Source: Alphaproteobacteria bacterium LSUCC0396 (GTDB lineage Bacteria > Pseudomonadota > Alphaproteobacteria > Puniceispirillales > Puniceispirillaceae). Taken from it: a stretch of DNA of 64,000 bases. Shown in pieces: positions 1 through 64,000 of this stretch. Position numbers and translations under genes: made by a program. The stretch covers positions 2,411,001-2,475,000 of the forward strand of contig CP166131.1 in assembly GCA_041228345.1 (NCBI GenBank), given 5' to 3'. The notes under the pieces are model-generated. The model searched no databases, was not told the DNA's origin, and saw only the letters and a program-made list of their open reading frames with translations. Numbering within the stretch: position 1 is the first letter of the stretch; the number at the start of each line of letters is the position of its first letter.

Positions 1-90
1 ATACAATGGGTGGGGGTTGGCGTCATTCTTACAACCGGTGTTCTGATCGGCCTTTTTGAGGGCAAATCTGAACCGGCAGCCACCGCATAG
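1..90 (+). CDS. DMT/EamA-type transporter, C-terminal end only
   Basis: Only the last 29 codons lie in the window, ending in TAG. They encode one hydrophobic segment (VGVGVILTTGVLIGLF) and a short polar tail, the usual last transmembrane helix of drug/metabolite exporters of the EamA family. This rests on hydrophobicity and general resemblance, not on a catalytic motif, so another polytopic membrane protein is possible. The 5' part is outside the window. Confidence 0.45.
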   Translation: MQWVGVGVILTTGVLIGLFEGKSEPAATA

Positions 91-102
91 AGCAGAACAG
101 AA

Positions 103-147
103 CCCAGCCCAAATTAGACCAGCCCAAATTAGCCCAGCCCAAATTAG
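103..147. repeat. 15-bp tandem repeat, 3 copies
   Basis: Three adjacent copies of a 15-base unit (CCCAGCCCAAATTAG, the middle copy starting with A) fill the gap between two convergent stop codons. Only one base differs between the copies. The core resembles the unit at 4904-4957, and the layout matches other short tandem duplications in the window. Confidence 0.9.
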
Positions 148-156
148 CCTAAACTT

Positions 157-1053
157 TTAGCTAATTTTCTTGGCGTCCAATGCGCCGCGGATGGCACTTA
201 ACCGCGGCTCCAGCCCCTCGGTGTCCAGCAATGAAAGCCCAAGATTGCCAAACTCGTCCTGCCAATCGATCGTGCCTGCGGTCATGCGGCCAGCTATATT
301 GAGGTCGGCAAGGGTGATTGCGACCTCGCGCATTTCAGCCGCGCGCCTGATGCCATGTGTGGTCATTCGCTCCATATTATAGGCCGCTTGATCTTTCCAG
401 CCATCTCTGGTTTGCGAGGCATCAAGCGAGGCCGCCACCTCATCGGCAACACCGGCAATTGAGGCCGCGCTGAAACATTCGGCGGTCAGTGCCTCAATGC
501 CTTTGACCAGAACCGACCGGATCATTTTAATCGTCGAGGCGCGGCCAACCGGGCCGGGGACGTGAACCGGCTTCATGTCGAGTGCCAGCATCAGGTCAAT
601 TGCCGCCTCGGCGTGGTCTCCTGCCACTAGCATTGCGGTTTGGTGATATTTGGGCGTGATCGTTGCCATGACCGCCACATCGACATAGCGTCCACCAGCC
701 TCATTTATCAGCGCAGCATTTTTCTGTTTGGTTGATGGCGCGCAGCTGTTCAGATCAAAGAAATAGGCACCGGGCCGGATGCCCGCTGCCACCGCGGCGG
801 CCGCGGCATGAGCCTGATCTGCTGTCACTGTGCTGAAAATCATGTCAGCCTCGCCGGCGATGCTGGCCGGATCATCACCAATGATAACATTGGCCGCCTG
901 CATCTGGCTGATCTTCTCGGCGGCAAGCGCGGCATCGCCATGTTGTTTGATGTCATAGGCGCGCACATCGGTGCGCCCCCAGCCTTGGCACAGGCATGAT
1001 CCGGCTTCGCCAAATCCGATGACTGCAATTTTGGGTGTGTTTTGTTGGGTCAT
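157..1053 (-). CDS. NAD(P)-dependent 3-hydroxyacid dehydrogenase-like protein (DUF1932 type)
   Basis: A 298-residue protein with a dinucleotide-binding glycine motif at the N-terminus (VIGFGEAG, about residues 12-19) and the helical C-terminal half of 6-phosphogluconate / 3-hydroxyisobutyrate-type dehydrogenases. The C-terminal region looks like the DUF1932 branch, whose members often oxidise small 3-hydroxy acids. The physiological substrate cannot be read from the sequence. It is monocistronic here, convergent with the upstream transporter fragment, and its stop lies just beyond the 15-bp repeat array. Length and start are normal for the family. Confidence 0.75.
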   Translation of the reverse strand: MTQQNTPKIAVIGFGEAGSCLCQGWGRTDVRAYDIKQHGDAALAAEKISQMQAANVIIGDDPASIAGEADMIFSTVTADQAHAAAAAVAAGIRPGAYFFDLNSCAPSTKQKNAALINEAGGRYVDVAVMATITPKYHQTAMLVAGDHAEAAIDLMLALDMKPVHVPGPVGRASTIKMIRSVLVKGIEALTAECFSAASIAGVADEVAASLDASQTRDGWKDQAAYNMERMTTHGIRRAAEMREVAITLADLNIAGRMTAGTIDWQDEFGNLGLSLLDTEGLEPRLSAIRGALDAKKIS

Positions 1054-1191
1054 TGAATAACTGCCGTGAAAAACTGCCGAAAAAACTTATGTGAAACAAT
1101 GCCCTTAAAAAAGCGCATTGCTGTCACAAAAGACTAGCAAACTCTCCCCGGATGCCAATCAATTAGCGCTTGGTAATTGAAAAAAATATGC

Positions 1192-1236
1192 GCCATGACC
1201 GGTTTCGCCATAACTGGTTTGGCTATGACTGGTTTG
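1192..1236. repeat. 15-bp tandem repeat, 3 copies, containing the terC stop codon
   Basis: Three imperfect copies of GCCATGACCGGTTTC-like 15-mers. The third copy contains the stop codon of the minus-strand TerC gene, so the duplication covers the end of the coding region and its 3' flank. Confidence 0.85.
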
Positions 1237-1927
1237 GCGCCGATTTGCGTGCCGCGAGAAATTTGCCAAGCCCTGCCACAAAAACCGCACCAATCATCGC
1301 GGCAATCCAAGGTGACTGGACAATGATTTCAGGCAGAATATTTGCATTGATTTTGTCGTTAGCGATCAGGTCGCCACCAAGCCAGCCAAGCAATCCCGCA
1401 CCAATTGTGACGATGATTGGATAGCGTTCCATAAACCGCAAAATGATCGCACTGCCGCCAATAATGATTGGCACGCTCAGCACCAGACCAAAGATTACCA
1501 GAAACAGGCTGCCCTTGGACGCAGCGGCAATGGCAAGCGCATTGTCGAGGCTCATTACAAAATCGGCAACGATAATGGTTTGAATCGCCCCCATCAGGCT
1601 GCTTTTTTCGGCTATCTTGCCGCTAAGATCATGCTCGGTCTGATCGGTCAGTAGTTTTACCCCAATCCACAGCAACAATATGCCGCCAATCAAACGCAGG
1701 CCCGGTGTGGTCATCAACGCGCTGGCAAAAAACACCAGAATTACCCGCAGGATGATGGCACCGGCGGTACCCCACAGAATGCCGAGGCGTTTTTGTTTTG
1801 GCGGCAAATTTCGACAGGCTAGGGCAATGATGATGGCGTTGTCACCGCCAAGCACAATATCAATGGCGATAATTTGAATAAGGGCAATCAAGAACGCATC
1901 CGTACTCATTCCCATCATTATATCCAT
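1223..1927 (-). CDS. TerC family integral membrane protein (YjbE/YkoY-like)
   Basis: A polytopic membrane protein of about 235 residues with the TerC hallmark IDIVLGGDNAIIIAL near the N-terminus and a second acidic motif DFVMSLDNALAIAA halfway, both thought to bind a divalent metal. Relatives are implicated in manganese export or in loading exported proteins with metal. Several in-frame ATGs lie close together, so the start is uncertain by up to 15 codons; the version from MSTDAFL best matches family length. It is divergent from the iron importer, and the intergenic region carries Fur/Irr-like boxes that could affect both. I did not recognise a yybP-ykoY riboswitch upstream. Confidence 0.8.
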   Translation of the reverse strand: MDIMMGMSTDAFLIALIQIIAIDIVLGGDNAIIIALACRNLPPKQKRLGILWGTAGAIILRVILVFFASALMTTPGLRLIGGILLLWIGVKLLTDQTEHDLSGKIAEKSSLMGAIQTIIVADFVMSLDNALAIAAASKGSLFLVIFGLVLSVPIIIGGSAIILRFMERYPIIVTIGAGLLGWLGGDLIANDKINANILPEIIVQSPWIAAMIGAVFVAGLGKFLAARKSAPNQS

Positions 1928-2034
1928 TTTTAAACACGAGCCTTTCTGGGTCATTTTTTCGCACGATAAAACCGCGAAGACGTGATAGCCTAGCCGTCAT
2001 AATTTGCAACCAGAAAAGACATTGGTGACTGTAT

Positions 2035-2095
2035 TTGAGAATGATTCGCAGAAAAACCCTTGCGATGCTGAATTGAGTTTGATAATCATTCTCAA
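2035..2095. promoter_or_regulatory. paired Fur/Irr-like iron boxes upstream of fbpA
   Basis: Two AT-rich 17-mers, TTGAGAATGATTCGCAG (2035-2051) and TTGATAATCATTCTCAA (2079-2095), lie between terC and the iron importer. The first 12 bases of one are the exact reverse complement of the last 12 of the other. Each resembles the alphaproteobacterial Irr box (TTTAGAA-type palindrome), and the second also resembles the GATAATGATAATCATTATC Fur consensus. Position 120-180 bases before an iron-transport gene supports iron control. Which regulator binds is not decided by sequence. Confidence 0.65.
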
Positions 2096-2213
2096 CGTAA
2101 GGATTTGCTCATAAACGTGTTGGCAAGAAACATGGCGATGCAGGCACGTCTAAATACCCGCCCACAGCATGGCCCTTCATGACTGGTGCCGTTTTTTTAT
2201 GTAGGATAATAAA

Positions 2214-3260
2214 ATGATTTATGTTGATTTTTCCGGCTCACAGATAATTCGTAAATTAATTGCTGGCGCCTGTTTCATGGCGCTTGCGGGGGGTGCATCG
2301 GCTGCGGTTGCGGCTGAGAAGATCAATATTTATTCGCACCGTCAGCAGGTTTTAATCCAACCGTTTCTGGATGCTTTTACGGCGAAAACCGGCATCGAGA
2401 CCAATGTTGTCTATGCGGCGAAGGGGCTAGCGCAACGCCTTAAGGCTGAGGGGCCGGCAAGCCCTGCCGACGTCATTCTGACAGTCGATATTGCACGGCT
2501 GGCTGAATATGCTGACCTTGATTTGCTAGCGCCGATTCAGTCTAAAATTTTAACGGAAAACATACCGTCGCGGCTTCGGGCTGATGATAATCGCTGGTTC
2601 GGATTGTCGGAGCGCGCGCGTATTCTGGTGACCTCAAAATCGCGGGTTGCTGACGGTGAGATAGCCGACCTTGAAGATCTTGCCAAGCCAGAATGGAAGG
2701 GCCGCATTTGCAGTCGTGCGGGTAGCCATGACTATAACCGCGCATTGGTTGCTTCGATGATAGCGGCGCATGGCGAAGCGGCGACAGAGGCATGGGCAGG
2801 CGGCGTGGTGGCAAATCTGGCGCGTAAACCGCAGGGCAATGACCGCAGTCAGGCCAAGGCGATTTTTCAGGGGCTGTGTGATGTTGCGGTGATGAATAGC
2901 TATTATTACGGCAATATGAAATTTGGTGATAAGGCTGATCAAAAGGAATGGGCGCAATCAATCCGTCTGGTCTTTACCAATCAGTCAAATCGCGGCAATC
3001 ATATGAACATCTCGGGTGGCGGTGTTGCGAAATACGCCAAAAACAAAGCGGCAGCCATCGCGTTTCTTGAATTTCTAACCGAAGAAAAAGCCCAGCAGCT
3101 TTACGGTGAAATCAATTTCGAATATCCGGTTAATCCAGCGGTTACGGTCAATGGCGAGCTGGCAAGCTGGGGCAAGTTCAAGCCTGATGCGCTGCCAATT
3201 GAGCGGCTTGCGGACTTGGCACCTAAAGCGCAAATGATCATTGATCGCGTCGGATGGTAG
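2214..3260 (+). CDS. fbpA: Fe(3+) ABC transporter, periplasmic binding protein
   Basis: A 348-residue secreted protein of the FbpA/FutA/SfuA family that carries ferric iron across the periplasm to the inner-membrane permease. A signal peptide covers about residues 1-34 (hydrophobic IAGACFMALAGGASA, then AVAA). The mature protein opens with KINIYSHRQQ, typical of the family, and carries the tyrosine cluster SYYYG around residues 229-233 that ligates iron. The last bases overlap the start of the permease gene, so the two are translationally coupled. Two iron-box-like palindromes lie upstream. Confidence 0.88.
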   Translation: MIYVDFSGSQIIRKLIAGACFMALAGGASAAVAAEKINIYSHRQQVLIQPFLDAFTAKTGIETNVVYAAKGLAQRLKAEGPASPADVILTVDIARLAEYADLDLLAPIQSKILTENIPSRLRADDNRWFGLSERARILVTSKSRVADGEIADLEDLAKPEWKGRICSRAGSHDYNRALVASMIAAHGEAATEAWAGGVVANLARKPQGNDRSQAKAIFQGLCDVAVMNSYYYGNMKFGDKADQKEWAQSIRLVFTNQSNRGNHMNISGGGVAKYAKNKAAAIAFLEFLTEEKAQQLYGEINFEYPVNPAVTVNGELASWGKFKPDALPIERLADLAPKAQMIIDRVGW

Positions 3261-4897
3261 CGACTTTCCTGTCTCAATTTACCCGTGCACAACGCCGACC
3301 GTTTGACCGGTGGTCGGGTGGCGTCATTGTCCTTTGCGGCTTAATTCTGGGGCCGGTCATTGCTGTCCTGCTGGCGGCTTTTGGCGATAGTGCCGGGCTA
3401 TGGTCGCATCTTTATGACACTGTTCTTGGCCGTTATGTCAGCAATACGCTGATTTTGATGGCCGGGGTTGGCGCGCTAGCGGTCGGATTTGGGGTCAGTT
3501 CGGCATGGGTGATCAGCCGTTACGATTTTGCCGGTCGCCGGATGCTGGAATGGATGCTGTTATTACCTGCCGCCATTCCGGCCTATATCATTGCCTATAG
3601 CTATACCGAATTTTTTGAATATGCTGGCCCGTTGCAATCGGGCTTGCGCCATATGTTTGGCTGGCAAAGCCCGCGCGATTACTGGTTTCCTGAAATACGC
3701 TCGCTAGGCGGTGCTGTTCTGGTGATGGCGTCGGTTTTATATCCCTATATCTACATGGTGACGCGGATCGCCTTTCGCTTAACACCGGCAAGCCTGTTTG
3801 AAATTGCCCTGGTGCATAACCGGTCGCAATTCTGGCAGGTGGGCTTGCCGCTTGCACGTCCGGCCATTATGGCTGGCCTTGCGCTGGTGATGATGGAAGT
3901 CATGTCAGATTTTGGCACGGTTGAGTTTTTTGCAATTGAGACGATTACCCTCGGTATTTTCAATGTCTGGCTGGGGATGAATAATCTGGTTGCGGCGGCG
4001 CAAATCTCAATTGTAGGTTTTGGCTTTATTCTGGCACTATTGGGGCTGGAACTTTACGCACGCTCACGCCAGCAATATGTTGCCAGCAGCCGTAACCAGA
4101 CACCGCTAGCGATGCTAACGCCGACCAAGCTGGGTGTTTTGGCCTGTTGGATGGTGTGCGTTATCCCACTGTTATTTGGATTTTTTATTCCGGTTGGGGT
4201 GCTGCTGGGGCTGGTTGTAACTAATGATCTGCTGGCAGATTTTCTGGCAATTCGCGAAATTATTGGCAATACGCTGATTGTTGCGGCGATTGCGGCGTTG
4301 GTGATTATGCTGCTATCTGCATTTATTGTCGTAACGGCGAGTTTCCGCGCTGGTGCAAAGACCCGTAAATTGGCGTTATTCGCCTCGACTGGCTATGCGT
4401 TTCCGGGGACTATTCTTGCCATTGGCGTGTTGATCTTTAGCGGCCAGCTCGATCGCGGTTTTGCTGCCGTGTTTGGCGCCCAGTTTCAAGGCGTTTTGGT
4501 CACCAGCATCGCGGTGCTGTTTCTGGCCTATATCGTCCGGTTTCAGGCGGTTGGCTATGGCGCGATGATTTCGGGGGTGCGGCGACTGCCGGCAAATATG
4601 ATGAATGCAAGCCGGGTTCTGGGTCAGGGCTATATGGAATCGATCCGGCAGGTGATTATGCCATTGCTAAAAAGTTCGTTCCTTGCGGGCATTATGCTGG
4701 TATTTGTCGATGTGATGAAAGAACTGCCGATGACATTGCTGTTGCGGCCGTTCAATTTTGAAACGCTGGCAACCTATACCTATCAATTTGCCAAGGATGA
4801 AATGCTTGAGGTTGCGGCATTGCCCGCCTTGATGATTGTTTTGTCAGGGTTGGTGCCGGTAATTTTGATGAGCGCCATGTTGCGGCGCTATCGCTAG
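3254..4897 (+). CDS. fbpB: Fe(3+) ABC transporter, fused two-domain permease
   Basis: A 547-residue inner-membrane permease with two similar halves, each with about six transmembrane helices, as usual for FbpB/SfuB/FutB. Each half has a cytoplasmic EAA-type loop: one around FEIALVHNRSQFWQVGLP and one around MNASRVLGQGYMESIRQ. The ATG overlaps the end of fbpA by 7 bases. No ATP-binding gene follows; the next gene is an FMN dehydrogenase. The ATPase (FbpC) must be elsewhere, or a shared one is used. Confidence 0.88.
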   Translation: MVATFLSQFTRAQRRPFDRWSGGVIVLCGLILGPVIAVLLAAFGDSAGLWSHLYDTVLGRYVSNTLILMAGVGALAVGFGVSSAWVISRYDFAGRRMLEWMLLLPAAIPAYIIAYSYTEFFEYAGPLQSGLRHMFGWQSPRDYWFPEIRSLGGAVLVMASVLYPYIYMVTRIAFRLTPASLFEIALVHNRSQFWQVGLPLARPAIMAGLALVMMEVMSDFGTVEFFAIETITLGIFNVWLGMNNLVAAAQISIVGFGFILALLGLELYARSRQQYVASSRNQTPLAMLTPTKLGVLACWMVCVIPLLFGFFIPVGVLLGLVVTNDLLADFLAIREIIGNTLIVAAIAALVIMLLSAFIVVTASFRAGAKTRKLALFASTGYAFPGTILAIGVLIFSGQLDRGFAAVFGAQFQGVLVTSIAVLFLAYIVRFQAVGYGAMISGVRRLPANMMNASRVLGQGYMESIRQVIMPLLKSSFLAGIMLVFVDVMKELPMTLLLRPFNFETLATYTYQFAKDEMLEVAALPALMIVLSGLVPVILMSAMLRRYR

Positions 4898-4903
4898 GCA
4901 CGC

Positions 4904-4957
4904 ATTGCCCAGCCGAACATTGTCCAGCCAAAGATTGCCCAGCCGAAGATTGTGAAG
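4904..4957. repeat. 15-bp tandem repeat, about 3.6 copies
   Basis: ATTGCCCAGCCGAAC, ATTGTCCAGCCAAAG and ATTGCCCAGCCGAAG follow one another without a gap, with a partial fourth copy. The array starts 6 bases after the fbpB stop. Its CCCAGCC core also occurs in the array at 103-147. Confidence 0.9.
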
Positions 4958-5030
4958 CATCTGTTGAGTTAAAGCCGTTCATGCTGTAAATCAGTGGACC
5001 AATTTAACCTTGATGGTGACGAGGCGTATC

Positions 5031-6167
5031 ATGACGGCAATTGCCTGTATCGAAGATCTGCAAAAACTGGCCAAGCGGCGGGTGCCGCGGATGTTTTATG
5101 ATTATGCGGATAGCGGGTCATGGACCGAGTCAACCTACCGCGCCAATGAAACCGATCTTGCCGCGATTAAATTTCGGCAACGTGTCGCTTTGGATGTCAG
5201 CCAGCGCACAACCGAAATGCCGATGCTTGGGCAAAATCTGCCGATGCCGGTGGCGTTAGCGCCAACTGGCCTAACCGGCATGCAGCACGCTGATGGTGAG
5301 ATTTTGGCGGCCAAGGCTGCGGCTGAATTTGGCGTGCCTTTTACCCTATCAACAATGTCGATTTGCTCGATTGAGGATGTTGCCGAAAACAGCCCGACGC
5401 CGTTCTGGTTTCAGCTATATGTGATGCGCGACCGTGATTTTGTATCACGGCTGATCGAACGGGCGCGTGACGCCAAATGTTCGGCGCTGATGGTCACACT
5501 TGATCTGCAATTGATGGGTCAGCGGCATAAGGATGTGCGCAATGGCCTTAGTGCGCCGCCAAAACCAACGTTGAGCAATATACTGAATCTTATGCAAAAA
5601 CCGGCTTGGTGTCTTGGTATGCTTAGCACAAAGCGGCGTCAATTTGGCAATATTGTCGGCCATGTAAAGGGCGTTAAGGATATGTCATCGCTGGCAGATT
5701 GGACGGTCAGCCAGTTCGACCCGTCCTTGTCATGGGATGATGTGGCGGCGATCCGTAAACAATGGGGCGGTAAATTGATCATCAAGGGCATTCTGGATGT
5801 CGAAGATGCGCTGGCCGCGGTGAATGTCGGGGCGGATGCGATTGTTGTGTCAAATCATGGCGGCCGCCAGCTTGATGGTGCTATGTCGTCAATTACCGCC
5901 TTGCCGGCAATTGTTGATGCGGTTGGTGATCGCGCCGAGGTCTGGATGGATGGCGGTATCAGGTCAGGTCAGGATGTGCTGCGCGCGATCGCGCTTGGCG
6001 CAAAGGGAACGCTGATTGGCCGCGCCTTTCTTTATGGGCTTGGTGCCAAGGGGCAGGCGGGCGTTCGTCAGACACTGGAAATCATCCACCGCGAGCTTGA
6101 CCTAACTCTTGGGCTTTGCGGCCAGTCCGATCTTGCCAAGGTTGATAAGTCAATTCTGCTGAAATAG
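5031..6167 (+). CDS. FMN-dependent alpha-hydroxy-acid dehydrogenase (LldD family)
   Basis: A TIM-barrel flavoprotein of 378 residues that oxidises an L-2-hydroxy acid such as lactate or glycolate to the 2-oxo acid. The family signature SNHGGRQLD holds the catalytic base, His276, and substrate-binding Arg; the FMN-contacting Lys is in LIIKGIL just before. The N-terminal MFYDYADSGS is also typical. The ATG at 5031 is preferred over longer starts because GAGG lies 7 bases ahead of it. It stands alone on this strand and its end overlaps the converging 6150 gene by 18 bases. A second, different member lies at 27743, so substrate cannot be assigned by family alone. Confidence 0.85.
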   Translation: MTAIACIEDLQKLAKRRVPRMFYDYADSGSWTESTYRANETDLAAIKFRQRVALDVSQRTTEMPMLGQNLPMPVALAPTGLTGMQHADGEILAAKAAAEFGVPFTLSTMSICSIEDVAENSPTPFWFQLYVMRDRDFVSRLIERARDAKCSALMVTLDLQLMGQRHKDVRNGLSAPPKPTLSNILNLMQKPAWCLGMLSTKRRQFGNIVGHVKGVKDMSSLADWTVSQFDPSLSWDDVAAIRKQWGGKLIIKGILDVEDALAAVNVGADAIVVSNHGGRQLDGAMSSITALPAIVDAVGDRAEVWMDGGIRSGQDVLRAIALGAKGTLIGRAFLYGLGAKGQAGVRQTLEIIHRELDLTLGLCGQSDLAKVDKSILLK

Positions 6168-7016
6168 GCGGCCTTTTTGGCTGGCACCATCGGCGGGTAC
6201 GGCAAGACCAGCAAGCCGGGCCATATCCCATGCGATTGCTGAATTGCTGGAAATAACCGGAATTGCGTGTTTGGCCTCGGCGGCGGCGATAATGCTGGCG
6301 CATTTCAGCGATGTGCAGGAAATGAAAACCGCATCAAGCGGCGTGTCTGCATTGCTGACCAATGCGTCAATTGCCGCTGAAATTGACGATGGGTGAATGC
6401 GGCCAACAATCGAGTCCTGGCCCTCACCAAAAGTGGCGGCGGCGCCAATGCGAAACCCATCATCCTCAAGCAGAAGACACATATTTTGTGATATTTCAGA
6501 TATATACGGCGCAAGGTAGCCAATATTTTTGGCGCCCAATGTTTTCAAGGCGCGCCGTGCGCCGGTCAATGGGGTGGTGACGTGATCGACATTAACATGC
6601 GATTTCACAATGGCTTGGATCGTCTCTTCGCCGATCAATAGTGACGCAGACGTGCAGCCATAACCGATAACATCAAAATGATAGCCGGACGGAAATAGCG
6701 CCAGCGCATCGGCAAACCGTTCCCTCATCGCGGTCAGGTTCTCGACAGTCACCTGATCATCACAGGCAATGCGGCTGTGCAAAATGCTGGCAAGCTGTCC
6801 TTTGCCTGCTTGTGTGCCAACGCCGTCACCAATGAAATGCCGCAACTCGGTCTCGATTGTTAAATCGGTCTCTAATGTGACCAGACCAAGCTGGGTTGCG
6901 GTTTCATCAGCCTCTGCGACGCGGAATGGCAGATGACTGAATGCGGGCGGTTTCCGGTCTCTTGATGCATTATCTTGAGATAAAGTGTTTTGGGATGTGG
7001 TTTCAGGGGCGGCCAT
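6150..7016 (-). CDS. Asp/Glu racemase-fold protein, maleate isomerase / EutA-like
   Basis: A 288-residue cytoplasmic protein of the Asp/Glu racemase superfamily, in the branch of maleate cis-trans isomerase, arylmalonate decarboxylase and EutA of ectoine utilisation. The two catalytic cysteines are present: GYGCTSAS (Cys121) and ISCTSLK (Cys234). AGGA 6 bases ahead of the ATG at 7016 favours this start over one seven codons longer. It is the last gene of a three-gene operon after dpaL and an M24 hydrolase, the same three families that occur in eut/doe ectoine-degradation clusters. The substrate is unknown; a role in acid isomerisation or amidine chemistry is inference from context. Confidence 0.72.
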   Translation of the reverse strand: MAAPETTSQNTLSQDNASRDRKPPAFSHLPFRVAEADETATQLGLVTLETDLTIETELRHFIGDGVGTQAGKGQLASILHSRIACDDQVTVENLTAMRERFADALALFPSGYHFDVIGYGCTSASLLIGEETIQAIVKSHVNVDHVTTPLTGARRALKTLGAKNIGYLAPYISEISQNMCLLLEDDGFRIGAAATFGEGQDSIVGRIHPSSISAAIDALVSNADTPLDAVFISCTSLKCASIIAAAEAKHAIPVISSNSAIAWDMARLAGLAVPADGASQKGRLFQQN

Positions 7017-7068
7017 ATCTTGTCCTTCCTCAAGCATTGTTCAGTCAGTACATCGAAACGCAGGCGCA

Positions 7069-8271
7069 TTACCTAGCGGCAATGACCGGCAAATCACGTG
7101 GTGCGCGCGTTGATAATAAAACAATCTGATCGTCAAGAACGAGCACATTTTCTTCGGCCACCATGGTTAATCCATCACCATAGCTTAGCGACGGTTCAAT
7201 CGTCAGCGCCATGCCGGCCTCAATTATCGTATTATCCCAATCAGTATGGGATGGCGGTTCGGTCAGCTGGGTGCCAAGTCCATGCCCATAGCGGCCGACA
7301 CCTTCACTGGTGATTTGGGTATCATTGGCGCTATGGAGGCTCGACTGGTCTGGCCTCAATATCTGATCCATCACCGAAAACAGCTTGGATACGGGAATAC
7401 CTGGCCGCAGGATATCCAGTGCGGCTTGGGTTGCATCATAAAGCCGGTGATGTGCCTCATGCGCTGCGTCAGTGGCGTGATGCATGGCAAAATTTCGGTC
7501 AAAATCACTGAAATAACCATCCCATAGAGCACCGGTGTCAAACATGAAAACATCACCTTCGGCAAGCGGGCGGCCATTTGGCGGCGCGATAATGTCCCCA
7601 TAGCCGCCGGGCCCTGCCGCGCCAACCAGATAGCTGACATCATCAACGCCGGCCTCTAACGCCTTGATTTTGAACTGACGAAACGTTTCATCTAGTGGCA
7701 TACCGACAGTTGCCCATGTCGGCACATCGGCAAACACGCCCGATACCAGCTGGCAGATATGTTTTAATTTTGCTTGCTCAGCCGGTGATTTTATCATCCG
7801 GATATGCTGTATGGCGGCGGTCATATCGCAAAAAACGATCTGATCCAGCTGGCTTTCTAGGGCATTAAGGTCATTCAATGGCATCCGGATAGCGGTTTCG
7901 CGCCCCATCATCATGCCCAGCCGTCCCGATGCCCCAATCTGTTGGCGGATCACGCGTGCCAGCAGGCTAATGCCGTCATCTGTTGCCGCCGGTGCAGGCC
8001 ATGATTGCAGATCGCCAATATAGCAGTCACGCATTAATGGCACGCCAATCGAGGGGATGATCGCAATGGGTTTGCCGGTGGCTGGGATCAGCACAAACCA
8101 CGGACGTGTCGGGCTTTGCCAGAACTGCGTCATAAAGCCGGTGAAATACCGAACATCAGCCTCGCTGGTTAACAGCAAGGCACCAACATCATCGGCGGCC
8201 ATGGCGCGCTGGGCGTTGGCACAGCGCATGGCGAATTCGGCGGACTCAAAGCCGCGCAACGGCACCGTCAC
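7069..8271 (-). CDS. M24 family metallohydrolase (Xaa-Pro aminopeptidase / EutD-DoeA-like)
   Basis: A 400-residue pita-bread-fold hydrolase. The N-terminal creatinase-like domain runs to about residue 165; the catalytic domain carries all five metal ligands: Asp in MFDTGALW, Asp in SDFDRNF, His in YGHGLGTQ, Glu in LTIEPS and Glu in VAEENV. Family members cleave Xaa-Pro peptides, creatine or the cyclic amidine ectoine (DoeA/EutD). The ATG overlaps the dpaL stop as ATGA, so the two are translationally coupled. Pairing with dpaL and a EutA-like gene points to a small amidine or amide substrate rather than peptides; this is inference. Confidence 0.78.
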   Translation of the reverse strand: MTVPLRGFESAEFAMRCANAQRAMAADDVGALLLTSEADVRYFTGFMTQFWQSPTRPWFVLIPATGKPIAIIPSIGVPLMRDCYIGDLQSWPAPAATDDGISLLARVIRQQIGASGRLGMMMGRETAIRMPLNDLNALESQLDQIVFCDMTAAIQHIRMIKSPAEQAKLKHICQLVSGVFADVPTWATVGMPLDETFRQFKIKALEAGVDDVSYLVGAAGPGGYGDIIAPPNGRPLAEGDVFMFDTGALWDGYFSDFDRNFAMHHATDAAHEAHHRLYDATQAALDILRPGIPVSKLFSVMDQILRPDQSSLHSANDTQITSEGVGRYGHGLGTQLTEPPSHTDWDNTIIEAGMALTIEPSLSYGDGLTMVAEENVLVLDDQIVLLSTRAPRDLPVIAAR

Positions 8272-9437
8272 GGCTGCCGCCCTTCGGTCAAAAGCTGCTC
8301 ATACAATACTGGATCAGTTGCCCCTTCGGTTCCGATTAACAGCACAATCGAGTCCGCCCCCAACCCAAGTGCCTGCCACCCTGCCGGATCATTCTTTGCC
8401 GCCAGCAATGCGGCAAGACCAGCAGTCGAACATTCGCCAGCCTCGATCGACCCGCCGCCAAATCGGCCATCGGCAAAGCCCGCCATCAATGGCGCAATCG
8501 CATCATCGGTAATTGACAGGCAATGATCCAAAGCCGGTTGCAGAATTTGCCATGCAAGATCGGATATTTCGCCGCATGAGAGGCCCGCCATCATGGTCTC
8601 TTCACTTATATCTACAAGGCTAGGCATTTGCGCCTCGATACTATCCAGAAAACAGGCTGACATATAGGATTCAACGCCAATCATCTTGCCAAGGTCGGCA
8701 CCCATATCGCGCCAAAGCGGGGCAACAATGCCCGCCGCCATGCCGCCAACGCCGATCGGTAAAAAACAGTGCGTTGGTTTCACCCCTTGCATCTGATCAA
8801 GGGTTTCACGCCCCATGACGCTGTAACCGGCCATGATATCAAGCGGCATTTCGCGGTAGCCGGGCCATGAGGTGTCAGACACAATATACCGGCCATTGGC
8901 CTCGGCATCGGCTTTGCAAGCGGCAAGCGAGGCTTCGTAATTGCCCTCAATCCGGTTGATAGTGGCACCAAAGGCAGCCATTGCATCGGCGCGTTGCTGG
9001 CTGACATGTTCGTGAATGTAAATCTCGGCATGGCAACCGGCCTGCTTTGCACCCCACGCAACCGAACGGCCATGATTGCCATCAGTCGCCGTTGTCACGG
9101 TAATGTTTGACGGCTCAATGCCATCGGCCTTTTTTGCGGCAACAAGATTTGCCACCGCGTAAGCACCGCCAAGCGCTTTAAAGGATTTCAAGTCCAGACG
9201 TTGTGACTCGTCCTTGTAATAAACCGCGGCAACACCACAAGACTTTGCCAGCTTATCAAGTAAAATCAGAGGGGTAGGTTGATAATGCGGCCATGTGGTG
9301 ATTGTCGCATAAGCCTTGTCCATATTGTGGCTGTTCAAATTATCGTCAAATTCTGGAAATGCCGACGCGATATGTCCCCGATTGGCAACAGCTTTGACAA
9401 TCTTGCATTTTGCGATTGTTTGATGATCGAGGGGCAT
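8268..9437 (-). CDS. dpaL: 2,3-diaminopropionate ammonia-lyase
   Basis: A 390-residue PLP enzyme of fold type II. The family signature DLKSFKALGGAYA holds the PLP lysine (about residue 87), and TATDGNHGRSVAWGA, DTSWPGYREMP and MAGLSCGE match YgeX/DpaL of enterobacteria rather than threonine dehydratase. The reaction turns 2,3-diaminopropionate into pyruvate and two ammonia. GGGAG lies 8 bases ahead of ATG 9437, which also fits family length. It heads an operon with the M24 and EutA-like genes, with 368 bases of non-coding sequence before the divergent agmatinase gene. Other beta-substituted alanines are possible substrates. Confidence 0.85.
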   Translation of the reverse strand: MPLDHQTIAKCKIVKAVANRGHIASAFPEFDDNLNSHNMDKAYATITTWPHYQPTPLILLDKLAKSCGVAAVYYKDESQRLDLKSFKALGGAYAVANLVAAKKADGIEPSNITVTTATDGNHGRSVAWGAKQAGCHAEIYIHEHVSQQRADAMAAFGATINRIEGNYEASLAACKADAEANGRYIVSDTSWPGYREMPLDIMAGYSVMGRETLDQMQGVKPTHCFLPIGVGGMAAGIVAPLWRDMGADLGKMIGVESYMSACFLDSIEAQMPSLVDISEETMMAGLSCGEISDLAWQILQPALDHCLSITDDAIAPLMAGFADGRFGGGSIEAGECSTAGLAALLAAKNDPAGWQALGLGADSIVLLIGTEGATDPVLYEQLLTEGRQP

Positions 9438-9805
9438 GAATTCCACTCCCAGTTAGTGATTTTTAGACATTGCTTGTTAGGTCTTGCTTTGTAGCCATTC
9501 CGCAGTTTTTATTTTGTAAATTCTTAATTTTGTTACGCTTGCCAGCGGTGCCACTTTTTAATGGCAGCAGCATGACTGCAACAGACTGCGCCAATACCGG
9601 GGTTTTCGTAAAGTGCAAAATGGTCTGGCGTCTTAAATTTGGCGTCTTTAACGCAGCTATTTGGGTCTTGGCTTTATCGCGTTTTCCACCTGACGGCTTG
9701 CAGAATTTTCGGGCTTGGATTAGCGTTTGCCCATCGTGTCGATTTCGATCTGGACAGGTTTCAGCGTAGGCTGAATTGTTCAGCATATAATAGGGGGATT
9801 ATTAA
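9438..9805. other. divergent intergenic region, dpaL / agmatinase
   Basis: This 368-base gap separates the divergent dpaL and agmatinase genes, so it must hold both promoters. I see no convincing coding frame, no tRNA and no strong hairpin; there are several T-rich tracts. A TATAAT lies at 9786-9791 but is too close to the agmatinase start to be its -10 box. Confidence 0.5.
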
Positions 9806-10762
9806 ATGTCAGGACATGGGTACGAAACAGGCCGGCTGAATTTGCCATTCGTCGGATTATGCAGTTTTGGCAAATATCCATATCAGCCTGACTGGTCATC
9901 GATTGATGCTGATTTTGCCATTCTTGGCGCGCCATTTGATTTTGGCACGCAATTTCGGGCTGGCGCAAGGTTTGGTCCGCGCGGCATCCGCGAGGCATCA
10001 ACATTGTTTTCATTTGGCCATGCAGGGGCCTATGACCATGAAGATGATGTAACGTATTTGCAGGCGGATCAGGTGCGTATTGTTGATATTGGCGACGCTG
10101 ATATCGTTCACACTGACACGATAAAAAGCCATGCAAATATTGAGGCCGGCGTGCGCGCTATCCTAGCCGCTGGCGCGGTACCGGCGGTGCTCGGCGGTGA
10201 TCACTCGGTCAATATCCCATGTATTAACGCCTTTAGTGATGAAGAGCCGTTTCACCTTGTGCAAATTGATGCGCATCTTGATTTTGTTGACGAACGGCAC
10301 GGGGTGAAATACGGCCATGGTAACCCGATGCGCCGCGCAGCCGAAAAGTCTTATGTGACTGGCCTGTCGCAGATCGGCATCCGTAATGTGTCGTCGACCG
10401 CAAAAGACGGGTACGAAGATGCGCGGAAAATGGGCTCGGACATTCAATCGGTCCGGCAATTCCGCAAACTGGGTGTGGCCGGCATGCTTGACCGGATCCC
10501 TTCGAATGGCCGCTATTACGTGACGATTGATATTGACGGGTTTGATCCATCGGTTGCACCGGGAACCGGCACGCCGTCGCATGGCGGGTTTTTCTATTAT
10601 GAAATATTAGAATTTCTTGATGGTTTGACCAAACGCGGAACGGTCATCGGCGTCGACCTTGTCGAGGTTGCGCCGGATTATGACCAGACTGGCAGCACGA
10701 CCACATTGGCGGCGCAAATCCTGCTAAATCTGATTGGAAGAATTCACCATAACCGGCGGTAA
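9806..10762 (+). CDS. speB: agmatinase-family ureohydrolase
   Basis: A 318-residue binuclear manganese enzyme of the arginase/agmatinase family. Metal ligands are clear: GGDHS (His133), DAHLDF (Asp155, His157, Asp159) and IDIDGFDPSVAPGTGTP (Asp242, Asp244). The last motif is the agmatinase-type signature. The expected reaction is agmatine to putrescine plus urea; guanidinobutyrate or another guanidino compound is an alternative. The start follows a GGGGGA Shine-Dalgarno sequence at 8 bases. It precedes a spermidine/putrescine-type ABC importer and amine-oxidising genes on the same strand, which supports a catabolic role. Confidence 0.82.
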   Translation: MSGHGYETGRLNLPFVGLCSFGKYPYQPDWSSIDADFAILGAPFDFGTQFRAGARFGPRGIREASTLFSFGHAGAYDHEDDVTYLQADQVRIVDIGDADIVHTDTIKSHANIEAGVRAILAAGAVPAVLGGDHSVNIPCINAFSDEEPFHLVQIDAHLDFVDERHGVKYGHGNPMRRAAEKSYVTGLSQIGIRNVSSTAKDGYEDARKMGSDIQSVRQFRKLGVAGMLDRIPSNGRYYVTIDIDGFDPSVAPGTGTPSHGGFFYYEILEFLDGLTKRGTVIGVDLVEVAPDYDQTGSTTTLAAQILLNLIGRIHHNRR

Positions 10763-10961
10763 AGTCTCATAATCGACATCAAAAAGGCAATTGTTCCATC
10801 ATGTTGTTATGAAAGACTGTGGTTCGTCGTAAATTTGGTTTAATTGGTCGGTTCCGGTTGCAAAACTAACCCTCAGGTGTTTTAGTTATTGCAGCAAAAG
10901 GGAAATGGTTCGGCGTTGATCTATTGACCTATAAATAAAAGCAAAATCCGGGTAGGAAAAC

Positions 10962-12065
10962 ATGGTGCAAGCGAACGACCCATTCGTCAGTTTCAAAGGG
11001 GTCCAAAAGAGCTATGACGGCGAAACACTCGTCGTTAAGAATCTAAATCTTGACATTGCGTCGGGCGAATTTCTGACGATGCTCGGCCCGTCCGGATCTG
11101 GTAAAACAACCTGCCTGATGATGCTTGCCGGCTTTGAGACTGCAACGCATGGCGATATTGAGCTTGGTGGTCGCCCGATCAACAATATACCGCCGCATAA
11201 ACGCGGTATTGGTATGGTGTTTCAGAACTATGCATTATTCCCGCATATGACGGTTGGCGAAAATCTGGCGTTTCCTTTGTATGTGCGCAAGATGCCAAAG
11301 GCCGAGGTTGAGGATAAAGTGCGCGCCGTGCTGGATATGGTGCAGATGCTGAACTTTATCGACCGCAAACCGGCACAGCTGTCGGGTGGCCAGCAACAGC
11401 GGATTGCGCTGGCGCGTGCGTTGGTATTCAATCCTGAGCTGGTGCTAATGGATGAGCCGTTGGGCGCATTGGACAAACAGCTTCGTGAGCATATGCAATA
11501 CGAGATCAAGCATATTCACGAAAATCTGGGCGTGACCGTTGTTTATGTGACGCATGACCAATCCGAAGCCTTGACCATGTCCAACCGGATTGCAGTTTTT
11601 GACGATGGGATTATCCAACAGCTTGCTGATCCGGTAACGCTTTATGAAAAGCCGGAAAATGCCTTTGTCGCGCAATTCATCGGCGAGAATAACCAGATGC
11701 TTGGCACGGTTCAGTCGGTCAGCAAAAACATTGCGACGGTGAAGCTGGACTCGGGGGACATCGTAAAGGCGCTTGCGGTGAATATTGGTGCGGTTGGCAG
11801 CCGGACGACATTATCTGTTCGCCCTGAGCGCTGTATTGTGTCGACGAGGAAATCTGCCGCAGTCAGCACACTTGATGCGCGGATCGAAGAATTAATTTAT
11901 CTTGGTGATCATATCCGATGCCGCATGGACGTAGCAGGCGATGATCAGTTTATTGTTAAAGTGCCAAATACTTCAGGTCAGCTTGGCCTGGAAATTGGAA
12001 CATCGTTGCAGATTGGCTGGAAGAACGATGATTGCCGCGCGCTTGATTTTAAAGAACCAGTTTGA
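10962..12065 (+). CDS. potA: polyamine-type ABC transporter, ATP-binding protein
   Basis: A 367-residue ATPase subunit of the PotA class. Walker A is GPSGSGKTT (residues 42-50), the ABC signature LSGGQQQR starts near 140, and Walker B VLMDEPLGALD ends with the catalytic Glu165. The C-terminal 100 residues form the regulatory TOBE domain. It energises the import system formed with the binding protein and two permeases that follow. It is the only ABC ATPase in the window, but the polyamine context makes a role in the iron importer at 2214 unlikely, though not excluded. Confidence 0.88.
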   Translation: MVQANDPFVSFKGVQKSYDGETLVVKNLNLDIASGEFLTMLGPSGSGKTTCLMMLAGFETATHGDIELGGRPINNIPPHKRGIGMVFQNYALFPHMTVGENLAFPLYVRKMPKAEVEDKVRAVLDMVQMLNFIDRKPAQLSGGQQQRIALARALVFNPELVLMDEPLGALDKQLREHMQYEIKHIHENLGVTVVYVTHDQSEALTMSNRIAVFDDGIIQQLADPVTLYEKPENAFVAQFIGENNQMLGTVQSVSKNIATVKLDSGDIVKALAVNIGAVGSRTTLSVRPERCIVSTRKSAAVSTLDARIEELIYLGDHIRCRMDVAGDDQFIVKVPNTSGQLGLEIGTSLQIGWKNDDCRALDFKEPV

Positions 12066-12173
12066 CTATGCTGATAGTCAATAATGGCTTGCTGCCTTGG
12101 AAACGAGTAGTGGCTAGCACAAAAGAGCGGTGCGGCTCTCAAAACGCACGAACAACAAAAGGGAGTGGACATA

Positions 12174-13265
12174 ATGTCTGGATTAACGAAGAAAATAATT
12201 GCCATTGCGAGTGCGTCGGCGTTTGTCAGTAGTGCTGCGATTGCCGCTGATTTGACTGTTGTGTCATGGGGCGGTGCCTACACCAAGTCACAGGTAGAGG
12301 CCTATCACAAGCCGTGGATGGCAAAGACAGGTAAATCAATCGTATCTGAAGATTACGGCGGGGGTATTGCCGAGATCAAAGCACAGGTTGAGTCTGGAAA
12401 TGTAACTTGGGATATCGTTGACGTTGAATTGTCTGATGCTATCCGCGCCTGCGATGAAGGCCTGCTTGAGCAGATTGACCATTCAATCCTGCCGCCTGCA
12501 CCAGACGGAACGCCAGCGACCGAAGACTTCCTGCCGGGCACTTTGCATGATTGTGCCGTTGCCAACATCGTTTGGTCATCAGTTTATGCCTACGACTCAA
12601 GCAAAACACGGAACTGGAACAAGCCAACAAAGATGGCTGACTTCTTCAATACCGCAGCTTTTCCGGGCAAGCGCGGTATGCGCAAATCTCCAAAAGTGAC
12701 CCTGGAATTTGCCTTGATTGCTGATGGCGTGCCAGTTAGCCAGGTCTATGATGTTCTTGGAACTGAAGAGGGTGTGGCCCGCGCATTTGCTAAACTAGAC
12801 ACAATCAAAGATGACATTGTCTGGTGGGAAGCCGGCGCCCAGCCACCACAGCTGCTTGCTGATGGCGAAGTTGTATTCTCAACTGCGTGGAACGGTCGCG
12901 TCTTTAACGCCAAGAATGCTGAAGGCCAGTCATTTGAAATGGTTTGGGATGGTCAAATCTATGACCTTGACCTCTGGGTTATTCCAAAAGGCTCAAAGAA
13001 CAAAGAAGCCGCTCTTGATTTCCTTGCTTTTTCAACCGCAACTGAGCAGCTAGCTGCACAGGCATCATGGATTTCGTATGGTCCAGCAAGAGCGTCATCT
13101 GTTGCAAGAATTGGAACATTCCATGCCGATCCTAGCATCAAAATGGCTAGCCACATGCCAACAGCGCCTGCTAACTTCAAAAATGCGTTGCAAAACGATT
13201 TTGAGTTCTGGGCGGATAATGCCGACCAGCTGAACGAGCGTTTTAATGCTTGGTTAGCGAAGTAA
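12174..13265 (+). CDS. potD: polyamine/opine-type ABC transporter, periplasmic binding protein
   Basis: A 363-residue secreted solute-binding protein of the PotD/PotF group. The signal peptide covers about 25 residues and ends in AIAA; the mature part opens with DLTVVSWGGAYTKSQ, typical of this group, whose members bind spermidine, putrescine, opines or related cations. GGGAG 8 bases ahead supports ATG 12174 over a GTG three codons earlier. A strong hairpin terminator follows directly, probably raising binding-protein expression relative to the permeases. The ligand is not fixed by sequence; putrescine or agmatine fits the neighbours. Confidence 0.82.
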   Translation: MSGLTKKIIAIASASAFVSSAAIAADLTVVSWGGAYTKSQVEAYHKPWMAKTGKSIVSEDYGGGIAEIKAQVESGNVTWDIVDVELSDAIRACDEGLLEQIDHSILPPAPDGTPATEDFLPGTLHDCAVANIVWSSVYAYDSSKTRNWNKPTKMADFFNTAAFPGKRGMRKSPKVTLEFALIADGVPVSQVYDVLGTEEGVARAFAKLDTIKDDIVWWEAGAQPPQLLADGEVVFSTAWNGRVFNAKNAEGQSFEMVWDGQIYDLDLWVIPKGSKNKEAALDFLAFSTATEQLAAQASWISYGPARASSVARIGTFHADPSIKMASHMPTAPANFKNALQNDFEFWADNADQLNERFNAWLAK

Positions 13266-13278
13266 GGCCAAAGACTTT

Positions 13279-13321
13279 TGCGATCACATGAAATGCATCA
13301 TGTGGTCGCATTTATTTTTCC
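13279..13321 (+). terminator. intrinsic terminator / mRNA-stabilising hairpin after the binding protein gene
   Basis: A 13-bp stem (TGCGATCACATGA pairing with TCATGTGGTCGCA, with one G-U pair) closes a 6-base loop and is followed by TTTATTTTT. It lies 13 bases after the binding-protein stop and before the permease genes, the usual place for partial termination in ABC operons. Confidence 0.85.
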
Positions 13322-13346
13322 ATTTTAAACGAGATCTATTTTGACC

Positions 13347-14609
13347 ATGGCAGATAGTCAAACAGTCCAGCTTGAGCCAATTACGGCCGCAGATGGAACG
13401 CCGCTGAAGAAAAAGCTGGCGCAGGCGCTATTCCGCAGTCGGGTGCGCGCTGTTTCTCTTGTGTTGCCGTTATTTGCCTTTGTGATGGCCAGTTTTGTGA
13501 TTCCGATTATCGCGTTGATGTGGCAAGGGGTCTATAACGACACATTTTCATCCTACACGCCAAATTTAACAGCGCAGTTAAAGCTCTGGGATGGTATGTC
13601 CGATCCTGATGAGGCGATGTATGCAGCGCTTGTCACCGATCTGGAAACCGCGCGCGCCGAGCGAACCATTGGCCGGATCGCAACACGGGTCAATCAGGAA
13701 TATCCCGGAACAAGATCGCTATTTACCAGCACGGCGCGCAAAGCCAAAAAGCTAGAGGCGCCATTCAAAGACAGTGTGATCAAAACCAACAAGAAATGGG
13801 ATAATATCGAAGTCTGGCGGGCGATGAAAATCACCTCGCAGGATCTAACCCCCGGCTTTTATGCGACCGCGCTAGATGGACGTTATACCGTTGATCAGGG
13901 TTTTATCAGCCAAGATGAAAACCGGCAGATTTATGTGCAACTATTCTGGCGCACAATGATGATTTCCGGAACGGTTATGGGCTTGTGTCTTTTGCTTGGG
14001 TATCCGGTGGCCTATCTGCTGGCAACTTTGCCGCTACGCACGTCTAATCTGTTGATGATTATGGTGCTGTTACCGTTCTGGACCTCGCTTCTGGTGCGGA
14101 CAACGGCGTGGATTGCGCTTTTGCAATCACAGGGCGTTATCAATGATTTACTGGTATATGTTGGCATAACTGCCGATGATGCGCGCTTTTCGCTGATCTA
14201 TAATATGACTGGCACAATCGTTGCGATGACGCATATTCTGCTGCCTTTCATGATCCTGCCGCTTTATTCGGTGATGAAAACAATCCCGCCATCATATATG
14301 CGGGCCGCACGTTCGCTTGGGGCGACGCCGACGAAGGCGTTTATCAAGGTCTATATGCCACAGACGATACCGGGCATTGGTGCAGGTGGGTTGCTCGTGT
14401 TTATTCTTGCAATCGGCTATTACATCACGCCAGCGCTGGTTGGCGGTCAGGATGGCCAGTTGATCTCGAACATGATCGCCTATCATATGCAGAAATCGCT
14501 AAACTGGTCTTTGGCGGCTGCGCTTGGTGGCATATTGTTGGCGGGTGTTCTATTGCTCTATTGGGCTTATGACCGAGTTATCGGTATCGATAATATGAAG
14601 CTGGGGTAA
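13347..14609 (+). CDS. potB: polyamine-type ABC permease, PotB-like with long periplasmic insert
   Basis: An inner-membrane permease of 420 residues, about 130 longer than classical PotB. The extra length is a hydrophilic stretch between the first helix (ending near residue 60) and the second (starting near 195), so it faces the periplasm. The rest is standard: six helices and the EAA loop RAARSLGATPTKAFIKVYMP. The ATG at 13347 replaces a TTG two codons earlier. It pairs with the next gene to form the channel. The insert probably contacts the binding protein; that is inference. Confidence 0.82.
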   Translation: MADSQTVQLEPITAADGTPLKKKLAQALFRSRVRAVSLVLPLFAFVMASFVIPIIALMWQGVYNDTFSSYTPNLTAQLKLWDGMSDPDEAMYAALVTDLETARAERTIGRIATRVNQEYPGTRSLFTSTARKAKKLEAPFKDSVIKTNKKWDNIEVWRAMKITSQDLTPGFYATALDGRYTVDQGFISQDENRQIYVQLFWRTMMISGTVMGLCLLLGYPVAYLLATLPLRTSNLLMIMVLLPFWTSLLVRTTAWIALLQSQGVINDLLVYVGITADDARFSLIYNMTGTIVAMTHILLPFMILPLYSVMKTIPPSYMRAARSLGATPTKAFIKVYMPQTIPGIGAGGLLVFILAIGYYITPALVGGQDGQLISNMIAYHMQKSLNWSLAAALGGILLAGVLLLYWAYDRVIGIDNMKLG

Positions 14610-14613
14610 AATA

Positions 14614-15528
14614 ATGGCAAAACTTCCCCCCTATACCAGTACTGGTGAATATATTTGGCATTACACATTTCGCGTGATTTGCGGGCTGATCTTTTTGTTT
14701 TTGATTCTGCCGATCCTTGTGGTTTTGCCGCTGTCATTCAATGTAGAACCCTATTTCAGCTTTACCGAGGGCATGCTGAGCTTTGATCCTAATGCCTATT
14801 CGCTACGGTGGTATGAAGATATTCTGCGGAACGGTATGGGTGCGCCTGACGCGCCGTTTAGCTGGGCGTGGCTTTCTGATACATGGAATAATGGCCAGTG
14901 GATGCGCGCTATTCGCAACAGTTTTTTCATTGGAATTTGCGCGACCTTGCTGTCAACGGCGCTTGGTACATTGGCGGCGATTGGCCTTAGCCGGTCCGAA
15001 ATGCCCTATCGCCGCTTGATCATGTCAATTCTCATTTCGCCGATGATCGTGCCTTTGGTGATTACTGCAGCTGGGATGTTTTATTTCTACTCGCAAGTCC
15101 AGTTAAGCCAGACTTATCTTGGCGTGATTATGGCGCATGCGGTGCTAGGAACGCCCTTTGTAATCATTACGGTTACCGCAACGCTGGTCGGTTTTGATAA
15201 ATCACTGGTGCGCGCGTCACAGTCGCTTGGTGCGGGTGCGGTGACAACGTTCCGCAAGGTGCAGATGCCGCTGATCATCCCCGGGGTGGTTTCGGGCGGA
15301 TTATTTGCCTTTATCACGTCGTTTGATGAGGTGGTTGCGGTCTTGTTTCTCGCCAGTCCCGAGCAGCGCACAATCCCGCGCCAGATGTGGTCGGGTATCC
15401 GCGAGCAGATCAGCCCGACGATTTTGGCGGTTGCGACATTATTGGTGATTCTGTCGATTATTTTGCTTACTGTTCTGGAATTGCTGCGGCGGCGGTCTGA
15501 GCGTTTGCGTGGGATCACCAGCAGCTAA
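14614..15528 (+). CDS. potC: polyamine-type ABC permease, PotC-like
   Basis: A 304-residue permease with six predicted helices and the EAA loop RASQSLGAGAVTTFRKVQMP in the second half. It starts 4 bases after the previous permease gene ends, so they are co-translated and together make the membrane channel. A polar stretch of about 50 residues after the first helix is slightly longer than in E. coli PotC. The substrate is inferred from family and context only. Confidence 0.85.
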   Translation: MAKLPPYTSTGEYIWHYTFRVICGLIFLFLILPILVVLPLSFNVEPYFSFTEGMLSFDPNAYSLRWYEDILRNGMGAPDAPFSWAWLSDTWNNGQWMRAIRNSFFIGICATLLSTALGTLAAIGLSRSEMPYRRLIMSILISPMIVPLVITAAGMFYFYSQVQLSQTYLGVIMAHAVLGTPFVIITVTATLVGFDKSLVRASQSLGAGAVTTFRKVQMPLIIPGVVSGGLFAFITSFDEVVAVLFLASPEQRTIPRQMWSGIREQISPTILAVATLLVILSIILLTVLELLRRRSERLRGITSS

Positions 15529-15646
15529 TTACCTTGCGTAGATGAGGTTGCGAGAACTGAAGCCTCTTTTGGTGCCACTTGTTTTTCTGGCCGTGACGTT
15601 GCAAAACCGATGCGTATAAGACAGATGAAAAAGGGGTTCATCATCA

Positions 15647-16384
15647 ATGGATGATCGGAAAATTCTGGTGCTAACCGGGGCAAGCAGGGGCATTGGTCAT
15701 GCAACCGTCAAGCGTTTTTCGGGCGCTGGGTGGCGGGTGATTACCTGTTCGCGCCACGGGTTTCCGGAAAATTGTCCATGGGAGGCCGGGCCGGAGGATC
15801 ACTTGCAGATTGATCTATCATCACCTGATGATGTCGGGCGCGGTGCGGCAGAATTGCTTACACGCCTCGATGGCAAGCCGCTTCATGCGCTGGTGAATAA
15901 TGCGGCAATTTCGCCCAAAACGTCGAAAGGCAGCAGGCTTGATTGCCACCAAACGCCGCTAGATTTGTGGCAGCACGTCTATCAGGTTAATGTGTTTGCA
16001 CCGGTTATGCTGGCGCAAAGACTGTGTGATCCGCTGCGCCAGGGGCGAGGCTCAATCGTTAATGTAACATCAATCGCCGGCAGCCGGGTGCATGAATTTG
16101 CTGGGTCTGCCTATGCCACATCAAAGGCCGCGCTTAGTGCGCTAACGCGCGAAATGGCGTCTGATTTTGGCAGGCTCGGTATTCGGGTGAATGCGATTGC
16201 GCCAGGTGAAATTAAAACTGATATTCTATCACCTGATAGTGAGGCCACGATCTTGCCGCAGATACCGCTTGGCCGGTTTGGCAGTGCAGATGAGGTTGCC
16301 GATACGGTATTTTTCCTTTGTAGTGATCAGGCACATTATTTGAATGGCGCCGAAATTCATGTGAATGGTGGACAGCACGTTTAG
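15647..16384 (+). CDS. short-chain dehydrogenase/reductase
   Basis: A classical SDR of 245 residues. It has the cofactor motif TGASRGIG (residues 10-17), NNAA (84-87) and the catalytic Ser142, Tyr156 and Lys160 (YATSK). The C-terminal HVNGGQHV is typical of enzymes related to 3-oxoacyl-ACP reductase. The substrate is unknown. It lies between the polyamine importer and an aminotransferase on the same strand, 118 bases after potC, so it could belong to the same pathway, perhaps reducing or oxidising an aldehyde or alcohol intermediate. Confidence 0.82.
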   Translation: MDDRKILVLTGASRGIGHATVKRFSGAGWRVITCSRHGFPENCPWEAGPEDHLQIDLSSPDDVGRGAAELLTRLDGKPLHALVNNAAISPKTSKGSRLDCHQTPLDLWQHVYQVNVFAPVMLAQRLCDPLRQGRGSIVNVTSIAGSRVHEFAGSAYATSKAALSALTREMASDFGRLGIRVNAIAPGEIKTDILSPDSEATILPQIPLGRFGSADEVADTVFFLCSDQAHYLNGAEIHVNGGQHV

Positions 16385-16494
16385 GTAAATGCCAAGAGCC
16401 GGTTGCTAGAGATCAAAATCTGTTAGATATAGATCAAGAGATGGAGCGCCGGTTACTGGCGGTTTATCGTCACTTAAGAATAAGGACCTGAAAA

Positions 16495-17916
16495 ATGACA
16501 CACCCCCCCCCCCCATCTGATCAGGTGATTGCTGGTAATTCGCCGGCAAGCCGTGACATCGCGTTTCATATGCATCCCTACACTAATCCGGCAGTTCTTG
16601 GTGATGCCGGGCCGCATATCATGGCCGAGGGCAATGGGGTTTTTGTTATCGATGAGACTGGAAGCCGATTTTATGAGGGCATGAGTGGGCTGTGGTGCAC
16701 ATCGCTGGGGTTTTCCGAGCCTGAATTGATTGATGCTGCAATGGCGCAGTTTAAAAAGCTGCCATTCTATCACAGCTTTGCCGGTAAAACGGTCAATCCG
16801 GCGATTGATCTTGCTGAAATGCTGATTGCCAACGCACCGCCGGCGGGCGGCGACAGCGTGATGAGCAAGGTGTTTTTTGCGGCTTCTGGGTCCGAGGCTA
16901 ATGATACCGCGATGAAAATGGTCTGGTATTATAACGCAGCGCTTGGGCGGCCGGAAAAGCGCAAGATTATCAGTCGCAAAAAAGGCTATCATGGCGTCAC
17001 CATGGCGGCGGCAAGCATGACAGCGCTGGCCTATGCGCAGGATGGATTTGGCCTGCCGCTGGATTTTGTCAAACATACCACCGCGCCCGATTTTTATAAT
17101 GGGGCTGCTGTTGGTGAAAGCGAAGAAGATTTCGCCAGTCGCTGCGCGGCAGATTTGGAAGAGCTTATCCTGAATGAGGGGCCCGATACAGTTGGCGCGT
17201 TATTTGCCGAACCGGTGATGGGGGCTGGCGGGGTGATTATTCCGCCGCGAACCTATTTTGAAAAGATCCGTGCAGTTTTAACGAAATATGATGTTCTGCT
17301 GGTTGCGGATGAGGTGATTTGCGGCTTTGGGCGTACTGGAAATATGTGGGGGTCGCAAACGATGGATGTGCGCCCCGATATGCTGACCTGCGCCAAGGCG
17401 CTGTCATCTGCCTATTTGCCAATTTCGGCGGTGATGCTGTCGGAAAAAGTCTATGCGCCGATCGCCAAACAGGCTGAAACACTGGGTATTTTTGGGCATG
17501 GCTACACCTATTCGGCGCATCCAGTCTGTGCAGCGGTGGCACTTCGTGCCCAGCAATTGATGCAGGAACGTGATATTGTTGGTCATGTCCGCAGCATTGC
17601 GCCGCAATTCAAAGCTCGGATTGAGCGGCTTGCGCGGTTTGATTTTATTGGCAATCTACGGTCAATCGGTTTGATCGGTGCGATGGAATTTGCCGCCGAT
17701 AAACATAGCGGTAAAAAATTTGATCCGGCGCATAAGATCGCCGCACAGGCGGTTGCTGCCATTCAAAAACATGGCGTAATTCTTCGCGCGCTACCCGGTG
17801 ATATTGTCGGTTTTTGCCCACCTTTGATCATTTCAGATGTAGAAATTGGCGATATGTTTGACCGTATTGAGGGGGCACTTGACGAATTTGGCGCCGTCGC
17901 CGCAAGGCTAGGCTAG
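16495..17916 (+). CDS. class III aminotransferase (putrescine/spermidine:pyruvate-type)
   Basis: A 473-residue PLP enzyme with the class III features: GSEAND near residue 132, catalytic Asp272 in LVADEVICGFGRTG, and PLP Lys301 in TCAKALSSAYLP. The N-terminal HMHPYTN and overall length match the SpuC-like group, which moves an amino group from putrescine or a similar omega-amine to pyruvate. Context (agmatinase, polyamine importer, aldehyde dehydrogenase) supports a polyamine role. Codons 3-7 are a run of twelve C bases coding for His-Pro-Pro-Pro-Pro; a change of one C would shift the whole frame. Confidence 0.85.
   Translation: MTHPPPPSDQVIAGNSPASRDIAFHMHPYTNPAVLGDAGPHIMAEGNGVFVIDETGSRFYEGMSGLWCTSLGFSEPELIDAAMAQFKKLPFYHSFAGKTVNPAIDLAEMLIANAPPAGGDSVMSKVFFAASGSEANDTAMKMVWYYNAALGRPEKRKIISRKKGYHGVTMAAASMTALAYAQDGFGLPLDFVKHTTAPDFYNGAAVGESEEDFASRCAADLEELILNEGPDTVGALFAEPVMGAGGVIIPPRTYFEKIRAVLTKYDVLLVADEVICGFGRTGNMWGSQTMDVRPDMLTCAKALSSAYLPISAVMLSEKVYAPIAKQAETLGIFGHGYTYSAHPVCAAVALRAQQLMQERDIVGHVRSIAPQFKARIERLARFDFIGNLRSIGLIGAMEFAADKHSGKKFDPAHKIAAQAVAAIQKHGVILRALPGDIVGFCPPLIISDVEIGDMFDRIEGALDEFGAVAARLG
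16503..16514. repeat. poly-C tract of 12 in the aminotransferase coding start
   Basis: Twelve consecutive C bases begin at the third base of codon 3. Tracts of this length are prone to slipped-strand mispairing, and the position right after the start codon would turn the gene on or off. No other C tract this long was seen in the window. Confidence 0.95.
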
Positions 17917-17950
17917 CCCTATGGCCGGGTCGTGACAAGGAGGAGCTGGT

Positions 17951-18853
17951 TTGGGGCTGTTTGACCGTTTTTGGAACAGCGCCCATACGGTGTTGACGAT
18001 GGCAACCTTGATGTGGGCAGGCCATGCGGTGGCATTGCGTATGTCGGTGGGCGAGATTTCGCCTGTCCTGCTCATGCAATCGCGCTGGCTTGTCGCTTTT
18101 ATCATTCTTGTGCTGGTGTTTCACCACAGCGTAAGGCGTTACCTACCGCTGGTTTTAGATAATTGGCGTTGGGTTTTTGGCATGGGCGGTGTTGGCCTTG
18201 CCGGGTTTAGCCTGCTGCTTGTTTATGCCGCGCAATATACCACGGCGGTCAATCTTGGCATTATGCAAGGCGGCATTCCGGCCTTTGTTATGCTGTTTGG
18301 CTGGTTGATGTTCCAGACGCGGATTGGCTGGCTGCAATTTTTTGGGCTTTGTTCGTCATTAATGGGGATTCTGGTTCTGGTCAGTGCTGGCAGCATTGCA
18401 ACGATATTGGCGCTGCAGTTCAATATTGGCGATTTGATGATGGTTGTTGCCTGCTTTTGCTATGGTGCCTACACGCTGGGCCTGTCGCGGCGATTGGATA
18501 TGCCGCCGGTCATTATGTTGTGCTTTTTTGCGTTCTGTGCGTTTTTTACCTGCAGCCTGTTCAGTATTGCCGAATATGCGCGTGGTGATCTGGTTTTGCC
18601 CGGCTTTAAGGGCGGGCTGCTACTGATCTATTCGGCGGTTTTTCCAACAATTTTGGCGCAGACATTTTTTATGCGTGGAGTCGAATTGACCGATGCAAAC
18701 CGCGCTGGATTATACGTTAATTTGGTGCCGGTATTCGCGGCGTTTCTGGCAGTTATGATCTTGCCGGAACGTCTTTACCTTTATCATCTGATAGCTTTGG
18801 CGATGGTGCTTGGTGGCATCTATCTTGCCGAGCGTGGTAAGCGGGCAAATTAA
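17951..18853 (+). CDS. DMT superfamily transporter (EamA)
   Basis: A 300-residue membrane protein with about ten hydrophobic helices in two EamA repeats, the topology of metabolite exporters such as RhaT- and YdcZ-like proteins. The start is a TTG, chosen because AGGAGG lies 7 bases ahead and no better codon follows before the first helix. It begins 35 bases after the aminotransferase, so it is probably in the same transcript. The substrate is unknown; export of a pathway amine or amino acid is only a guess. Confidence 0.75.
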   Translation: MGLFDRFWNSAHTVLTMATLMWAGHAVALRMSVGEISPVLLMQSRWLVAFIILVLVFHHSVRRYLPLVLDNWRWVFGMGGVGLAGFSLLLVYAAQYTTAVNLGIMQGGIPAFVMLFGWLMFQTRIGWLQFFGLCSSLMGILVLVSAGSIATILALQFNIGDLMMVVACFCYGAYTLGLSRRLDMPPVIMLCFFAFCAFFTCSLFSIAEYARGDLVLPGFKGGLLLIYSAVFPTILAQTFFMRGVELTDANRAGLYVNLVPVFAAFLAVMILPERLYLYHLIALAMVLGGIYLAERGKRAN

Positions 18854-18887
18854 CAAAATGGCGATCTGATCAGTCCCTGCCGGTTAC

Positions 18888-18915
18888 TTGACAAGAGATG
18901 CTGACTATGTGCAAT
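18888..18915 (+). promoter_or_regulatory. possible sigma-70 promoter for the aldehyde dehydrogenase gene
   Basis: TTGACA at 18888-18893 is followed after 16 bases by TGCAAT, a 4-of-6 match to the -10 box. It lies in the 167-base gap before the aldehyde dehydrogenase start at 19021. The -35 match is perfect but the -10 is weak, so this is a candidate only. Confidence 0.35.
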
Positions 18916-19020
18916 TTGGCCGCTGTTCGCATGATAGGGTGATCTGCGCGCCTTTCGCTATATATGATTGTTGGGTGCGGCCTTGATAGGGCGGACGGAA
19001 CCCAAGCCATTGGAGGCTTT

Positions 19021-20457
19021 ATGCTAGATAAAACAGAATTTTATATCAATGGGGCGTGGATGCCATCACTGGATGGGCGCTCTTTCCCTGTCCTTAATCC
19101 AGCCACCGAAGAGGCATTTGCCACAATCACCATTGGCGGCGCCGAAGATGCCAAAGCGGCGATTGCTGCCGCCAAGGCAGCCTTTCCAACATGGTCGATG
19201 ACCAGTCCTGCGGAACGTGCAGATTATCTGCAAAGGCTGCTTGCGGTTTACACGTCACGGCATGCTGAAATGGGCGCCGTGATCTCGACGGAAATGGGTG
19301 CGCCGATTGATATGGCGGTCAGTGATCAGGCCGGGGCAGGGATCAGCCACCTCAAGTCATTCATACGTGCGTTGGGTGCATTGGAATTTCAGCGGCCGTT
19401 GCGTGATGGTGTCGTGGGTCAGGATATTGCCTATGAGGCTGCCGGTGTTGCGGCATTGATCACGCCTTGGAACTGGCCGATGAACCAAGTTGTGCTAAAG
19501 GTTGGCGCGGCGCTGGCGGCGGGCTGTACAATGGTGTTGAAACCATCCGAAATCGCACCAATGTCCAGCATTCTATTTGCCGAGATGGTGCATGAGGCTG
19601 GTCTGCCTGCGGGTGTCTTTAACATGGTTAATGGCGATGGCGTCGGCGTTGGTACAATCTTGTCATCGCATTCCGATATTGATGTTGTATCCTTTACCGG
19701 ATCGACAAGGGCTGGCGTTCTGATCAGCAAGGCCGCGGCTGATACAGTGAAAACCGTGTCGCTGGAGCTTGGTGGAAAATCGCCAAATCTGGTGTTTGAT
19801 GATTGCGATGTTGAGGCGGCGGTGCGCCGTGGCGCGGCTTTTTGCTTTAACAATACTGGCCAGTCCTGTAACGCCGCAACGCGGATGCTGGTGCAGCGTA
19901 ATGTCTATGATCAGGCGGTTGAGTTTGCTGCGTCTGAGGCGGCAGCCACCAAGGTTGACCTGCCGTCTAATTCAGGCAATCACATTGGCCCATTGGTATC
20001 TGAGGCACAATTTGACAAGGTGCAGAAATTAATCCAGTCGGGCATTGATGAAGGCGCAAGGCTGGCGGCCGGCGGTGTTGGACGCCCAGAAGGGATGAAT
20101 CGTGGCTGGTTTGTAAAGCCAACTGTTTTTGCCGACGCAACACCGGAAATGACCATTATTCGTGAGGAAATCTTTGGCCCGGTTTTAGCAATGATGCCGT
20201 TTGACACCGAGGAAGAGGCGATTGCCATGGCCAATGATACACCATACGGTCTGGCTGCCTATATTCAGACCGGAGATATGGATCGTGCGCGCCGCGTCGC
20301 GGCTAGATTGCGGGCGGGGATGATTCAGGTGAACGGTGCCTCGCGGGCTGCGGGCAGCCCGTTTGGCGGCTATAAACAATCAGGCGTTGGCCGTGAGGGC
20401 GGTTTTTGGGGCATTGAAGAATTTCTTGAAATCAAAACCATCAGCGGGATCGTCTAA
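19021..20457 (+). CDS. aldehyde dehydrogenase
   Basis: A 478-residue NAD(P)-dependent aldehyde dehydrogenase. Catalytic Cys283 (TGQSCNAAT) and general-base Glu249 (ELGGKSPN) are both present with the usual 34-residue spacing, and the cofactor motif is FTGSTRAG. GGAGG just ahead of the ATG at 19021 makes this the start rather than the ATG 19 codons upstream. As the last gene of the plus-strand amine block it could oxidise the aminoaldehyde made by the class III aminotransferase. The family has wide substrate range, so this is inference. Confidence 0.85.
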   Translation: MLDKTEFYINGAWMPSLDGRSFPVLNPATEEAFATITIGGAEDAKAAIAAAKAAFPTWSMTSPAERADYLQRLLAVYTSRHAEMGAVISTEMGAPIDMAVSDQAGAGISHLKSFIRALGALEFQRPLRDGVVGQDIAYEAAGVAALITPWNWPMNQVVLKVGAALAAGCTMVLKPSEIAPMSSILFAEMVHEAGLPAGVFNMVNGDGVGVGTILSSHSDIDVVSFTGSTRAGVLISKAAADTVKTVSLELGGKSPNLVFDDCDVEAAVRRGAAFCFNNTGQSCNAATRMLVQRNVYDQAVEFAASEAAATKVDLPSNSGNHIGPLVSEAQFDKVQKLIQSGIDEGARLAAGGVGRPEGMNRGWFVKPTVFADATPEMTIIREEIFGPVLAMMPFDTEEEAIAMANDTPYGLAAYIQTGDMDRARRVAARLRAGMIQVNGASRAAGSPFGGYKQSGVGREGGFWGIEEFLEIKTISGIV

Positions 20458-20467
20458 CCGGCTGGCT

Positions 20468-21094
20468 TTAGTCATTATCACTTAAACCTGCACCGGCACC
20501 GGCAAGGCGCGACGCCTCGGTTGCTGGTGCATAGGTGTTTTTGGCAAAGCTGTTTAAAACCGTGACACAAGCGGCCGCCGTTTCTGGAACGCGGGGTAAA
20601 TCGGTGTCGCTAATGCGGGTCAGCGGCGGCATGTGATCAATCTTCGTTGAAATCCGGCAATGCGATGCGGCCGTTAAAATGGCAGTGTCGTTGCCCGAAT
20701 AGGCAAATCCGTCTTGGCTTAGGCTGAAAACCACAGTCTCAAGCGATATTGTAATTGGCGTTATGTCCGCGCGAAGTGCAATAAACGGGATCAGCAACAA
20801 CGGTGTTCGCATACGGCTGAACTCTACCTCATCGCCAAAGAGGCCATCACCATAGGCGGCGCCGGTGGCAATCGGACAATAATGCCCCTGATCACCAGTC
20901 ACATCCGGCCATGCTGTAATCTCGCCGGTTTGCCGCCAGCTTAAATAACGGCACAAGGCAGCAATGCCGGGCAATTGGTGTCGTTGCAACCATTTCACCG
21001 CATATCCGGCTTCGTCCGCCAGCCCCCAATCCATACCGCAGCCACGTGCAGCCTTGGTGGAAAGCGCGCCAATTTCACCAAGCGACCAACTCAT
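20468..21094 (-). CDS. uncharacterised protein, DUF3726-like
   Basis: A 208-residue soluble protein. The N-terminus, MSWSLGEIGALSTKAARGCGMDWGL, has the look of the DUF3726 family, which has no assigned function. Features are an N-terminal helical region and several Cys and His residues (Cys19, CRYL near 48, HYCP near 71, SHCR near 148) that could bind metal. Its ATG overlaps the stop of the 590-residue gene as ATGA, so the two are made together and may interact. It ends the four-gene operon that starts with an aldehyde dehydrogenase at 25336. It ends 10 bases from the converging plus-strand aldehyde dehydrogenase. Confidence 0.7.
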   Translation of the reverse strand: MSWSLGEIGALSTKAARGCGMDWGLADEAGYAVKWLQRHQLPGIAALCRYLSWRQTGEITAWPDVTGDQGHYCPIATGAAYGDGLFGDEVEFSRMRTPLLLIPFIALRADITPITISLETVVFSLSQDGFAYSGNDTAILTAASHCRISTKIDHMPPLTRISDTDLPRVPETAAACVTVLNSFAKNTYAPATEASRLAGAGAGLSDND

Positions 21095-22863
21095 ACGGTG
21101 CTTTGGCTCGGTGCGCTATTATGGCCAAGGGGGGGATAAAACAGAATATCGGGATCAAGCTGGCTCAACTCGTCCGGAAAAGGCGCGCCCTGATACATGG
21201 TAATGCGCAGCCACCGGTCAGAACGCGGGTCGAACTTTGAAGCGCCAAAAAATGACAATTTGCAGCGCAGCAGGTCAATTGGCTGCATTTCTGCCGAGAT
21301 GGTGTTATCCTGAATTTCGGCATAAGGCAGGGCAAAGACCGTTTGGGTGCGGCGCACAATATGCCGGTGTTCGGGATGTTTTAACAGGAACATAGCGACC
21401 GTATCATCGCCAGATGTGCTGTCTTGGCGGATCCATTGATCGATTGCCTGCATTGCTAAAACCGCATCACGCCCAGGTGCTAGCGGCTGTTCATAAGGCT
21501 CAATCGGTTCTTCGAACCTCTCGCCCAGCCGCGGTTCCAGCTTTTCTTCGGACACATACCAGACCCGCGCCAACGCGTCATTCCGGGCATAATCAATGCG
21601 GTTCGTCCAGCCATAGATACTGCCCATCATCCGCCGAAGTTCGACAAGCCGCATTGATCCGTCGATGCGGAAATGCGCTGCCTCATCAGCCGCCATACCT
21701 GCGGCCAGATCATCAATTAAGGAGCCGTGATCCTCAAGCAGCAGTGATACCAGCTGTTCCTGACCCTCAAGGCTGAGGTTGGCTTCGCCCCAGCGATAGA
21801 TTTGATCCCAAGGCTGGTTGATGCTGGCATCAAGCGTGCGCACAAAACCGTCCAGTCGCACAAGATCATCACGCAAACCCTCGGTCTTGGCGCGCTGATA
21901 CGGGCTGTCCGTTGTCCATTCATTGGCATTTTTGGCGGCTTTTGCGACCATCGTCAAAAACCGATCTAGACCAGCCTGATCGCTTGCCCCAAGGGCGCGT
22001 ACCCGCGCTAGCGCTGTTTCACGCGCATTGATCCATGCATGAATAAGCGAGGGATGATTGATCAGAAACGGCGCCATGCCAAGACCGGTGGAATTGCCAA
22101 CGCCAATGCGGCGGCGAATATCCAGATTTAGTTTCACCGCGGTTTCAGGCGATTTTGCCGCGGCCATATGTTCGACAATATCAATGGTAAATGACCGGAT
22201 TAGCCAGACCGCCAGCAATTCAGGCTGGAACGAGCCGGAAAATTCAGGCCGGTTTGCCCAGATATCACGGTCAGCCGCGCCAAATTTCCCCGATCCATAA
22301 ACCGCCGTTGTCCGCATTAGATAGCCAATCGGCTCAATTTTTTCGGGGTTGGGCTGCGTCCCTGCGGCAAGGCAGTCACGCACATAATCAAACAGTCGAA
22401 CCGACCGGTTTGCCCGCGATAGGACAAATTCACCATCCGAAATACGTCCGGCCTCTTGCAGTGGCACATTTTGCTGCAGCCTTTGGATGTCAAGGTCGCT
22501 GATGACGCCATCATGCAGGGTGAAGGTTGCGTCCCACGCCTCGGCGATGACCCGATCCGAGCGTTTCTCAGCAGGTAAATCATGCGCAAAAGCAACCAAT
22601 GTATAGCTGCGCTCGGGGCCAATAGCCTCATAAGTGGCAACGCCGACCCCATGCTGATCAATGTTCCAGCGGCTACGCTTAAACTGCCAGTTTTCAGCCT
22701 TGAGACGGCGCAAGAGAACCCGCATAAAGCTGAGGCGGCTCTGATGAAATGATCCGATGCGTGCCAGCGTCATAATCTGTGCGGCCGGACGCAGGGGGAT
22801 AGCCTTGTTAGCGGCAGTTGATGTGCCTGATGCCCCGTTTTTCAAATCTGATGTTTTCATCAT
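21091..22863 (-). CDS. uncharacterised 590-residue protein of a catabolic operon
   Basis: I do not recognise a characterised family. The protein is soluble, rich in charged helical sequence, with no signal peptide or membrane segment. Distinct stretches likely to be conserved are YGSGKFGAADRDIW near residue 190, NSTGLGMAPFLINHPSLIHA near 255, and LRRMMGSIYGWTNRIDYARN near 430. No Walker, Rossmann or PLP signature is visible. It is coupled by ATGA overlap to a DUF3726-like gene and follows an M19-like gene by 36 bases, downstream of a semialdehyde dehydrogenase. The pair may form one complex; the function is unknown. Confidence 0.75.
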   Translation of the reverse strand: MMKTSDLKNGASGTSTAANKAIPLRPAAQIMTLARIGSFHQSRLSFMRVLLRRLKAENWQFKRSRWNIDQHGVGVATYEAIGPERSYTLVAFAHDLPAEKRSDRVIAEAWDATFTLHDGVISDLDIQRLQQNVPLQEAGRISDGEFVLSRANRSVRLFDYVRDCLAAGTQPNPEKIEPIGYLMRTTAVYGSGKFGAADRDIWANRPEFSGSFQPELLAVWLIRSFTIDIVEHMAAAKSPETAVKLNLDIRRRIGVGNSTGLGMAPFLINHPSLIHAWINARETALARVRALGASDQAGLDRFLTMVAKAAKNANEWTTDSPYQRAKTEGLRDDLVRLDGFVRTLDASINQPWDQIYRWGEANLSLEGQEQLVSLLLEDHGSLIDDLAAGMAADEAAHFRIDGSMRLVELRRMMGSIYGWTNRIDYARNDALARVWYVSEEKLEPRLGERFEEPIEPYEQPLAPGRDAVLAMQAIDQWIRQDSTSGDDTVAMFLLKHPEHRHIVRRTQTVFALPYAEIQDNTISAEMQPIDLLRCKLSFFGASKFDPRSDRWLRITMYQGAPFPDELSQLDPDILFYPPLGHNSAPSQSTV

Positions 22864-22899
22864 TTACATTACTCTAACCGCGTGACTGCAGATAAATTT

Positions 22900-23880
22900 T
22901 CAAGGTGTCTGCGGGCCAAAATTTTCATCATAGAACCGCAGCCAATTCTCTCCCATAACGGCGGCGGTGTCGTCTTTGGAAAAACCATATTTTTCCAAAC
23001 CTGCGGTAATCGCACCAAAATGCCGGTTATCTTCAAACCAGCTTGGCATTGGCGGAAAACCGGCGTCGCTGGCCGAGCCTTCGCCATAATCAATTTCCTT
23101 TGTCCATCGACCGACGCGCATCCATTCAACAATACTGTCAGGCTGATCCTGACAAAGATCGGATCCGATGCCAATATTGTCAATGCCCATTAAATCGGCG
23201 GTGCGTGCAATCATCTCGCAAAAGCTCTCGAGGCTGCAATCAGATTTGTTTTTCAGGTGATGCGGATATAATGAAAAGCCCAGCATACCGCCAGATTGTC
23301 CAAGGGCACGAAGCACATCATCAGATTTATTGCGCTTTGCCGGGTGCCAGAAATAAGGGTTGGCATGGGTAATGGCAACGGGCCGCTCGGAAATATCAAT
23401 TGCATCTAATGTCGATCGCTCGGCTGAATGGCTCATATCGACGACCATGCCAACGCGGTTCATCTCTTTTATGACCTGCCGCCCCATGCGCGTGACGCCG
23501 CTATCCTCATCCTCATAACAGCCAGTCGCAAGCAGTGACTGATTATTATAGGTCAGTTGCATAAAGCGAACGCCAAGGCTATGCCAGATTTCAACGAGGC
23601 CAATGTCATCCTCAATCGGTGAGGGATTTTGAAAGCCGAAAAAGATCGCAGTTCGGCCCTCGCGTTTTGCGCGCCGCACATCATCGCCGGTAGTCCCGTG
23701 AAAAATCAGCTCAGTATAGCGCTCAAACCACCGGTTCCATTGTTCGACATTGGCCACGGTTTCACGAAACATCTCATGATAGGCAATTGTAACATGAACC
23801 GCATCAACGCCGCCTTCACGCATTTGCTTGAAGATTTTTTCTGACCAATTGGCATATTGCAGATTGTCGATAAGATGCAT
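22900..23880 (-). CDS. M19 (membrane dipeptidase)-like protein lacking part of the metal site
   Basis: A 326-residue TIM-barrel protein of the renal dipeptidase family. The two later metal-ligand histidines are kept (DMSHSAE and AITHANP), as is RNKSDDVLRAL. The N-terminal HxD ligand pair is absent: the protein opens with LIDNLQYANWSEKIF. The bridging Glu of the usual EG motif appears to be Gln (GFQNPS). Relatives with this N-terminus lie in betaine/carnitine-type catabolic clusters of other proteobacteria, where their reaction is unclear. The ATG at 23880 is 4 bases after the aldehyde dehydrogenase stop; a TTG nine codons earlier would overlap it. Confidence 0.75.
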   Translation of the reverse strand: MHLIDNLQYANWSEKIFKQMREGGVDAVHVTIAYHEMFRETVANVEQWNRWFERYTELIFHGTTGDDVRRAKREGRTAIFFGFQNPSPIEDDIGLVEIWHSLGVRFMQLTYNNQSLLATGCYEDEDSGVTRMGRQVIKEMNRVGMVVDMSHSAERSTLDAIDISERPVAITHANPYFWHPAKRNKSDDVLRALGQSGGMLGFSLYPHHLKNKSDCSLESFCEMIARTADLMGIDNIGIGSDLCQDQPDSIVEWMRVGRWTKEIDYGEGSASDAGFPPMPSWFEDNRHFGAITAGLEKYGFSKDDTAAVMGENWLRFYDENFGPQTP

Positions 23881-23884
23881 CAGA

Positions 23885-25336
23885 TTATTCCGGCTTGCCA
23901 GCGGCAATATAGCTCGTCTTTACAATGGTATAAAATTCCTTGGCATAACCGCCCTGTTCGCGCGGGCCGTACGAGCTGTTGCCGCGTCCGCCGAATGGCA
24001 CATGATAATCGGTACCTGCAGTTGGCAGGTTAATCGTGACAACGCCAGTTTGCGCATTGCGGCGGAAATGCGTTGCCCGCGCCAGCGAACGCGTGATGAT
24101 CCCCGATGTCAGGCCAAAATCAGTGTCGTTTACGACCTCCAGCGCCTCATCATACGACCCGACCCTGATCACAGCAGCGACCGGGGCAAACATCTCTTCA
24201 CGGTTTATGCGCCAGTGATTTTTTGTGCCGGCGACGACGGCCGGTGTCATGTAATAGCCATCATCATCACGGCTAACCTGCTCGCCGCCACACAGAATTT
24301 CGCCGCCTTCCTGCTTTGCGACATCAATCCATTGCAGGTTTTCCTGTAATTGTCCGGCGCTGACCACGGGGCCGATCTGGGTGCCGTCGGCAAGCGCGTG
24401 ACCAACCTTCATGGCCGATGCGGCCGCAACCAGCCGTTCGACAAATTCATCATGAACGGCATCATGCACAACGAGGCGCGAAGAGGCGGTGCATTTTTGA
24501 CCAGTGCCGCCAAATGCGCCGCCAAGCGCGGTTGCAACTGCAATATCAAGATCACCATCATCCATAATGGCAAGGGCATTTTTTGATCCCATTTCCATCT
24601 GTATCTTGGTCAAATTGCCTACCGCCGCGACGGCAATTTGTTTGCCAACTTCCAGCGAACCGGTAAAGCTGATCGCATCAATCGCAGGGCTTTCGATAAG
24701 TGATTGTCCGATGCTGCCACCGGCGCCCATCACCAGATTGAACAACCCGTGCGGGATATCCTGACGCGCAATAATTTCGGTCAACGCAACCGCGGAGGCT
24801 GGTACCAGATTTGCTGGCTTCCAGATTACGGCGTTGCCAAAGGCCAAAGCCGGCGCAATTTTCCAAACGGCGGTTGCTGTCGGGAAATTCCACGGGCTGA
24901 TAATAGCGACCACACCCACAGGTTCGCGCCGCACATCAATTTCGATTCCATCGCGTACGCTGTCGGCGGTATCGCCGATCTGGCGCAAAATTTCGGCGGC
25001 GTAATAGGTAAAGAACTGACCCGCCCGATAGATTTCGCCAACCCCCTCGGCAAGTGGCTTGCCTTCTTCGCGGCTAAGCAGCGTGCCAAGCTCAACGCGG
25101 CGCTCCATCAGCTCATTACCGATATTCATCAATATTGTCTGGCGTGCCTCAAGACCGGTAGCGGCCCATTTTTTCTGAGCGGTTTTTGCCGAATCAAGGG
25201 CGCTGTCCAACTGATCACGGCTTGCCTGCGCATAATGGCCAATCAGATCAGTGACGTCAGATGGGTTAATATTTGCGACATTGTCTTGCCCATTGCACCA
25301 AGTGCCTGCAATAAAATTCTGACCTATGTTCGACAT
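23885..25336 (-). CDS. aldehyde dehydrogenase, 2-oxoglutarate-semialdehyde dehydrogenase-like
   Basis: A 483-residue aldehyde dehydrogenase. Cys282 (GTGQKCTASSR) and Glu248 (QMEMGSKNALAI) form the active site; the EMGSKN variant and the TGQKCTASSR block match 2,5-dioxovalerate (2-oxoglutarate semialdehyde) dehydrogenases of sugar-acid and hydroxyproline pathways more than general aldehyde dehydrogenases. AGAGG ahead of ATG 25336 supports this start over one 18 codons longer. It heads the operon with the M19-like, 590-residue and DUF3726-like genes. If the assignment is right, the operon feeds its carbon into 2-oxoglutarate. Confidence 0.82.
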   Translation of the reverse strand: MSNIGQNFIAGTWCNGQDNVANINPSDVTDLIGHYAQASRDQLDSALDSAKTAQKKWAATGLEARQTILMNIGNELMERRVELGTLLSREEGKPLAEGVGEIYRAGQFFTYYAAEILRQIGDTADSVRDGIEIDVRREPVGVVAIISPWNFPTATAVWKIAPALAFGNAVIWKPANLVPASAVALTEIIARQDIPHGLFNLVMGAGGSIGQSLIESPAIDAISFTGSLEVGKQIAVAAVGNLTKIQMEMGSKNALAIMDDGDLDIAVATALGGAFGGTGQKCTASSRLVVHDAVHDEFVERLVAAASAMKVGHALADGTQIGPVVSAGQLQENLQWIDVAKQEGGEILCGGEQVSRDDDGYYMTPAVVAGTKNHWRINREEMFAPVAAVIRVGSYDEALEVVNDTDFGLTSGIITRSLARATHFRRNAQTGVVTINLPTAGTDYHVPFGGRGNSSYGPREQGGYAKEFYTIVKTSYIAAGKPE

Positions 25337-25584
25337 GGTTTTGCGCCTCTCATCATGCCAAGATTTTCTGCAAATTACAGGCCTCAGCAACGGTCTCAGA
25401 CTGACCCATTAATAATTTGAATACAACCCCCAACAAAGTTGGCAGCTGCGCTTCATTTCGGCATTTCATTGCAAGGTATGACATTTCCTGATAAGCGGAG
25501 TTTAGGCGGTTATCGGGCAGGATCATTATTTAGACTTACCTCTGGCTGACATCCCCATGGCACCAAACCACCGGAGGGCGACGA

Positions 25585-26634
25585 ATGAAGATGATCACTG
25601 ATCGTATCTCGACGCCCTATTTTGCGCTGGCTGTGCTGGCTTTGGCGATGGGGATCATCCCGCTAAATGACGCGTTGTTCAAATTAATGAGCGGTGATGT
25701 GTCGCTTGGTCAATTGGTCGCTTTGCGTGCCGGAATGGCGCTGGTGGCGCTTGGGTTATTTAGCCATAGCATAGGTGCGATGCTGGCCCTTCCGGCCAAG
25801 GTTTTTTGGCTGTTTTTTGGGCGCGGTATGTGTCTTGTGCTGGCCATGGTGTTATTTTTTGTCTCGCTTGGCACGTTGCCACTGGCCAATGTGATTGCGA
25901 TCTTCTTTGTCTCACCAATGATCATCACAATCCTGTCCGTGCCGTTTTTAGGTGAAAAAATCGGCTTTCATCGGTTGGCGGCGGTATCGGCTGGCATGGC
26001 TGGGGTTTTATTCATTATCCGGCCGGGTGGGGTGCAGTTTCAGGTTGAGACATTGTTCGTTGTAATGTCGGCCTTTAGCTATGCCGCGTTTCAGATATGG
26101 ACACGACGGCTAAAGGCAGTCGGCAATCTGGCAGGGATGATTGGCACTCAGCATATTTGCTATCTTGTGGTCGGGCTCGGCTTTATGGGTGTGAACATGA
26201 TCTGGCCGGTTGATAACTCGGGAAACCCAACGGTTGATTTTCTTTTGCGCGCTCCGTCAATGATGTCGGCAACGCACATGGGCTATCTTGTCATTTGCAG
26301 CTTTTCGGTTCTGTTATTGTCCTTTGCGTCGTCAAACGCCTACCGATCGGTCGAGGCGTCGGTGATTGCGCCATTTGAATATGTGGCGATACCGCTTGGT
26401 GTAGTTTGGGGCATTCTGATTTGGGATGAATGGCCTGATCAGATGGTGATGATCGGTATCTTGCTGATTCTGGCAGGCGGCCTTTACACGCTTTACCGCG
26501 AAAATGTCCAATCGGTTGACGTCATCACCTCAAGCCCGATGCCAGCGACCGCGGCCATAGCCCAGCCGCCAGAAGATGAACTTCCCCAAACCGCTGATGA
26601 CCGGCAGAATCTTGACAAAAATCCCGACAGGTGA
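25585..26634 (+). CDS. DMT superfamily transporter (EamA)
   Basis: A 349-residue membrane protein with ten predicted helices in two EamA repeats and a long hydrophilic C-terminal tail of about 45 residues rich in Pro, Ala and Asp. GGAGG lies ahead of the ATG. It is divergent from the semialdehyde dehydrogenase operon across a 248-base gap, which suggests a possible shared control region. The substrate is unknown. The acidic tail is not typical of the family. Confidence 0.8.
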   Translation: MKMITDRISTPYFALAVLALAMGIIPLNDALFKLMSGDVSLGQLVALRAGMALVALGLFSHSIGAMLALPAKVFWLFFGRGMCLVLAMVLFFVSLGTLPLANVIAIFFVSPMIITILSVPFLGEKIGFHRLAAVSAGMAGVLFIIRPGGVQFQVETLFVVMSAFSYAAFQIWTRRLKAVGNLAGMIGTQHICYLVVGLGFMGVNMIWPVDNSGNPTVDFLLRAPSMMSATHMGYLVICSFSVLLLSFASSNAYRSVEASVIAPFEYVAIPLGVVWGILIWDEWPDQMVMIGILLILAGGLYTLYRENVQSVDVITSSPMPATAAIAQPPEDELPQTADDRQNLDKNPDR

Positions 26635-26640
26635 TCGTCC

Positions 26641-27078
26641 CTAATCAGCTTTACCGCCCTTCCAGACGCCAGTATCTTTCAGTTTTTTGGCAACCTCGGC
26701 AGGCATATAATTCTCATCATGTTTCGCCAGCACGTTGGTCGCGATAAACTGGCCGTTCATCAGCGATCCTTCGGCGACAACGCCCTGACCCTCACGAAAC
26801 AGACTTGGCAGCGCATTATCATAGCGAACGGTGATATCAGTTGATCCGTCGGTGACGGTGAAAACAGATTGCAGCCCGTCAATTTTAACGCTGCCATCCT
26901 TGACCAATCCGCCTAGCCTGAGGGCTTGCCCCGCTTTGGTTCCCGCGCTGTTGATTTCGGTTGGGGTATAGAAAAACACGATATTATCCCGCAATGCGCC
27001 AAGAACCAGCATGGCGGCAATACCAACGAGAGCTGCAATCATTGCAATGATTGATAAGCGTTTGGCTTTGGGTGACAT
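26641..27078 (-). CDS. ccmE: cytochrome c maturation heme chaperone CcmE
   Basis: A 145-residue periplasmic protein anchored by one N-terminal helix. It takes heme from CcmC/CcmD and hands it to the CcmF/H ligase. The heme-binding His120 lies in LAKHDENYMP, with the conserved Tyr four residues on. A GTGAGG Shine-Dalgarno sequence 7 bases ahead makes ATG 27078 the start. No other ccm gene is in the window; it stands divergent from a cytochrome c gene, its likely beneficiary. Confidence 0.93.
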   Translation of the reverse strand: MSPKAKRLSIIAMIAALVGIAAMLVLGALRDNIVFFYTPTEINSAGTKAGQALRLGGLVKDGSVKIDGLQSVFTVTDGSTDITVRYDNALPSLFREGQGVVAEGSLMNGQFIATNVLAKHDENYMPAEVAKKLKDTGVWKGGKAD

Positions 27079-27268
27079 GAATTGCCTCACGGATTAAAAA
27101 ATTGCCGTTTGATATACGCTTGACCTCACGCTGCTTACCAGAACAACAGAAACTTGCAATAGTTTGGTGGAAATTTAGGGTCGCGGCAAGATGGCGCAGG
27201 TTATTGTGTATCTTGGGCAAACCTTGTAAACACATTCAGCGAAATTATTCAGAGCAAAAGAGGGTTTT

Positions 27269-27637
27269 ATGAAAAATTACGTTTTCGCTGCGGTGGCAAT
27301 AGCAGGGTTTATGATGGCAGCACCAGCAATGGCTGGCGATGCGGCTGCAGGTGAGAAAGTGTTTCGGAAATGCAAAGCCTGTCATTACGTGGATCAAGAA
27401 AAGAACAAAACTGGCCCGCATCTGGTCAATATTATCGGCCGCAAGGCAGGTGCTGTTGAGGGATATAAGTATTCAAAAGCAATGGCTGGATCAGATCTTG
27501 TTTGGGATGAGGCAACACTTGCCGGCTTCCTAGCAAAGCCAAAATCATATCTCAAAGGTACGAAAATGGCGTTTGCCGGTCTGAAAAAAGACAGCGATAT
27601 CGCCGATGTGATCGCGTATCTGAAATCACCAAACTAA
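27269..27637 (+). CDS. cycA: soluble class I cytochrome c (c2/c550 type)
   Basis: A 122-residue periplasmic electron carrier. The signal peptide ends near residue 22 (AMAGDA). Heme is attached at CKACH (Cys35, Cys38, His39) and the distal ligand is Met100 in KGTKMAFAG. Length and TGPHLVNIIGRKAG are typical of alphaproteobacterial cytochrome c2/c550. It is divergent from ccmE and followed by its own terminator. Confidence 0.92.
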   Translation: MKNYVFAAVAIAGFMMAAPAMAGDAAAGEKVFRKCKACHYVDQEKNKTGPHLVNIIGRKAGAVEGYKYSKAMAGSDLVWDEATLAGFLAKPKSYLKGTKMAFAGLKKDSDIADVIAYLKSPN

Positions 27638-27641
27638 TTAT

Positions 27642-27677
27642 AAGCCCCTCTTGGCAGGGGCTTTTGCATTTTTTTAC
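27642..27677 (+). terminator. intrinsic terminator after cycA
   Basis: An AGCCCCT/AGGGGCT stem with a 6-base loop lies 5 bases after the stop codon and is followed by TTTTGCATTTTTTT. Confidence 0.9.
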
Positions 27678-27700
27678 ATGGCAGGTTTTTACATGGCAGG
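27671..27700. repeat. 15-bp direct tandem duplication
   Basis: TTTTTACATGGCAGG occurs twice with no gap and no mismatch, directly after the cycA terminator stem. A shortened third TTTTTAC follows at 27703. Confidence 0.92.
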
Positions 27701-27742
27701 TGTTTTTACCCTGCAATTCCTGATTGCGGTGACGAGCTAGAC

Positions 27743-28897
27743 ATGGATTTGATGAACAAATATCCGCGTTTGTCGGATCTTAGAGTGCCAGCGTCAAGGC
27801 GGATTCCAAAATTTGTTTTTGCTTATCTGGACTCGGGCACCGGCCATGATCGGGCGAAAGATGAAAACCGCGCCTTTCTCGACTCGATTGAGCTTACCCC
27901 CCAATTCATGCGGGGCCGGGTTGATCCAGATTTAACCACCAAGCTTGGCAAAAGAACCTTTAAGGCACCATTTGGTGCGGCGCCGATTGGATTGTCGTCG
28001 CTGATCTGGCCGGGCGCAGAATCGATCATCGGCCGCGCCGCAAAAAAACACGGTTTTCCGTACACGCTGAGCACTGTTGCCGGCGAGTCCATCGAAATGT
28101 TGGCAGAGTCTGCCGGTGAGATGGGGTGGTTTCAGCTATATGCGCCGCGCGACCGTGACCTGATGCGTGATTTGCTGCGCCGGGCCAAGGGCTGCGGCTA
28201 TACCACATTAGTGGTTACAGCTGATGTGCCATCGCCGAGCCGGCGGGAGCGGATGCGGATCGCTGGCGCGCCGCTTGGTAGTCGCGGGAATTCAGCCTTT
28301 TCTCCGCGGGTGATCTGGCAAAGCCTGATGCGGCCTGAATGGGCGGTGCGGACGTTGCTAAACGGCGGGGCACGGTTTCGGAATATGGAACCCTACGCGA
28401 AAAACGATGGCGCAATGGGCATTACCAAATTTATTGGCGACCAATTAAATGGATCGCTTGATTGGGATTATCTTGCGGAAATTCGTGCCCAATGGGATGG
28501 CGAAATTTATCTCAAAGGTGTGCTTCACGGTCAGGACGCGGCGCGGGCAATCAAGCTGGGCATTGATGGAATTGTGGTCTCGAACCATGGCGGTCGCCAG
28601 TTAGATGCAGCACCGCCGCCACTGGCGCAGTTATCAGCTATTCGTGCCGCGGTTGGCAAAGACGTGCCGTTAATTGTCGATAGCGGCATTATGTCAGGCC
28701 TTGATGTGGTAAGAGTGTTGTCAGCTGGTGCCGATTTTGCCCTGATCGGCCGCGGCTTTATGTATGCTGTGGCGGCACTCGGCAATAAGGGCGGCGAACA
28801 TGCTGCGTCAATATTGCTTGAAGAAGTTCGCGATGTTATGGCACAGCTTGGTCTCTCGACGATTGATGAGGTCAAACGGCTGCAAAATACCGGCTGA
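27743..28897 (+). CDS. FMN-dependent alpha-hydroxy-acid dehydrogenase (LldD family), second paralogue
   Basis: A 384-residue TIM-barrel flavoprotein. VVSNHGGRQLD carries catalytic His282; LKGVLHG holds the conserved Lys. It differs clearly from the family member at 5031, including a long middle loop with SRRERMR. Members oxidise L-lactate, glycolate or mandelate and pass electrons to quinone or cytochrome c. It follows a cytochrome c gene on the same strand, but a terminator separates them, so a functional pair is only possible. Confidence 0.85.
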   Translation: MDLMNKYPRLSDLRVPASRRIPKFVFAYLDSGTGHDRAKDENRAFLDSIELTPQFMRGRVDPDLTTKLGKRTFKAPFGAAPIGLSSLIWPGAESIIGRAAKKHGFPYTLSTVAGESIEMLAESAGEMGWFQLYAPRDRDLMRDLLRRAKGCGYTTLVVTADVPSPSRRERMRIAGAPLGSRGNSAFSPRVIWQSLMRPEWAVRTLLNGGARFRNMEPYAKNDGAMGITKFIGDQLNGSLDWDYLAEIRAQWDGEIYLKGVLHGQDAARAIKLGIDGIVVSNHGGRQLDAAPPPLAQLSAIRAAVGKDVPLIVDSGIMSGLDVVRVLSAGADFALIGRGFMYAVAALGNKGGEHAASILLEEVRDVMAQLGLSTIDEVKRLQNTG

Positions 28898-28934
28898 TAA
28901 TCTATCTGGTGCGAACAAAATGGCGGCAAATAAT

Positions 28935-29426
28935 ATGAAACTTCTGGGCATTTCGCGCGCCTTTGGCATTGTTTTGATGATGCTGGCAATGACGCAATCA
29001 GCACTGGCTGCTGATCTGATGTTTGGGCCATTGCAGTTTCGCGCTACCGTCGGTTCGATGCCAAGCAGTGCTGCCTATATAGAGATCAGCAACCATGGCA
29101 CCAATCCGGACCGGCTGGTCGGGGTAGAAAGCGACCTTGCGCGCAAAACGGAATTACACAGCATGACAATGACCGATGGTGTGATGATAATGCGCGCCGT
29201 TGATGGCGGGATTGATATACCGGCTGGTGCGCGCATCCAGCTGGCACCTGGTGGCTATCATGTGATGCTGATAGGTCTGAAGGCGCCGCTAAACATTGAT
29301 CAGAAATACGATATTACGCTGGTGTTTCAATCAGCCGGAAAAATAACGATCAGCGGCCTTGCAAAACGCCCGTCAGATTTGAAAAAAGTGCCGCCGCATG
29401 ACATGAAAATGCCAAAAACCCACTAG
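28935..29426 (+). CDS. periplasmic copper chaperone PCu(A)C
   Basis: A 164-residue exported protein. The signal peptide is MKLLGISRAFGIVLMM then ALAA. The Cu(I) site is complete: HSM in ELHSMTMTDG, a following Met in MIMRAV, and HVM in GGYHVMLIGL, as in the H(M)X10MX21HXM motif. Such proteins deliver copper to cytochrome oxidase. An ATG five codons earlier (28920) is an alternative start; neither has a strong ribosome-binding site. Confidence 0.88.
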   Translation: MKLLGISRAFGIVLMMLAMTQSALAADLMFGPLQFRATVGSMPSSAAYIEISNHGTNPDRLVGVESDLARKTELHSMTMTDGVMIMRAVDGGIDIPAGARIQLAPGGYHVMLIGLKAPLNIDQKYDITLVFQSAGKITISGLAKRPSDLKKVPPHDMKMPKTH

Positions 29427-29496
29427 CAGCTTAACCGACGGACTAGGTGGCGCCCCGGCCAGGCCAGATGTACCGCCAAGTATTGGCTCTTAAATC

Positions 29497-29973
29497 TTAA
29501 AAAATGCCTGCATCCAGCCCGGCAGCCATGCCAAGGCACAGATTAGCAACCTCTTGGCAAAACCCCTCATTCCAGTCGCCATGTAAGATTAATACGTCTG
29601 CAACCAGCCGCCAGCCAAGCGCGCCAGAAATGCTGGTCAGCGCCCGCTTTGTTGCGGTGCCATCCAGTCCGGCGCGAATATAGATTGCAACTGGCTTGCC
29701 GTTGGTGCGATCCAGCCAGTCATTATAACAGCGATCAAACATATCTTTGGTGGCACCCGCCATATAGCCAATATTCTCGGTCGTGCCGATGATCACGCCG
29801 TCAGCGGTTGCAAGGTCAGTGCTGGTGACATCAAACGGCGATAGGCAGCGCGTTTCAACATCACTATTATCGTCATCGTCATCATAGCCGCGACAGGCGG
29901 CAATGCCGGCCTTTGCAAGCGCGGCAGTGTTTGGCGATGGTGTATGGGCAATGATCAATAAAGTTTTCGACAT
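29497..29973 (-). CDS. flavodoxin-family NAD(P)H-dependent oxidoreductase
   Basis: A 158-residue flavodoxin-like protein. The phosphate loop region is IIAHTPSPNTAAL at the N-terminus, and TTENIGYMAGATKDMFDRC matches the FMN-contact segment of this family. A run of five Asp (residues 31-35) coded by GAC/GAT repeats is unusual and sits in a surface loop. The role is unknown; family members reduce quinones or free flavin. It is convergent with the copper chaperone gene. Confidence 0.7.
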   Translation of the reverse strand: MSKTLLIIAHTPSPNTAALAKAGIAACRGYDDDDDNSDVETRCLSPFDVTSTDLATADGVIIGTTENIGYMAGATKDMFDRCYNDWLDRTNGKPVAIYIRAGLDGTATKRALTSISGALGWRLVADVLILHGDWNEGFCQEVANLCLGMAAGLDAGIF

Positions 29974-30049
29974 GGGTGAAACTTTAGGCAGTTTTCGCTA
30001 TATTGCAACGGTGAGGCAGCCAGCCGGTTTTTAAAGAAAGGGCCAGTCT

Positions 30050-30370
30050 ATGAAAAATGAACCGCTTGACCGGTCGGCAATTATTGCTGGCCTGGTGCCT
30101 TTGAAAGACTGGCAATTAACGCCTGAAGATGTGTTGCCGCAAGTCATTGAAAAAAATTATACCTTTAAAGATTTTAACGCTGCTTTTGGATTTATGGGGC
30201 GGGTTGCCTTGATGGCCGAGCGTGCGAACCATCATCCCGAATTTCACAACCGGTATCGTCAGGTCACAATTCGCTGGGCGACCCATTCTGTTCGGGGCAT
30301 TACCGCGCTTGATCTGGAAATGGCAAAAATCTGTGATCAGCTCGCCACCGACAGCGGGATAAAAGCCTAG
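30050..30370 (+). CDS. phhB: pterin-4a-carbinolamine dehydratase
   Basis: A 106-residue protein with the complete active-site pattern: ANHHPEFHNRY followed by VTIRWATHS. It dehydrates 4a-hydroxytetrahydrobiopterin, recycling the cofactor of phenylalanine hydroxylase; in organisms without that hydroxylase it may serve molybdopterin or folate metabolism. No hydroxylase gene lies nearby. Length is standard. Confidence 0.92.
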   Translation: MKNEPLDRSAIIAGLVPLKDWQLTPEDVLPQVIEKNYTFKDFNAAFGFMGRVALMAERANHHPEFHNRYRQVTIRWATHSVRGITALDLEMAKICDQLATDSGIKA

Positions 30371-30416
30371 ACTGTTGTCCTTGGGTGGCGCCAGCCAATG
30401 GCTTGGCAACTGCTGA

Positions 30417-30731
30417 TCACATTAGCCATTGCAGCAACCATAGCGCGGCAAGTCCAACGCCGATTGTGGTGATCACTTGGCGCGTGACAAGGGCGGTGAC
30501 AATTGCCAAGATGGCGGCAAATAAACGCGGGTTATCGCCAAGCGCAATCGTCTGGCTGGCCGGATCAATCAGTACCGCCGGCACAATTATCGCAGTTAAT
30601 ACGGCAATCGGAACGAAACCCAATGCGTCGGCAAGCCAAGGCGGTGGCCGATTGCTGATAATATTGCTCAGCATGATAAACCGGGTCGCAAAGGTAAATA
30701 ATCCCGCCGCAATCATCACCAGCCAGATCAT
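30417..30731 (-). CDS. azlD: branched-chain amino acid exporter small subunit AzlD
   Basis: A 104-residue membrane protein with three to four helices, the partner of AzlC. The start at 30731 gives the MIWLVMIAAG N-terminus usual for AzlD and overlaps the azlC stop as ATGA, showing translational coupling. Conserved features are TFATRFIML and VPIAVLTAIIVPAVL. Together with AzlC it exports branched-chain amino acids in characterised relatives. Confidence 0.88.
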   Translation of the reverse strand: MIWLVMIAAGLFTFATRFIMLSNIISNRPPPWLADALGFVPIAVLTAIIVPAVLIDPASQTIALGDNPRLFAAILAIVTALVTRQVITTIGVGLAALWLLQWLM

Positions 30732-31471
30732 GCTGCGTCTCCTGCGGGCTGGTTGAAATAATGAACGAGCCAGCCAGCCAGAATCCCGCCAATCGCGGCC
30801 AGCAACAGCCAAGAATTCCACGGCAATGGCTGGCCAATCATGGCAAGACTGCCAGCGGTAACGGCGGCGACAAGGTCAGAACGTGATTTTAGGATTGGCG
30901 CAACGACGGCGATAAAGGTCAGTGGAATGGCAAAGGATAGCGACCATGATTCGGGGATGGTCTCGCCAACGACAACGCCAAAAATTGTCGATATTTGCCA
31001 GCCTGTCCATAACAGCAGGCCGCTGCCAAGAAGGTGAAAATGCTGAAACGGGCTCGGCGGCTGATGTTGGAACCGCCTGATTGAAATGGCAAAGGCTTCA
31101 TCGGTAAGTAAATAACCCAGCAATATCCGCCAGCGTAGCGGCAATGGGCGCAGATAGATTGCCATTGATGCGCTGTAGAGGAGGTGGCGCATATTGATGA
31201 CGCAAACTGATCCCCCGACGATAAAAGCTGGTACACCGGCCGCCCAAAGCTGGGCGAATACAACCTGACTGGCACCGCCAAAAAGGATTGATGACAGCAA
31301 AATTGTTTGCAAGGCAGATAGCCCGCTTTCAACCCCTAAAACACCAAAAACAAGGCCAAAGGGGATGACACCAAACATCAATGGTGTTTCGTCGCGCACA
31401 CCTGCCCAGAATTCGGCGCGCGCCGAACGGGTTTTTTGGGGTGCTAAAGACGTGCCAGAGGTTTCGGCCAT
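30728..31471 (-). CDS. azlC: branched-chain amino acid exporter large subunit AzlC
   Basis: A 247-residue inner-membrane protein with about seven helices. The N-terminal GVRDETPLMFGVIPFGLVFG and FGGASQVVFAQLWAAG are family hallmarks. The ATG at 31471 has AGGA ahead of it and fits family length; a frame open for another 47 codons upstream is rejected. It forms an operon with azlD and is divergent from pgk. Confidence 0.9.
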   Translation of the reverse strand: MAETSGTSLAPQKTRSARAEFWAGVRDETPLMFGVIPFGLVFGVLGVESGLSALQTILLSSILFGGASQVVFAQLWAAGVPAFIVGGSVCVINMRHLLYSASMAIYLRPLPLRWRILLGYLLTDEAFAISIRRFQHQPPSPFQHFHLLGSGLLLWTGWQISTIFGVVVGETIPESWSLSFAIPLTFIAVVAPILKSRSDLVAAVTAGSLAMIGQPLPWNSWLLLAAIGGILAGWLVHYFNQPAGDAA

Positions 31472-31631
31472 CGCGGCTGTCCTTTTTGGTAAATGCAGGA
31501 GGGGTCCGGACGGCCGCATCTTAATACAGGACAAAAATTTAGCAAGCTGCCGGTAAAACCGTGTCGGGGGGCGCGCTGAACGCTGCGCTGGGTATAGATT
31601 GCCATTCGTCACGTGAGGGGGGACGGGGGCA

Positions 31632-31655
31632 GGTTAAGGCCGGAACCGGTTAACC
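31632..31655. other. inverted repeat in the azlC-pgk divergent region
   Basis: GGTTAA and TTAACC flank CCGG-AA-CCGG, making a near-perfect 24-base palindrome with a 2-base bulge, about 100 bases before pgk and 160 before azlC. Size and position would suit an operator. No known consensus was recognised. Confidence 0.4.
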
Positions 31656-31754
31656 CTGCTGCCAAGTGAACTTGCATTTCGCCCTCACATTGGGTAATTC
31701 CTAAGCTTATCACTTAAAGACGCTCAAAAAAAATTATAACAAGGGTTGGCGATC

Positions 31755-32954
31755 ATGGCGGCTCACTTCCGATTTGCAGACCAGCTTGATGTTGCTGGCA
31801 AAACCGTTTTGCTGCGGCTCGATGTCAATGTTCCGCTTGCTGATGGCGTCGTCAGCGACGATACGCGGATTCGCCGTGTGATGCCCGGGGTGAAATCGCT
31901 GCTTGAGCGCGGCGCGAAAGTTGTTGTTCTGACGCATTTTGGCCGTCCAAAGGGCCAATTTGTGCCCGCATTGACAGTGCGGCCGGTGGCACAATCAATC
32001 GCCGGCATCCTTGGTCAGCCAGTTCATGTTGAAAGCGATGTTATTGGCCCGGGCGGCCAGCGGGCGGTGGCGGCGCTGGGTAATGGTGAACTCTTGATGA
32101 TGGAAAACCTGCGCTTTTATCCCGAGGAAGAGGCGAATGATTTGGAATTTGCCAAGCGTCTCGCCGCGCTGGGCGATCTTTATGTCGGTGATGCGTTTTC
32201 TTGTGCGCACCGGGCGCATGCGTCGGTTGATGCCTTGCCACGTTTGATGGAGGCTGCGGCGGGACGTTCATTTGCGGCCGAACTAGAGGCGTTGAATGCG
32301 GCCTTGTCATCGCCGGTACGCCCGCTTGGCGCGGTGGTTGGCGGGGCAAAAGTTTCGTCAAAGCTGGCGCTGTTGGAAAATCTTGTGACTAAGGTTGAAG
32401 GACTGGTGCTTGGCGGCGGCATGGCAAACACGTTTCTACTATTGGCTGGGAAATCAATCGGTGCCTCGCTTGCTGAGCCTGATATGGTCGAGACAGCGCA
32501 GCGCATCATGGATGTTGCCGCAGCGCATAATTGCCGGATTATATTGCCCGAGGACGTTGTTGTGGCGGTTGAATTCAAGCTTGGTGCCGCTCACCGGATT
32601 ACCGGCATTGACGATGTGGGCGGCGCGGAAATGATTTTGGATGCCGGCCCGCAATCGGTAAAGGAGGCAACGGATTTTCTTGATCAATGTTCAACCATTG
32701 TCTGGAACGGGCCGATGGGAGCGTTTGAAATTCCGCCTTTCGATACTGCAACGACGGCGCTGGCGCGTGCGGTTGCGCTGCGAACGCAAAAAGATGGTGT
32801 CATGAGTGTTGCTGGCGGCGGTGATACGATGGCAGCGCTTGCAAATGCGGGTGTGAATGACCAATTCTCTTATGTATCGACTGCTGGCGGTGCCTTTCTT
32901 GAATGGTTAGAGGGCAAGCGTTTGCCGGGGGTTGAGGCGCTAAATACCGATTAA
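31755..32954 (+). CDS. pgk: phosphoglycerate kinase
   Basis: A 399-residue monomeric kinase of glycolysis/gluconeogenesis that moves phosphate between 1,3-bisphosphoglycerate and ADP. Seen are VLLRLDVNVPLADG (substrate-binding), THFGRPKG, MENLRFYPEEE, and the nucleotide-binding VVGGAKVSSK and AGGGDTMAAL. The ATG with AAGGG ahead is used rather than a TTG three codons earlier. It is not next to gap or fba here. Confidence 0.95.
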   Translation: MAAHFRFADQLDVAGKTVLLRLDVNVPLADGVVSDDTRIRRVMPGVKSLLERGAKVVVLTHFGRPKGQFVPALTVRPVAQSIAGILGQPVHVESDVIGPGGQRAVAALGNGELLMMENLRFYPEEEANDLEFAKRLAALGDLYVGDAFSCAHRAHASVDALPRLMEAAAGRSFAAELEALNAALSSPVRPLGAVVGGAKVSSKLALLENLVTKVEGLVLGGGMANTFLLLAGKSIGASLAEPDMVETAQRIMDVAAAHNCRIILPEDVVVAVEFKLGAAHRITGIDDVGGAEMILDAGPQSVKEATDFLDQCSTIVWNGPMGAFEIPPFDTATTALARAVALRTQKDGVMSVAGGGDTMAALANAGVNDQFSYVSTAGGAFLEWLEGKRLPGVEALNTD

Positions 32955-32984
32955 TGAATACCGATTAATGAATATCGACTAATC
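32943..32984. repeat. 14-bp tandem repeat, 3 copies, containing the pgk stop
   Basis: AATACCGATTAATG occurs twice exactly and a third time with three changes. The first copy contains the pgk TAA, so the array starts in the last codons of the gene and runs into the spacer. Confidence 0.92.
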
Positions 32985-32998
32985 GCCTCTGGCAAAAT

Positions 32999-33048
32999 CC
33001 CTTTGGCAGAATTGTCATGGAGACCCTTTGCCTGAATTGTCATGGAGA
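32999..33048. repeat. 25-bp tandem duplication before msrA
   Basis: Two adjacent 25-mers starting CCCTTTG and ending AATTGTCATGGAGA differ at only three positions. The second copy supplies the GGAG Shine-Dalgarno sequence of msrA; the first copy contains a duplicate of it. Confidence 0.9.
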
Positions 33049-33056
33049 TAGGTGTG

Positions 33057-33692
33057 ATGTTTTTCGATAATCCATTTAAAACGCGTCTGCCGCGTGCCGA
33101 TGAGGCACTGGCGGGGCGCACCACGGCTGTTTTGGCAGGTGGAAATCATGCGGTTCTTGGCACGCCGCTTATCGGGCCCGTGCCAGCGGGGTTTCAATCG
33201 ATCACGCTTGGTCTTGGCTGTTTCTGGGGCGCGGAGCGGCTTTTCTGGAAGTTGCCGGGTGTCTATGTGACTGCGGTTGGCTATGCTGGCGGGGTGACGC
33301 CAAATCCGACTTATGAGGAAACCTGCAGCGGGCAAACCGGTCATACCGAAGCCGTGCTCGTTGTGTATGATCCGGCCAAGCTAAGCCTTGCCCAAATATT
33401 AACAGTGTTTTGGCAGGCACATGACCCGACGCAAGGGTTTCGGCAGGGTAATGACCGCGGCACACAATATCGGTCTGCAATCTTTGTGACGCAAGAGACA
33501 GAGCTTGCAATCGTCACGGAAAGTGCGGATCGTTATCAAAGAGCATTGGCCAAGGCCGGATTCGGGCAGATCACCACCGAAATTGCGGTAAATAGTCATT
33601 TTTATTATGCCGAAGACTATCATCAGCAGTATCTTCACAAAGTGCCAAACGGCTATTGCGGTCTGCGCGGAACCGGTGTTGTGGCAGGCTAG
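33057..33692 (+). CDS. msrA: peptide-methionine (S)-S-oxide reductase
   Basis: A 211-residue repair enzyme that reduces methionine S-sulfoxide. The catalytic Cys55 lies in [13 protein letters not shown], and [14 protein letters not shown] and the C-terminal YCGLRGTG are all conserved. It carries about 45 residues ahead of the core, the usual longer form. GGAG 9 bases ahead supports ATG 33057; an ATG five codons earlier lies inside the Shine-Dalgarno repeat. Confidence 0.93.
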
Positions 33693-33831
33693 GTCGACGC
33701 ATCGTGAAAGATCGAGACAGCGTGAAGAAAAAGCGTTATCCAAGGATTGACCTTCGGCCTCGCTGGTGTTAGGTTCCGCGCTCGTTATTAAGCATTTAGG
33801 CCATTGGCCGCCGATTTGGGAGCCCCAAATT

Positions 33832-33957
33832 ATGAAAGTTGTAAGTTCACTCAAAACGCTGAAATCGCGCGACCGTAACTGTCAGGTGGTACGTCGTCGT
33901 GGCCGGCTATATGTCATCAATAAAAAGAACCCGCGCCTAAAGGCTCGTCAGGGTTAA
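33832..33957 (+). CDS. rpmJ: 50S ribosomal protein L36, zinc-free type
   Basis: A 41-residue basic protein, [17 protein letters not shown] at the start and [12 protein letters not shown] at the end. It lacks the C-C-C-H zinc ligands of the classical form, as does the alphaproteobacterial type. It is single and followed by a probable terminator. Confidence 0.95.
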
Positions 33958-34015
33958 GGTTTTGGCGGGCGCGCTGCGCCGAACGATTGTCAAAATTTTA
34001 AGAAGTTGTAAGGCA

Positions 34016-34042
34016 CGGTCGGGTTTTCCGGCCGTTTCTTTT
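34016..34042 (+). terminator. probable terminator after rpmJ
   Basis: CGGTCGG pairs with CCGGCCG (one G-U) around a 5-base loop and is followed by TTTCTTTT. Confidence 0.6.
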
Positions 34043-34103
34043 GCCCGAATTTCCGATTGCGCCGCTATTGGCTGACCGGCATTATGGTTACACCATCATC
34101 ATG

Positions 34104-34132
34104 GTGGCTGTCAGGGTGGCTGTCAGGGTGGG
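34104..34132. repeat. 12-bp tandem repeat, 2.4 copies
   Basis: GTGGCTGTCAGG is repeated exactly, then GTGGG starts a partial copy. It lies in the rpmJ-glcD spacer. Confidence 0.88.
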
Positions 34133-34190
34133 CAATTCAAACCATTAAAGTCAGCATTTATGTGGGGATATCGAGACTGAGGAGCATATT

Positions 34191-35678
34191 ATGCAGATGC
34201 CAGAACCAGATCAGGCGGTACTTGACCGCCGCGCCGATATTTGCCGTGACCTCTGCAATTTGGTTGCCGCTGATTGCGTGATCGATTCGATTGAGGGTCG
34301 GCGGGCTTATGACGCTGATGGTCTGTCTGCCTATCGCCAGTTGCCGTTGGCTGTGGTGTTGCCTGAAACGGTTGAACAGATTGCCGCCGTCATGAAATAT
34401 TGTCATGGCGAAGGCATCAAGGTGGTGCCGCGCGGATCTGGAACATCACTGTCTGGCGGTGCCTTGCCGTTGGCTGATGCGGTGCTAATCGGTTTGGGTA
34501 AATTTAACCGGATTCTCGATATTGACTATGCCAATCGCTGTGTTGTCGCCCAACCGGGCGTGACCAATCTGGCGATTACGCATGCGGTGCAGGCTGACGG
34601 GTTTTATTATGCGCCCGATCCATCTAGCCAGATTGCCTGTTCGGTAGGCGGTAATGTGGCGGAAAATTCGGGCGGTGTGCATTGTCTGAAATATGGCCTG
34701 ACGACAAATAATCTGCTGGGAATTGAGCTGGTAACCATTGAGGGCGAGATTTTGCGGCTTGGCGGCAAACATCTTGACGCTGGTGATTATGATTTGATGG
34801 GCGTCATGACCGGGTCTGAAGGGTTGCTTGGCATTGTGAGCGAAGTAACATTGCGGATTTTGCAAAAACCGGCGACCCAGCGTGCTCTTCTTGTTGGCTT
34901 TGACGATACCGGATCTGCGGCGAAGGCGGTTGGTGACGTGATCGGGGCTGGCATTATTCCGGCGGGCATGGAAATGATGGATGGGCTGGCGATTAACGCT
35001 GCTGAAGATTTCGTCAATGCAGGCTATCCGCGCGCCGCGGCTGCTTTGTTGATAATCGAGCTTGATGGCCCCGAGGTTGAGGTGAATACATTGATTGACC
35101 GCGTTGCCAAGGTTATGGATGACGCCGGTGCCTCATCATTGAAAATTAGTAACTCCGAAGAAGAGCGAAACCTGTTCTGGGCTGGTCGCAAATCGGCCTT
35201 TCCGGCGGTTGGGCGCATTTCGCCTGATTATCTGTGTATGGATGGCACAATTCCGCGGCGCCGCTTGCCGGATATGATGGTGCGGATGTCGTCGCTTAGC
35301 CAGAAATACGGCCTGCGCGTTGCCAATGTGTTTCATGCCGGTGATGGCAATCTTCACCCGCTGATCCTGTTTGATGCCAACCAGCCGGGTGAATTACAGC
35401 GGGCCGAAGATTTTGGTGCCGATATTCTGCGTGCTTGTGTCGAGATGGGCGGCGTTTTAACCGGCGAGCATGGGGTCGGCGTTGAAAAACGTGACCTTAT
35501 GGGGATTCAGTTCACCGAAGATGACATGAAACAGCAACAGCGGCTGAAATGCGCCTTTGATGCTGATCATTTGCTGAATCCGGGCAAGGTCTTCCCGCAT
35601 TTGCATCGTTGTGCCGAATTGGGACGATTACATGTTCACAAAGGCAAGATGCCGTTTCCTGAATTGCCGCGTTTCTAG
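34191..35678 (+). CDS. glcD: glycolate oxidase FAD-linked subunit GlcD
   Basis: A 495-residue FAD-binding oxidoreductase (PCMH fold plus FAD-linked oxidase C-terminal domain). The FAD site is seen in VVPRGSGTSLSGGA and APDPSSQIACSVGGNVAENSGG; HAGDGNLHP and GEHGVGVEK are the C-terminal signatures. It oxidises glycolate to glyoxylate with GlcE and the Fe-S subunit GlcF, feeding electrons to quinone. GAGGAG lies ahead of the ATG. It opens the glcDEF operon, which continues with a PLP aldolase gene. Confidence 0.92.
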   Translation: MQMPEPDQAVLDRRADICRDLCNLVAADCVIDSIEGRRAYDADGLSAYRQLPLAVVLPETVEQIAAVMKYCHGEGIKVVPRGSGTSLSGGALPLADAVLIGLGKFNRILDIDYANRCVVAQPGVTNLAITHAVQADGFYYAPDPSSQIACSVGGNVAENSGGVHCLKYGLTTNNLLGIELVTIEGEILRLGGKHLDAGDYDLMGVMTGSEGLLGIVSEVTLRILQKPATQRALLVGFDDTGSAAKAVGDVIGAGIIPAGMEMMDGLAINAAEDFVNAGYPRAAAALLIIELDGPEVEVNTLIDRVAKVMDDAGASSLKISNSEEERNLFWAGRKSAFPAVGRISPDYLCMDGTIPRRRLPDMMVRMSSLSQKYGLRVANVFHAGDGNLHPLILFDANQPGELQRAEDFGADILRACVEMGGVLTGEHGVGVEKRDLMGIQFTEDDMKQQQRLKCAFDADHLLNPGKVFPHLHRCAELGRLHVHKGKMPFPELPRF

Positions 35679-35724
35679 ATTTTTTTGACGGCCGGTTTGC
35701 GGCGGTAACAGGGGTAGGGTTAAA

Positions 35725-36915
35725 ATGATCAAAGTTGCCGGACTTGATGACGTTGCTGCGGCGATTGCCGATGCAATCGAGGCAAAGCAGCATCTGGCTG
35801 TCAGGGGCATGGGCACAAAGGCCGCACTTGGCCGTGATGCCAGCTATGATGCGATAATGGATGTGTCCGGACTTTCTGGGATCGTTGATTACCAGCCGGA
35901 TGAGTTAATTTTGACGGTGCGCGGTGGTACACCAATGCACGAGGTGGAGGCAGTACTCGCCAAAGCCAATCAGATGCTGGCGTTTGAAGTGCCTGATCTG
36001 CACAAGCTGCTTAACAGCAATTCGGCCGGAACAATTGGCGGGGTACTGGCGACCAATGCCAGTGGGCCGCGCCGCCTGACGGCAGGTGCCGCGCGCGATT
36101 ATCTGCTTGGGTTTGATGCCATCTCTGGTCGCGGCGAGCGCTTTAAATCTGGCGGCAAGGTGATGAAAAATGTCACAGGTTACGATCTGTCAAAATTGAT
36201 TTGCGGGTCCTATGGCACCTTGGCAGTTTTTGATGAGGTGACACTGAAGACCCTGCCAAAGCCCGAGACGAATATCAGCATTTTATTTGCTTGTGATGAT
36301 AGTGACGTTGCGGTCGCGCGCATTGCTGCAATTTTTGCCAGCCCACATGAACCGAATGCGGCCGCTATTTTGCCACGCGCAATCGCTGCCAAAGCTGGGA
36401 TTGATATTTCGGCAACAATGGTGGCGGTGATCCGGCTTGAGGGAATTGATGTTTCGGTTGCTGATCGGGCGGCGCATCTATTGACGTCTTTTGAGGGCGG
36501 CCTCGAGATTGATAATGATGCCAGCACATCATTGTGGCAGGCCATTCGCGATGTCGAGCTGCTCGAGGATGTCGCTGGCGATATCTGGAAATTATCCTGT
36601 GCGCCGGCGTCTGCACCATCAATTATCGCGGCCTTATCAGACCAGTTTGATCTGGTTTATTTTGCTGATTGGGCTGGCGGGCTATTATGGCTTGCAGGGC
36701 CGTCAGGGGACGAATTTGGCGCGGCGTTGCGTGCCGCGTTAGCGGCGAATGGCAGCGGCTATGCGCAATTGATCCGCGATCAGGGCAATAGTAAAGCGGT
36801 TATCGCGCCATTCCAGCCTTTGCCCGCCGCGCATTACGCATTGCATAAACGGGTGAAGGCGGCATTCGATCCCATGTCAGTGCTTAATTTTGGCCGTATG
36901 CACGACGGCATCTAG
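35725..36915 (+). CDS. glcE: glycolate oxidase FAD-binding subunit GlcE
   Basis: A 396-residue second flavoprotein subunit with the shorter FAD-binding domain typical of GlcE: RGMGTKAALG near the N-terminus, SNSAGTIGGVLATNASGPRR and GGKVMKNVTGYDLSKL. It lacks the GlcD C-terminal signature, as expected. It lies 46 bases after glcD, with AGGGG ahead, and 12 bases before glcF. Confidence 0.9.
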   Translation: MIKVAGLDDVAAAIADAIEAKQHLAVRGMGTKAALGRDASYDAIMDVSGLSGIVDYQPDELILTVRGGTPMHEVEAVLAKANQMLAFEVPDLHKLLNSNSAGTIGGVLATNASGPRRLTAGAARDYLLGFDAISGRGERFKSGGKVMKNVTGYDLSKLICGSYGTLAVFDEVTLKTLPKPETNISILFACDDSDVAVARIAAIFASPHEPNAAAILPRAIAAKAGIDISATMVAVIRLEGIDVSVADRAAHLLTSFEGGLEIDNDASTSLWQAIRDVELLEDVAGDIWKLSCAPASAPSIIAALSDQFDLVYFADWAGGLLWLAGPSGDEFGAALRAALAANGSGYAQLIRDQGNSKAVIAPFQPLPAAHYALHKRVKAAFDPMSVLNFGRMHDGI

Positions 36916-36927
36916 GGGGCAAGGTCT

Positions 36928-38217
36928 ATGCAAACTCATTTCACCGCAGAACAGCTTGCCGATCCGGTTATCAGCGAAGCTGACAATATTCTTCGCAGTT
37001 GTGTTCATTGCGGTTTCTGCACTGCCACCTGTCCAACCTTTGTGATTACTGGCGATGAGCGTGATAGCCCGCGTGGGCGTATCTGGATGTTGCGTGAAGT
37101 TTTGGAAAGTCCGGAGACTGTTTCGGTAAATACCAGCTATCATATCGATCGTTGTCTTGGCTGTTTGTCCTGTACAACAACCTGTCCTTCAGGAGTTGAT
37201 TATCCGCATCTACTCGATATTGGCCGGGAAAAGCTGGACAAGCTAGTGCCGCGCCAATTTGCTGATAAGGCAATGCGGCGGATGCTTGGCATGATCATTC
37301 CGCATGCAGGCCGGTTTCGGGCATTGCTTGCGCTGGCGCGGATAGGGCGGGTATTTAGCTGGGCGATGCCGCGGTCAATGCGGGCGGCACTGACGAAAAT
37401 TCCTGCACGGCTAAAGCCATTTGATCTGGTTGGCGCGCGTGATGCGGTGTTCCGCCCTTATCAAAAGCCAGTCAAGCGCGTGGCCCTGCTGGCTGGCTGC
37501 GCGCAGCGCGCGCTTGATCCGGATATTAACGCCAGTACGATCCGTGTGCTCAACCGCCTCGGGGTTGAGGTTGTTGTCCGGTCTGAGGCGCATTGTTGCG
37601 GTGCATTGGCACATCACATCGGCGAGACTAGCCGCGCGCATGATACGGTTCGTGCGGCCATTCTTGCATGGCATGACGAAATGAAAACAGATGGGATTGA
37701 TGCGATTGTGGTCAATGCGTCGGGATGCGGAACGATGGTTAAGGATTATGGCCATATGATGAAAGATGACGCCGAGCTTGCTGGCATTGCCAAGGCTGTG
37801 TCGGATAAATGCGTTGATATATCTGAATTGCTGGACGGGCTTGATATCGAGCCTGTCTTGCAACCAGCACCAGTTGGTGGCCGCGGCAAGATTGCCTATC
37901 ATTCGGCCTGCTCGCTGCAACATGGGCAGAAAATCCACGACCTGCCGATGCGGCTATTGCGTCAGGCCGGTTTTGACGTTGTGCAACCAGCGAATGGACA
38001 TCTTTGCTGTGGGTCGGCGGGTGTTTATAATATCCTACAGCCAGACATGGCCGATGCGTTAAAGGCGCGTAAAATAGAGAGCCTTGAGAAAACCGGTGCA
38101 ACGCTTATCGCCGCCGGCAATATCGGCTGTATCAGCCAGCTAAACCGGCCTAGCCTGCCGGTCCGGCATACGGTGCAGCTTATCGATTGGGCGACCGGTG
38201 GGCCAAACCCGATCTAA
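36928..38217 (+). CDS. glcF: glycolate oxidase iron-sulfur subunit GlcF
   Basis: A 429-residue subunit with two 4Fe-4S clusters (CVHCGFCTATCP near residue 31 and CLGCLSCTTTCP near 75) and two CCG domains (HCCGALAHHIG and LCCGSAGVYN). These carry electrons from the flavin subunits to the respiratory chain. Spacing and order after glcE are standard. The next gene, 46 bases on, uses glyoxylate in known relatives. Confidence 0.93.
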   Translation: MQTHFTAEQLADPVISEADNILRSCVHCGFCTATCPTFVITGDERDSPRGRIWMLREVLESPETVSVNTSYHIDRCLGCLSCTTTCPSGVDYPHLLDIGREKLDKLVPRQFADKAMRRMLGMIIPHAGRFRALLALARIGRVFSWAMPRSMRAALTKIPARLKPFDLVGARDAVFRPYQKPVKRVALLAGCAQRALDPDINASTIRVLNRLGVEVVVRSEAHCCGALAHHIGETSRAHDTVRAAILAWHDEMKTDGIDAIVVNASGCGTMVKDYGHMMKDDAELAGIAKAVSDKCVDISELLDGLDIEPVLQPAPVGGRGKIAYHSACSLQHGQKIHDLPMRLLRQAGFDVVQPANGHLCCGSAGVYNILQPDMADALKARKIESLEKTGATLIAAGNIGCISQLNRPSLPVRHTVQLIDWATGGPNPI

Positions 38218-38263
38218 GCCGGTTCCCTAATCTGCCCTGGATTGCGGGCTTAGGAGACACAAA

Positions 38264-39427
38264 ATGAATATGCAAACAAAAGTCGAAGAACTAGAAGTCG
38301 GCTATAACATCCCGGCTTTGGTTGGCATGGATGAGGTAGATATCCAGACACCTTGTCTTGTGCTGGATCTTGACGCGCTGGAACGCAACATCATCAAAAT
38401 GGGCGAGTTTGCCAAGGAAATGGGTATGCGGCACCGTGTGCATGGCAAGATGCATAAATCAGTTGATGTTGCATTGTTGCAGGAAAGGCTTGGTGGCAGC
38501 TGTGGTGTTTGTTGCCAAAAGGTCAGCGAAGCCGAAGCGTTTGTGCGCGGCGGCATCAAGGATGTGCTGGTATCCAATCAGGTGCGTGATCTGGCAAAGA
38601 TTGACCGGCTAGCCCGGTTGCCAAAGCTGGGCGCACGGACGATTTGCTGTGTAGATGATGTGGCAAATGTTGCCGATTTATCAGCGGCTGCGGTAAAGCA
38701 TGGCACCGAAATCGAATGCCTCGTCGAAATTGATTGCGGGGCCGGGCGTTGTGGTGTCCAGACTACCAAGGATGTGGTCAGGATCGCCACCGCAATTGAT
38801 GCGGCTGATGGGTTGAAATTTGCCGGTCTGCAGGCCTATCAGGGCGCAATGCAGCATCTTGAGGACTTCAACCAGCGCAAGGTGAAGATTGATATTGCGG
38901 TTGCTATGGTCGTGGATGCGGTGGCGTCGCTAAATGCGCAGGGGCTGGAATGTGATATCGTCGGCGGCGGTGGCACCGGATCCTATTATTTTGAGGGTCA
39001 GTCTGGCGTTTATAATGAACTTCAATGTGGATCATACGCCTTTATGGATGCTGATTACGGCCGTATTCTGGATAATCAAGGAAAACGAATTGATCAGGGT
39101 GAATGGCAGAATGCGCTATTCCTGCTGACCTCTGTGATGAGCCATGCCAAGGCGGATAAAGCGATTTGCGACGCTGGTCTGAAGGCTCAATCAGTTGATA
39201 GCGGTTTGCCGGTTGTGTTTGGCCGGACGGATGTTGAATATATCAAATGTTCCGACGAACATGGTGTGATTGCTGATCCGGATGGCGTGTTGAAAATTGG
39301 TGAGAAGCTGAAGCTGGTGCCCGGTCATTGTGACCCAACCTGTAATATTCACGATTGGTATGTTGGTGTTCGCAATGGCAAGGTCGAGGCGCTTTGGCCA
39401 ATTACGGCGCGCGGCAAGGCATTCTAA
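38264..39427 (+). CDS. bhcC: beta-hydroxyaspartate aldolase-like PLP protein (BhcC / D-threonine aldolase family)
   Basis: A 387-residue fold-type III PLP enzyme of the DSD1/D-threonine aldolase family. The PLP lysine region is HRVHGKMHKS (probably Lys62) and the metal site is PGHCDPTCN (His355, Cys356). Whole-length resemblance is highest, from memory, to BhcC of the beta-hydroxyaspartate cycle, which joins glyoxylate and glycine to (2R,3S)-beta-hydroxyaspartate. A place right after glcDEF supports glyoxylate use. AGGAG precedes the ATG. D-threo-3-hydroxyaspartate dehydratase or D-threonine aldolase activity is the alternative. Confidence 0.8.
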   Translation: MNMQTKVEELEVGYNIPALVGMDEVDIQTPCLVLDLDALERNIIKMGEFAKEMGMRHRVHGKMHKSVDVALLQERLGGSCGVCCQKVSEAEAFVRGGIKDVLVSNQVRDLAKIDRLARLPKLGARTICCVDDVANVADLSAAAVKHGTEIECLVEIDCGAGRCGVQTTKDVVRIATAIDAADGLKFAGLQAYQGAMQHLEDFNQRKVKIDIAVAMVVDAVASLNAQGLECDIVGGGGTGSYYFEGQSGVYNELQCGSYAFMDADYGRILDNQGKRIDQGEWQNALFLLTSVMSHAKADKAICDAGLKAQSVDSGLPVVFGRTDVEYIKCSDEHGVIADPDGVLKIGEKLKLVPGHCDPTCNIHDWYVGVRNGKVEALWPITARGKAF

Positions 39428-39477
39428 GCCGCGCTGTTTAGGCCGGCCTGCCTTTTTAGACGGTAACGCCTGACCCA

Positions 39478-39936
39478 ATGACGGCGGCCGATGTCAACAT
39501 CACCGTAACATCATCCAATCAGCCTTTGTTGATGGCGGATCATGTCACCCCCGGAACCTATGTCGTCGCGATGGGTGCCGACACGATTGGTAAACAGGAA
39601 ATTGACCCAAAGCTGTTTTCTAACGCTGCGGTTTTCACCGATGAAGTGGCTCAATCAGTAACAATTGGCGAAGCCCAGCACGCGGTGGCGGCAGGTTTTG
39701 TCGACACAGACGCAATTGTGCCAATTGGGCGGGTTATCAACGGGGATCATGCTGGCCGAAAAAATGAACGGCAGATTACCATCTTTGACGGTACCGGTGT
39801 CGGGTTGCAGGATCTGGCGCTAGCGTCAGTGGCGATGCGGCGCTTGATGCGGGAACGGCGACAAGAATTGCCTTCTAGGCAGAACCGCACCCTTAAACGC
39901 CCTGGAAAACCGGCAATCGCTTTGTTGGCGATCTAG
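39478..39936 (+). pseudogene. 5'-truncated ornithine cyclodeaminase / iminosuccinate reductase (BhcD-like) remnant
   Basis: The 152-residue frame starts in the middle of the mu-crystallin/ornithine cyclodeaminase fold: AADVNITVTSS, TYVVAMGADTIGKQEIDP, then IFDGTGVGLQDLALAS near the C-terminus. Full-length members have about 320 residues; the N-terminal half with the substrate site is missing. The upstream frame closes at a TAG at 39457, and only 50 bases separate this remnant from the aldolase gene, so the missing part was deleted, not frameshifted. In complete beta-hydroxyaspartate-cycle clusters the equivalent gene (bhcD) follows bhcC. It ends with a stop that overlaps the converging fumarase stop. 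Confidence 0.78.
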
Positions 39937-41540
39937 CTTAGATCAAAAAAATCATTGCCCTTGTCATCCATGACGATGAAGGCTGGAAAATTTTCGACTT
40001 CGATTTTCCAGACAGCTTCCATGCCAAGCTCGGGATATTCCAGCACTTCAACCTTTTTGATTGATTCGAGCGCCAATTTTGCTGCCACACCACCAATCGA
40101 ACCCAGATAAAAACCGCCATTTTCCTTGCATGATTCGCGCACTACACGCGACCGGTTACCCTTGGCGAGCATAACCATGGATCCGCCAGCGGCCTGAAAT
40201 GTTGGAACGTAAGAATCCATGCGCCCAGCAGTTGTCGGGCCAAATGATCCTGATGGCAGGCCCTCGGGTGTTTTCGCCGGGCCAGCATAATAAACCGGAT
40301 GGTCTTTGAAATAATCGGGTAATTTGCCTTCGCTGTTCAGGCGTTCCAGTAATTTGGCATGCGCAATATCACGCGCAACGATCAAGGGCCCGCTAAGGGC
40401 GAGGCGCGTTTCAACCGGATGCGCGCTAAGGCTTTCCAGAATTTCATTCATTGGTTTGTTCAGATCAATCGCCACAACATCGTCTTCCGGCTGATCAGAC
40501 AGGTCAGGAAGGAATTTCGCCGGATCGCGCTCTAGCTTTTCGATAAACAGGCCCTCTGCGGTAATCTTGGCAAAGGCCTGCCGGTCAGCCGAACAGGAAA
40601 CGCCAATGCCAATAGGGCAGGATGCGCCGTGACGTGGCAGGCGGATCACGCGCACATCATGGCAATAATACTTGCCGCCAAATTGCGCGCCAATGCCAAG
40701 CTCTCGCGTGATCTGCAGAATCTCAGCTTCCCATTCGAGATCGCGCCAAGCATGGCCAAGCTCATTACCCTGGGTTGGTAAATTATCCAGCGCCTTAATC
40801 GACGCCATCTTGACGGTTTTCATCGTCAGCTCGGCCGAAGTACCGCCAATAACAATCGCAAGGTGATAAGGTGGGCAGGCCGAAGTGCCAAGCTCAAGGA
40901 TCGCGGTGCGGAGAAATTCACGCATGGATTCAGGGTTCAACACAGCTTTGGTCTTTTGATGCAAAAACGCCTTATTTGCCGATCCGCCACCCTTTTGGAT
41001 AAAGGCAAACTTATATTCAAGCCCCTTGCCGGCATTGATCTCAATCTGCGCCGGCAGGTTGGTGGCGGTGTTGCTTTCTTCAAACATTGTATGCGCGGTC
41101 AGTTGAGAAAAGCGTAAATTACAATTCTGGTAGGTGTTATAGATGCCGCGCGATAGCGCCTCGCCATCATCGCCGGTAACCAGCACATGATCGCCGCGAT
41201 AGCCGGTTACCAGCGCGGTGCCTGTATCCTGACACATCGGCAATTGACCCTCGGCAGAAATCACCGCATTTTTCAGCATCTCCAGCGCCACAAACCGGTC
41301 ATTCTTGGTGGCCTCAGGGTCTTTTAAAATATCGGCAAGCTGTCCTAAATGGCTGCTGCGCAATAGGTGTGAAATGTCGGTAAAGGCACGCTCGGCAAGA
41401 ATTGTAAGCGCCTCTGGATCAACCTTTAGAAAGGTTTCCCCATCCATTTCAACAAGACGGATATGATCACTGGATAGAAGCTCATATTCGGTTGTATCAG
41501 CACTCATCGGAAACATCGGGCTATAGGCAAAATCGGCCAT
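39933..41540 (-). CDS. fumA: class I fumarate hydratase (4Fe-4S)
   Basis: A 535-residue oxygen-sensitive TCA-cycle enzyme interconverting fumarate and malate. The three cluster cysteines are in [20 protein letters not shown] and [12 protein letters not shown]. Both the alpha- and beta-domains are in one chain, as in E. coli FumA/B. CAGGA precedes the ATG. It converges on the bhcD-like remnant with overlapping stop codons. Confidence 0.93.
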
Positions 41541-41625
41541 GGTGAAATCCTGTAAATATCAAATGGCAAATAATCAGACGGCTGGCGCGGCGCAAAGGGC
41601 CATGTCGCCAGAGGTCATTGAAATA

Positions 41626-42207
41626 TTATTTAGTCGGTCTTTTTCGGAAGGTGTCAAGCGACACGACATCAGCGCTATTGCCCGATCCATTATCGCTGTT
41701 TCTTGGCGGCTGATCATCCGATTGCGATTTGTCACTATGATCATTATCGCCGTTAAAATCGCCGTCTTTTTGGCTTATGTCGGTGCCAGCATTGCGGCCA
41801 TGATCAGCGCTATCGTCATCATCATGATCATCATCGTCGGCCATGCCAAATTGCAGGCCAAACCCGACTGACGGATCGTTAAAGCTGGTGAGCGCCTCGA
41901 ACGGGATAATCATGGGGCTTGCTTTACCGCCGAAAAACAAGGTAACGGCAAATTCAGTCTCACCAACGACCAGATCGGCGAACTGATGCTGCAGAACAAT
42001 CGTCATTGTTTCGGGGTGTTTTACCCGCAGGTGATCATCAATTTCAACGCCGGTATAATTTGTCAAAAAGCTGATATAAAAATGGGTCTCGCCCGGTAGC
42101 CCAACCTTTTCAACAATCCGCAGCGATGAACGCACCACCGAACGAAGCGCATCTTCCACCAGAAGTTCATAATTCAAGCCGGTTTGAAGCGTATCATTGT
42201 CGGTCAT
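41626..42207 (-). CDS. sspB: SspB family ClpXP adaptor for ssrA-tagged proteins
   Basis: A 193-residue protein of the SspB fold: an N-terminal substrate-binding domain of about 125 residues (HFYISFLTNYTGVEI, ASPMIIPFEALTSF), then a long acidic linker rich in Asp, and a C-terminal motif VVSLDTFRKRP that docks on the ClpX N-domain. It brings proteins bearing the tmRNA tag to ClpXP. The ssrA gene lies directly upstream on the same strand. The linker is coded in part by GAT/GAC repeats and may vary in length. Confidence 0.9.
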   Translation of the reverse strand: MTDNDTLQTGLNYELLVEDALRSVVRSSLRIVEKVGLPGETHFYISFLTNYTGVEIDDHLRVKHPETMTIVLQHQFADLVVGETEFAVTLFFGGKASPMIIPFEALTSFNDPSVGFGLQFGMADDDDHDDDDSADHGRNAGTDISQKDGDFNGDNDHSDKSQSDDQPPRNSDNGSGNSADVVSLDTFRKRPTK

Positions 42208-42407
42208 TAGCGTTCGGTCTTTCTTTCAAAAATTCTGTCAGATGAGTGGCGCGAATTTGGAGGCTGGATGCGTGGTCATGCATGGATTTGCAAGTTTAAA
42301 GCAGTTTACCAGTGTAAAGCGGAACGCTTCTGTTGCCAGGTGCGCCCCAAACCCCGCCAGACCGAGCTCAATCGATCTGGACTTAAGATCGGTTACTCCC
42401 GCTGCCG

Positions 42408-42446
42408 TTAGGCTGCGATTGCGACCGGAGCAGTGTTGTCATTTGC
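42408..42446 (-). other. tmRNA proteolysis-tag reading frame
   Basis: Twelve codons and TAA within the coding piece read ANDNTAPVAIAA, preceded by TAGTT as in the E. coli resume site. With the charging alanine the tag is A-ANDNTAPVAIAA. It keeps the AANDN start bound by SspB in other species and an Ala-Ala end recognised by ClpX. Confidence 0.95.
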
Positions 42447-42531
42447 AACTACTACATGGCCCGATAACGGCGGGTACCATACCGAGCGAAAATACTGCCT
42501 TTACCACATGCGTCGATCCTATTTCGCCCCC

Positions 42532-42588
42532 AATCTTTTAGCCCGAATTCGCGAAGTTGGCCTTGCTGGCCATAAATTTGGGCTAAAA
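42532..42588 (-). other. tmRNA intervening segment, removed during maturation
   Basis: The 57 bases between the acceptor CCA and the coding-piece 5' G begin with TTTTAGCCC and have GGGCTAAAA near the far end, a perfect 9-bp helix, with an inner TGGCC/GGCCA hairpin. This would hold the two mature ends together for processing. Confidence 0.85.
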
Positions 42589-42674
42589 TGGTGGAGGCGC
42601 CGGGTACCGCCCCCGGGTCCGCTCTGCTTATTCCACAGCACGTTTATCGCCATAGCTGGCGAACCAGCATTTTT

Positions 42675-42703
42675 AATATAGGATTAATAACGCCGCTTTT
42701 AAA
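42675..42703 (-). promoter_or_regulatory. candidate promoter of ssrA
   Basis: On the minus strand TTTAAA (42703-42698) and TATATT (42680-42675) are 17 bases apart, a few bases before the start of the acceptor piece. The -10 match is 5 of 6; the -35 is weaker. Confidence 0.4.
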
Positions 42704-42928
42704 GCAGTCTTTTTCGATACGGACTGTTTGCCGGTGAATTATCAACCATCGAGGTGGGTGGACTGGAGAAAATGCCCGATTATCCGCTTGCACGGCGCGG
42801 CGCGGCCATGCCATTTTAAATCCATTACAGGCGCGGGGCACGTGCCGGTTGTCAAAGGGTAAACCCTTGCTGCCGGTGGGCTGTTTTGATACGGGCCTGA
42901 TGCGAAATTGAATAAGTGAGGCCGGCCA

Positions 42929-43723
42929 ATGCGGCAATATCTGGATTTATTGCAACGGATTCTCGACGAGGGTGTTGATCGGGGGGATCGTACCGGCACC
43001 GGTACACGGGCGGTCTTTGGGCATCAGATGCGGTTTGATCTGGCCGCTGGCTTTCCTCTTTTGACGACGAAAAAGCTGCATATCAAATCAATCATCCATG
43101 AATTGCTCTGGTTTATCAGTGGCGATACCAATATCCGCTATCTGCAGGAAAACGGGGTATCCATCTGGAATGATTGGGCCGATGAGAATGGCGATCTGGG
43201 GCCGGTTTATGGCAAGCAATGGCGCCATTGGCAAACGCCTGATGGTGCCGAGATTGACCAGCTTGCCGATTTGATCGAGATGATCAAAACCAATCCCGAC
43301 TCGCGGCGGTTGATGCTTTCGGCGTGGAATCCTGCCGATGTGCCGAATATGGCATTGCCGCCGTGCCATTGCCTGTTTCAGTTTCAGGTCGCCAATGGCC
43401 GCCTGTCCTGCCAGCTTTACCAGCGAAGCGCCGATTGTTTTCTAGGCGTTCCGTTCAATATCGCGTCTTATGCGCTGCTGACCCACATGATTGCTGTGAT
43501 TTGCGGGCTAAAGGCGGGTGAGTTCGTGCATACGCTTGGCGATGCGCATCTTTATGCGAATCATTTTGAGCAGGCGCGCGCACAGCTGAGCCGGACGCCA
43601 ACAAAATTACCCCAGCTTGTAATCCATAATGTGCCGGATCAGATTGACGGGTTTAAATTTGAAGATTTCGAGATTGTTGACTATGTCGCCGCGCCGCATA
43701 TTGCCGCGCCGATTGCGGTTTAG
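42929..43723 (+). CDS. thyA: thymidylate synthase
   Basis: A 264-residue enzyme, the same length as E. coli ThyA, methylating dUMP to dTMP with methylene-tetrahydrofolate. The nucleophile Cys146 is in [28 protein letters not shown] and the dUMP-binding [19 protein letters not shown] are conserved. It is followed by dihydrofolate reductase, which regenerates the folate, in the usual operon. Confidence 0.97.
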
Positions 43724-43734
43724 GGGGCATGGCT

Positions 43735-44274
43735 ATGCTCAAAATGACAGCCGTCGTTGCAATGGCGCAAAACCGGGTGATTGGTGATGGTAAAGGGCTG
43801 ATCTGGCACATCCCCGACGATTTGCGGCGGGTCAAAATGCTGACAATGGGCTGTCCGTTGATTATGGGGCGCAAGACATGGGACTCGATCGGTCGGCCGT
43901 TGCCAGGCCGTGGAAGTATCGTCATGACCCGTGATCAAAATTGGGCGGCGGATGGCGCGGTTGCTGTTGCGACGATGCCAGCGGCGATCATTGCGGCGCG
44001 TGACTGGATCGAGGCAAATGCCGAGGCTCGGCCGGAAATCATCCTGTTTGGTGGTGGTGAGATTTATCATCAGGGGCTGGATTATTGCCATAAGATTGAG
44101 CGAACGGTCATTGACGCCGCGCCTGATGGCGGCGCCAATGCCGCGTTTTTTCCCGATTTACCGGCTGACCAGTGGGATATCGAAATCGAAGCCGAAATTG
44201 CCGCAACCGACGACGTGCCGGCGTACCGCTATGATCGCGCGATCAGGCGCAGCGCCCCAAAGCCCCTGTTTTAG
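43735..44274 (+). CDS. folA: dihydrofolate reductase
   Basis: A 179-residue enzyme reducing dihydrofolate with NADPH. MAQNRVIGDGKGLIWHIP and DDLRRVKMLTMGCPLIMGRKTW hold the substrate- and cofactor-binding residues. The ATG at 43735 has GGGGG 7 bases ahead; the ATG two codons earlier is too close to it. It lies 11 bases after thyA. Confidence 0.95.
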   Translation: MLKMTAVVAMAQNRVIGDGKGLIWHIPDDLRRVKMLTMGCPLIMGRKTWDSIGRPLPGRGSIVMTRDQNWAADGAVAVATMPAAIIAARDWIEANAEARPEIILFGGGEIYHQGLDYCHKIERTVIDAAPDGGANAAFFPDLPADQWDIEIEAEIAATDDVPAYRYDRAIRRSAPKPLF

Positions 44275-44324
44275 GCTAATGCATAAGCCGGCATTCTAAC
44301 CCTGTACGGCGATTTTTTTTCGTC

Positions 44325-44357
44325 GCTACTTGGCCGCTGCTTGGCCGCTGCTTGGTC
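44325..44357. repeat. 11-bp tandem repeat, 3 copies
   Basis: GCTACTTGGCC, GCTGCTTGGCC and GCTGCTTGGTC follow each other and end one base before the mrp stop, in the folA-mrp convergent gap. Confidence 0.85.
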
Positions 44358-44358
44358 G

Positions 44359-45480
44359 CTATTCAACAATAATTTTTGGGCCTGCCTTTTGGGTGCTGCG
44401 CTCAAGCGTTTGCAAAACAGCTGCGGCAATCGCGGTGTAATGGGCGGCATGCGGGCTATCGGGCTGGCTGGCGACAATCGGTGTACCCTCATCTGAGGTT
44501 GCCCGGATTGCCATTTCCAGCGGCACTTCGCCAAGAAACGGTACCCCTAGCTTGGCGGCCTCGGCGCGGGCGCCACCATTGCCAAATATGTCATGCCGTG
44601 CGCCGCATTCGGTGCAAAGGAAATGGCTCATATTCTCGACAATGCCCAGCAATGGCACATTGACCTTGCGGAACATATTCAGCCCCTTGCGCGCATCGAT
44701 CAGCGCCAAATCCTGAGGCGTTGAGACAATCACCGCGCCAGCCAGCGCGGCACGCTGTGACAGTGTTAATTGCGCATCGCCTGTGCCTGGCGGCATATCA
44801 ATGACCAAAATATCCAGCCCGTCCCACGCAACATCACGCAGCATCTGCTCGATGGCGCTCATCACCATTGGCCCGCGCCAGATGGTTGGCGCATCCTCGG
44901 CGACAAGATAGCCGATCGACATGGTTTGCAGGCCCCAAGCCTCAATGGGCACAATTTTATTGTCGGCGCTTTGTGGTTTGCGGTTCAGTCCAATAAGCCG
45001 TGGAAGCGATGGGCCGTAAATATCAGCATCCAGAATGCCCACTTTTTTGCCAAGCGCCGCCAATGCCAGCGCCAGATTGATCGAAGTGGTCGATTTACCA
45101 ACACCGCCTTTGCCAGATGCGACCGCGATGACGTGTTTTGCCGGCTGGTGCGGTTCGGCCTGCATCTTTTGGCCTGCCCCAATGGGCGTGCCGCGATCAT
45201 CACCTTTACTCGGCATTGAAGGGCCAGCCTGATGCGCCGTCAGCATTGCCGTTGCCGATAATACGCCGTCAAGCGCCAGTACGGCCTTTTCTGCCATGCT
45301 GCGCAGCGTGTCGGCTTTGTCCTTATCCTTTGGATCAATCTCAATGGTAAAGCCGATATGGCCATCTTTGATGACGATCCCTGAAACTGCACCAGCATCA
45401 ATAATTGAGCGGTCTGATCCCGGCATCTGGACAGCAGCAAGGGCTTCGGTAATTTTTCTCTCGTTCAATTCGTTTGTCAT
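44359..45480 (-). CDS. mrp: Mrp/ApbC/NBP35 family Fe-S cluster carrier ATPase
   Basis: A P-loop ATPase of about 373 residues. A DUF59-like N-terminal domain (about 1-90) precedes the ATPase domain with the deviant Walker A GKGGVGKSTTS (about 123-133), DADIYGPSLPRLIG and the CxxC of LCTECGA that holds a bridging Fe-S cluster. It delivers clusters to target apoproteins. ATG 45480 is used; a TTG four codons earlier is possible. It is encoded opposite to the thyA-folA and hflKC blocks. Confidence 0.92.
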   Translation of the reverse strand: MTNELNERKITEALAAVQMPGSDRSIIDAGAVSGIVIKDGHIGFTIEIDPKDKDKADTLRSMAEKAVLALDGVLSATAMLTAHQAGPSMPSKGDDRGTPIGAGQKMQAEPHQPAKHVIAVASGKGGVGKSTTSINLALALAALGKKVGILDADIYGPSLPRLIGLNRKPQSADNKIVPIEAWGLQTMSIGYLVAEDAPTIWRGPMVMSAIEQMLRDVAWDGLDILVIDMPPGTGDAQLTLSQRAALAGAVIVSTPQDLALIDARKGLNMFRKVNVPLLGIVENMSHFLCTECGARHDIFGNGGARAEAAKLGVPFLGEVPLEMAIRATSDEGTPIVASQPDSPHAAHYTAIAAAVLQTLERSTQKAGPKIIVE

Positions 45481-45696
45481 TCTTGAAATCAACCGCTTCT
45501 ATGCAAATATGAAAGGGGGCGTTAATTGAACCTGTGACATAAGCCTTTGACAGCTGTTTTGCAAGATAAGGGTGGTAATTGATACAGCAGCAATGATAAC
45601 AAGGCCAAGATTTAGAGACGGTGAACCAAAATTTCCGCGACGCGGTGCCAAAAGCGCTGCAAAGCGGAGTTTAAACGGCGAGGGAGCGAGAGCATC

Positions 45697-46806
45697 ATGC
45701 CATGGAATAATCAAGGCGGCCAAGGCGGCGGCGGTGGCCCATGGGGGCAAGGCGGCGGCAAAGGCGGCAGCCCGTGGGGGCAAGGTGGCGGGGGTCAACC
45801 GCCACAGGATGTTGATGCGGTAATCCGCCAGTTTGGCGAGGCATGGCGCCGTATGATGCCGAGTGGCGGCGGCGGTGGCCGGTCGGCCATGCTGTTGCTT
45901 ATTGTGTTTGGCCTTATCTGGGCGGCAACTGGTTTTTACCGGGTAAACCCCCAGCAGCAGGGCGTCGTTTTGCGGTTTGGCGAATGGGTGCGTACCAGCC
46001 CGCCGGGCCTGCATTACCACCTGCCTTATCCGATTGAAACAGTGCTTCGGCCCGAGGTAACACGCGACAACCGCATCGAGATTGGGTTTCGTGATGTAAC
46101 TGGCAATTCGTCATCACGCCGTGATATCGCTGACGAAAGCCAGATGATTACCGGTGACGAGAACATTGTTGATATTGATTTCGTCGTTTTCTGGCGTATC
46201 TCGGATGCGGGTGAATATCTCTTTAACCTTGCCGAGCCGGATGAAACCATCAAGGTTACAGCCGAGGCGGTGATGCGTGAAATTATCGGCAGAACGCCAA
46301 TTCAGGTTGCGTTGACCGAAGGCCGTCAATCCATCCAGGTGCAGGCACGCCAGCAATTACAAGATTTGCTGAGTGAATATGGTGCCGGCGTGCGGGTGCG
46401 CGATGTTCAGCTGCTGGCAGTTGATCCGCCAGCCGATGTTATCGACGCCTTCAACGAGGTTCAGCGGGCGCGCCAAGACCGCGACAGGCTAAAGAACGAA
46501 GCCGAAGCCTTTAGCAATGATATCGTGCCGCGGGCGCGTGGTGCGGCGGCAAAGTTGATCGCCGAAGCCGAAGCCTATCAGGCTGAAGTGGTCAACCGGG
46601 CGACTGGTGATGCGTCACGTTTTGACCAGATTTTTCAGGCCTATTTGAAAAATAAAGACGTCACGCGTGAGCGTATCTACATCGAGACTGTCGAAGAGAT
46701 TTTCTCGAATGTTGAGAAAGTCATCATTGACGGCAAAGACGGTGGAAGCGGCGTTGTGCCTTATCTGCCACTCAAAGAACTGAACAAGTCTGCGGGGGTA
46801 AAGTAA
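45697..46806 (+). CDS. hflK: FtsH modulator HflK
   Basis: A 369-residue membrane-anchored SPFH/prohibitin protein. It has a Gly/Pro/Gln-rich cytoplasmic N-terminus (about 1-60), one helix (AMLLLIVFGLIWAATGF), then the periplasmic band-7 domain and coiled coil. With HflC it forms the large cage around FtsH that limits membrane-protein proteolysis. hflC starts 1 base after its stop codon. Confidence 0.95.
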   Translation: MPWNNQGGQGGGGGPWGQGGGKGGSPWGQGGGGQPPQDVDAVIRQFGEAWRRMMPSGGGGGRSAMLLLIVFGLIWAATGFYRVNPQQQGVVLRFGEWVRTSPPGLHYHLPYPIETVLRPEVTRDNRIEIGFRDVTGNSSSRRDIADESQMITGDENIVDIDFVVFWRISDAGEYLFNLAEPDETIKVTAEAVMREIIGRTPIQVALTEGRQSIQVQARQQLQDLLSEYGAGVRVRDVQLLAVDPPADVIDAFNEVQRARQDRDRLKNEAEAFSNDIVPRARGAAAKLIAEAEAYQAEVVNRATGDASRFDQIFQAYLKNKDVTRERIYIETVEEIFSNVEKVIIDGKDGGSGVVPYLPLKELNKSAGVK

Positions 46807-46807
46807 C

Positions 46808-47686
46808 ATGGCATCATTTCGTTTAGTGACTGTTGCGCTGTTGTTTGTAGGTGGCCTTGCCGCTTATAATTCAGCCTTTACCGTGGATCAGACCCAACAG
46901 GCACTTGTGCTGCAATTGGGCGAGCCAAAGCGGACAATTCAGGAACCTGGCCTTGCGTTTAAGCTGCCGTTCATTCAGGACGTCACCTATTACGAAAAGC
47001 GGGTGTTAAGCCTAATCCCGCAGGATGCCGAAGAGGTGATCCTGTCTGATCAGAAGCGTTTGAAAGTGGATGCCTATGCCCGCTATCAGATTTCTGACCC
47101 GTTGCTGTTCTATCAAACAGTCCGCAATGAGTCGGGTGCGCGCGGACGGCTTGAGGCGATCATCGATTCGTCGGTTCGCCGGGCACTGGGCCGGGAAACA
47201 TTGGCATCAATCCTGACGGGGCAGCGTAACGACATTACCCGGTCGATTGGTGATGAGGTGAACCAGTCCGTAACATCGCTTGGTATCCAAATCATTGACG
47301 TGCGCTTGCGCCGTGCTGATTATCCAGAAGCGACCAGCCAGAACATCTTTAACCGGATGAAATCTGAGCGCACAAGAGAGGCCAAGGAATTCCGCGCGAC
47401 AGGTGAAGAAGAAGCGCAGAAAATTCGGTCAGCCGCCGAAAAGGTGCGTACCGTGATCATTTCTGAGGCGCAGCGTACATCGCAGGAAACACGCGGTGCG
47501 GGTGACTCAGAAGCCATTCGTATCTATGCGGACAGTTTTGGTCAGGACGCCGAATTCTTTGCTTTTTACCGGTCAATGGAAGCCTATCGCAAATCGTTTG
47601 GCGAGCAGGATACCTCAATGGTGCTGTCGCCGGATAGCAAGTTCTTCCGCTTCTTCTTGGACAAGGACGGTGCGCCTTCAAAGTAG
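46808..47686 (+). CDS. hflC: FtsH modulator HflC
   Basis: A 292-residue partner of HflK: one N-terminal helix (VTVALLFVGGLAAY), band-7 domain and a charged coiled coil (RTREAKEFRATGEEEAQKIR) near the C-terminus. QQALVLQLGEPKRTIQEPGL is characteristic. It is co-translated with hflK and precedes a periplasmic Deg protease, a conserved alphaproteobacterial order. Confidence 0.95.
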   Translation: MASFRLVTVALLFVGGLAAYNSAFTVDQTQQALVLQLGEPKRTIQEPGLAFKLPFIQDVTYYEKRVLSLIPQDAEEVILSDQKRLKVDAYARYQISDPLLFYQTVRNESGARGRLEAIIDSSVRRALGRETLASILTGQRNDITRSIGDEVNQSVTSLGIQIIDVRLRRADYPEATSQNIFNRMKSERTREAKEFRATGEEEAQKIRSAAEKVRTVIISEAQRTSQETRGAGDSEAIRIYADSFGQDAEFFAFYRSMEAYRKSFGEQDTSMVLSPDSKFFRFFLDKDGAPSK

Positions 47687-47703
47687 AGGTTAAAAAATAA
47701 TCA

Positions 47704-47770
47704 GGGGGGCTGGTTGCGTGGCGGGTTAGACGTTCATATCTAACTAGTCAGTGTGGTCGGCCCTTTTTTT
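47704..47770 (+). terminator. structured terminator after hflC
   Basis: GGGCTGGT pairs (with G-U pairs) with GGTCGGCCC and encloses a second perfect stem GTTAGA/TCTAAC; seven T bases follow. It is longer than a simple terminator hairpin. Confidence 0.6.
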
Positions 47771-47891
47771 ACAGGTTGTTTCGTGGGGTCATTCGCCTTG
47801 TTTGGGGTCTTGTTTCAGCGGCGTTTATGGAATGAGCCGAAATGAACACGAAGCTGCCTTTTTTTGGTCATGCTGTTACGGCATGTCTTTA

Positions 47892-47927
47892 GACAGTCAT
47901 TACCCGTATTTGCGGGTGGTTATTGTC
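47892..47927 (+). other. 15-bp hairpin in the degP 5' region
   Basis: GACAGTCATTACCCG pairs with CGGGTGGTTATTGTC at 14 of 15 positions around a 6-base loop. It lies 39 bases ahead of the degP start codon and has no T tail, so it is not a usual terminator. It could affect translation or stability of degP mRNA. Confidence 0.55.
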
Positions 47928-47966
47928 ATCTTAAATTGACCTCATTGCCCTAAGGGAGTGTTTATT

Positions 47967-49460
47967 ATGCTTGTCAGACTGTTGCAGCCAATCCAGCAAC
48001 CTCTAAGTCGAAGGCGTTTGCCTCATTGGCGCACGGATGTTCTGGTATCGCTTGCCGTTGCCTTTACAATCATGTTCGTGTCGGTTGGTATCTCGGCGGC
48101 AGAACGCCCAAATTCTTTTGCGGATCAGGTTGAAAAACTATCGCCATCAGTGGTGAATATTTCGACAACGACCATCGTAAATGACGGGCCGAGTGCAGAT
48201 ATGCCGCAATTCCCGCCTGGGTCACCATTCGAAGAATTCTTTAAAAACTTTGGTGATAATAACCGCCAACGCAAGTCACAGTCACTTGGGTCGGGCTTTA
48301 TTATTGATGCCGAGGGTATTGTCGTCACCAATTACCATGTGATCGAGAATGCTGAGGAAATTCGCGTTATTCTTGCCGATGAGACCAGCTTTACCGCCAA
48401 GGTGCTGGGTCAGGACAAAAAAACCGATATTGCGGTTTTGAAGATTGAACCGGGTGAAACCAAGCTAACAGCGGTTGCTTTTGGCAATTCAGATGATTTG
48501 CGGGTTGGTGATTGGGTGCTGGCGATCGGTAATCCGTTTGGCCTCGGCGGCACGGTAACGGCAGGGATTGTCTCGGCCCGTGGGCGCGATATTGGCAACG
48601 GCCCTTATGATGATTTCATCCAGACCGATGCCTCGATCAACCGCGGCAACTCGGGTGGTCCCTTGTTTAATGTCGAGGGTGAGGTGATCGGTATTAATAC
48701 CGCAATCTATTCACAATCAGGCGGTTCAGTGGGCATTGGCTTTGCGATTTCATCAAACCTAGCCGAACGCGTGGCAAGCCAGCTTGTTGAATTTGGCCAG
48801 ACACGCCGCGGCTGGCTTGGTGTGTTTATTCAAGAAGTAACGCCTGACATTGCGGAATCGCTTGGTCTGAAAGATGCGGCTGGTGCCTTGGTGTCATCGA
48901 TCAACGAAAACAGCCCTGCTGCCAAAGGCGGCGTTCAACCGGGTGACGTGATCTTGAAATTTGATGGCAAGCTCATCGACAAGATGCGTGATCTGCCGCG
49001 CATTGTTGCGGAAACCGATATTGGTACAAAGGTTGATGTCGAACTATTCCGTCAGGGCAAGGCAAAAACCGTTCAGATTACCCTTGGCGAGCTGGAAAAG
49101 GCCGAACTTGTCGGCCTTGCCGGCGGTGGTAAAAAAGAGGGTGAGCAGAACAAGCAAAGCTTTGGTAGCCTTGGCTTTTCCGTTCAGAGCCTAACGCCGA
49201 AACTTGCCGGTGAAATGGGGCTTGATGCGGAGAAAACTGGGATCGTTGTCAGCGAGGTGATTGCTGGCAGTCCGGCCGCCGATAAAGGGCTTCAGGTGGG
49301 CGATATCCTGCGCCGTTTTGGTCAACGTCCCGTTGTCGGGGTGGCCGAGCTTGCCAAGGATATTGAGGATGCGGAACAGGGCGGCCGGCCAGGAATTTTG
49401 ATCCTGATCGAGCGCGAGGGCCGTGAACGCTTTATCCAGATTAGCTTTGCCAAGAAATAG
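47967..49460 (+). CDS. degP: periplasmic serine endoprotease, DegP/Do family
   Basis: A 497-residue trypsin-like protease with His124 (NYHVIEN), Asp154 (KKTDIAVLKI) and Ser229 (RGNSGGPLF), then two PDZ domains (about 290-370 and 410-490). A hydrophobic signal segment covers about residues 25-52. It degrades misfolded envelope proteins. GGGAG 8 bases ahead supports ATG 47967 over a GTG three codons earlier. It lies after hflKC, together forming an envelope quality-control block. Confidence 0.93.
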   Translation: MLVRLLQPIQQPLSRRRLPHWRTDVLVSLAVAFTIMFVSVGISAAERPNSFADQVEKLSPSVVNISTTTIVNDGPSADMPQFPPGSPFEEFFKNFGDNNRQRKSQSLGSGFIIDAEGIVVTNYHVIENAEEIRVILADETSFTAKVLGQDKKTDIAVLKIEPGETKLTAVAFGNSDDLRVGDWVLAIGNPFGLGGTVTAGIVSARGRDIGNGPYDDFIQTDASINRGNSGGPLFNVEGEVIGINTAIYSQSGGSVGIGFAISSNLAERVASQLVEFGQTRRGWLGVFIQEVTPDIAESLGLKDAAGALVSSINENSPAAKGGVQPGDVILKFDGKLIDKMRDLPRIVAETDIGTKVDVELFRQGKAKTVQITLGELEKAELVGLAGGGKKEGEQNKQSFGSLGFSVQSLTPKLAGEMGLDAEKTGIVVSEVIAGSPAADKGLQVGDILRRFGQRPVVGVAELAKDIEDAEQGGRPGILILIEREGRERFIQISFAKK

Positions 49461-49535
49461 GCAAACCCCAAACCTGCCAAGTGCGGTGCAAAAAATGCGC
49501 CCGCGCTGATGTGAGTGCTATTGCCATTGCACCCA

Positions 49536-49562
49536 AAAAGGGGCCGGATTTCGGCCCCTTTT
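49536..49562. terminator. bidirectional intrinsic terminator between degP and serB
   Basis: A perfect 10-bp stem AAAAGGGGCC/GGCCCCTTTT with a 7-base loop lies between two convergent genes, with T runs on both strands. Confidence 0.93.
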
Positions 49563-49593
49563 CCTGTTTGATGGCATAAATGGCAAATATCTG

Positions 49594-50532
49594 TCAGCGC
49601 GACGCTAAGGCGTGAACAATATCGCTGTCTTGATAGCCTTGCAGGTATAAAAGCCCTTTCAGGTCAGTGTGATTTAACTGGATTGCAACCTCGCTCAAAA
49701 GCAGTGGCTTGCCCTCGAATGCGACCCCCATCCCCGCGGCTTGCAGCATGGCAAGATCATTTGCGCCATCGCCAATCGTTGCCGCATCACTGGGGGTGAT
49801 GCCGTGAAGCGCGCAATAATGCGCCAGATACCCTGCCTTGGCGTTACGGTCGAGAACGGGTGTTTGCACCGTTCCCAAAATTTTTCCATCTGCAATATGC
49901 ATATGATTGGCATGATTGTCATGAAATCCACATAAGGCCGCAACCGGGCCAGTGATGACGTCAAATCCGCCAGATACGAGATAGCATTTGGCGCCATTGG
50001 CGCGCATCGTTTGGACAAGGTCTATCGCGCCTGATGTCGGGGTGGCTGTCGTAATCAACTGGTCAAACAGGCTGCTGGGCTTTCCTGCCAGCATTGCAAC
50101 ACGTTCAAACAACGCCTCTTCAAAGTCAATTTCGCCCGCCATCGCGCGTTGGGTAATGGCCGTGACCGCGTCGCCAAGACCGGCAAGCGTTGCAAGATCA
50201 TCCAGTGACTCACTGGCAATAATCGTACTGTCCATATCGGCAATCAGCATTTGTTTGCGGCGGCCGGCAAGGGGAATTATATTGACATCTAGCCCCAGTT
50301 GGGCTGCACGGCTGCGCAAGGCCTGAAATTCTGAATTATGCGGCAGACCCGCCGCGTCAAAACTGGCATCTGGATCACAAATCAACTGGGCGGCATAGCC
50401 CCGATGCAGCCAATGCGGCGGTTCGACTGGCTGTAAAAAGCCATAATGATCTGCCAGATTTGCCAGCCATGATGCGGCATCACTGGCAGATGATGGGTGT
50501 TTGGAGGTTGAAAAAACAAGTGCATGATGCAT
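49594..50532 (-). CDS. serB: phosphoserine phosphatase
   Basis: A 312-residue HAD phosphatase making serine from phosphoserine. The nucleophile motif is DMDST (Asp99), the third motif GDGANDLAM near residue 245, and YLVSGGFDVITGPVA lies between. An N-terminal domain of about 90 residues precedes the catalytic part. The start at MHHALVF is 42 bases from the divergent miaA start. Confidence 0.93.
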   Translation of the reverse strand: MHHALVFSTSKHPSSASDAASWLANLADHYGFLQPVEPPHWLHRGYAAQLICDPDASFDAAGLPHNSEFQALRSRAAQLGLDVNIIPLAGRRKQMLIADMDSTIIASESLDDLATLAGLGDAVTAITQRAMAGEIDFEEALFERVAMLAGKPSSLFDQLITTATPTSGAIDLVQTMRANGAKCYLVSGGFDVITGPVAALCGFHDNHANHMHIADGKILGTVQTPVLDRNAKAGYLAHYCALHGITPSDAATIGDGANDLAMLQAAGMGVAFEGKPLLLSEVAIQLNHTDLKGLLYLQGYQDSDIVHALASR

Positions 50533-50574
50533 AGTGCAGTCGCCTGCCGCCAAGCGGCTAATTGGAGTAAACTA

Positions 50575-51528
50575 TTGTCAAATACAGCGCAAAATGCCCT
50601 GAAAAACGAGACTGACACCAGCTATATCATGATTGCCGGCCCAACTGCATCAGGTAAATCACAGCTAGCGGTTGATCTGGCGGCGCGACTTGATGGCGAG
50701 GTCATCAACGCTGACTCGATGCAGCTTTATGCTGATCTCTCAATTTTAACGGCGCGCCCGTCGGCGGCTGACATGCAAGAGGTTCCGCATCATCTTTATG
50801 GTGTCTTGGATGGTGCGCACCGGGCATCGGTTGCTGAGTGGCTGGATTTGGCAGCAACGGCGATGGCGGTGGTGCGCGGGCGTGGAAAACTGCCAATTAT
50901 TATTGGTGGAACCGGAATGTATCTCGATGCGGCAATCAAGGGGATTGCGCCAATCCCCGATGTGCCCAAACCAATCCATGACGATTGCGTCGCGCTTTAC
51001 CGTCAAATTGGTGGTGTTGCATTTCGCCAGCGCCTCGCAATTCATGATCCGGTGGTGGCGGGGCGACTTGCCGATGGTGATAGTCAACGGCTTATTCGCG
51101 CCATGGGGGTTTGGAGTGCGACCGGAACACCGCTTGGGCAATGGCAGGCGGCACCGCATCAAGGCGCTTTGCCCGGCAGAGCGGTAAAGCTGGCGATGTT
51201 ACCGCCGCGAGAATGTTTGTATCAGCGGATTGATGCGCGTTTTGATCAGATGCTGCAACAAGGCGCGATGGATGAGGTGCGCCAGCTTTACCAGCGCCAG
51301 CTTGATCCGTCATTGCCGCTGATGAAGGCACTTGGCGTGTCGGCGTTAAAATCTGTTCTTGACCAGTCAATGACGATTGATGCGGCCGCCTATGTTGCCA
51401 AGCGCGATAGTCGCCATTACGCAAAACGGCAGATGACATGGCTCCGGAATAATTATAATACGCAAATTACCCTTGATAAGAAATTATCGGAAAGTTTTTT
51501 CGAAAATATCTTTGCACTTATTCGCTAA
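50575..51528 (+). CDS. miaA: tRNA dimethylallyltransferase
   Basis: An enzyme of about 317 residues that prenylates A37 of tRNAs reading codons that start with U. The P-loop is GPTASGKS, with INADSMQLY and GGTGMYLDA as substrate-site signatures. The start is a TTG, chosen because GGAG lies 7 bases ahead; ATGs further upstream would overlap the divergent serB start. The C-terminal RHYAKRQMTWLRN is conserved. Confidence 0.93.
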   Translation: MSNTAQNALKNETDTSYIMIAGPTASGKSQLAVDLAARLDGEVINADSMQLYADLSILTARPSAADMQEVPHHLYGVLDGAHRASVAEWLDLAATAMAVVRGRGKLPIIIGGTGMYLDAAIKGIAPIPDVPKPIHDDCVALYRQIGGVAFRQRLAIHDPVVAGRLADGDSQRLIRAMGVWSATGTPLGQWQAAPHQGALPGRAVKLAMLPPRECLYQRIDARFDQMLQQGAMDEVRQLYQRQLDPSLPLMKALGVSALKSVLDQSMTIDAAAYVAKRDSRHYAKRQMTWLRNNYNTQITLDKKLSESFFENIFALIR

Positions 51529-51607
51529 AAATGGTTGACCCTTCGGTCAAAAACTGGCACTACATTCCAATAAACTAAGCTGTTCCCTTGAAATTAAGGA
51601 TTTAGTG

Positions 51608-51748
51608 ATGACGTGGCACTTGATAGCGTGTCATGGCAACCTGTTTTACAAGGCTGATGGCAGTGTCTTTTTAGATGCGCTGGGCGTGATTTGGACGGTC
51701 GGCGGACTTAGTGCGACGAATGTATTAAATTTATGGGAAACACGATAA
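51608..51748 (+). CDS. 46-codon small frame overlapping the ilvB start
   Basis: An ATG with AAGGA 7 bases ahead opens a frame of 46 codons (MTWHLIACHGNLFYK...). Its TAA overlaps the ilvB ATG as TAATG, so ribosomes ending here could restart on ilvB. Leu, Ile and Val make up over a quarter of the residues but are not clustered, unlike classical attenuator peptides. No homologue is recognised. It may be a regulatory leader or chance. Confidence 0.4.
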   Translation: MTWHLIACHGNLFYKADGSVFLDALGVIWTVGGLSATNVLNLWETR

Positions 51749-53559
51749 TGGCGAAATCTGCCCCCACAGACCGCAAGCAGGCGGCATCAAAAAATGGTGT
51801 GCTGGCGTTAGCTGGTGCGGAAATCCTTCTAAAGACGCTCGAAGATGAGGGTGTTGAGGTGATTTTTGGCTATCCGGGCGGTGCGGTGCTGCCGATCTAT
51901 GACGCCTTATTCAAAAATAACAAAATCAGACATATTTTGGTGCGCCATGAGCAAGCAGCGGTTCATGCTGCCGAGGGCTATGCGCGCTCAACTGGCAAGG
52001 TTGGTGTGGTGCTGGTGACATCTGGGCCGGGGGCAACCAATGCGGTGACCGGCCTTACCGATGCGTTAATGGACTCGGTTCCGGTGGTGTGCCTGACCGG
52101 TCAAGTGCCGACGCATCTGATTGGTAATGATGCGTTTCAAGAGGCCGACACAACCGGCATCACGCGCGCCTGCACCAAGCATAATTATCTGGTGAAAGAC
52201 GGGAGCGTTCTGCAGCAAACCGTTGCCGAGGCGTTCCATGTCGCGCGGTCAGGCCGGCCTGGCCCGGTGCTGATTGATCTGCCAAAAGACATTCTGATGG
52301 GCGAGTATGGGTATAAAACTGACGGCGTTGCCGCAGTGGCAAAACAACGTTACGCGCCGCAAACCCGCCCCGATGCCGAGGCGATCAAGGCGGCTGTGGC
52401 TATGCTGAAACGCGCCGAACGCCCGATTATCTATGGCGGTGGCGGGATCATCAATTCAGGGCCAAAAGCATCGGCATTGTTGCAGCAACTGGTTGATATG
52501 ACCGGGTGGCCGACGACCCTGACCTTAATGGGTCTTGGCGCTTTGCCTGCATCAGACAAGCATTTTCTTGGGATGCTGGGGATGCATGGCACCTATGAGG
52601 CGAACTGGGCTATGCATGATTGCGATATCATGCTGAATATCGGCGCACGTTTTGATGATCGCGTGACCGGCCGAATCAGCGGGTTTGCGCCGAAATCAGA
52701 AAAAATCCATATCGATATTGATCCGTCATCGGTGAATAAGAACGTCAAGGTTGACCTGTCAATCATTGGTGATGCGACGATCGTTCTGGAAATGCTGATT
52801 GCTGAAATGAAGGTGCAATCTTTTGCCCCGCATGAGGCATCACTGGCAAAATGGTGGAAACAGATCAAAAGCTGGCAAAAAATCAATTGTCTTGGGTTTG
52901 ATCAGGGCGCTGACGTTATCAAGCCGCAGCACGCCATCAAGCGGCTATGTGAGATGACCTCAGATCATGATTCCTACGTCACGACCGAGGTCGGCCAGCA
53001 TCAAATGTGGGCGGCGCAATATTACGATTTTGAAAAGCCAAACCGCTGGATGACATCAGGCGGGCTCGGCACGATGGGGTATGGCCTGCCAGCCGCGCTA
53101 GGGGTGCAGGTGGCTCATCCTGACGCATTAGTCATTGATATTGCTGGCGAAGCCTCGTTTATGATGAATATGCAGGAATTGTCGACCTTGGCGCAATATA
53201 ACCTGCCGGTAAAGATGTTCATCATCAACAATGAGTGGATGGGAATGGTGCGGCAGTGGCAGGAATTGATCCATGGTGGTCGCTATTCCGAGTCATACAG
53301 TGCCTCATTGCCCGATTTCCGCAAGCTGGCTGATACTTTTGGCATGGTCGGGCTAGTTGCCGAAAAGCCAGACGATCTGGATGGTGTAATTGCCGAAATG
53401 CTGGCAACACCGGGGCCGGTCATTGCCGATATCCGCGTCGCCAAAGAAGAAAACTGCTTCCCGATGATCCCATCAGGGGCTGCGCATAATGAAATGCTTT
53501 TGGGGCCTGCAGATCAGGCTACCAAGCCAATTTCCGAAGAGGGTATGGTGCTGGTTTAG
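51748..53559 (+). CDS. ilvB: acetolactate synthase large subunit
   Basis: A 603-residue ThDP enzyme that makes acetolactate or acetohydroxybutyrate, the first shared step to Val, Leu and Ile. The ThDP catalytic Glu is in VRHEQAAVHAAEGYAR; the cofactor-binding region is VIDIAGEASFMMNMQEL then NNEWMGMVRQWQ. ATG 51748 has GGGA ahead; an ATG five codons earlier lacks one. It is followed by the regulatory subunit and the reductoisomerase. Confidence 0.95.
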   Translation: MAKSAPTDRKQAASKNGVLALAGAEILLKTLEDEGVEVIFGYPGGAVLPIYDALFKNNKIRHILVRHEQAAVHAAEGYARSTGKVGVVLVTSGPGATNAVTGLTDALMDSVPVVCLTGQVPTHLIGNDAFQEADTTGITRACTKHNYLVKDGSVLQQTVAEAFHVARSGRPGPVLIDLPKDILMGEYGYKTDGVAAVAKQRYAPQTRPDAEAIKAAVAMLKRAERPIIYGGGGIINSGPKASALLQQLVDMTGWPTTLTLMGLGALPASDKHFLGMLGMHGTYEANWAMHDCDIMLNIGARFDDRVTGRISGFAPKSEKIHIDIDPSSVNKNVKVDLSIIGDATIVLEMLIAEMKVQSFAPHEASLAKWWKQIKSWQKINCLGFDQGADVIKPQHAIKRLCEMTSDHDSYVTTEVGQHQMWAAQYYDFEKPNRWMTSGGLGTMGYGLPAALGVQVAHPDALVIDIAGEASFMMNMQELSTLAQYNLPVKMFIINNEWMGMVRQWQELIHGGRYSESYSASLPDFRKLADTFGMVGLVAEKPDDLDGVIAEMLATPGPVIADIRVAKEENCFPMIPSGAAHNEMLLGPADQATKPISEEGMVLV

Positions 53560-53585
53560 ACTGGCCATTAAGGAGTTTTATCGAC

Positions 53586-54110
53586 ATGAGCATTAATGAA
53601 ATAGTTGAACGCCATATTATTTCGGTTTTGGTGGATGACGAGCCGGGCGTACTGGCACGGGTGATCGGGCTGTTTTCTGGGCGTGGCTACAATATTGAAA
53701 GCCTGACCGTTGCCGAGGTTGAATGGAACCGCGGCCTGTCACGGATTTCGATTGTAACGTCTGGAACGCCAATGGTGATTGAACAGATCAAGGCACAGCT
53801 ATCGCGTCTGGTGCCAATCCATTCGGTCTGTGATTTGACCGAAATGGGTGCCGCCATTGAACGTGAATTGGCCTTGGTAAAAATCATCAATGATGGTGAT
53901 AACCGGATTGAGGCATTACGGATCGCTGATACTTTCCGTGCAAGAACACTAGACAGCACACTAGATAGTTTTGTATTTGAGGTGACAGGAAATTCGTCAA
54001 AGGTTGCTGCCTTCATTGATTTGATGCAGTCGCTTGGTGATGTGGAGATCGCGCGGACCGGTGTTTCGGCTATTTCACGCGGCAACCGGATCGATTTAAC
54101 GGCTAAATAA
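53586..54110 (+). CDS. ilvH: acetolactate synthase small (regulatory) subunit
   Basis: A 174-residue regulatory subunit with an N-terminal ACT domain (HIISVLVDDEPGVLARVIGLFSGRGYNI is the classical start; key residues EPGVLARV) that binds valine, and a C-terminal domain of about 80 residues. AAGGAG precedes the ATG. It lies 26 bases after ilvB. Confidence 0.95.
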   Translation: MSINEIVERHIISVLVDDEPGVLARVIGLFSGRGYNIESLTVAEVEWNRGLSRISIVTSGTPMVIEQIKAQLSRLVPIHSVCDLTEMGAAIERELALVKIINDGDNRIEALRIADTFRARTLDSTLDSFVFEVTGNSSKVAAFIDLMQSLGDVEIARTGVSAISRGNRIDLTAK

Positions 54111-54213
54111 AACGCCGGAATTAGCGAATTTACGCAAAGGGTCTGGATCACACCGCCACAGTTGGGGTGCGATGTTATATTTAAATAGGATGGTCATGAG
54201 TATCTGGCATTAG

Positions 54214-55275
<1,062 letters not shown>

Positions 55276-55310
55276 TTTTTGCCACTTTGTTGATGTAATG
55301 ATAATCTATG

Positions 55311-55338
55311 ACGTAAAGGGCCGCTTGGCCCTTTACGT
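55311..55338. terminator. 12-bp perfect hairpin after ilvC
   Basis: ACGTAAAGGGCC and GGCCCTTTACGT form a perfect 12-bp stem with a GCTT loop, 35 bases after the ilvC stop. It has no T run on either side, so it may block exonucleases or need Rho rather than act as an intrinsic terminator. Confidence 0.55.
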
Positions 55339-55388
55339 TACTCGCGGTTATCATCCTGATTATCCGCATAAAAGACGCTTCGCCCTAA

Positions 55389-56453
<1,065 letters not shown>

Positions 56454-56467
56454 GCAAGGAGACCGCG

Positions 56468-57382
56468 ATGCGCGTGTCTGATAAAGCCAGAATCAGACAA
56501 CGCCGTATCATTCATGGCGTCCTTATTCTCTTGAGTTTTTCTCTGATGTTTCTTGGCAAGGCGGATTTATCTGCCTTGCGTAATATTCGTATGGGAAGCA
56601 GTGATTTTCTAGCACCGGTCATCGATTTCGTCTCAGCGCCAATCCGTGGCATTGAAACGATGGTAGAGGGGGTGCGAACTGTTGCATCCTTGCGCGCTGA
56701 AAATGTCCGGTTGCAGGGCGAAAATGACTTGCTGAAACGGTGGCGTCGCCGCGCCGAAATTCTGGAAAGCGAAAACCGCCAATTGCGGAGCGTTACCGGT
56801 GCGGCCACGATTGAAAACCGAACCCCGATTACCGCCCGTGCGGTGACTGCCCCTGGTGGCGGGTTTGCCCATACGGTGTTGATCGCTATTGGCAGTGAAG
56901 AGGGCATCGTAAGGGGGAATCCCGTGGTTACCGCCGATGGTTTGGTCGGTATTGTGATTGATGTTGGCCGTGCTTATGCGCGGGTTTTGATGATCAGCGA
57001 CATCAATGCGCGTATACCGGTTATCCTATCATCATCATCTTGGCCCGGATTGACCGTCGGCCAAAACGGCCAGTTTCTGGATTTGCAGTTTCTGCCCGAC
57101 GAAGCGCAGCCAAAGATTGGCGAACTGGTCCTGACCTCAGGGCATGGAGGGGTTTTGCCAAATGGCTTGCCGGTGGGACGGGTTGATCAGATCGAGGATG
57201 GCACAATAAGGGTTCGCCCTGCAGTTGACCTGCGCAATCTCAGCTATGTTTCAGTTTTGACTGGCGGGCTTGAAGGGATTGATAACAGCAATCTAGATCT
57301 GGCTGATTTCTATACACCGCTGCAGATTGATGACACGACCCGGCTGCTTGAAGGCCTGGATTCATCGGGGCAACGCCGATGA
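56468..57382 (+). CDS. mreC: rod shape-determining protein MreC
   Basis: A 304-residue bitopic protein: one N-terminal helix, a coiled coil at about 75-110 (LRAENVRLQGENDLLKRW) and a periplasmic beta-rich domain. It connects MreB/MreD to PBP2 and activates it. The stop overlaps the mreD ATG as ATGA. Confidence 0.94.
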   Translation: MRVSDKARIRQRRIIHGVLILLSFSLMFLGKADLSALRNIRMGSSDFLAPVIDFVSAPIRGIETMVEGVRTVASLRAENVRLQGENDLLKRWRRRAEILESENRQLRSVTGAATIENRTPITARAVTAPGGGFAHTVLIAIGSEEGIVRGNPVVTADGLVGIVIDVGRAYARVLMISDINARIPVILSSSSWPGLTVGQNGQFLDLQFLPDEAQPKIGELVLTSGHGGVLPNGLPVGRVDQIEDGTIRVRPAVDLRNLSYVSVLTGGLEGIDNSNLDLADFYTPLQIDDTTRLLEGLDSSGQRR

Positions 57383-57915
57383 AGGATCAGCGGTCTTATT
57401 TTGAACGAGCCGATTTTCAATCGGATTTTCCCTTGCAGTTTCTCGCCGGCGTCGTGGGCATGATCCTTGTTTTGTTGGAATTGGGGGTTGCGCAATGGCC
57501 GTTTTTTTATGGTGCGGCGCCGGTTCTGTCGCTGATCTTCGTCTATTATATGATCATATATCACGATAAATATATGCCGGTTTTTGTCATATTTTTGATG
57601 GGGATCGTTGGTGATGTTCTGTTGTCCGATCTTTTGGGCGGGCGGGCAACCGCCTTTTTGCTGCTGACCTATGTCATGCAGCATCGCCTCGTCCGGCTCC
57701 AGCAAAGCGATTTCGGCCAGCTCTGGTTGGATTTTGCAGTTAGCTGTGCGGCGGTCTCATTGTTCCAGCTTTTGTTATTTTCAGCTCTTAATTTTAGGAT
57801 TCCTGCATTAAGCCCAATTCTGTTCCAGCTTGGAGCAACGTTGATATTATTCCCGATTGGATTTGTAATCATTTTCACCATTCATCGTCTTTTACAGAAG
57901 GTGAAAATAGTCTGA
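57379..57915 (+). CDS. mreD: rod shape-determining protein MreD
   Basis: A 178-residue membrane protein with five to six helices. Sequence conservation in the family is low; assignment rests on topology, length and its place between mreC and the PBP2 gene. Both ends overlap the neighbouring genes (ATGA and TGATG), so expression is coupled. Confidence 0.88.
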   Translation: MKDQRSYFERADFQSDFPLQFLAGVVGMILVLLELGVAQWPFFYGAAPVLSLIFVYYMIIYHDKYMPVFVIFLMGIVGDVLLSDLLGGRATAFLLLTYVMQHRLVRLQQSDFGQLWLDFAVSCAAVSLFQLLLFSALNFRIPALSPILFQLGATLILFPIGFVIIFTIHRLLQKVKIV

Positions 57916-59864
57916 TGAGCCGTAATAAAACAAAAGATTTGCGCCGCACCATGAGCCGCCGTGGACTATTGCTTGGCGGTGGGGCGGTGGTGTTGACCAG
58001 TATTTTGGGCGCACGGCTATTTCAGTTACAAGTTGCCGAAAATAATCGTTATCGGCGGTTATCAGACCGTAATCAGTTTGATCTACGGATTGTCGCACCG
58101 ACAAGGGGGCGGCTTTTTGACCGCGAGATGCGGTTGCTCGCCGGCAATGCAGAGTCTTTTCAGCTCTATATTACGCCGCTTTATGTTGATGACCTTCAAC
58201 AGACCTTGGCGGCGCTTGGGCAGATCGTTGATTTAACCCAAAAGCAAATTGATGAGGTGTTTGCCGCAGCGCGCAAAGGCCCATCATTTCATGATATCAT
58301 TGTACGAGATGATCTCTCGCAACGCGAACTTGCGCGGCTTGCCGTGCGAAGCCCTTTATTAAGCGGGGTTAGTTTTGGCAAGTCATTGCGGCGGATTTAT
58401 CCGCAAGGCTCGCTCGCCTGTCATGTAACTGGCTATGTCTCGCCGATCACGGCGCGTGAAATTGTGCGTAATCAGGCGCTGGAAAAAACACCGCATCTTG
58501 GGACTGGTAAAAATGGGATCGAACTGGCCCATGAACAGAATTTGCGCGGAATTCCGGGGCGCGAGCGTATCGAGGTTAATGCCAAGGGACAGCCAATTCG
58601 CGTGTTGCGTGATGTGGGGGCAATTTCGGGCAAGGATTTGCAGCTTTCAATTGATGTCGGGTTGCAGCTGCACTCGGCTGAAATCCTGCGACGCGGCCAG
58701 CTGAAACCTGTTGAAATGGGTTCGGCTGACGTGCAACGCGCGCTGGCAAAGGATGATGACTTAAAGGCGCATATCGTGCTTGGCGACAGCCTTATTTTGC
58801 GCGATGAGAAAGATCGGCTTGTACCACCGGAGTCTGGCGCAGTGGTTGTCATGGATATCTATAGCGGCGAAATCATATCGCTTGTCTCGGCGCCGATGTT
58901 TGATCCAAACCTGTTCACCGGCAGATTGTTGACCCGCGATTGGCGCCGGCTCAATGCGCATCCAAGAAAGCCATTGTTAAACCGCGTGACCGCCGGTCAA
59001 TATGCCCCCGGTTCGACATTTAAAATGGTGGTAGGGCTTGCGGCGCTTGAGACTGGGGTGATTTCCAGTAAGACCCAGTTTAATTGCTCTGGTGACATGC
59101 AGCTTGGCAATGCGAGGTTTCATTGCTGGCGTGACGAGGGTCATGGGGTAATGAATATTATCTCGGCGCTTGAACAATCATGTGACGTGTTTTTCTATGA
59201 AGTTGCGCTGAAAACCGGGATTCGAAAAATCAAGAATATGGCGCACAGGTTGGGTCTAGGTGAGGTGACCGGGCTTGGTCTTCCGGGTGAAAAACAGGGC
59301 ATTATTCCCAGCCATGAATGGAAATTAGCCAACCTTGGCAAGGTTTGGACGCCGGGTGAAACCGTGGTCTCGTCAATCGGACAGGGCTATGTGCTGGCAA
59401 CGCCTCTGCAATTGGCGGTGATGACGGCGCGCATTGCCAATGGCAAGCACGCAGTCACACCCAGTTTGGTAAAATCACCCGGCGATACGCCGCCAGCCTT
59501 TGCGCCATTGGACGTTGATCCCGGCGCCCTTTCGATTATCCGTCAAGGGATGTTTGAGGTGATGAAAGGCGGGCTTGGCACCGCGCGTAAATATGATCTA
59601 GAGGCCTCATTTGGCGGGATGGCCGGAAAAACCGGCACTGTGCAGGTCAAGCGCATTACCAAAGCCCAGCGTGAAGAGGGCATTGTCAGCAATATTGACC
59701 GGCCATGGGCAGAACGCGACCATGCGCTGTTTGTTGCATATGCGCCGGTAAAACAGCCGCGCTATGCCATTTCGGTAGTGGTCGAACATGGGGGCAGTGG
59801 ATCATCCACCGCCGCGCCTGTTGCCCGAGATATCCTCACAAAATTAATGCAGGAACAAGGATAG
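57915..59864 (+). CDS. mrdA: penicillin-binding protein 2 (peptidoglycan transpeptidase)
   Basis: A 649-residue class B PBP with an N-terminal helix (about 18-38), a pedestal domain, and a transpeptidase domain with SxxK (Ser367-Thr-Phe-Lys370), SCD (EQSCDVFFYE) and KTG (Lys572, AGKTGTVQV). It cross-links side-wall peptidoglycan with RodA. It follows mreD with a 1-base overlap. Confidence 0.96.
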   Translation: MSRNKTKDLRRTMSRRGLLLGGGAVVLTSILGARLFQLQVAENNRYRRLSDRNQFDLRIVAPTRGRLFDREMRLLAGNAESFQLYITPLYVDDLQQTLAALGQIVDLTQKQIDEVFAAARKGPSFHDIIVRDDLSQRELARLAVRSPLLSGVSFGKSLRRIYPQGSLACHVTGYVSPITAREIVRNQALEKTPHLGTGKNGIELAHEQNLRGIPGRERIEVNAKGQPIRVLRDVGAISGKDLQLSIDVGLQLHSAEILRRGQLKPVEMGSADVQRALAKDDDLKAHIVLGDSLILRDEKDRLVPPESGAVVVMDIYSGEIISLVSAPMFDPNLFTGRLLTRDWRRLNAHPRKPLLNRVTAGQYAPGSTFKMVVGLAALETGVISSKTQFNCSGDMQLGNARFHCWRDEGHGVMNIISALEQSCDVFFYEVALKTGIRKIKNMAHRLGLGEVTGLGLPGEKQGIIPSHEWKLANLGKVWTPGETVVSSIGQGYVLATPLQLAVMTARIANGKHAVTPSLVKSPGDTPPAFAPLDVDPGALSIIRQGMFEVMKGGLGTARKYDLEASFGGMAGKTGTVQVKRITKAQREEGIVSNIDRPWAERDHALFVAYAPVKQPRYAISVVVEHGGSGSSTAAPVARDILTKLMQEQG

Positions 59865-59866
59865 AT

Positions 59867-60961
59867 ATGACTGGTCTCAAAACCCTGCTACGTATCCCAT
59901 GGCATCTGTTGCTGCTCGCTGGCGTTTTGGTGTTGGTGGGATCGCTCGCCCTCTATTCAGCGTCACAAGGGTCTTGGCAGCCATGGGCCGGACGCCACGC
60001 AATTCGGGCGACGATTGGCATGGCGCTTGTGGTTGGCATTGCCTTTGTTGATTTCGGCTTTATAAGGCGGATGTCATATGTATTCTTAGCCACAGCAATT
60101 CTGGTTCTGCTGGCGGTAATGATCATCGGCACCGGGCAAGGGGTGTCGCGCTGGATCAGCATCGGCGGGGTAAATTTCCAGCCATCAGAACCGACAAAGA
60201 TAGCCGTCATATTGGCCTTGGCACGTTATTTTGGCAGCCAGTCGCATGATAGAATGCACAGTTTTATATGGTATTTGCCGGCTTTTGTGATCATCGGGAT
60301 CCCATTTGCGTTGATTATGAAACAGCCTGACCTTGGTACGGCATTGATGCTATTGTTTGGCGGGCTTGCCGTGGTGTTTTCTGCCGGTTTGCCGTGGCGC
60401 TATGTGTTAGGTTCGATCGCTGCAGTGCTTGCGGCCGTACCATTGCTGTGGTTGCAGCTTCATGCCTATCAAAAGGCGAGGGTGATGACGTTTTTTAACC
60501 CTGAGTCCGACCTTTTAGGGGCAGGCTATCAGATTACCCAGTCGAAGATTGCGCTTGGCTCTGGCGGGGTCTTTGGTAAAGGGTTCTTGATGGGAAGCCA
60601 AAGCCAGTTGAATTATCTTCCCGAAAAACAGACTGATTTCGTATTCACCATGATCGGCGAGGAGTTTGGCTTCGCCGGAAATATTTTCATCCTGCTAATC
60701 TATCTGCTGTTGACGATCGCAATTCTGCGGATCAGCTATCGGGTGAAAAGCCGTTTTGCTCAGCTGACTTGTGTCGGCATTGGTATGATGGTGTTTTTCT
60801 ATATGTTCGTAAATGTGGCGATGGTTACCGGTTTATTGCCGGTGGTTGGGGCGCCATTACCGCTGATTTCCTATGGTGGTACGTCAATGCTGACCGTATT
60901 TATCGGCTTTGGGATTGTCGCCAGCGCCATCGTGCATGACCGGCGCGAGCGCACGCTTTAA
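59867..60961 (+). CDS. rodA: RodA, SEDS peptidoglycan glycosyltransferase
   Basis: A 364-residue SEDS membrane polymerase with about ten helices. QPSEPTKIAVILALARY, KQPDLGTALM and PLISYGGTSMLTVFIGFGI are family hallmarks. It pairs with PBP2 in the elongasome. AAGGA lies ahead of the ATG, 2 bases after the mrdA stop; longer frames run into mrdA and are rejected. Confidence 0.95.
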   Translation: MTGLKTLLRIPWHLLLLAGVLVLVGSLALYSASQGSWQPWAGRHAIRATIGMALVVGIAFVDFGFIRRMSYVFLATAILVLLAVMIIGTGQGVSRWISIGGVNFQPSEPTKIAVILALARYFGSQSHDRMHSFIWYLPAFVIIGIPFALIMKQPDLGTALMLLFGGLAVVFSAGLPWRYVLGSIAAVLAAVPLLWLQLHAYQKARVMTFFNPESDLLGAGYQITQSKIALGSGGVFGKGFLMGSQSQLNYLPEKQTDFVFTMIGEEFGFAGNIFILLIYLLLTIAILRISYRVKSRFAQLTCVGIGMMVFFYMFVNVAMVTGLLPVVGAPLPLISYGGTSMLTVFIGFGIVASAIVHDRRERTL

Positions 60962-61070
60962 CGATTGGCAGCGCATTTGTTTTAATTTAGGTGTATCAAA
61001 TATAAACGGCGGCACTGCAAAAACGGCAATTGCAGATGCGCGTAACCGCTTTAAATAGTGAGGGATTGAA

Positions 61071-62078
61071 ATGTTTTCGTCTTTTTTCAGATCACGGCGA
61101 TGGGTGCTTTGGGCTTGGCTTGGCATGATTGTGATTGTTGGCGGTACCTATTATCAGGTGCAGGTTGATGTGATGATCAATAAATGGTTTGGCGAGTTCT
61201 ACGACATGGTGCAAAAGGCGCTATCAGCACCAAACGCGGTAACACAGGCCGAATTCTACGGTGCTTTGCTCAGTTTCTTCAAAATTGCTGGTGTCTATGT
61301 TGTGGTCGCAACATTGCTAAGCTTTTTCTCAAAACACTGGGTGTTCCGCTGGCGTACTGCGATGAATGATTTCTACACAGCCAACTGGGAAAAACTGCGC
61401 CGGATTGAGGGTGCTTCTCAGCGCGTTCAAGAAGATACGAAGAGATTTGCCGCGATTATGGAAGGGTTGGGTACCGCGTTTTTAGACTCGGTCATGACGC
61501 TATTTGCGTTTTTGCCGATCCTTTGGGGCTTGTCAAAGAACGTTACCGAATTGCCATTTTTTGGGCAGATTGACTACTCGCTTGTTTATGTTGCGATTGT
61601 GTTTGCGCTGTTCGGCACGGTTGTTCTGGCCGCGGTCGGCTTTAAACTGCCGGGGCTGGAATTCAATAATCAGGTCGTCGAGGCTGCATACCGGAAAGAA
61701 CTCGTCTATGGCGAGGACGATCCAGACCGGATCAATCCACCGACAGTCACCGAGTTTTTTGGCAATGTGCGGAAGAATTATTTCCGCCTGTTCTTCCATT
61801 ATCTCTATTTTGACGTTGCCAAGATTTCCTACCTGCAGGCTGGTGTACTTGTCCCTTATGTCGCACTAGGACCAACGATCGCGGCCGGTGCGATCACTCT
61901 TGGCGTGATGCAACAGATTGTGCGCGCCTTTGGCCGGGTCGAGTCATCGCTGCAGTTTCTGGTTCGCAGCTGGCCGACGATTGTCGAGTTGATTTCGATT
62001 TACAAGCGTTTGCGTTCATTCGAGGCGATACTGCAGGGGCAAGATATGCCGCACTGGGAAAATCAGAAAATCGATTAA
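61071..62078 (+). CDS. SbmA/BacA-like peptide transporter
   Basis: A 335-residue membrane protein of the SbmA/BacA family, with about seven helices and no nucleotide-binding domain. FSKHWVFRWRTAMNDFYTANW near residue 85 and the RVQEDTKRFA motif near 115 are typical. Relatives import proline-rich antimicrobial peptides, bleomycin or B12 by proton coupling, and BacA is needed for chronic infection or symbiosis in rhizobia and Brucella. It is about 70 residues shorter than E. coli SbmA. It lies between the elongasome and LPS genes. Confidence 0.82.
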   Translation: MFSSFFRSRRWVLWAWLGMIVIVGGTYYQVQVDVMINKWFGEFYDMVQKALSAPNAVTQAEFYGALLSFFKIAGVYVVVATLLSFFSKHWVFRWRTAMNDFYTANWEKLRRIEGASQRVQEDTKRFAAIMEGLGTAFLDSVMTLFAFLPILWGLSKNVTELPFFGQIDYSLVYVAIVFALFGTVVLAAVGFKLPGLEFNNQVVEAAYRKELVYGEDDPDRINPPTVTEFFGNVRKNYFRLFFHYLYFDVAKISYLQAGVLVPYVALGPTIAAGAITLGVMQQIVRAFGRVESSLQFLVRSWPTIVELISIYKRLRSFEAILQGQDMPHWENQKID

Positions 62079-62115
62079 TCGGACGGCAACTGTGCAATAT
62101 TGATCACTGGAAAAG

Positions 62116-62148
62116 GCGGCGCGCTTGGCAAAGGGCAGGGCGCGCCGC
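62116..62148. terminator. bidirectional terminator between the SbmA-like gene and hldE
   Basis: GCGGCGCGC pairs perfectly with GCGCGCCGC (9 bp) around a 15-base loop, flanked by AAAA and TTT, between convergent genes. Confidence 0.75.
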
Positions 62149-62151
62149 TTT

Positions 62152-62187
62152 CGTTATGTCTTGACCACTCGTTATGTCTTGATCAAT
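62152..62187. repeat. 18-bp tandem duplication containing the hldE stop
   Basis: Two adjacent 18-mers, CGTTATGTCTTGACCACT and CGTTATGTCTTGATCAAT, differ at three places. The second holds the hldE stop codon and last codons; the first repeats them downstream. Confidence 0.9.
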
Positions 62188-63611
62188 TTGCTGGTCGAAT
62201 GCCCGTCTAATGTTGGGATGATCACGACCTTGCCGCCGCGTGCTGTCACAATATCGGCGCCAACAACCGCATCTGCTTGATAATCGCCGCCCTTAATGAT
62301 GATATCTGGTTGTAGCGTTGCGATCAGATCATACGGCGTATCCTCGTCAAACACTGCTACAGCGTCGACAAAGGGCAATGCGGCAAGAACGGCGCTTCTA
62401 ACCTCGGCTGGCTGATGGGGGCGCTCTGTGCCCTTTAGGCGGCGCAAAGACGCATCACCGTTCAACCCGATCACCAGCCTGTCAGCGGTTGTGGCCGCTT
62501 TGGCTAATAGATAGATATGACCCGGATGCAATAAATCAAAACAGCCATTGGCAAAGGCGATTTTATCACCACCATCACGCCAGGTCGTGCATTGCGTGGC
62601 AATTTCAGGCCAGTCAGTTGCAGGCGGTATACTGCCTAAATGTGCAAGAATCTCACCCGGTGCCACAATCGCGGTTCCGGATTTGCCAACGGCAACTCCG
62701 GCGGCATGATTCGCAAGGCGCACCGCATCCTCAAGCGAAGCACCTGCGGCCAGTGCGCCGGCCACGCTTGCTACCACGGTATCACCAGCACCAGACACAT
62801 CGAAAATATCACGCGCGCTCGCCGGATCGTGGAACTGGGTTCCATCGGGCTTGCTCAGCATCATGCCGCGCGAACTCAAGGTTGTCAGAACGCTGCCAAA
62901 TCCCATATCTTTTGTAAGGTTGCTTGCCGCCTTGCCGATCGCTTCAATCGAGGTTAGCGCGTGTTTTGTGCTGTTTTGCAATTCAGCCAGATTGGGCGTT
63001 AATAAATCAACGCCGGCATAGGCCGAAACATCAGCTCGTTTCGGATCAGCGATGATTGTTTTACCGCTGGCTTTTGCCCCGCTTATGATTTCTGCCAGCA
63101 GTGATAGTGGCAAAGCCCCTTTGGCATAATCGGAGATCACCACCAGATCGGCGCCATCCATTGCAGCCAGCGCGCGGTTTAGAAACTCTTTAGCGGCGGC
63201 GGTATCAATATCATCGGTGATTTCATCATCGACGCGCAGAATCTGCTGGCCGCCAGCACGAAACCGTGTTTTTAGGCTGGTTGGCCTGCTGTCCAGTTCA
63301 ATCGAATCATAAAAAATTGCTGGATGAGCGGCCAATTCACCGGCTAAGTCGGCGCCCGCTGCATCAGTGCCGCAAACGCCAATTAAATGCACCCGCAGCC
63401 CTAATTGCGCCAGATTGCAGGCAACATTGGCAGCGCCCCCCGGCATTTGATGAACGCGGCTTTGACCAAGGACTGGCACTGGTGCTTCGGGCGAAATGCG
63501 TGTTACGGCGCCATCGACAAAACGGTCAAGCATCACGTCACCAAGAACAAGCACTGTTTTGGATTGCATCGCGCAGATAAGCTTTGCAGCGTTGGCAATG
63601 TTAACGTTCAT
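62172..63611 (-). CDS. hldE: bifunctional heptose 7-phosphate kinase / heptose 1-phosphate adenylyltransferase
   Basis: A 479-residue fusion. The ribokinase-like N-terminal domain (about 1-320) ends with the DVSGAGDTVVAS kinase signature; the C-terminal nucleotidyltransferase (about 340-479) has FANGCFDLLHPGHIYLL. It makes ADP-heptose precursor for the LPS inner core. It starts 45 bases after the glmU stop on the same strand. Confidence 0.95.
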   Translation of the reverse strand: MNVNIANAAKLICAMQSKTVLVLGDVMLDRFVDGAVTRISPEAPVPVLGQSRVHQMPGGAANVACNLAQLGLRVHLIGVCGTDAAGADLAGELAAHPAIFYDSIELDSRPTSLKTRFRAGGQQILRVDDEITDDIDTAAAKEFLNRALAAMDGADLVVISDYAKGALPLSLLAEIISGAKASGKTIIADPKRADVSAYAGVDLLTPNLAELQNSTKHALTSIEAIGKAASNLTKDMGFGSVLTTLSSRGMMLSKPDGTQFHDPASARDIFDVSGAGDTVVASVAGALAAGASLEDAVRLANHAAGVAVGKSGTAIVAPGEILAHLGSIPPATDWPEIATQCTTWRDGGDKIAFANGCFDLLHPGHIYLLAKAATTADRLVIGLNGDASLRRLKGTERPHQPAEVRSAVLAALPFVDAVAVFDEDTPYDLIATLQPDIIIKGGDYQADAVVGADIVTARGGKVVIIPTLDGHSTSKLIKT

Positions 63612-63656
63612 ATAATCAAATTCACCTTTACAGTGGCTTATGAGTGGTCTGGACGG

Positions 63657-64000
63657 CTATTGCGGCTCATTACTGCGGATATGGCGATAGCGGGTTGCCG
63701 CATCATGGCGAACATCGAGCGCACTGCGCGTCGTGGCAATGGCGTTGCTGGGAACATCGGCGGTGATGGTACTGCCCGCCCCAATGATAGCGCCGGCGCC
63801 AATGCTGACCGGTGCAACAAGTGCTGTGTTTGAACCAATCGAGGCACCATCACCGATCAGCGTTTTAAATTTTCCAAAGCCATCATAATTACAGGTAATC
63901 GTGCCGGCACCGATATTTGCGTTGGCACCAATTGTCGTGTCGCCGATATAGGTCAGATGATTTGCCTTACTGCCAGCCCCGATATTTACCTTTTTGGTTT
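63657..64000 (-). CDS. glmU: UDP-N-acetylglucosamine pyrophosphorylase GlmU, C-terminal part
   Basis: Only the C-terminal 113 codons are in the window. They show left-handed beta-helix hexapeptides ([17 protein letters not shown] and similar) and the acetyltransferase signature [15 protein letters not shown], then an alpha-helical tail. This domain acetylates glucosamine-1-phosphate; the uridylyltransferase half lies beyond the window. It is upstream of hldE, so peptidoglycan/LPS sugar genes are grouped. Confidence 0.9.

Follow-up and report, generated by a model that had tools for sequence, protein, structure and literature searches.

A four-gene operon of an SAR116 bacterium that may serve the catabolism of an N-methylated betaine, possibly homarine

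Homarine catabolism and the operon of LSUCC0396

Homarine is a known marine betaine reported to make up to 3% of particulate carbon (PMC8269262); a correction states that the homarine standard was contaminated and the concentrations were overstated. It is found in diatoms, and R. pomeroyi is described there as having no confirmed transporter for it (PMC9723723, PMC9038784). The same bacterium grew more poorly on homarine than on trigonelline (PMC8269262), which counts against the substrate proposed below, and a later paper describes rapid homarine drawdown by R. pomeroyi (PMC12817926). A conserved homarine pathway (Nat Microbiol 2026; 11:1531) is cited in PMC13390433, where N-methylglutamate dehydrogenase is reported to be active in homarine catabolism. 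Trigonelline has a known route through TgnA/TgnB (PMC8269262), which likewise degrades an N-methylated pyridine carboxylate. The homarine literature searched yielded this background and the citation of the 2026 pathway paper, and not the genes of that pathway.

The 2026 homarine paper is said to describe homABCDER, five genes and a regulator, in SAR11, SAR116 and Rhodobacterales, with a route leading to N-methylglutamate and glutamate. The operon analysed here may correspond to it: set against homABCDER, the relatives show LysR, an aldehyde dehydrogenase (ALDH), an M19-family protein, a 590-residue protein, a DUF3726 protein and Ldh. The regulator marks a difference, as no LysR lies beside the four genes in the window, that is, the whole 64,000-nucleotide stretch of Alphaproteobacteria bacterium LSUCC0396 DNA that was analysed; BCCT and Ldh_2 genes are likewise not found adjoining them there. 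The relevant features of the window are as follows.

23885..25336, minus strand: ALDH, 2,5-dioxovalerate-dehydrogenase-like; ATG at 25336, stop ending at 23885; Pfam Aldedh
22900..23880, minus strand: protein of the M19 family whose metal site is changed; ATG at 23880; Pfam Peptidase_M19
21091..22863, minus strand: 590-residue protein whose family is uncharacterised and which reaches no Pfam or NCBIfam cut-off; putative large subunit of the pair
20468..21094, minus strand: DUF3726 protein, putative small subunit; PF12525
10962..15528, plus strand: polyamine-type ABC transporter (ATPase, binding protein and two permeases), possible importer; potA-type, PotB/PotC-like and SBP_bac_8 matches

The operon is real. 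All four open reading frames of the preliminary description were confirmed on a single strand, with a gap of 4 bases between the ALDH and M19 genes, a gap of 36 bases between the M19 gene and that of the 590-residue protein, and an ATGA overlap between the latter and the DUF3726 gene. The promoter and terminator scans gave numbers within the shuffled range (7 against a mean of 4.5, sd 2.3, and 7 against a mean of 7.4, sd 2.4, respectively).

Pairing of the 590-residue and DUF3726 proteins across relatives

DUF3726 is present in 43 of the 385 genomes of the class, and a member of the 590-residue family adjoins it in 43/43, as established by comparing the genome sets and judging the gene places by eye; in one of the 43 (G346) the DUF3726 match falls below the Pfam cut-off. 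The 590-residue family itself occurs in 54/385 genomes, and 11 of these 54 have no DUF3726 match at E 0.001. Four of the eleven hold remote paralogues of ~30% identity (G057, G122, G338, G373), in four the gene is fragmented or runs off a contig (G074, G077, G084, G088), and one is a marginal match (G058). The last two (G258, G310) carry full-length members, with 43 and 46% identity, and either break the rule in fact or have a DUF3726 partner that has diverged beyond what the model recognises. In a set of named loci (80 taken as the best from 179 candidates, each gene being counted only where the flank sufficed), the two genes are adjacent in 77/77 and the M19 gene joins them in 74/77, while the ALDH lies within 4.5 kb of the pair in 33/53. 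Fusions of the two proteins are found in three records, as a single open reading frame in two loci (L066, L071) and, in Mesorhizobium sp. 131-2-1, as a fusion in the annotation. The adjacency exceeds chance.

The earlier proposal that the last two proteins work as a pair is supported by the 43 genomes, the 77 loci and the fusions, and the pattern that would have spoken against it, the two families occurring widely apart, was not seen among the 385 genomes, where DUF3726 always accompanies the 590-residue family. The association of the pair with the other two genes holds well for M19 and less evenly for the ALDH, which is often close but, in SAR11, is near the pair in only 12/28 of the best 80 of 179 loci; this counts against a homarine module. 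The module is common to SAR11, SAR116 and roseobacters, and soil, plant-associated and haloarchaeal records also carry the family. Remote paralogues of the pair have other partner genes.

Sequence and predicted structure of the four proteins

The 590-residue protein matches nothing in Pfam above cut-off (best Rv0428c_C, E 0.018, 15.1 bits against 27.2), and in NCBIfam neither it nor the M19 and DUF3726 proteins have any family at E 0.1 or better. In a 64-row alignment, its family has 29 invariant positions, of which 9 are Arg. The AlphaFold2 model is confident (pLDDT 90.8, pTM 0.91), and the predicted fold resembles no PDB structure found when the whole chain was compared with its domains together: Foldseek gave a best E of 0.13 and a query TM-score of at most 0.11 among the 50 matches listed, and VIA a best Z of 5.8, with an rmsd of 6.1 over 129 residues. 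The top VIA matches (uricase at Z 5.8 and 5.1, START/PR-10-like proteins, and NAT10 and Mom, which are acetyltransferase-like) were set aside because they lie below the background stated by the tool, a typical best Z of 7 to 8. Nothing in the PDB or BFVD reached E 0.001 in the structure comparisons, and the top hits of the family profile among PDB sequences were V-ATPase subunit C and coiled coils, at a best E of 0.2. Co-folding, which had been suggested as a check of the pair, was approached through the natural fusion L066, with an alignment of 2 fusions, 12 rows of the 590-residue family and 44 of DUF3726. The resulting model is weak (pLDDT 68.8, pTM 0.67, with means over ten residues ranging from 31 to 78 across the DUF3726 part), matched nothing in the PDB, and speaks neither for nor against an interface.

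The small protein belongs to DUF3726 above the Pfam gathering cut-off (PF12525, 9e-16, 58 bits against 22.1), a family that is not mentioned in the literature searched. DUF3726 may be a shrunken relative of Ldh_2, as an indirect and weak chain of similarities suggests: the small partner of a haloarchaeal paralogue matches Ldh_2 (PF02615) at E 4.8e-9 and 36.2 bits, just below the cut-off of 38.8, and profile comparison links small partners to Ldh_2 with a probability of 84.3 and DUF3726 to the small partners with 88.8, whereas the direct link from DUF3726 to Ldh_2 is weak (19.6). The two families differ in size (~200 residues against ~335 for Ldh_2), and an SHG region, which the aligned Ldh_2 proteins conserve, is not seen in DUF3726.

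The ALDH (Aldedh, 1.6e-149) is nearest in NCBIfam to the 2,5-dioxovalerate and alpha-ketoglutaric semialdehyde dehydrogenases (NF052305, NF042993), but scores far below both equivalog cut-offs (473.6 against 750 and 462.4 against 770); judged by these scores, it is like these enzymes and a member of neither equivalog. The likeness given for the ALDH in the preliminary description agrees with this, true membership not being supported by score; its DUF3726 assignment and its statement that the 590-residue protein has no recognised domain both hold.

The M19 protein matches its family well above the cut-off (Peptidase_M19, 8.1e-80, 268.8 bits against 26), which it shares with the M19 dipeptidases (renal dipeptidase, GliJ). 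It carries Gln84, in a GFQN motif, where GliJ has the Glu of the two-metal site, the metal-bridging residue of M19 dipeptidases. The alignment comprised the window protein and one M19 match of 280-480 residues per locus; several loci hold copies of the same gene, and with rows that are in this sense not independent, Gln84 as well as His151, His172 and Asp241 are kept in 103/103. M19 dipeptidases have N-terminal HxD metal ligands; the conserved N-terminus here reads I-D-x-L-Q-Y and HxD is not seen, in a region that precedes the start of the GliJ alignment. The amidohydrolase structure 2i5g, which aligns over residues 3-319, shares the Gln. With Gln at the metal-bridging Glu position, the M19 protein probably does not act as a dipeptidase.

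Substrate and proposed route

Some relatives add to the operon a LysR gene, betaine-type transporters (BCCT in some, a glycine-betaine ABC transporter in others), an Ldh_2 reductase and soxBDAG, which SAR11 and SAR116 mostly do not have. Ldh_2 lies within 9 kb of the operon in 19 of 44 genomes (of the 54 with the 590-residue family, leaving out G000, G057, G058, G064, G074, G077, G084, G088, G122 and G346). SoxBDAG genes adjoin the operon in TM1040, and sox genes do so in DOK1-1 and in Roseateles XES5, where purU and folD are also present. Because of these transporters, Ldh_2, soxBDAG and, in one case, purU/folD, the neighbour genes suggest that an imported N-methylated betaine is converted to an N-methyl amino acid. 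Against this, the extra genes are a minority among the named loci (Ldh_2 4/73, BCCT 7/67, LysR 9/49, soxB 1/14; best 80 of 179), and none of the four lies beside the operon in the SAR11 or SAR116 loci of that sample. At genome level, soxB occurs in 50/54 genomes with the 590-residue family against 97/331 without it, a difference uncorrected for kinship and lifestyle. LSUCC0396 has two SoxB-family genes, one 73-76% identical to the three operon-linked SoxBs and the other 56-57%, Sox and Mgd not being distinguished by these values; its best Ldh_2 candidate, away from the operon, has 36% identity to the operon-linked one, which speaks against this reading.

On balance, we consider it somewhat probable that SAR116 has in this operon its own version of a widespread module for N-methylated betaine catabolism, the likeliest substrate being homarine (N-methylpicolinate). 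What we observed is which genes are present, how they pair and fuse, how they are conserved, what adjoins them in relatives, and the changed M19 site; which substrate is used, in what order the steps follow and what each enzyme does chemically, the pair most of all, we infer. The substrate would enter through a betaine-type or polyamine-type transporter, and a heteromer of the 590-residue and DUF3726 proteins would carry out an unusual first step that opens or dearomatises the ring and yields an N-methylated C5-type aldehyde, which the ALDH would oxidise. The M19 derivative would cleave a formamide or other C-N bond, and a reductase of the Ldh_2 family, located in the operon of many relatives and elsewhere in this genome, would then reduce an N-methyl imine to N-methylglutamate, and a SoxBDAG-type enzyme would demethylate the latter to glutamate and methylene-tetrahydrofolate.

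The substrate class favoured previously, a proline or hydroxyproline derivative, has been revised, since an N-methylated betaine fits the neighbour genes of relatives better. That such a C5 amino-acid derivative is broken down to 2-oxoglutarate, with the ALDH acting as 2-oxoglutarate-semialdehyde dehydrogenase, appears quite unlikely to us: the nearest models of the ALDH agree with it, but its scores do not. Two plasmids have ring-hydroxylating dioxygenase alpha genes at up to ~10 kb from the pair, which counts in its favour, but these do not recur in the other nine plasmid neighbourhoods viewed. Ldh_2 enzymes could reduce cyclic imines too, which is a further point for it. The neighbour genes specify an N-methyl betaine and nothing narrower, and the soil, plant-associated and haloarchaeal carriers, in which homarine is less expected, together with the remote paralogues and their different partners, would also suit a different N-methylated betaine or an N-heterocycle, such as a derivative of trigonelline or pipecolate, handled by the same overall logic. 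We hold this to be unlikely, as the distribution over SAR11, SAR116 and roseobacters suits an abundant marine osmolyte, and as trigonelline has its TgnA/TgnB route, while no luciferase-type oxygenase or other TgnA/TgnB-like gene was read among the conserved neighbour clusters.

A different doubt concerns the pair itself, which might be an accessory complex of the betaine pathway (repair, chaperone or scaffold) whose first-step enzyme is encoded elsewhere in the genome. That no SHG region is seen in DUF3726 would agree with this, as would the 590-residue protein, in which no cofactor motif was recognised. We nevertheless regard it as very unlikely, since the invariant residues of the 590-residue family suggest a catalytic core, as does the fact that SAR11, with its small genomes and an ALDH that is often not near, keeps the pair together with M19. 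More tentatively, it is possible, if rather doubtful, that the two proteins constitute a new class of two-subunit enzyme, new in fold and with a stripped-down Ldh_2 relative as small subunit, which dearomatises or opens an N-methylpyridinium ring and needs no known oxygenase cofactor to do so, and that the sister pairs of rhizobia and haloarchaea have other N-methylated compounds as substrates.

If the homarine proposal is true, two families of unknown function would be the unexplained core of phytoplankton-osmolyte use by SAR11, SAR116 and roseobacters, their fold would be new, as probably would be their mode of attack on an N-methylpyridinium ring, and the pair would be a metagenome marker for the trait. 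Should the published homarine operon be this one, the enzymology of the pair would be the part left open. With regard to import, the polyamine-type ABC transporter of the window is possibly the importer for the operon substrate, the link being uncertain; related genes belonging to the same four clusters lie beside the block of M19, 590-residue and DUF3726 genes in 13 SAR11 loci.

Organisation of the operon and pairing of its last two genes

The layout of four genes on the - strand, as first described, is borne out in its gene positions, in the first two spacings (4 and 36 bases) and in the ATGA overlap that follows them:

25336-23885, - strand: ALDH (Pfam Aldedh)
23880-22900, - strand: M19-like protein (Pfam Peptidase_M19)
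22863-21091, - strand: 590-residue protein
21094-20468, - strand: DUF3726 protein (Pfam DUF3726)

The 590-residue protein, reported to carry no recognised domain, indeed matched no family above cut-off in the Pfam search. The assignment of the ALDH as 2-oxoglutarate-semialdehyde dehydrogenase-like stands in part: its nearest NCBIfam models are the 2,5-dioxovalerate and alpha-ketoglutaric semialdehyde dehydrogenases, but its score lies far under both cut-offs. The source genome is a single contig of 2.59 Mb; among named records, the closest 590-residue protein (99% identity) belongs to an unclassified Alphaproteobacteria MAG, with Candidatus Puniceispirillum and SAR116 records also among the closest.

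Co-occurrence of the two families was assessed in a single sample of 385 genomes from the class. The 590-residue family is present in 54 and DUF3726 in 43, all of which (43/43) also hold the 590-residue family, the two genes lying side by side in 43/43 among the listed places compared. Of the 11 genomes with the 590-residue family and no DUF3726 match, two have a full-length gene (genomes G258 and G310) and one a marginal match; the rest hold remote paralogues or genes that are broken or cut. At the level of the phylum, the 590-residue profile matches 29 of 398 genomes. Among named loci (the best 80 of 179 candidates, counted per gene where the flank suffices), DUF3726 adjoins the 590-residue gene in 77/77 and M19 in 74/77; an ALDH is found no more than 4.5 kb away in 33/53 (SAR11 12/28, SAR116-like 6/6, others 15/19). 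The 4-base start/stop overlap recurs in 39 of the 80 compared loci, the window counted, and two of the 80 carry a fusion of both genes (L066, 788 residues; L071, 815 residues); since both are betaproteobacterial MAGs and the fusions are 77% identical, these may reflect one event. In Mesorhizobium sp. 131-2-1, one gene of 2,445 bases, annotated as a DUF3726 protein, also spans the 590-residue match. Adjacency and fusions thus support an operon with a functional pair, as the preliminary description had supposed. Separately, an 868-residue homologue in another locus (L122:6050-8656) has an extra C-terminal part with a DUF3726-like stretch by eye; the Pfam search of this homologue found no family.

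Neighbouring genes in relatives and the putative substrate

Gene orders on annotated plasmids of four relatives

Ruegeria TM1040 plasmid: soxB, D, A, G, HTH regulator, LysR, ALDH, M19, BCCT transporter, 590-residue, DUF3726, Ldh-family reductase
Phaeobacter inhibens DOK1-1: as Ruegeria TM1040; sox alpha gene absent from the gene table, itself incomplete
Roseateles XES5: sox alpha, delta, beta, GlxA-type regulator, LysR, ALDH, M19, 590-residue, DUF3726, Ldh, glycine-betaine ABC transporter, purU, folD
Aminobacter MDW-2: LysR, ALDH, M19, 590-residue, DUF3726, Ldh, glycine-betaine ABC transporter

The betaine transporters, imine-type reductase and Sox-type N-demethylase, joined in one case by folate C1 genes, suggest that an N-methylated betaine would be imported, converted to an N-methyl amino acid and demethylated last. 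This reading replaces the C5 amino-acid derivative (for example a proline betaine or hydroxyproline derivative) initially proposed, and we lean slightly towards an N-methylated betaine, most likely homarine. Homarine is described as a marine betaine (PMC8269262; a later correction lowered the homarine concentrations given there), and a part in its catabolism is reported for N-methylglutamate dehydrogenase (PMC13390433); the latter paper refers to a 2026 Nature Microbiology article on a conserved homarine pathway. It is on the marine origin and the reported dehydrogenase that homarine appears the best fit. The 2026 article reportedly describes an operon homABCDER in SAR11, SAR116 and Rhodobacterales, with N-methylglutamate and glutamate. 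This operon presumably fits the relatives' layout of five genes plus LysR, a resemblance that serves as a lead rather than a test.

The extra neighbour genes are not universal. Ldh_2 (PF02615) lies within 9 kb of the 590-residue gene in 19/44 tested genomes; summed over groups, named loci show Ldh_2 in 4/73, BCCT in 7/67, LysR in 9/49 and soxB in 1/14, none of them beside the operon in SAR11 or SAR116 loci. The M19-590-DUF3726 block of 13 SAR11 loci stands beside an ALDH and four ABC-transporter gene clusters, the latter also present in the window (10962-15528); most other SAR11 loci presumably place it beside glycine-betaine transport and C1 genes, as judged from sequence. A RidA gene lies near the operon in Phaeobacter DSM 17395 and Pseudomonas MPC6. 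On the Phaeobacter inhibens DSM 17395 plasmid, two places match the 590-residue protein, and at L132:5128-15554 the operon stands beside genes annotated DMSP demethylase and DmdD. In the window, an arginase-family gene, a polyamine-type ABC transporter, an SDR, a class-III aminotransferase, an EamA transporter and a second ALDH (9806-20457, + strand) run towards the operon on the opposite strand, possibly as a polyamine or guanidino-compound cluster.

SoxB occurs in 50/54 genomes with the 590-residue family vs 97/331 without it, uncorrected for kinship and lifestyle. The source genome has two SoxBs: identity to three operon-linked SoxBs is 73-76% for the one at 2531684 and 56-57% for the other. 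These two SoxB-family genes (L154:9391-10698 and L155:7652-8902) fall in different clades (55.5% mutual identity), and only the latter groups with the SoxBs linked to the operon in three other organisms. None of the source genome's three Ldh_2 genes lies beside the operon, and the best of them shares 36% identity with the enzyme of the TM1040 operon. The window also holds two L-lactate-dehydrogenase-like genes on the + strand, 5010-6167 above the NF008398 cut-off of 376 (435.4) and 27743-28897 below it (280.7).

Possible roles of the M19 protein and the pair

The M19 protein, described as atypical, proved so: it aligns to the amidohydrolase structure 2i5g across residues 3-319 and shares its GFQN, whereas the M19 dipeptidase GliJ has Glu at the Gln position. 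This Gln, His151, His172 and Asp241 are invariant in 103 aligned rows, copies included. Judged by its residues, the protein is unlikely to be a normal two-metal dipeptidase.

The predicted structure of the 590-residue protein is confident (pLDDT 90.8, pTM 0.91; 64 sequences), and its alignment has 29 invariant positions, including 9 Arg and 8 Gly. Neither Foldseek (best E 0.13) nor VIA re-alignment (best Z 5.8) gave the model a PDB relative, and no viral structural relative was found. The small partner of a haloarchaeal paralogue in Natrinema matches Ldh_2 at E 4.8e-9, its 36.2 bits falling just under the cut-off of 38.8, and that in Sinorhizobium does so at E 0.024. For two other small partners the Pfam search returned nothing. 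By profile comparison, DUF3726 is linked to these partners (probability 88.8) and the partners to Ldh_2 (84.3), the direct link being weak (19.6). Through these two links, DUF3726 is plausibly a reduced Ldh_2 relative that would act as small subunit. The remaining genes have ordinary assignments, which leaves the pair as the best candidate for the chemically difficult first step, a putative role.

Remote paralogues of the pair (L137:9091-11621, L138:8944-12390, L139:9001-12362 and L141:8998-12394), from a haloarchaeon and from rhizobia or Bosea, combine a 590-like protein with a small 'hypothetical' partner, overlapping or adjoining. In the three bacteria these genes are followed by a dipeptidase and an ABC transporter; in the archaeon, by a BCCT transporter.
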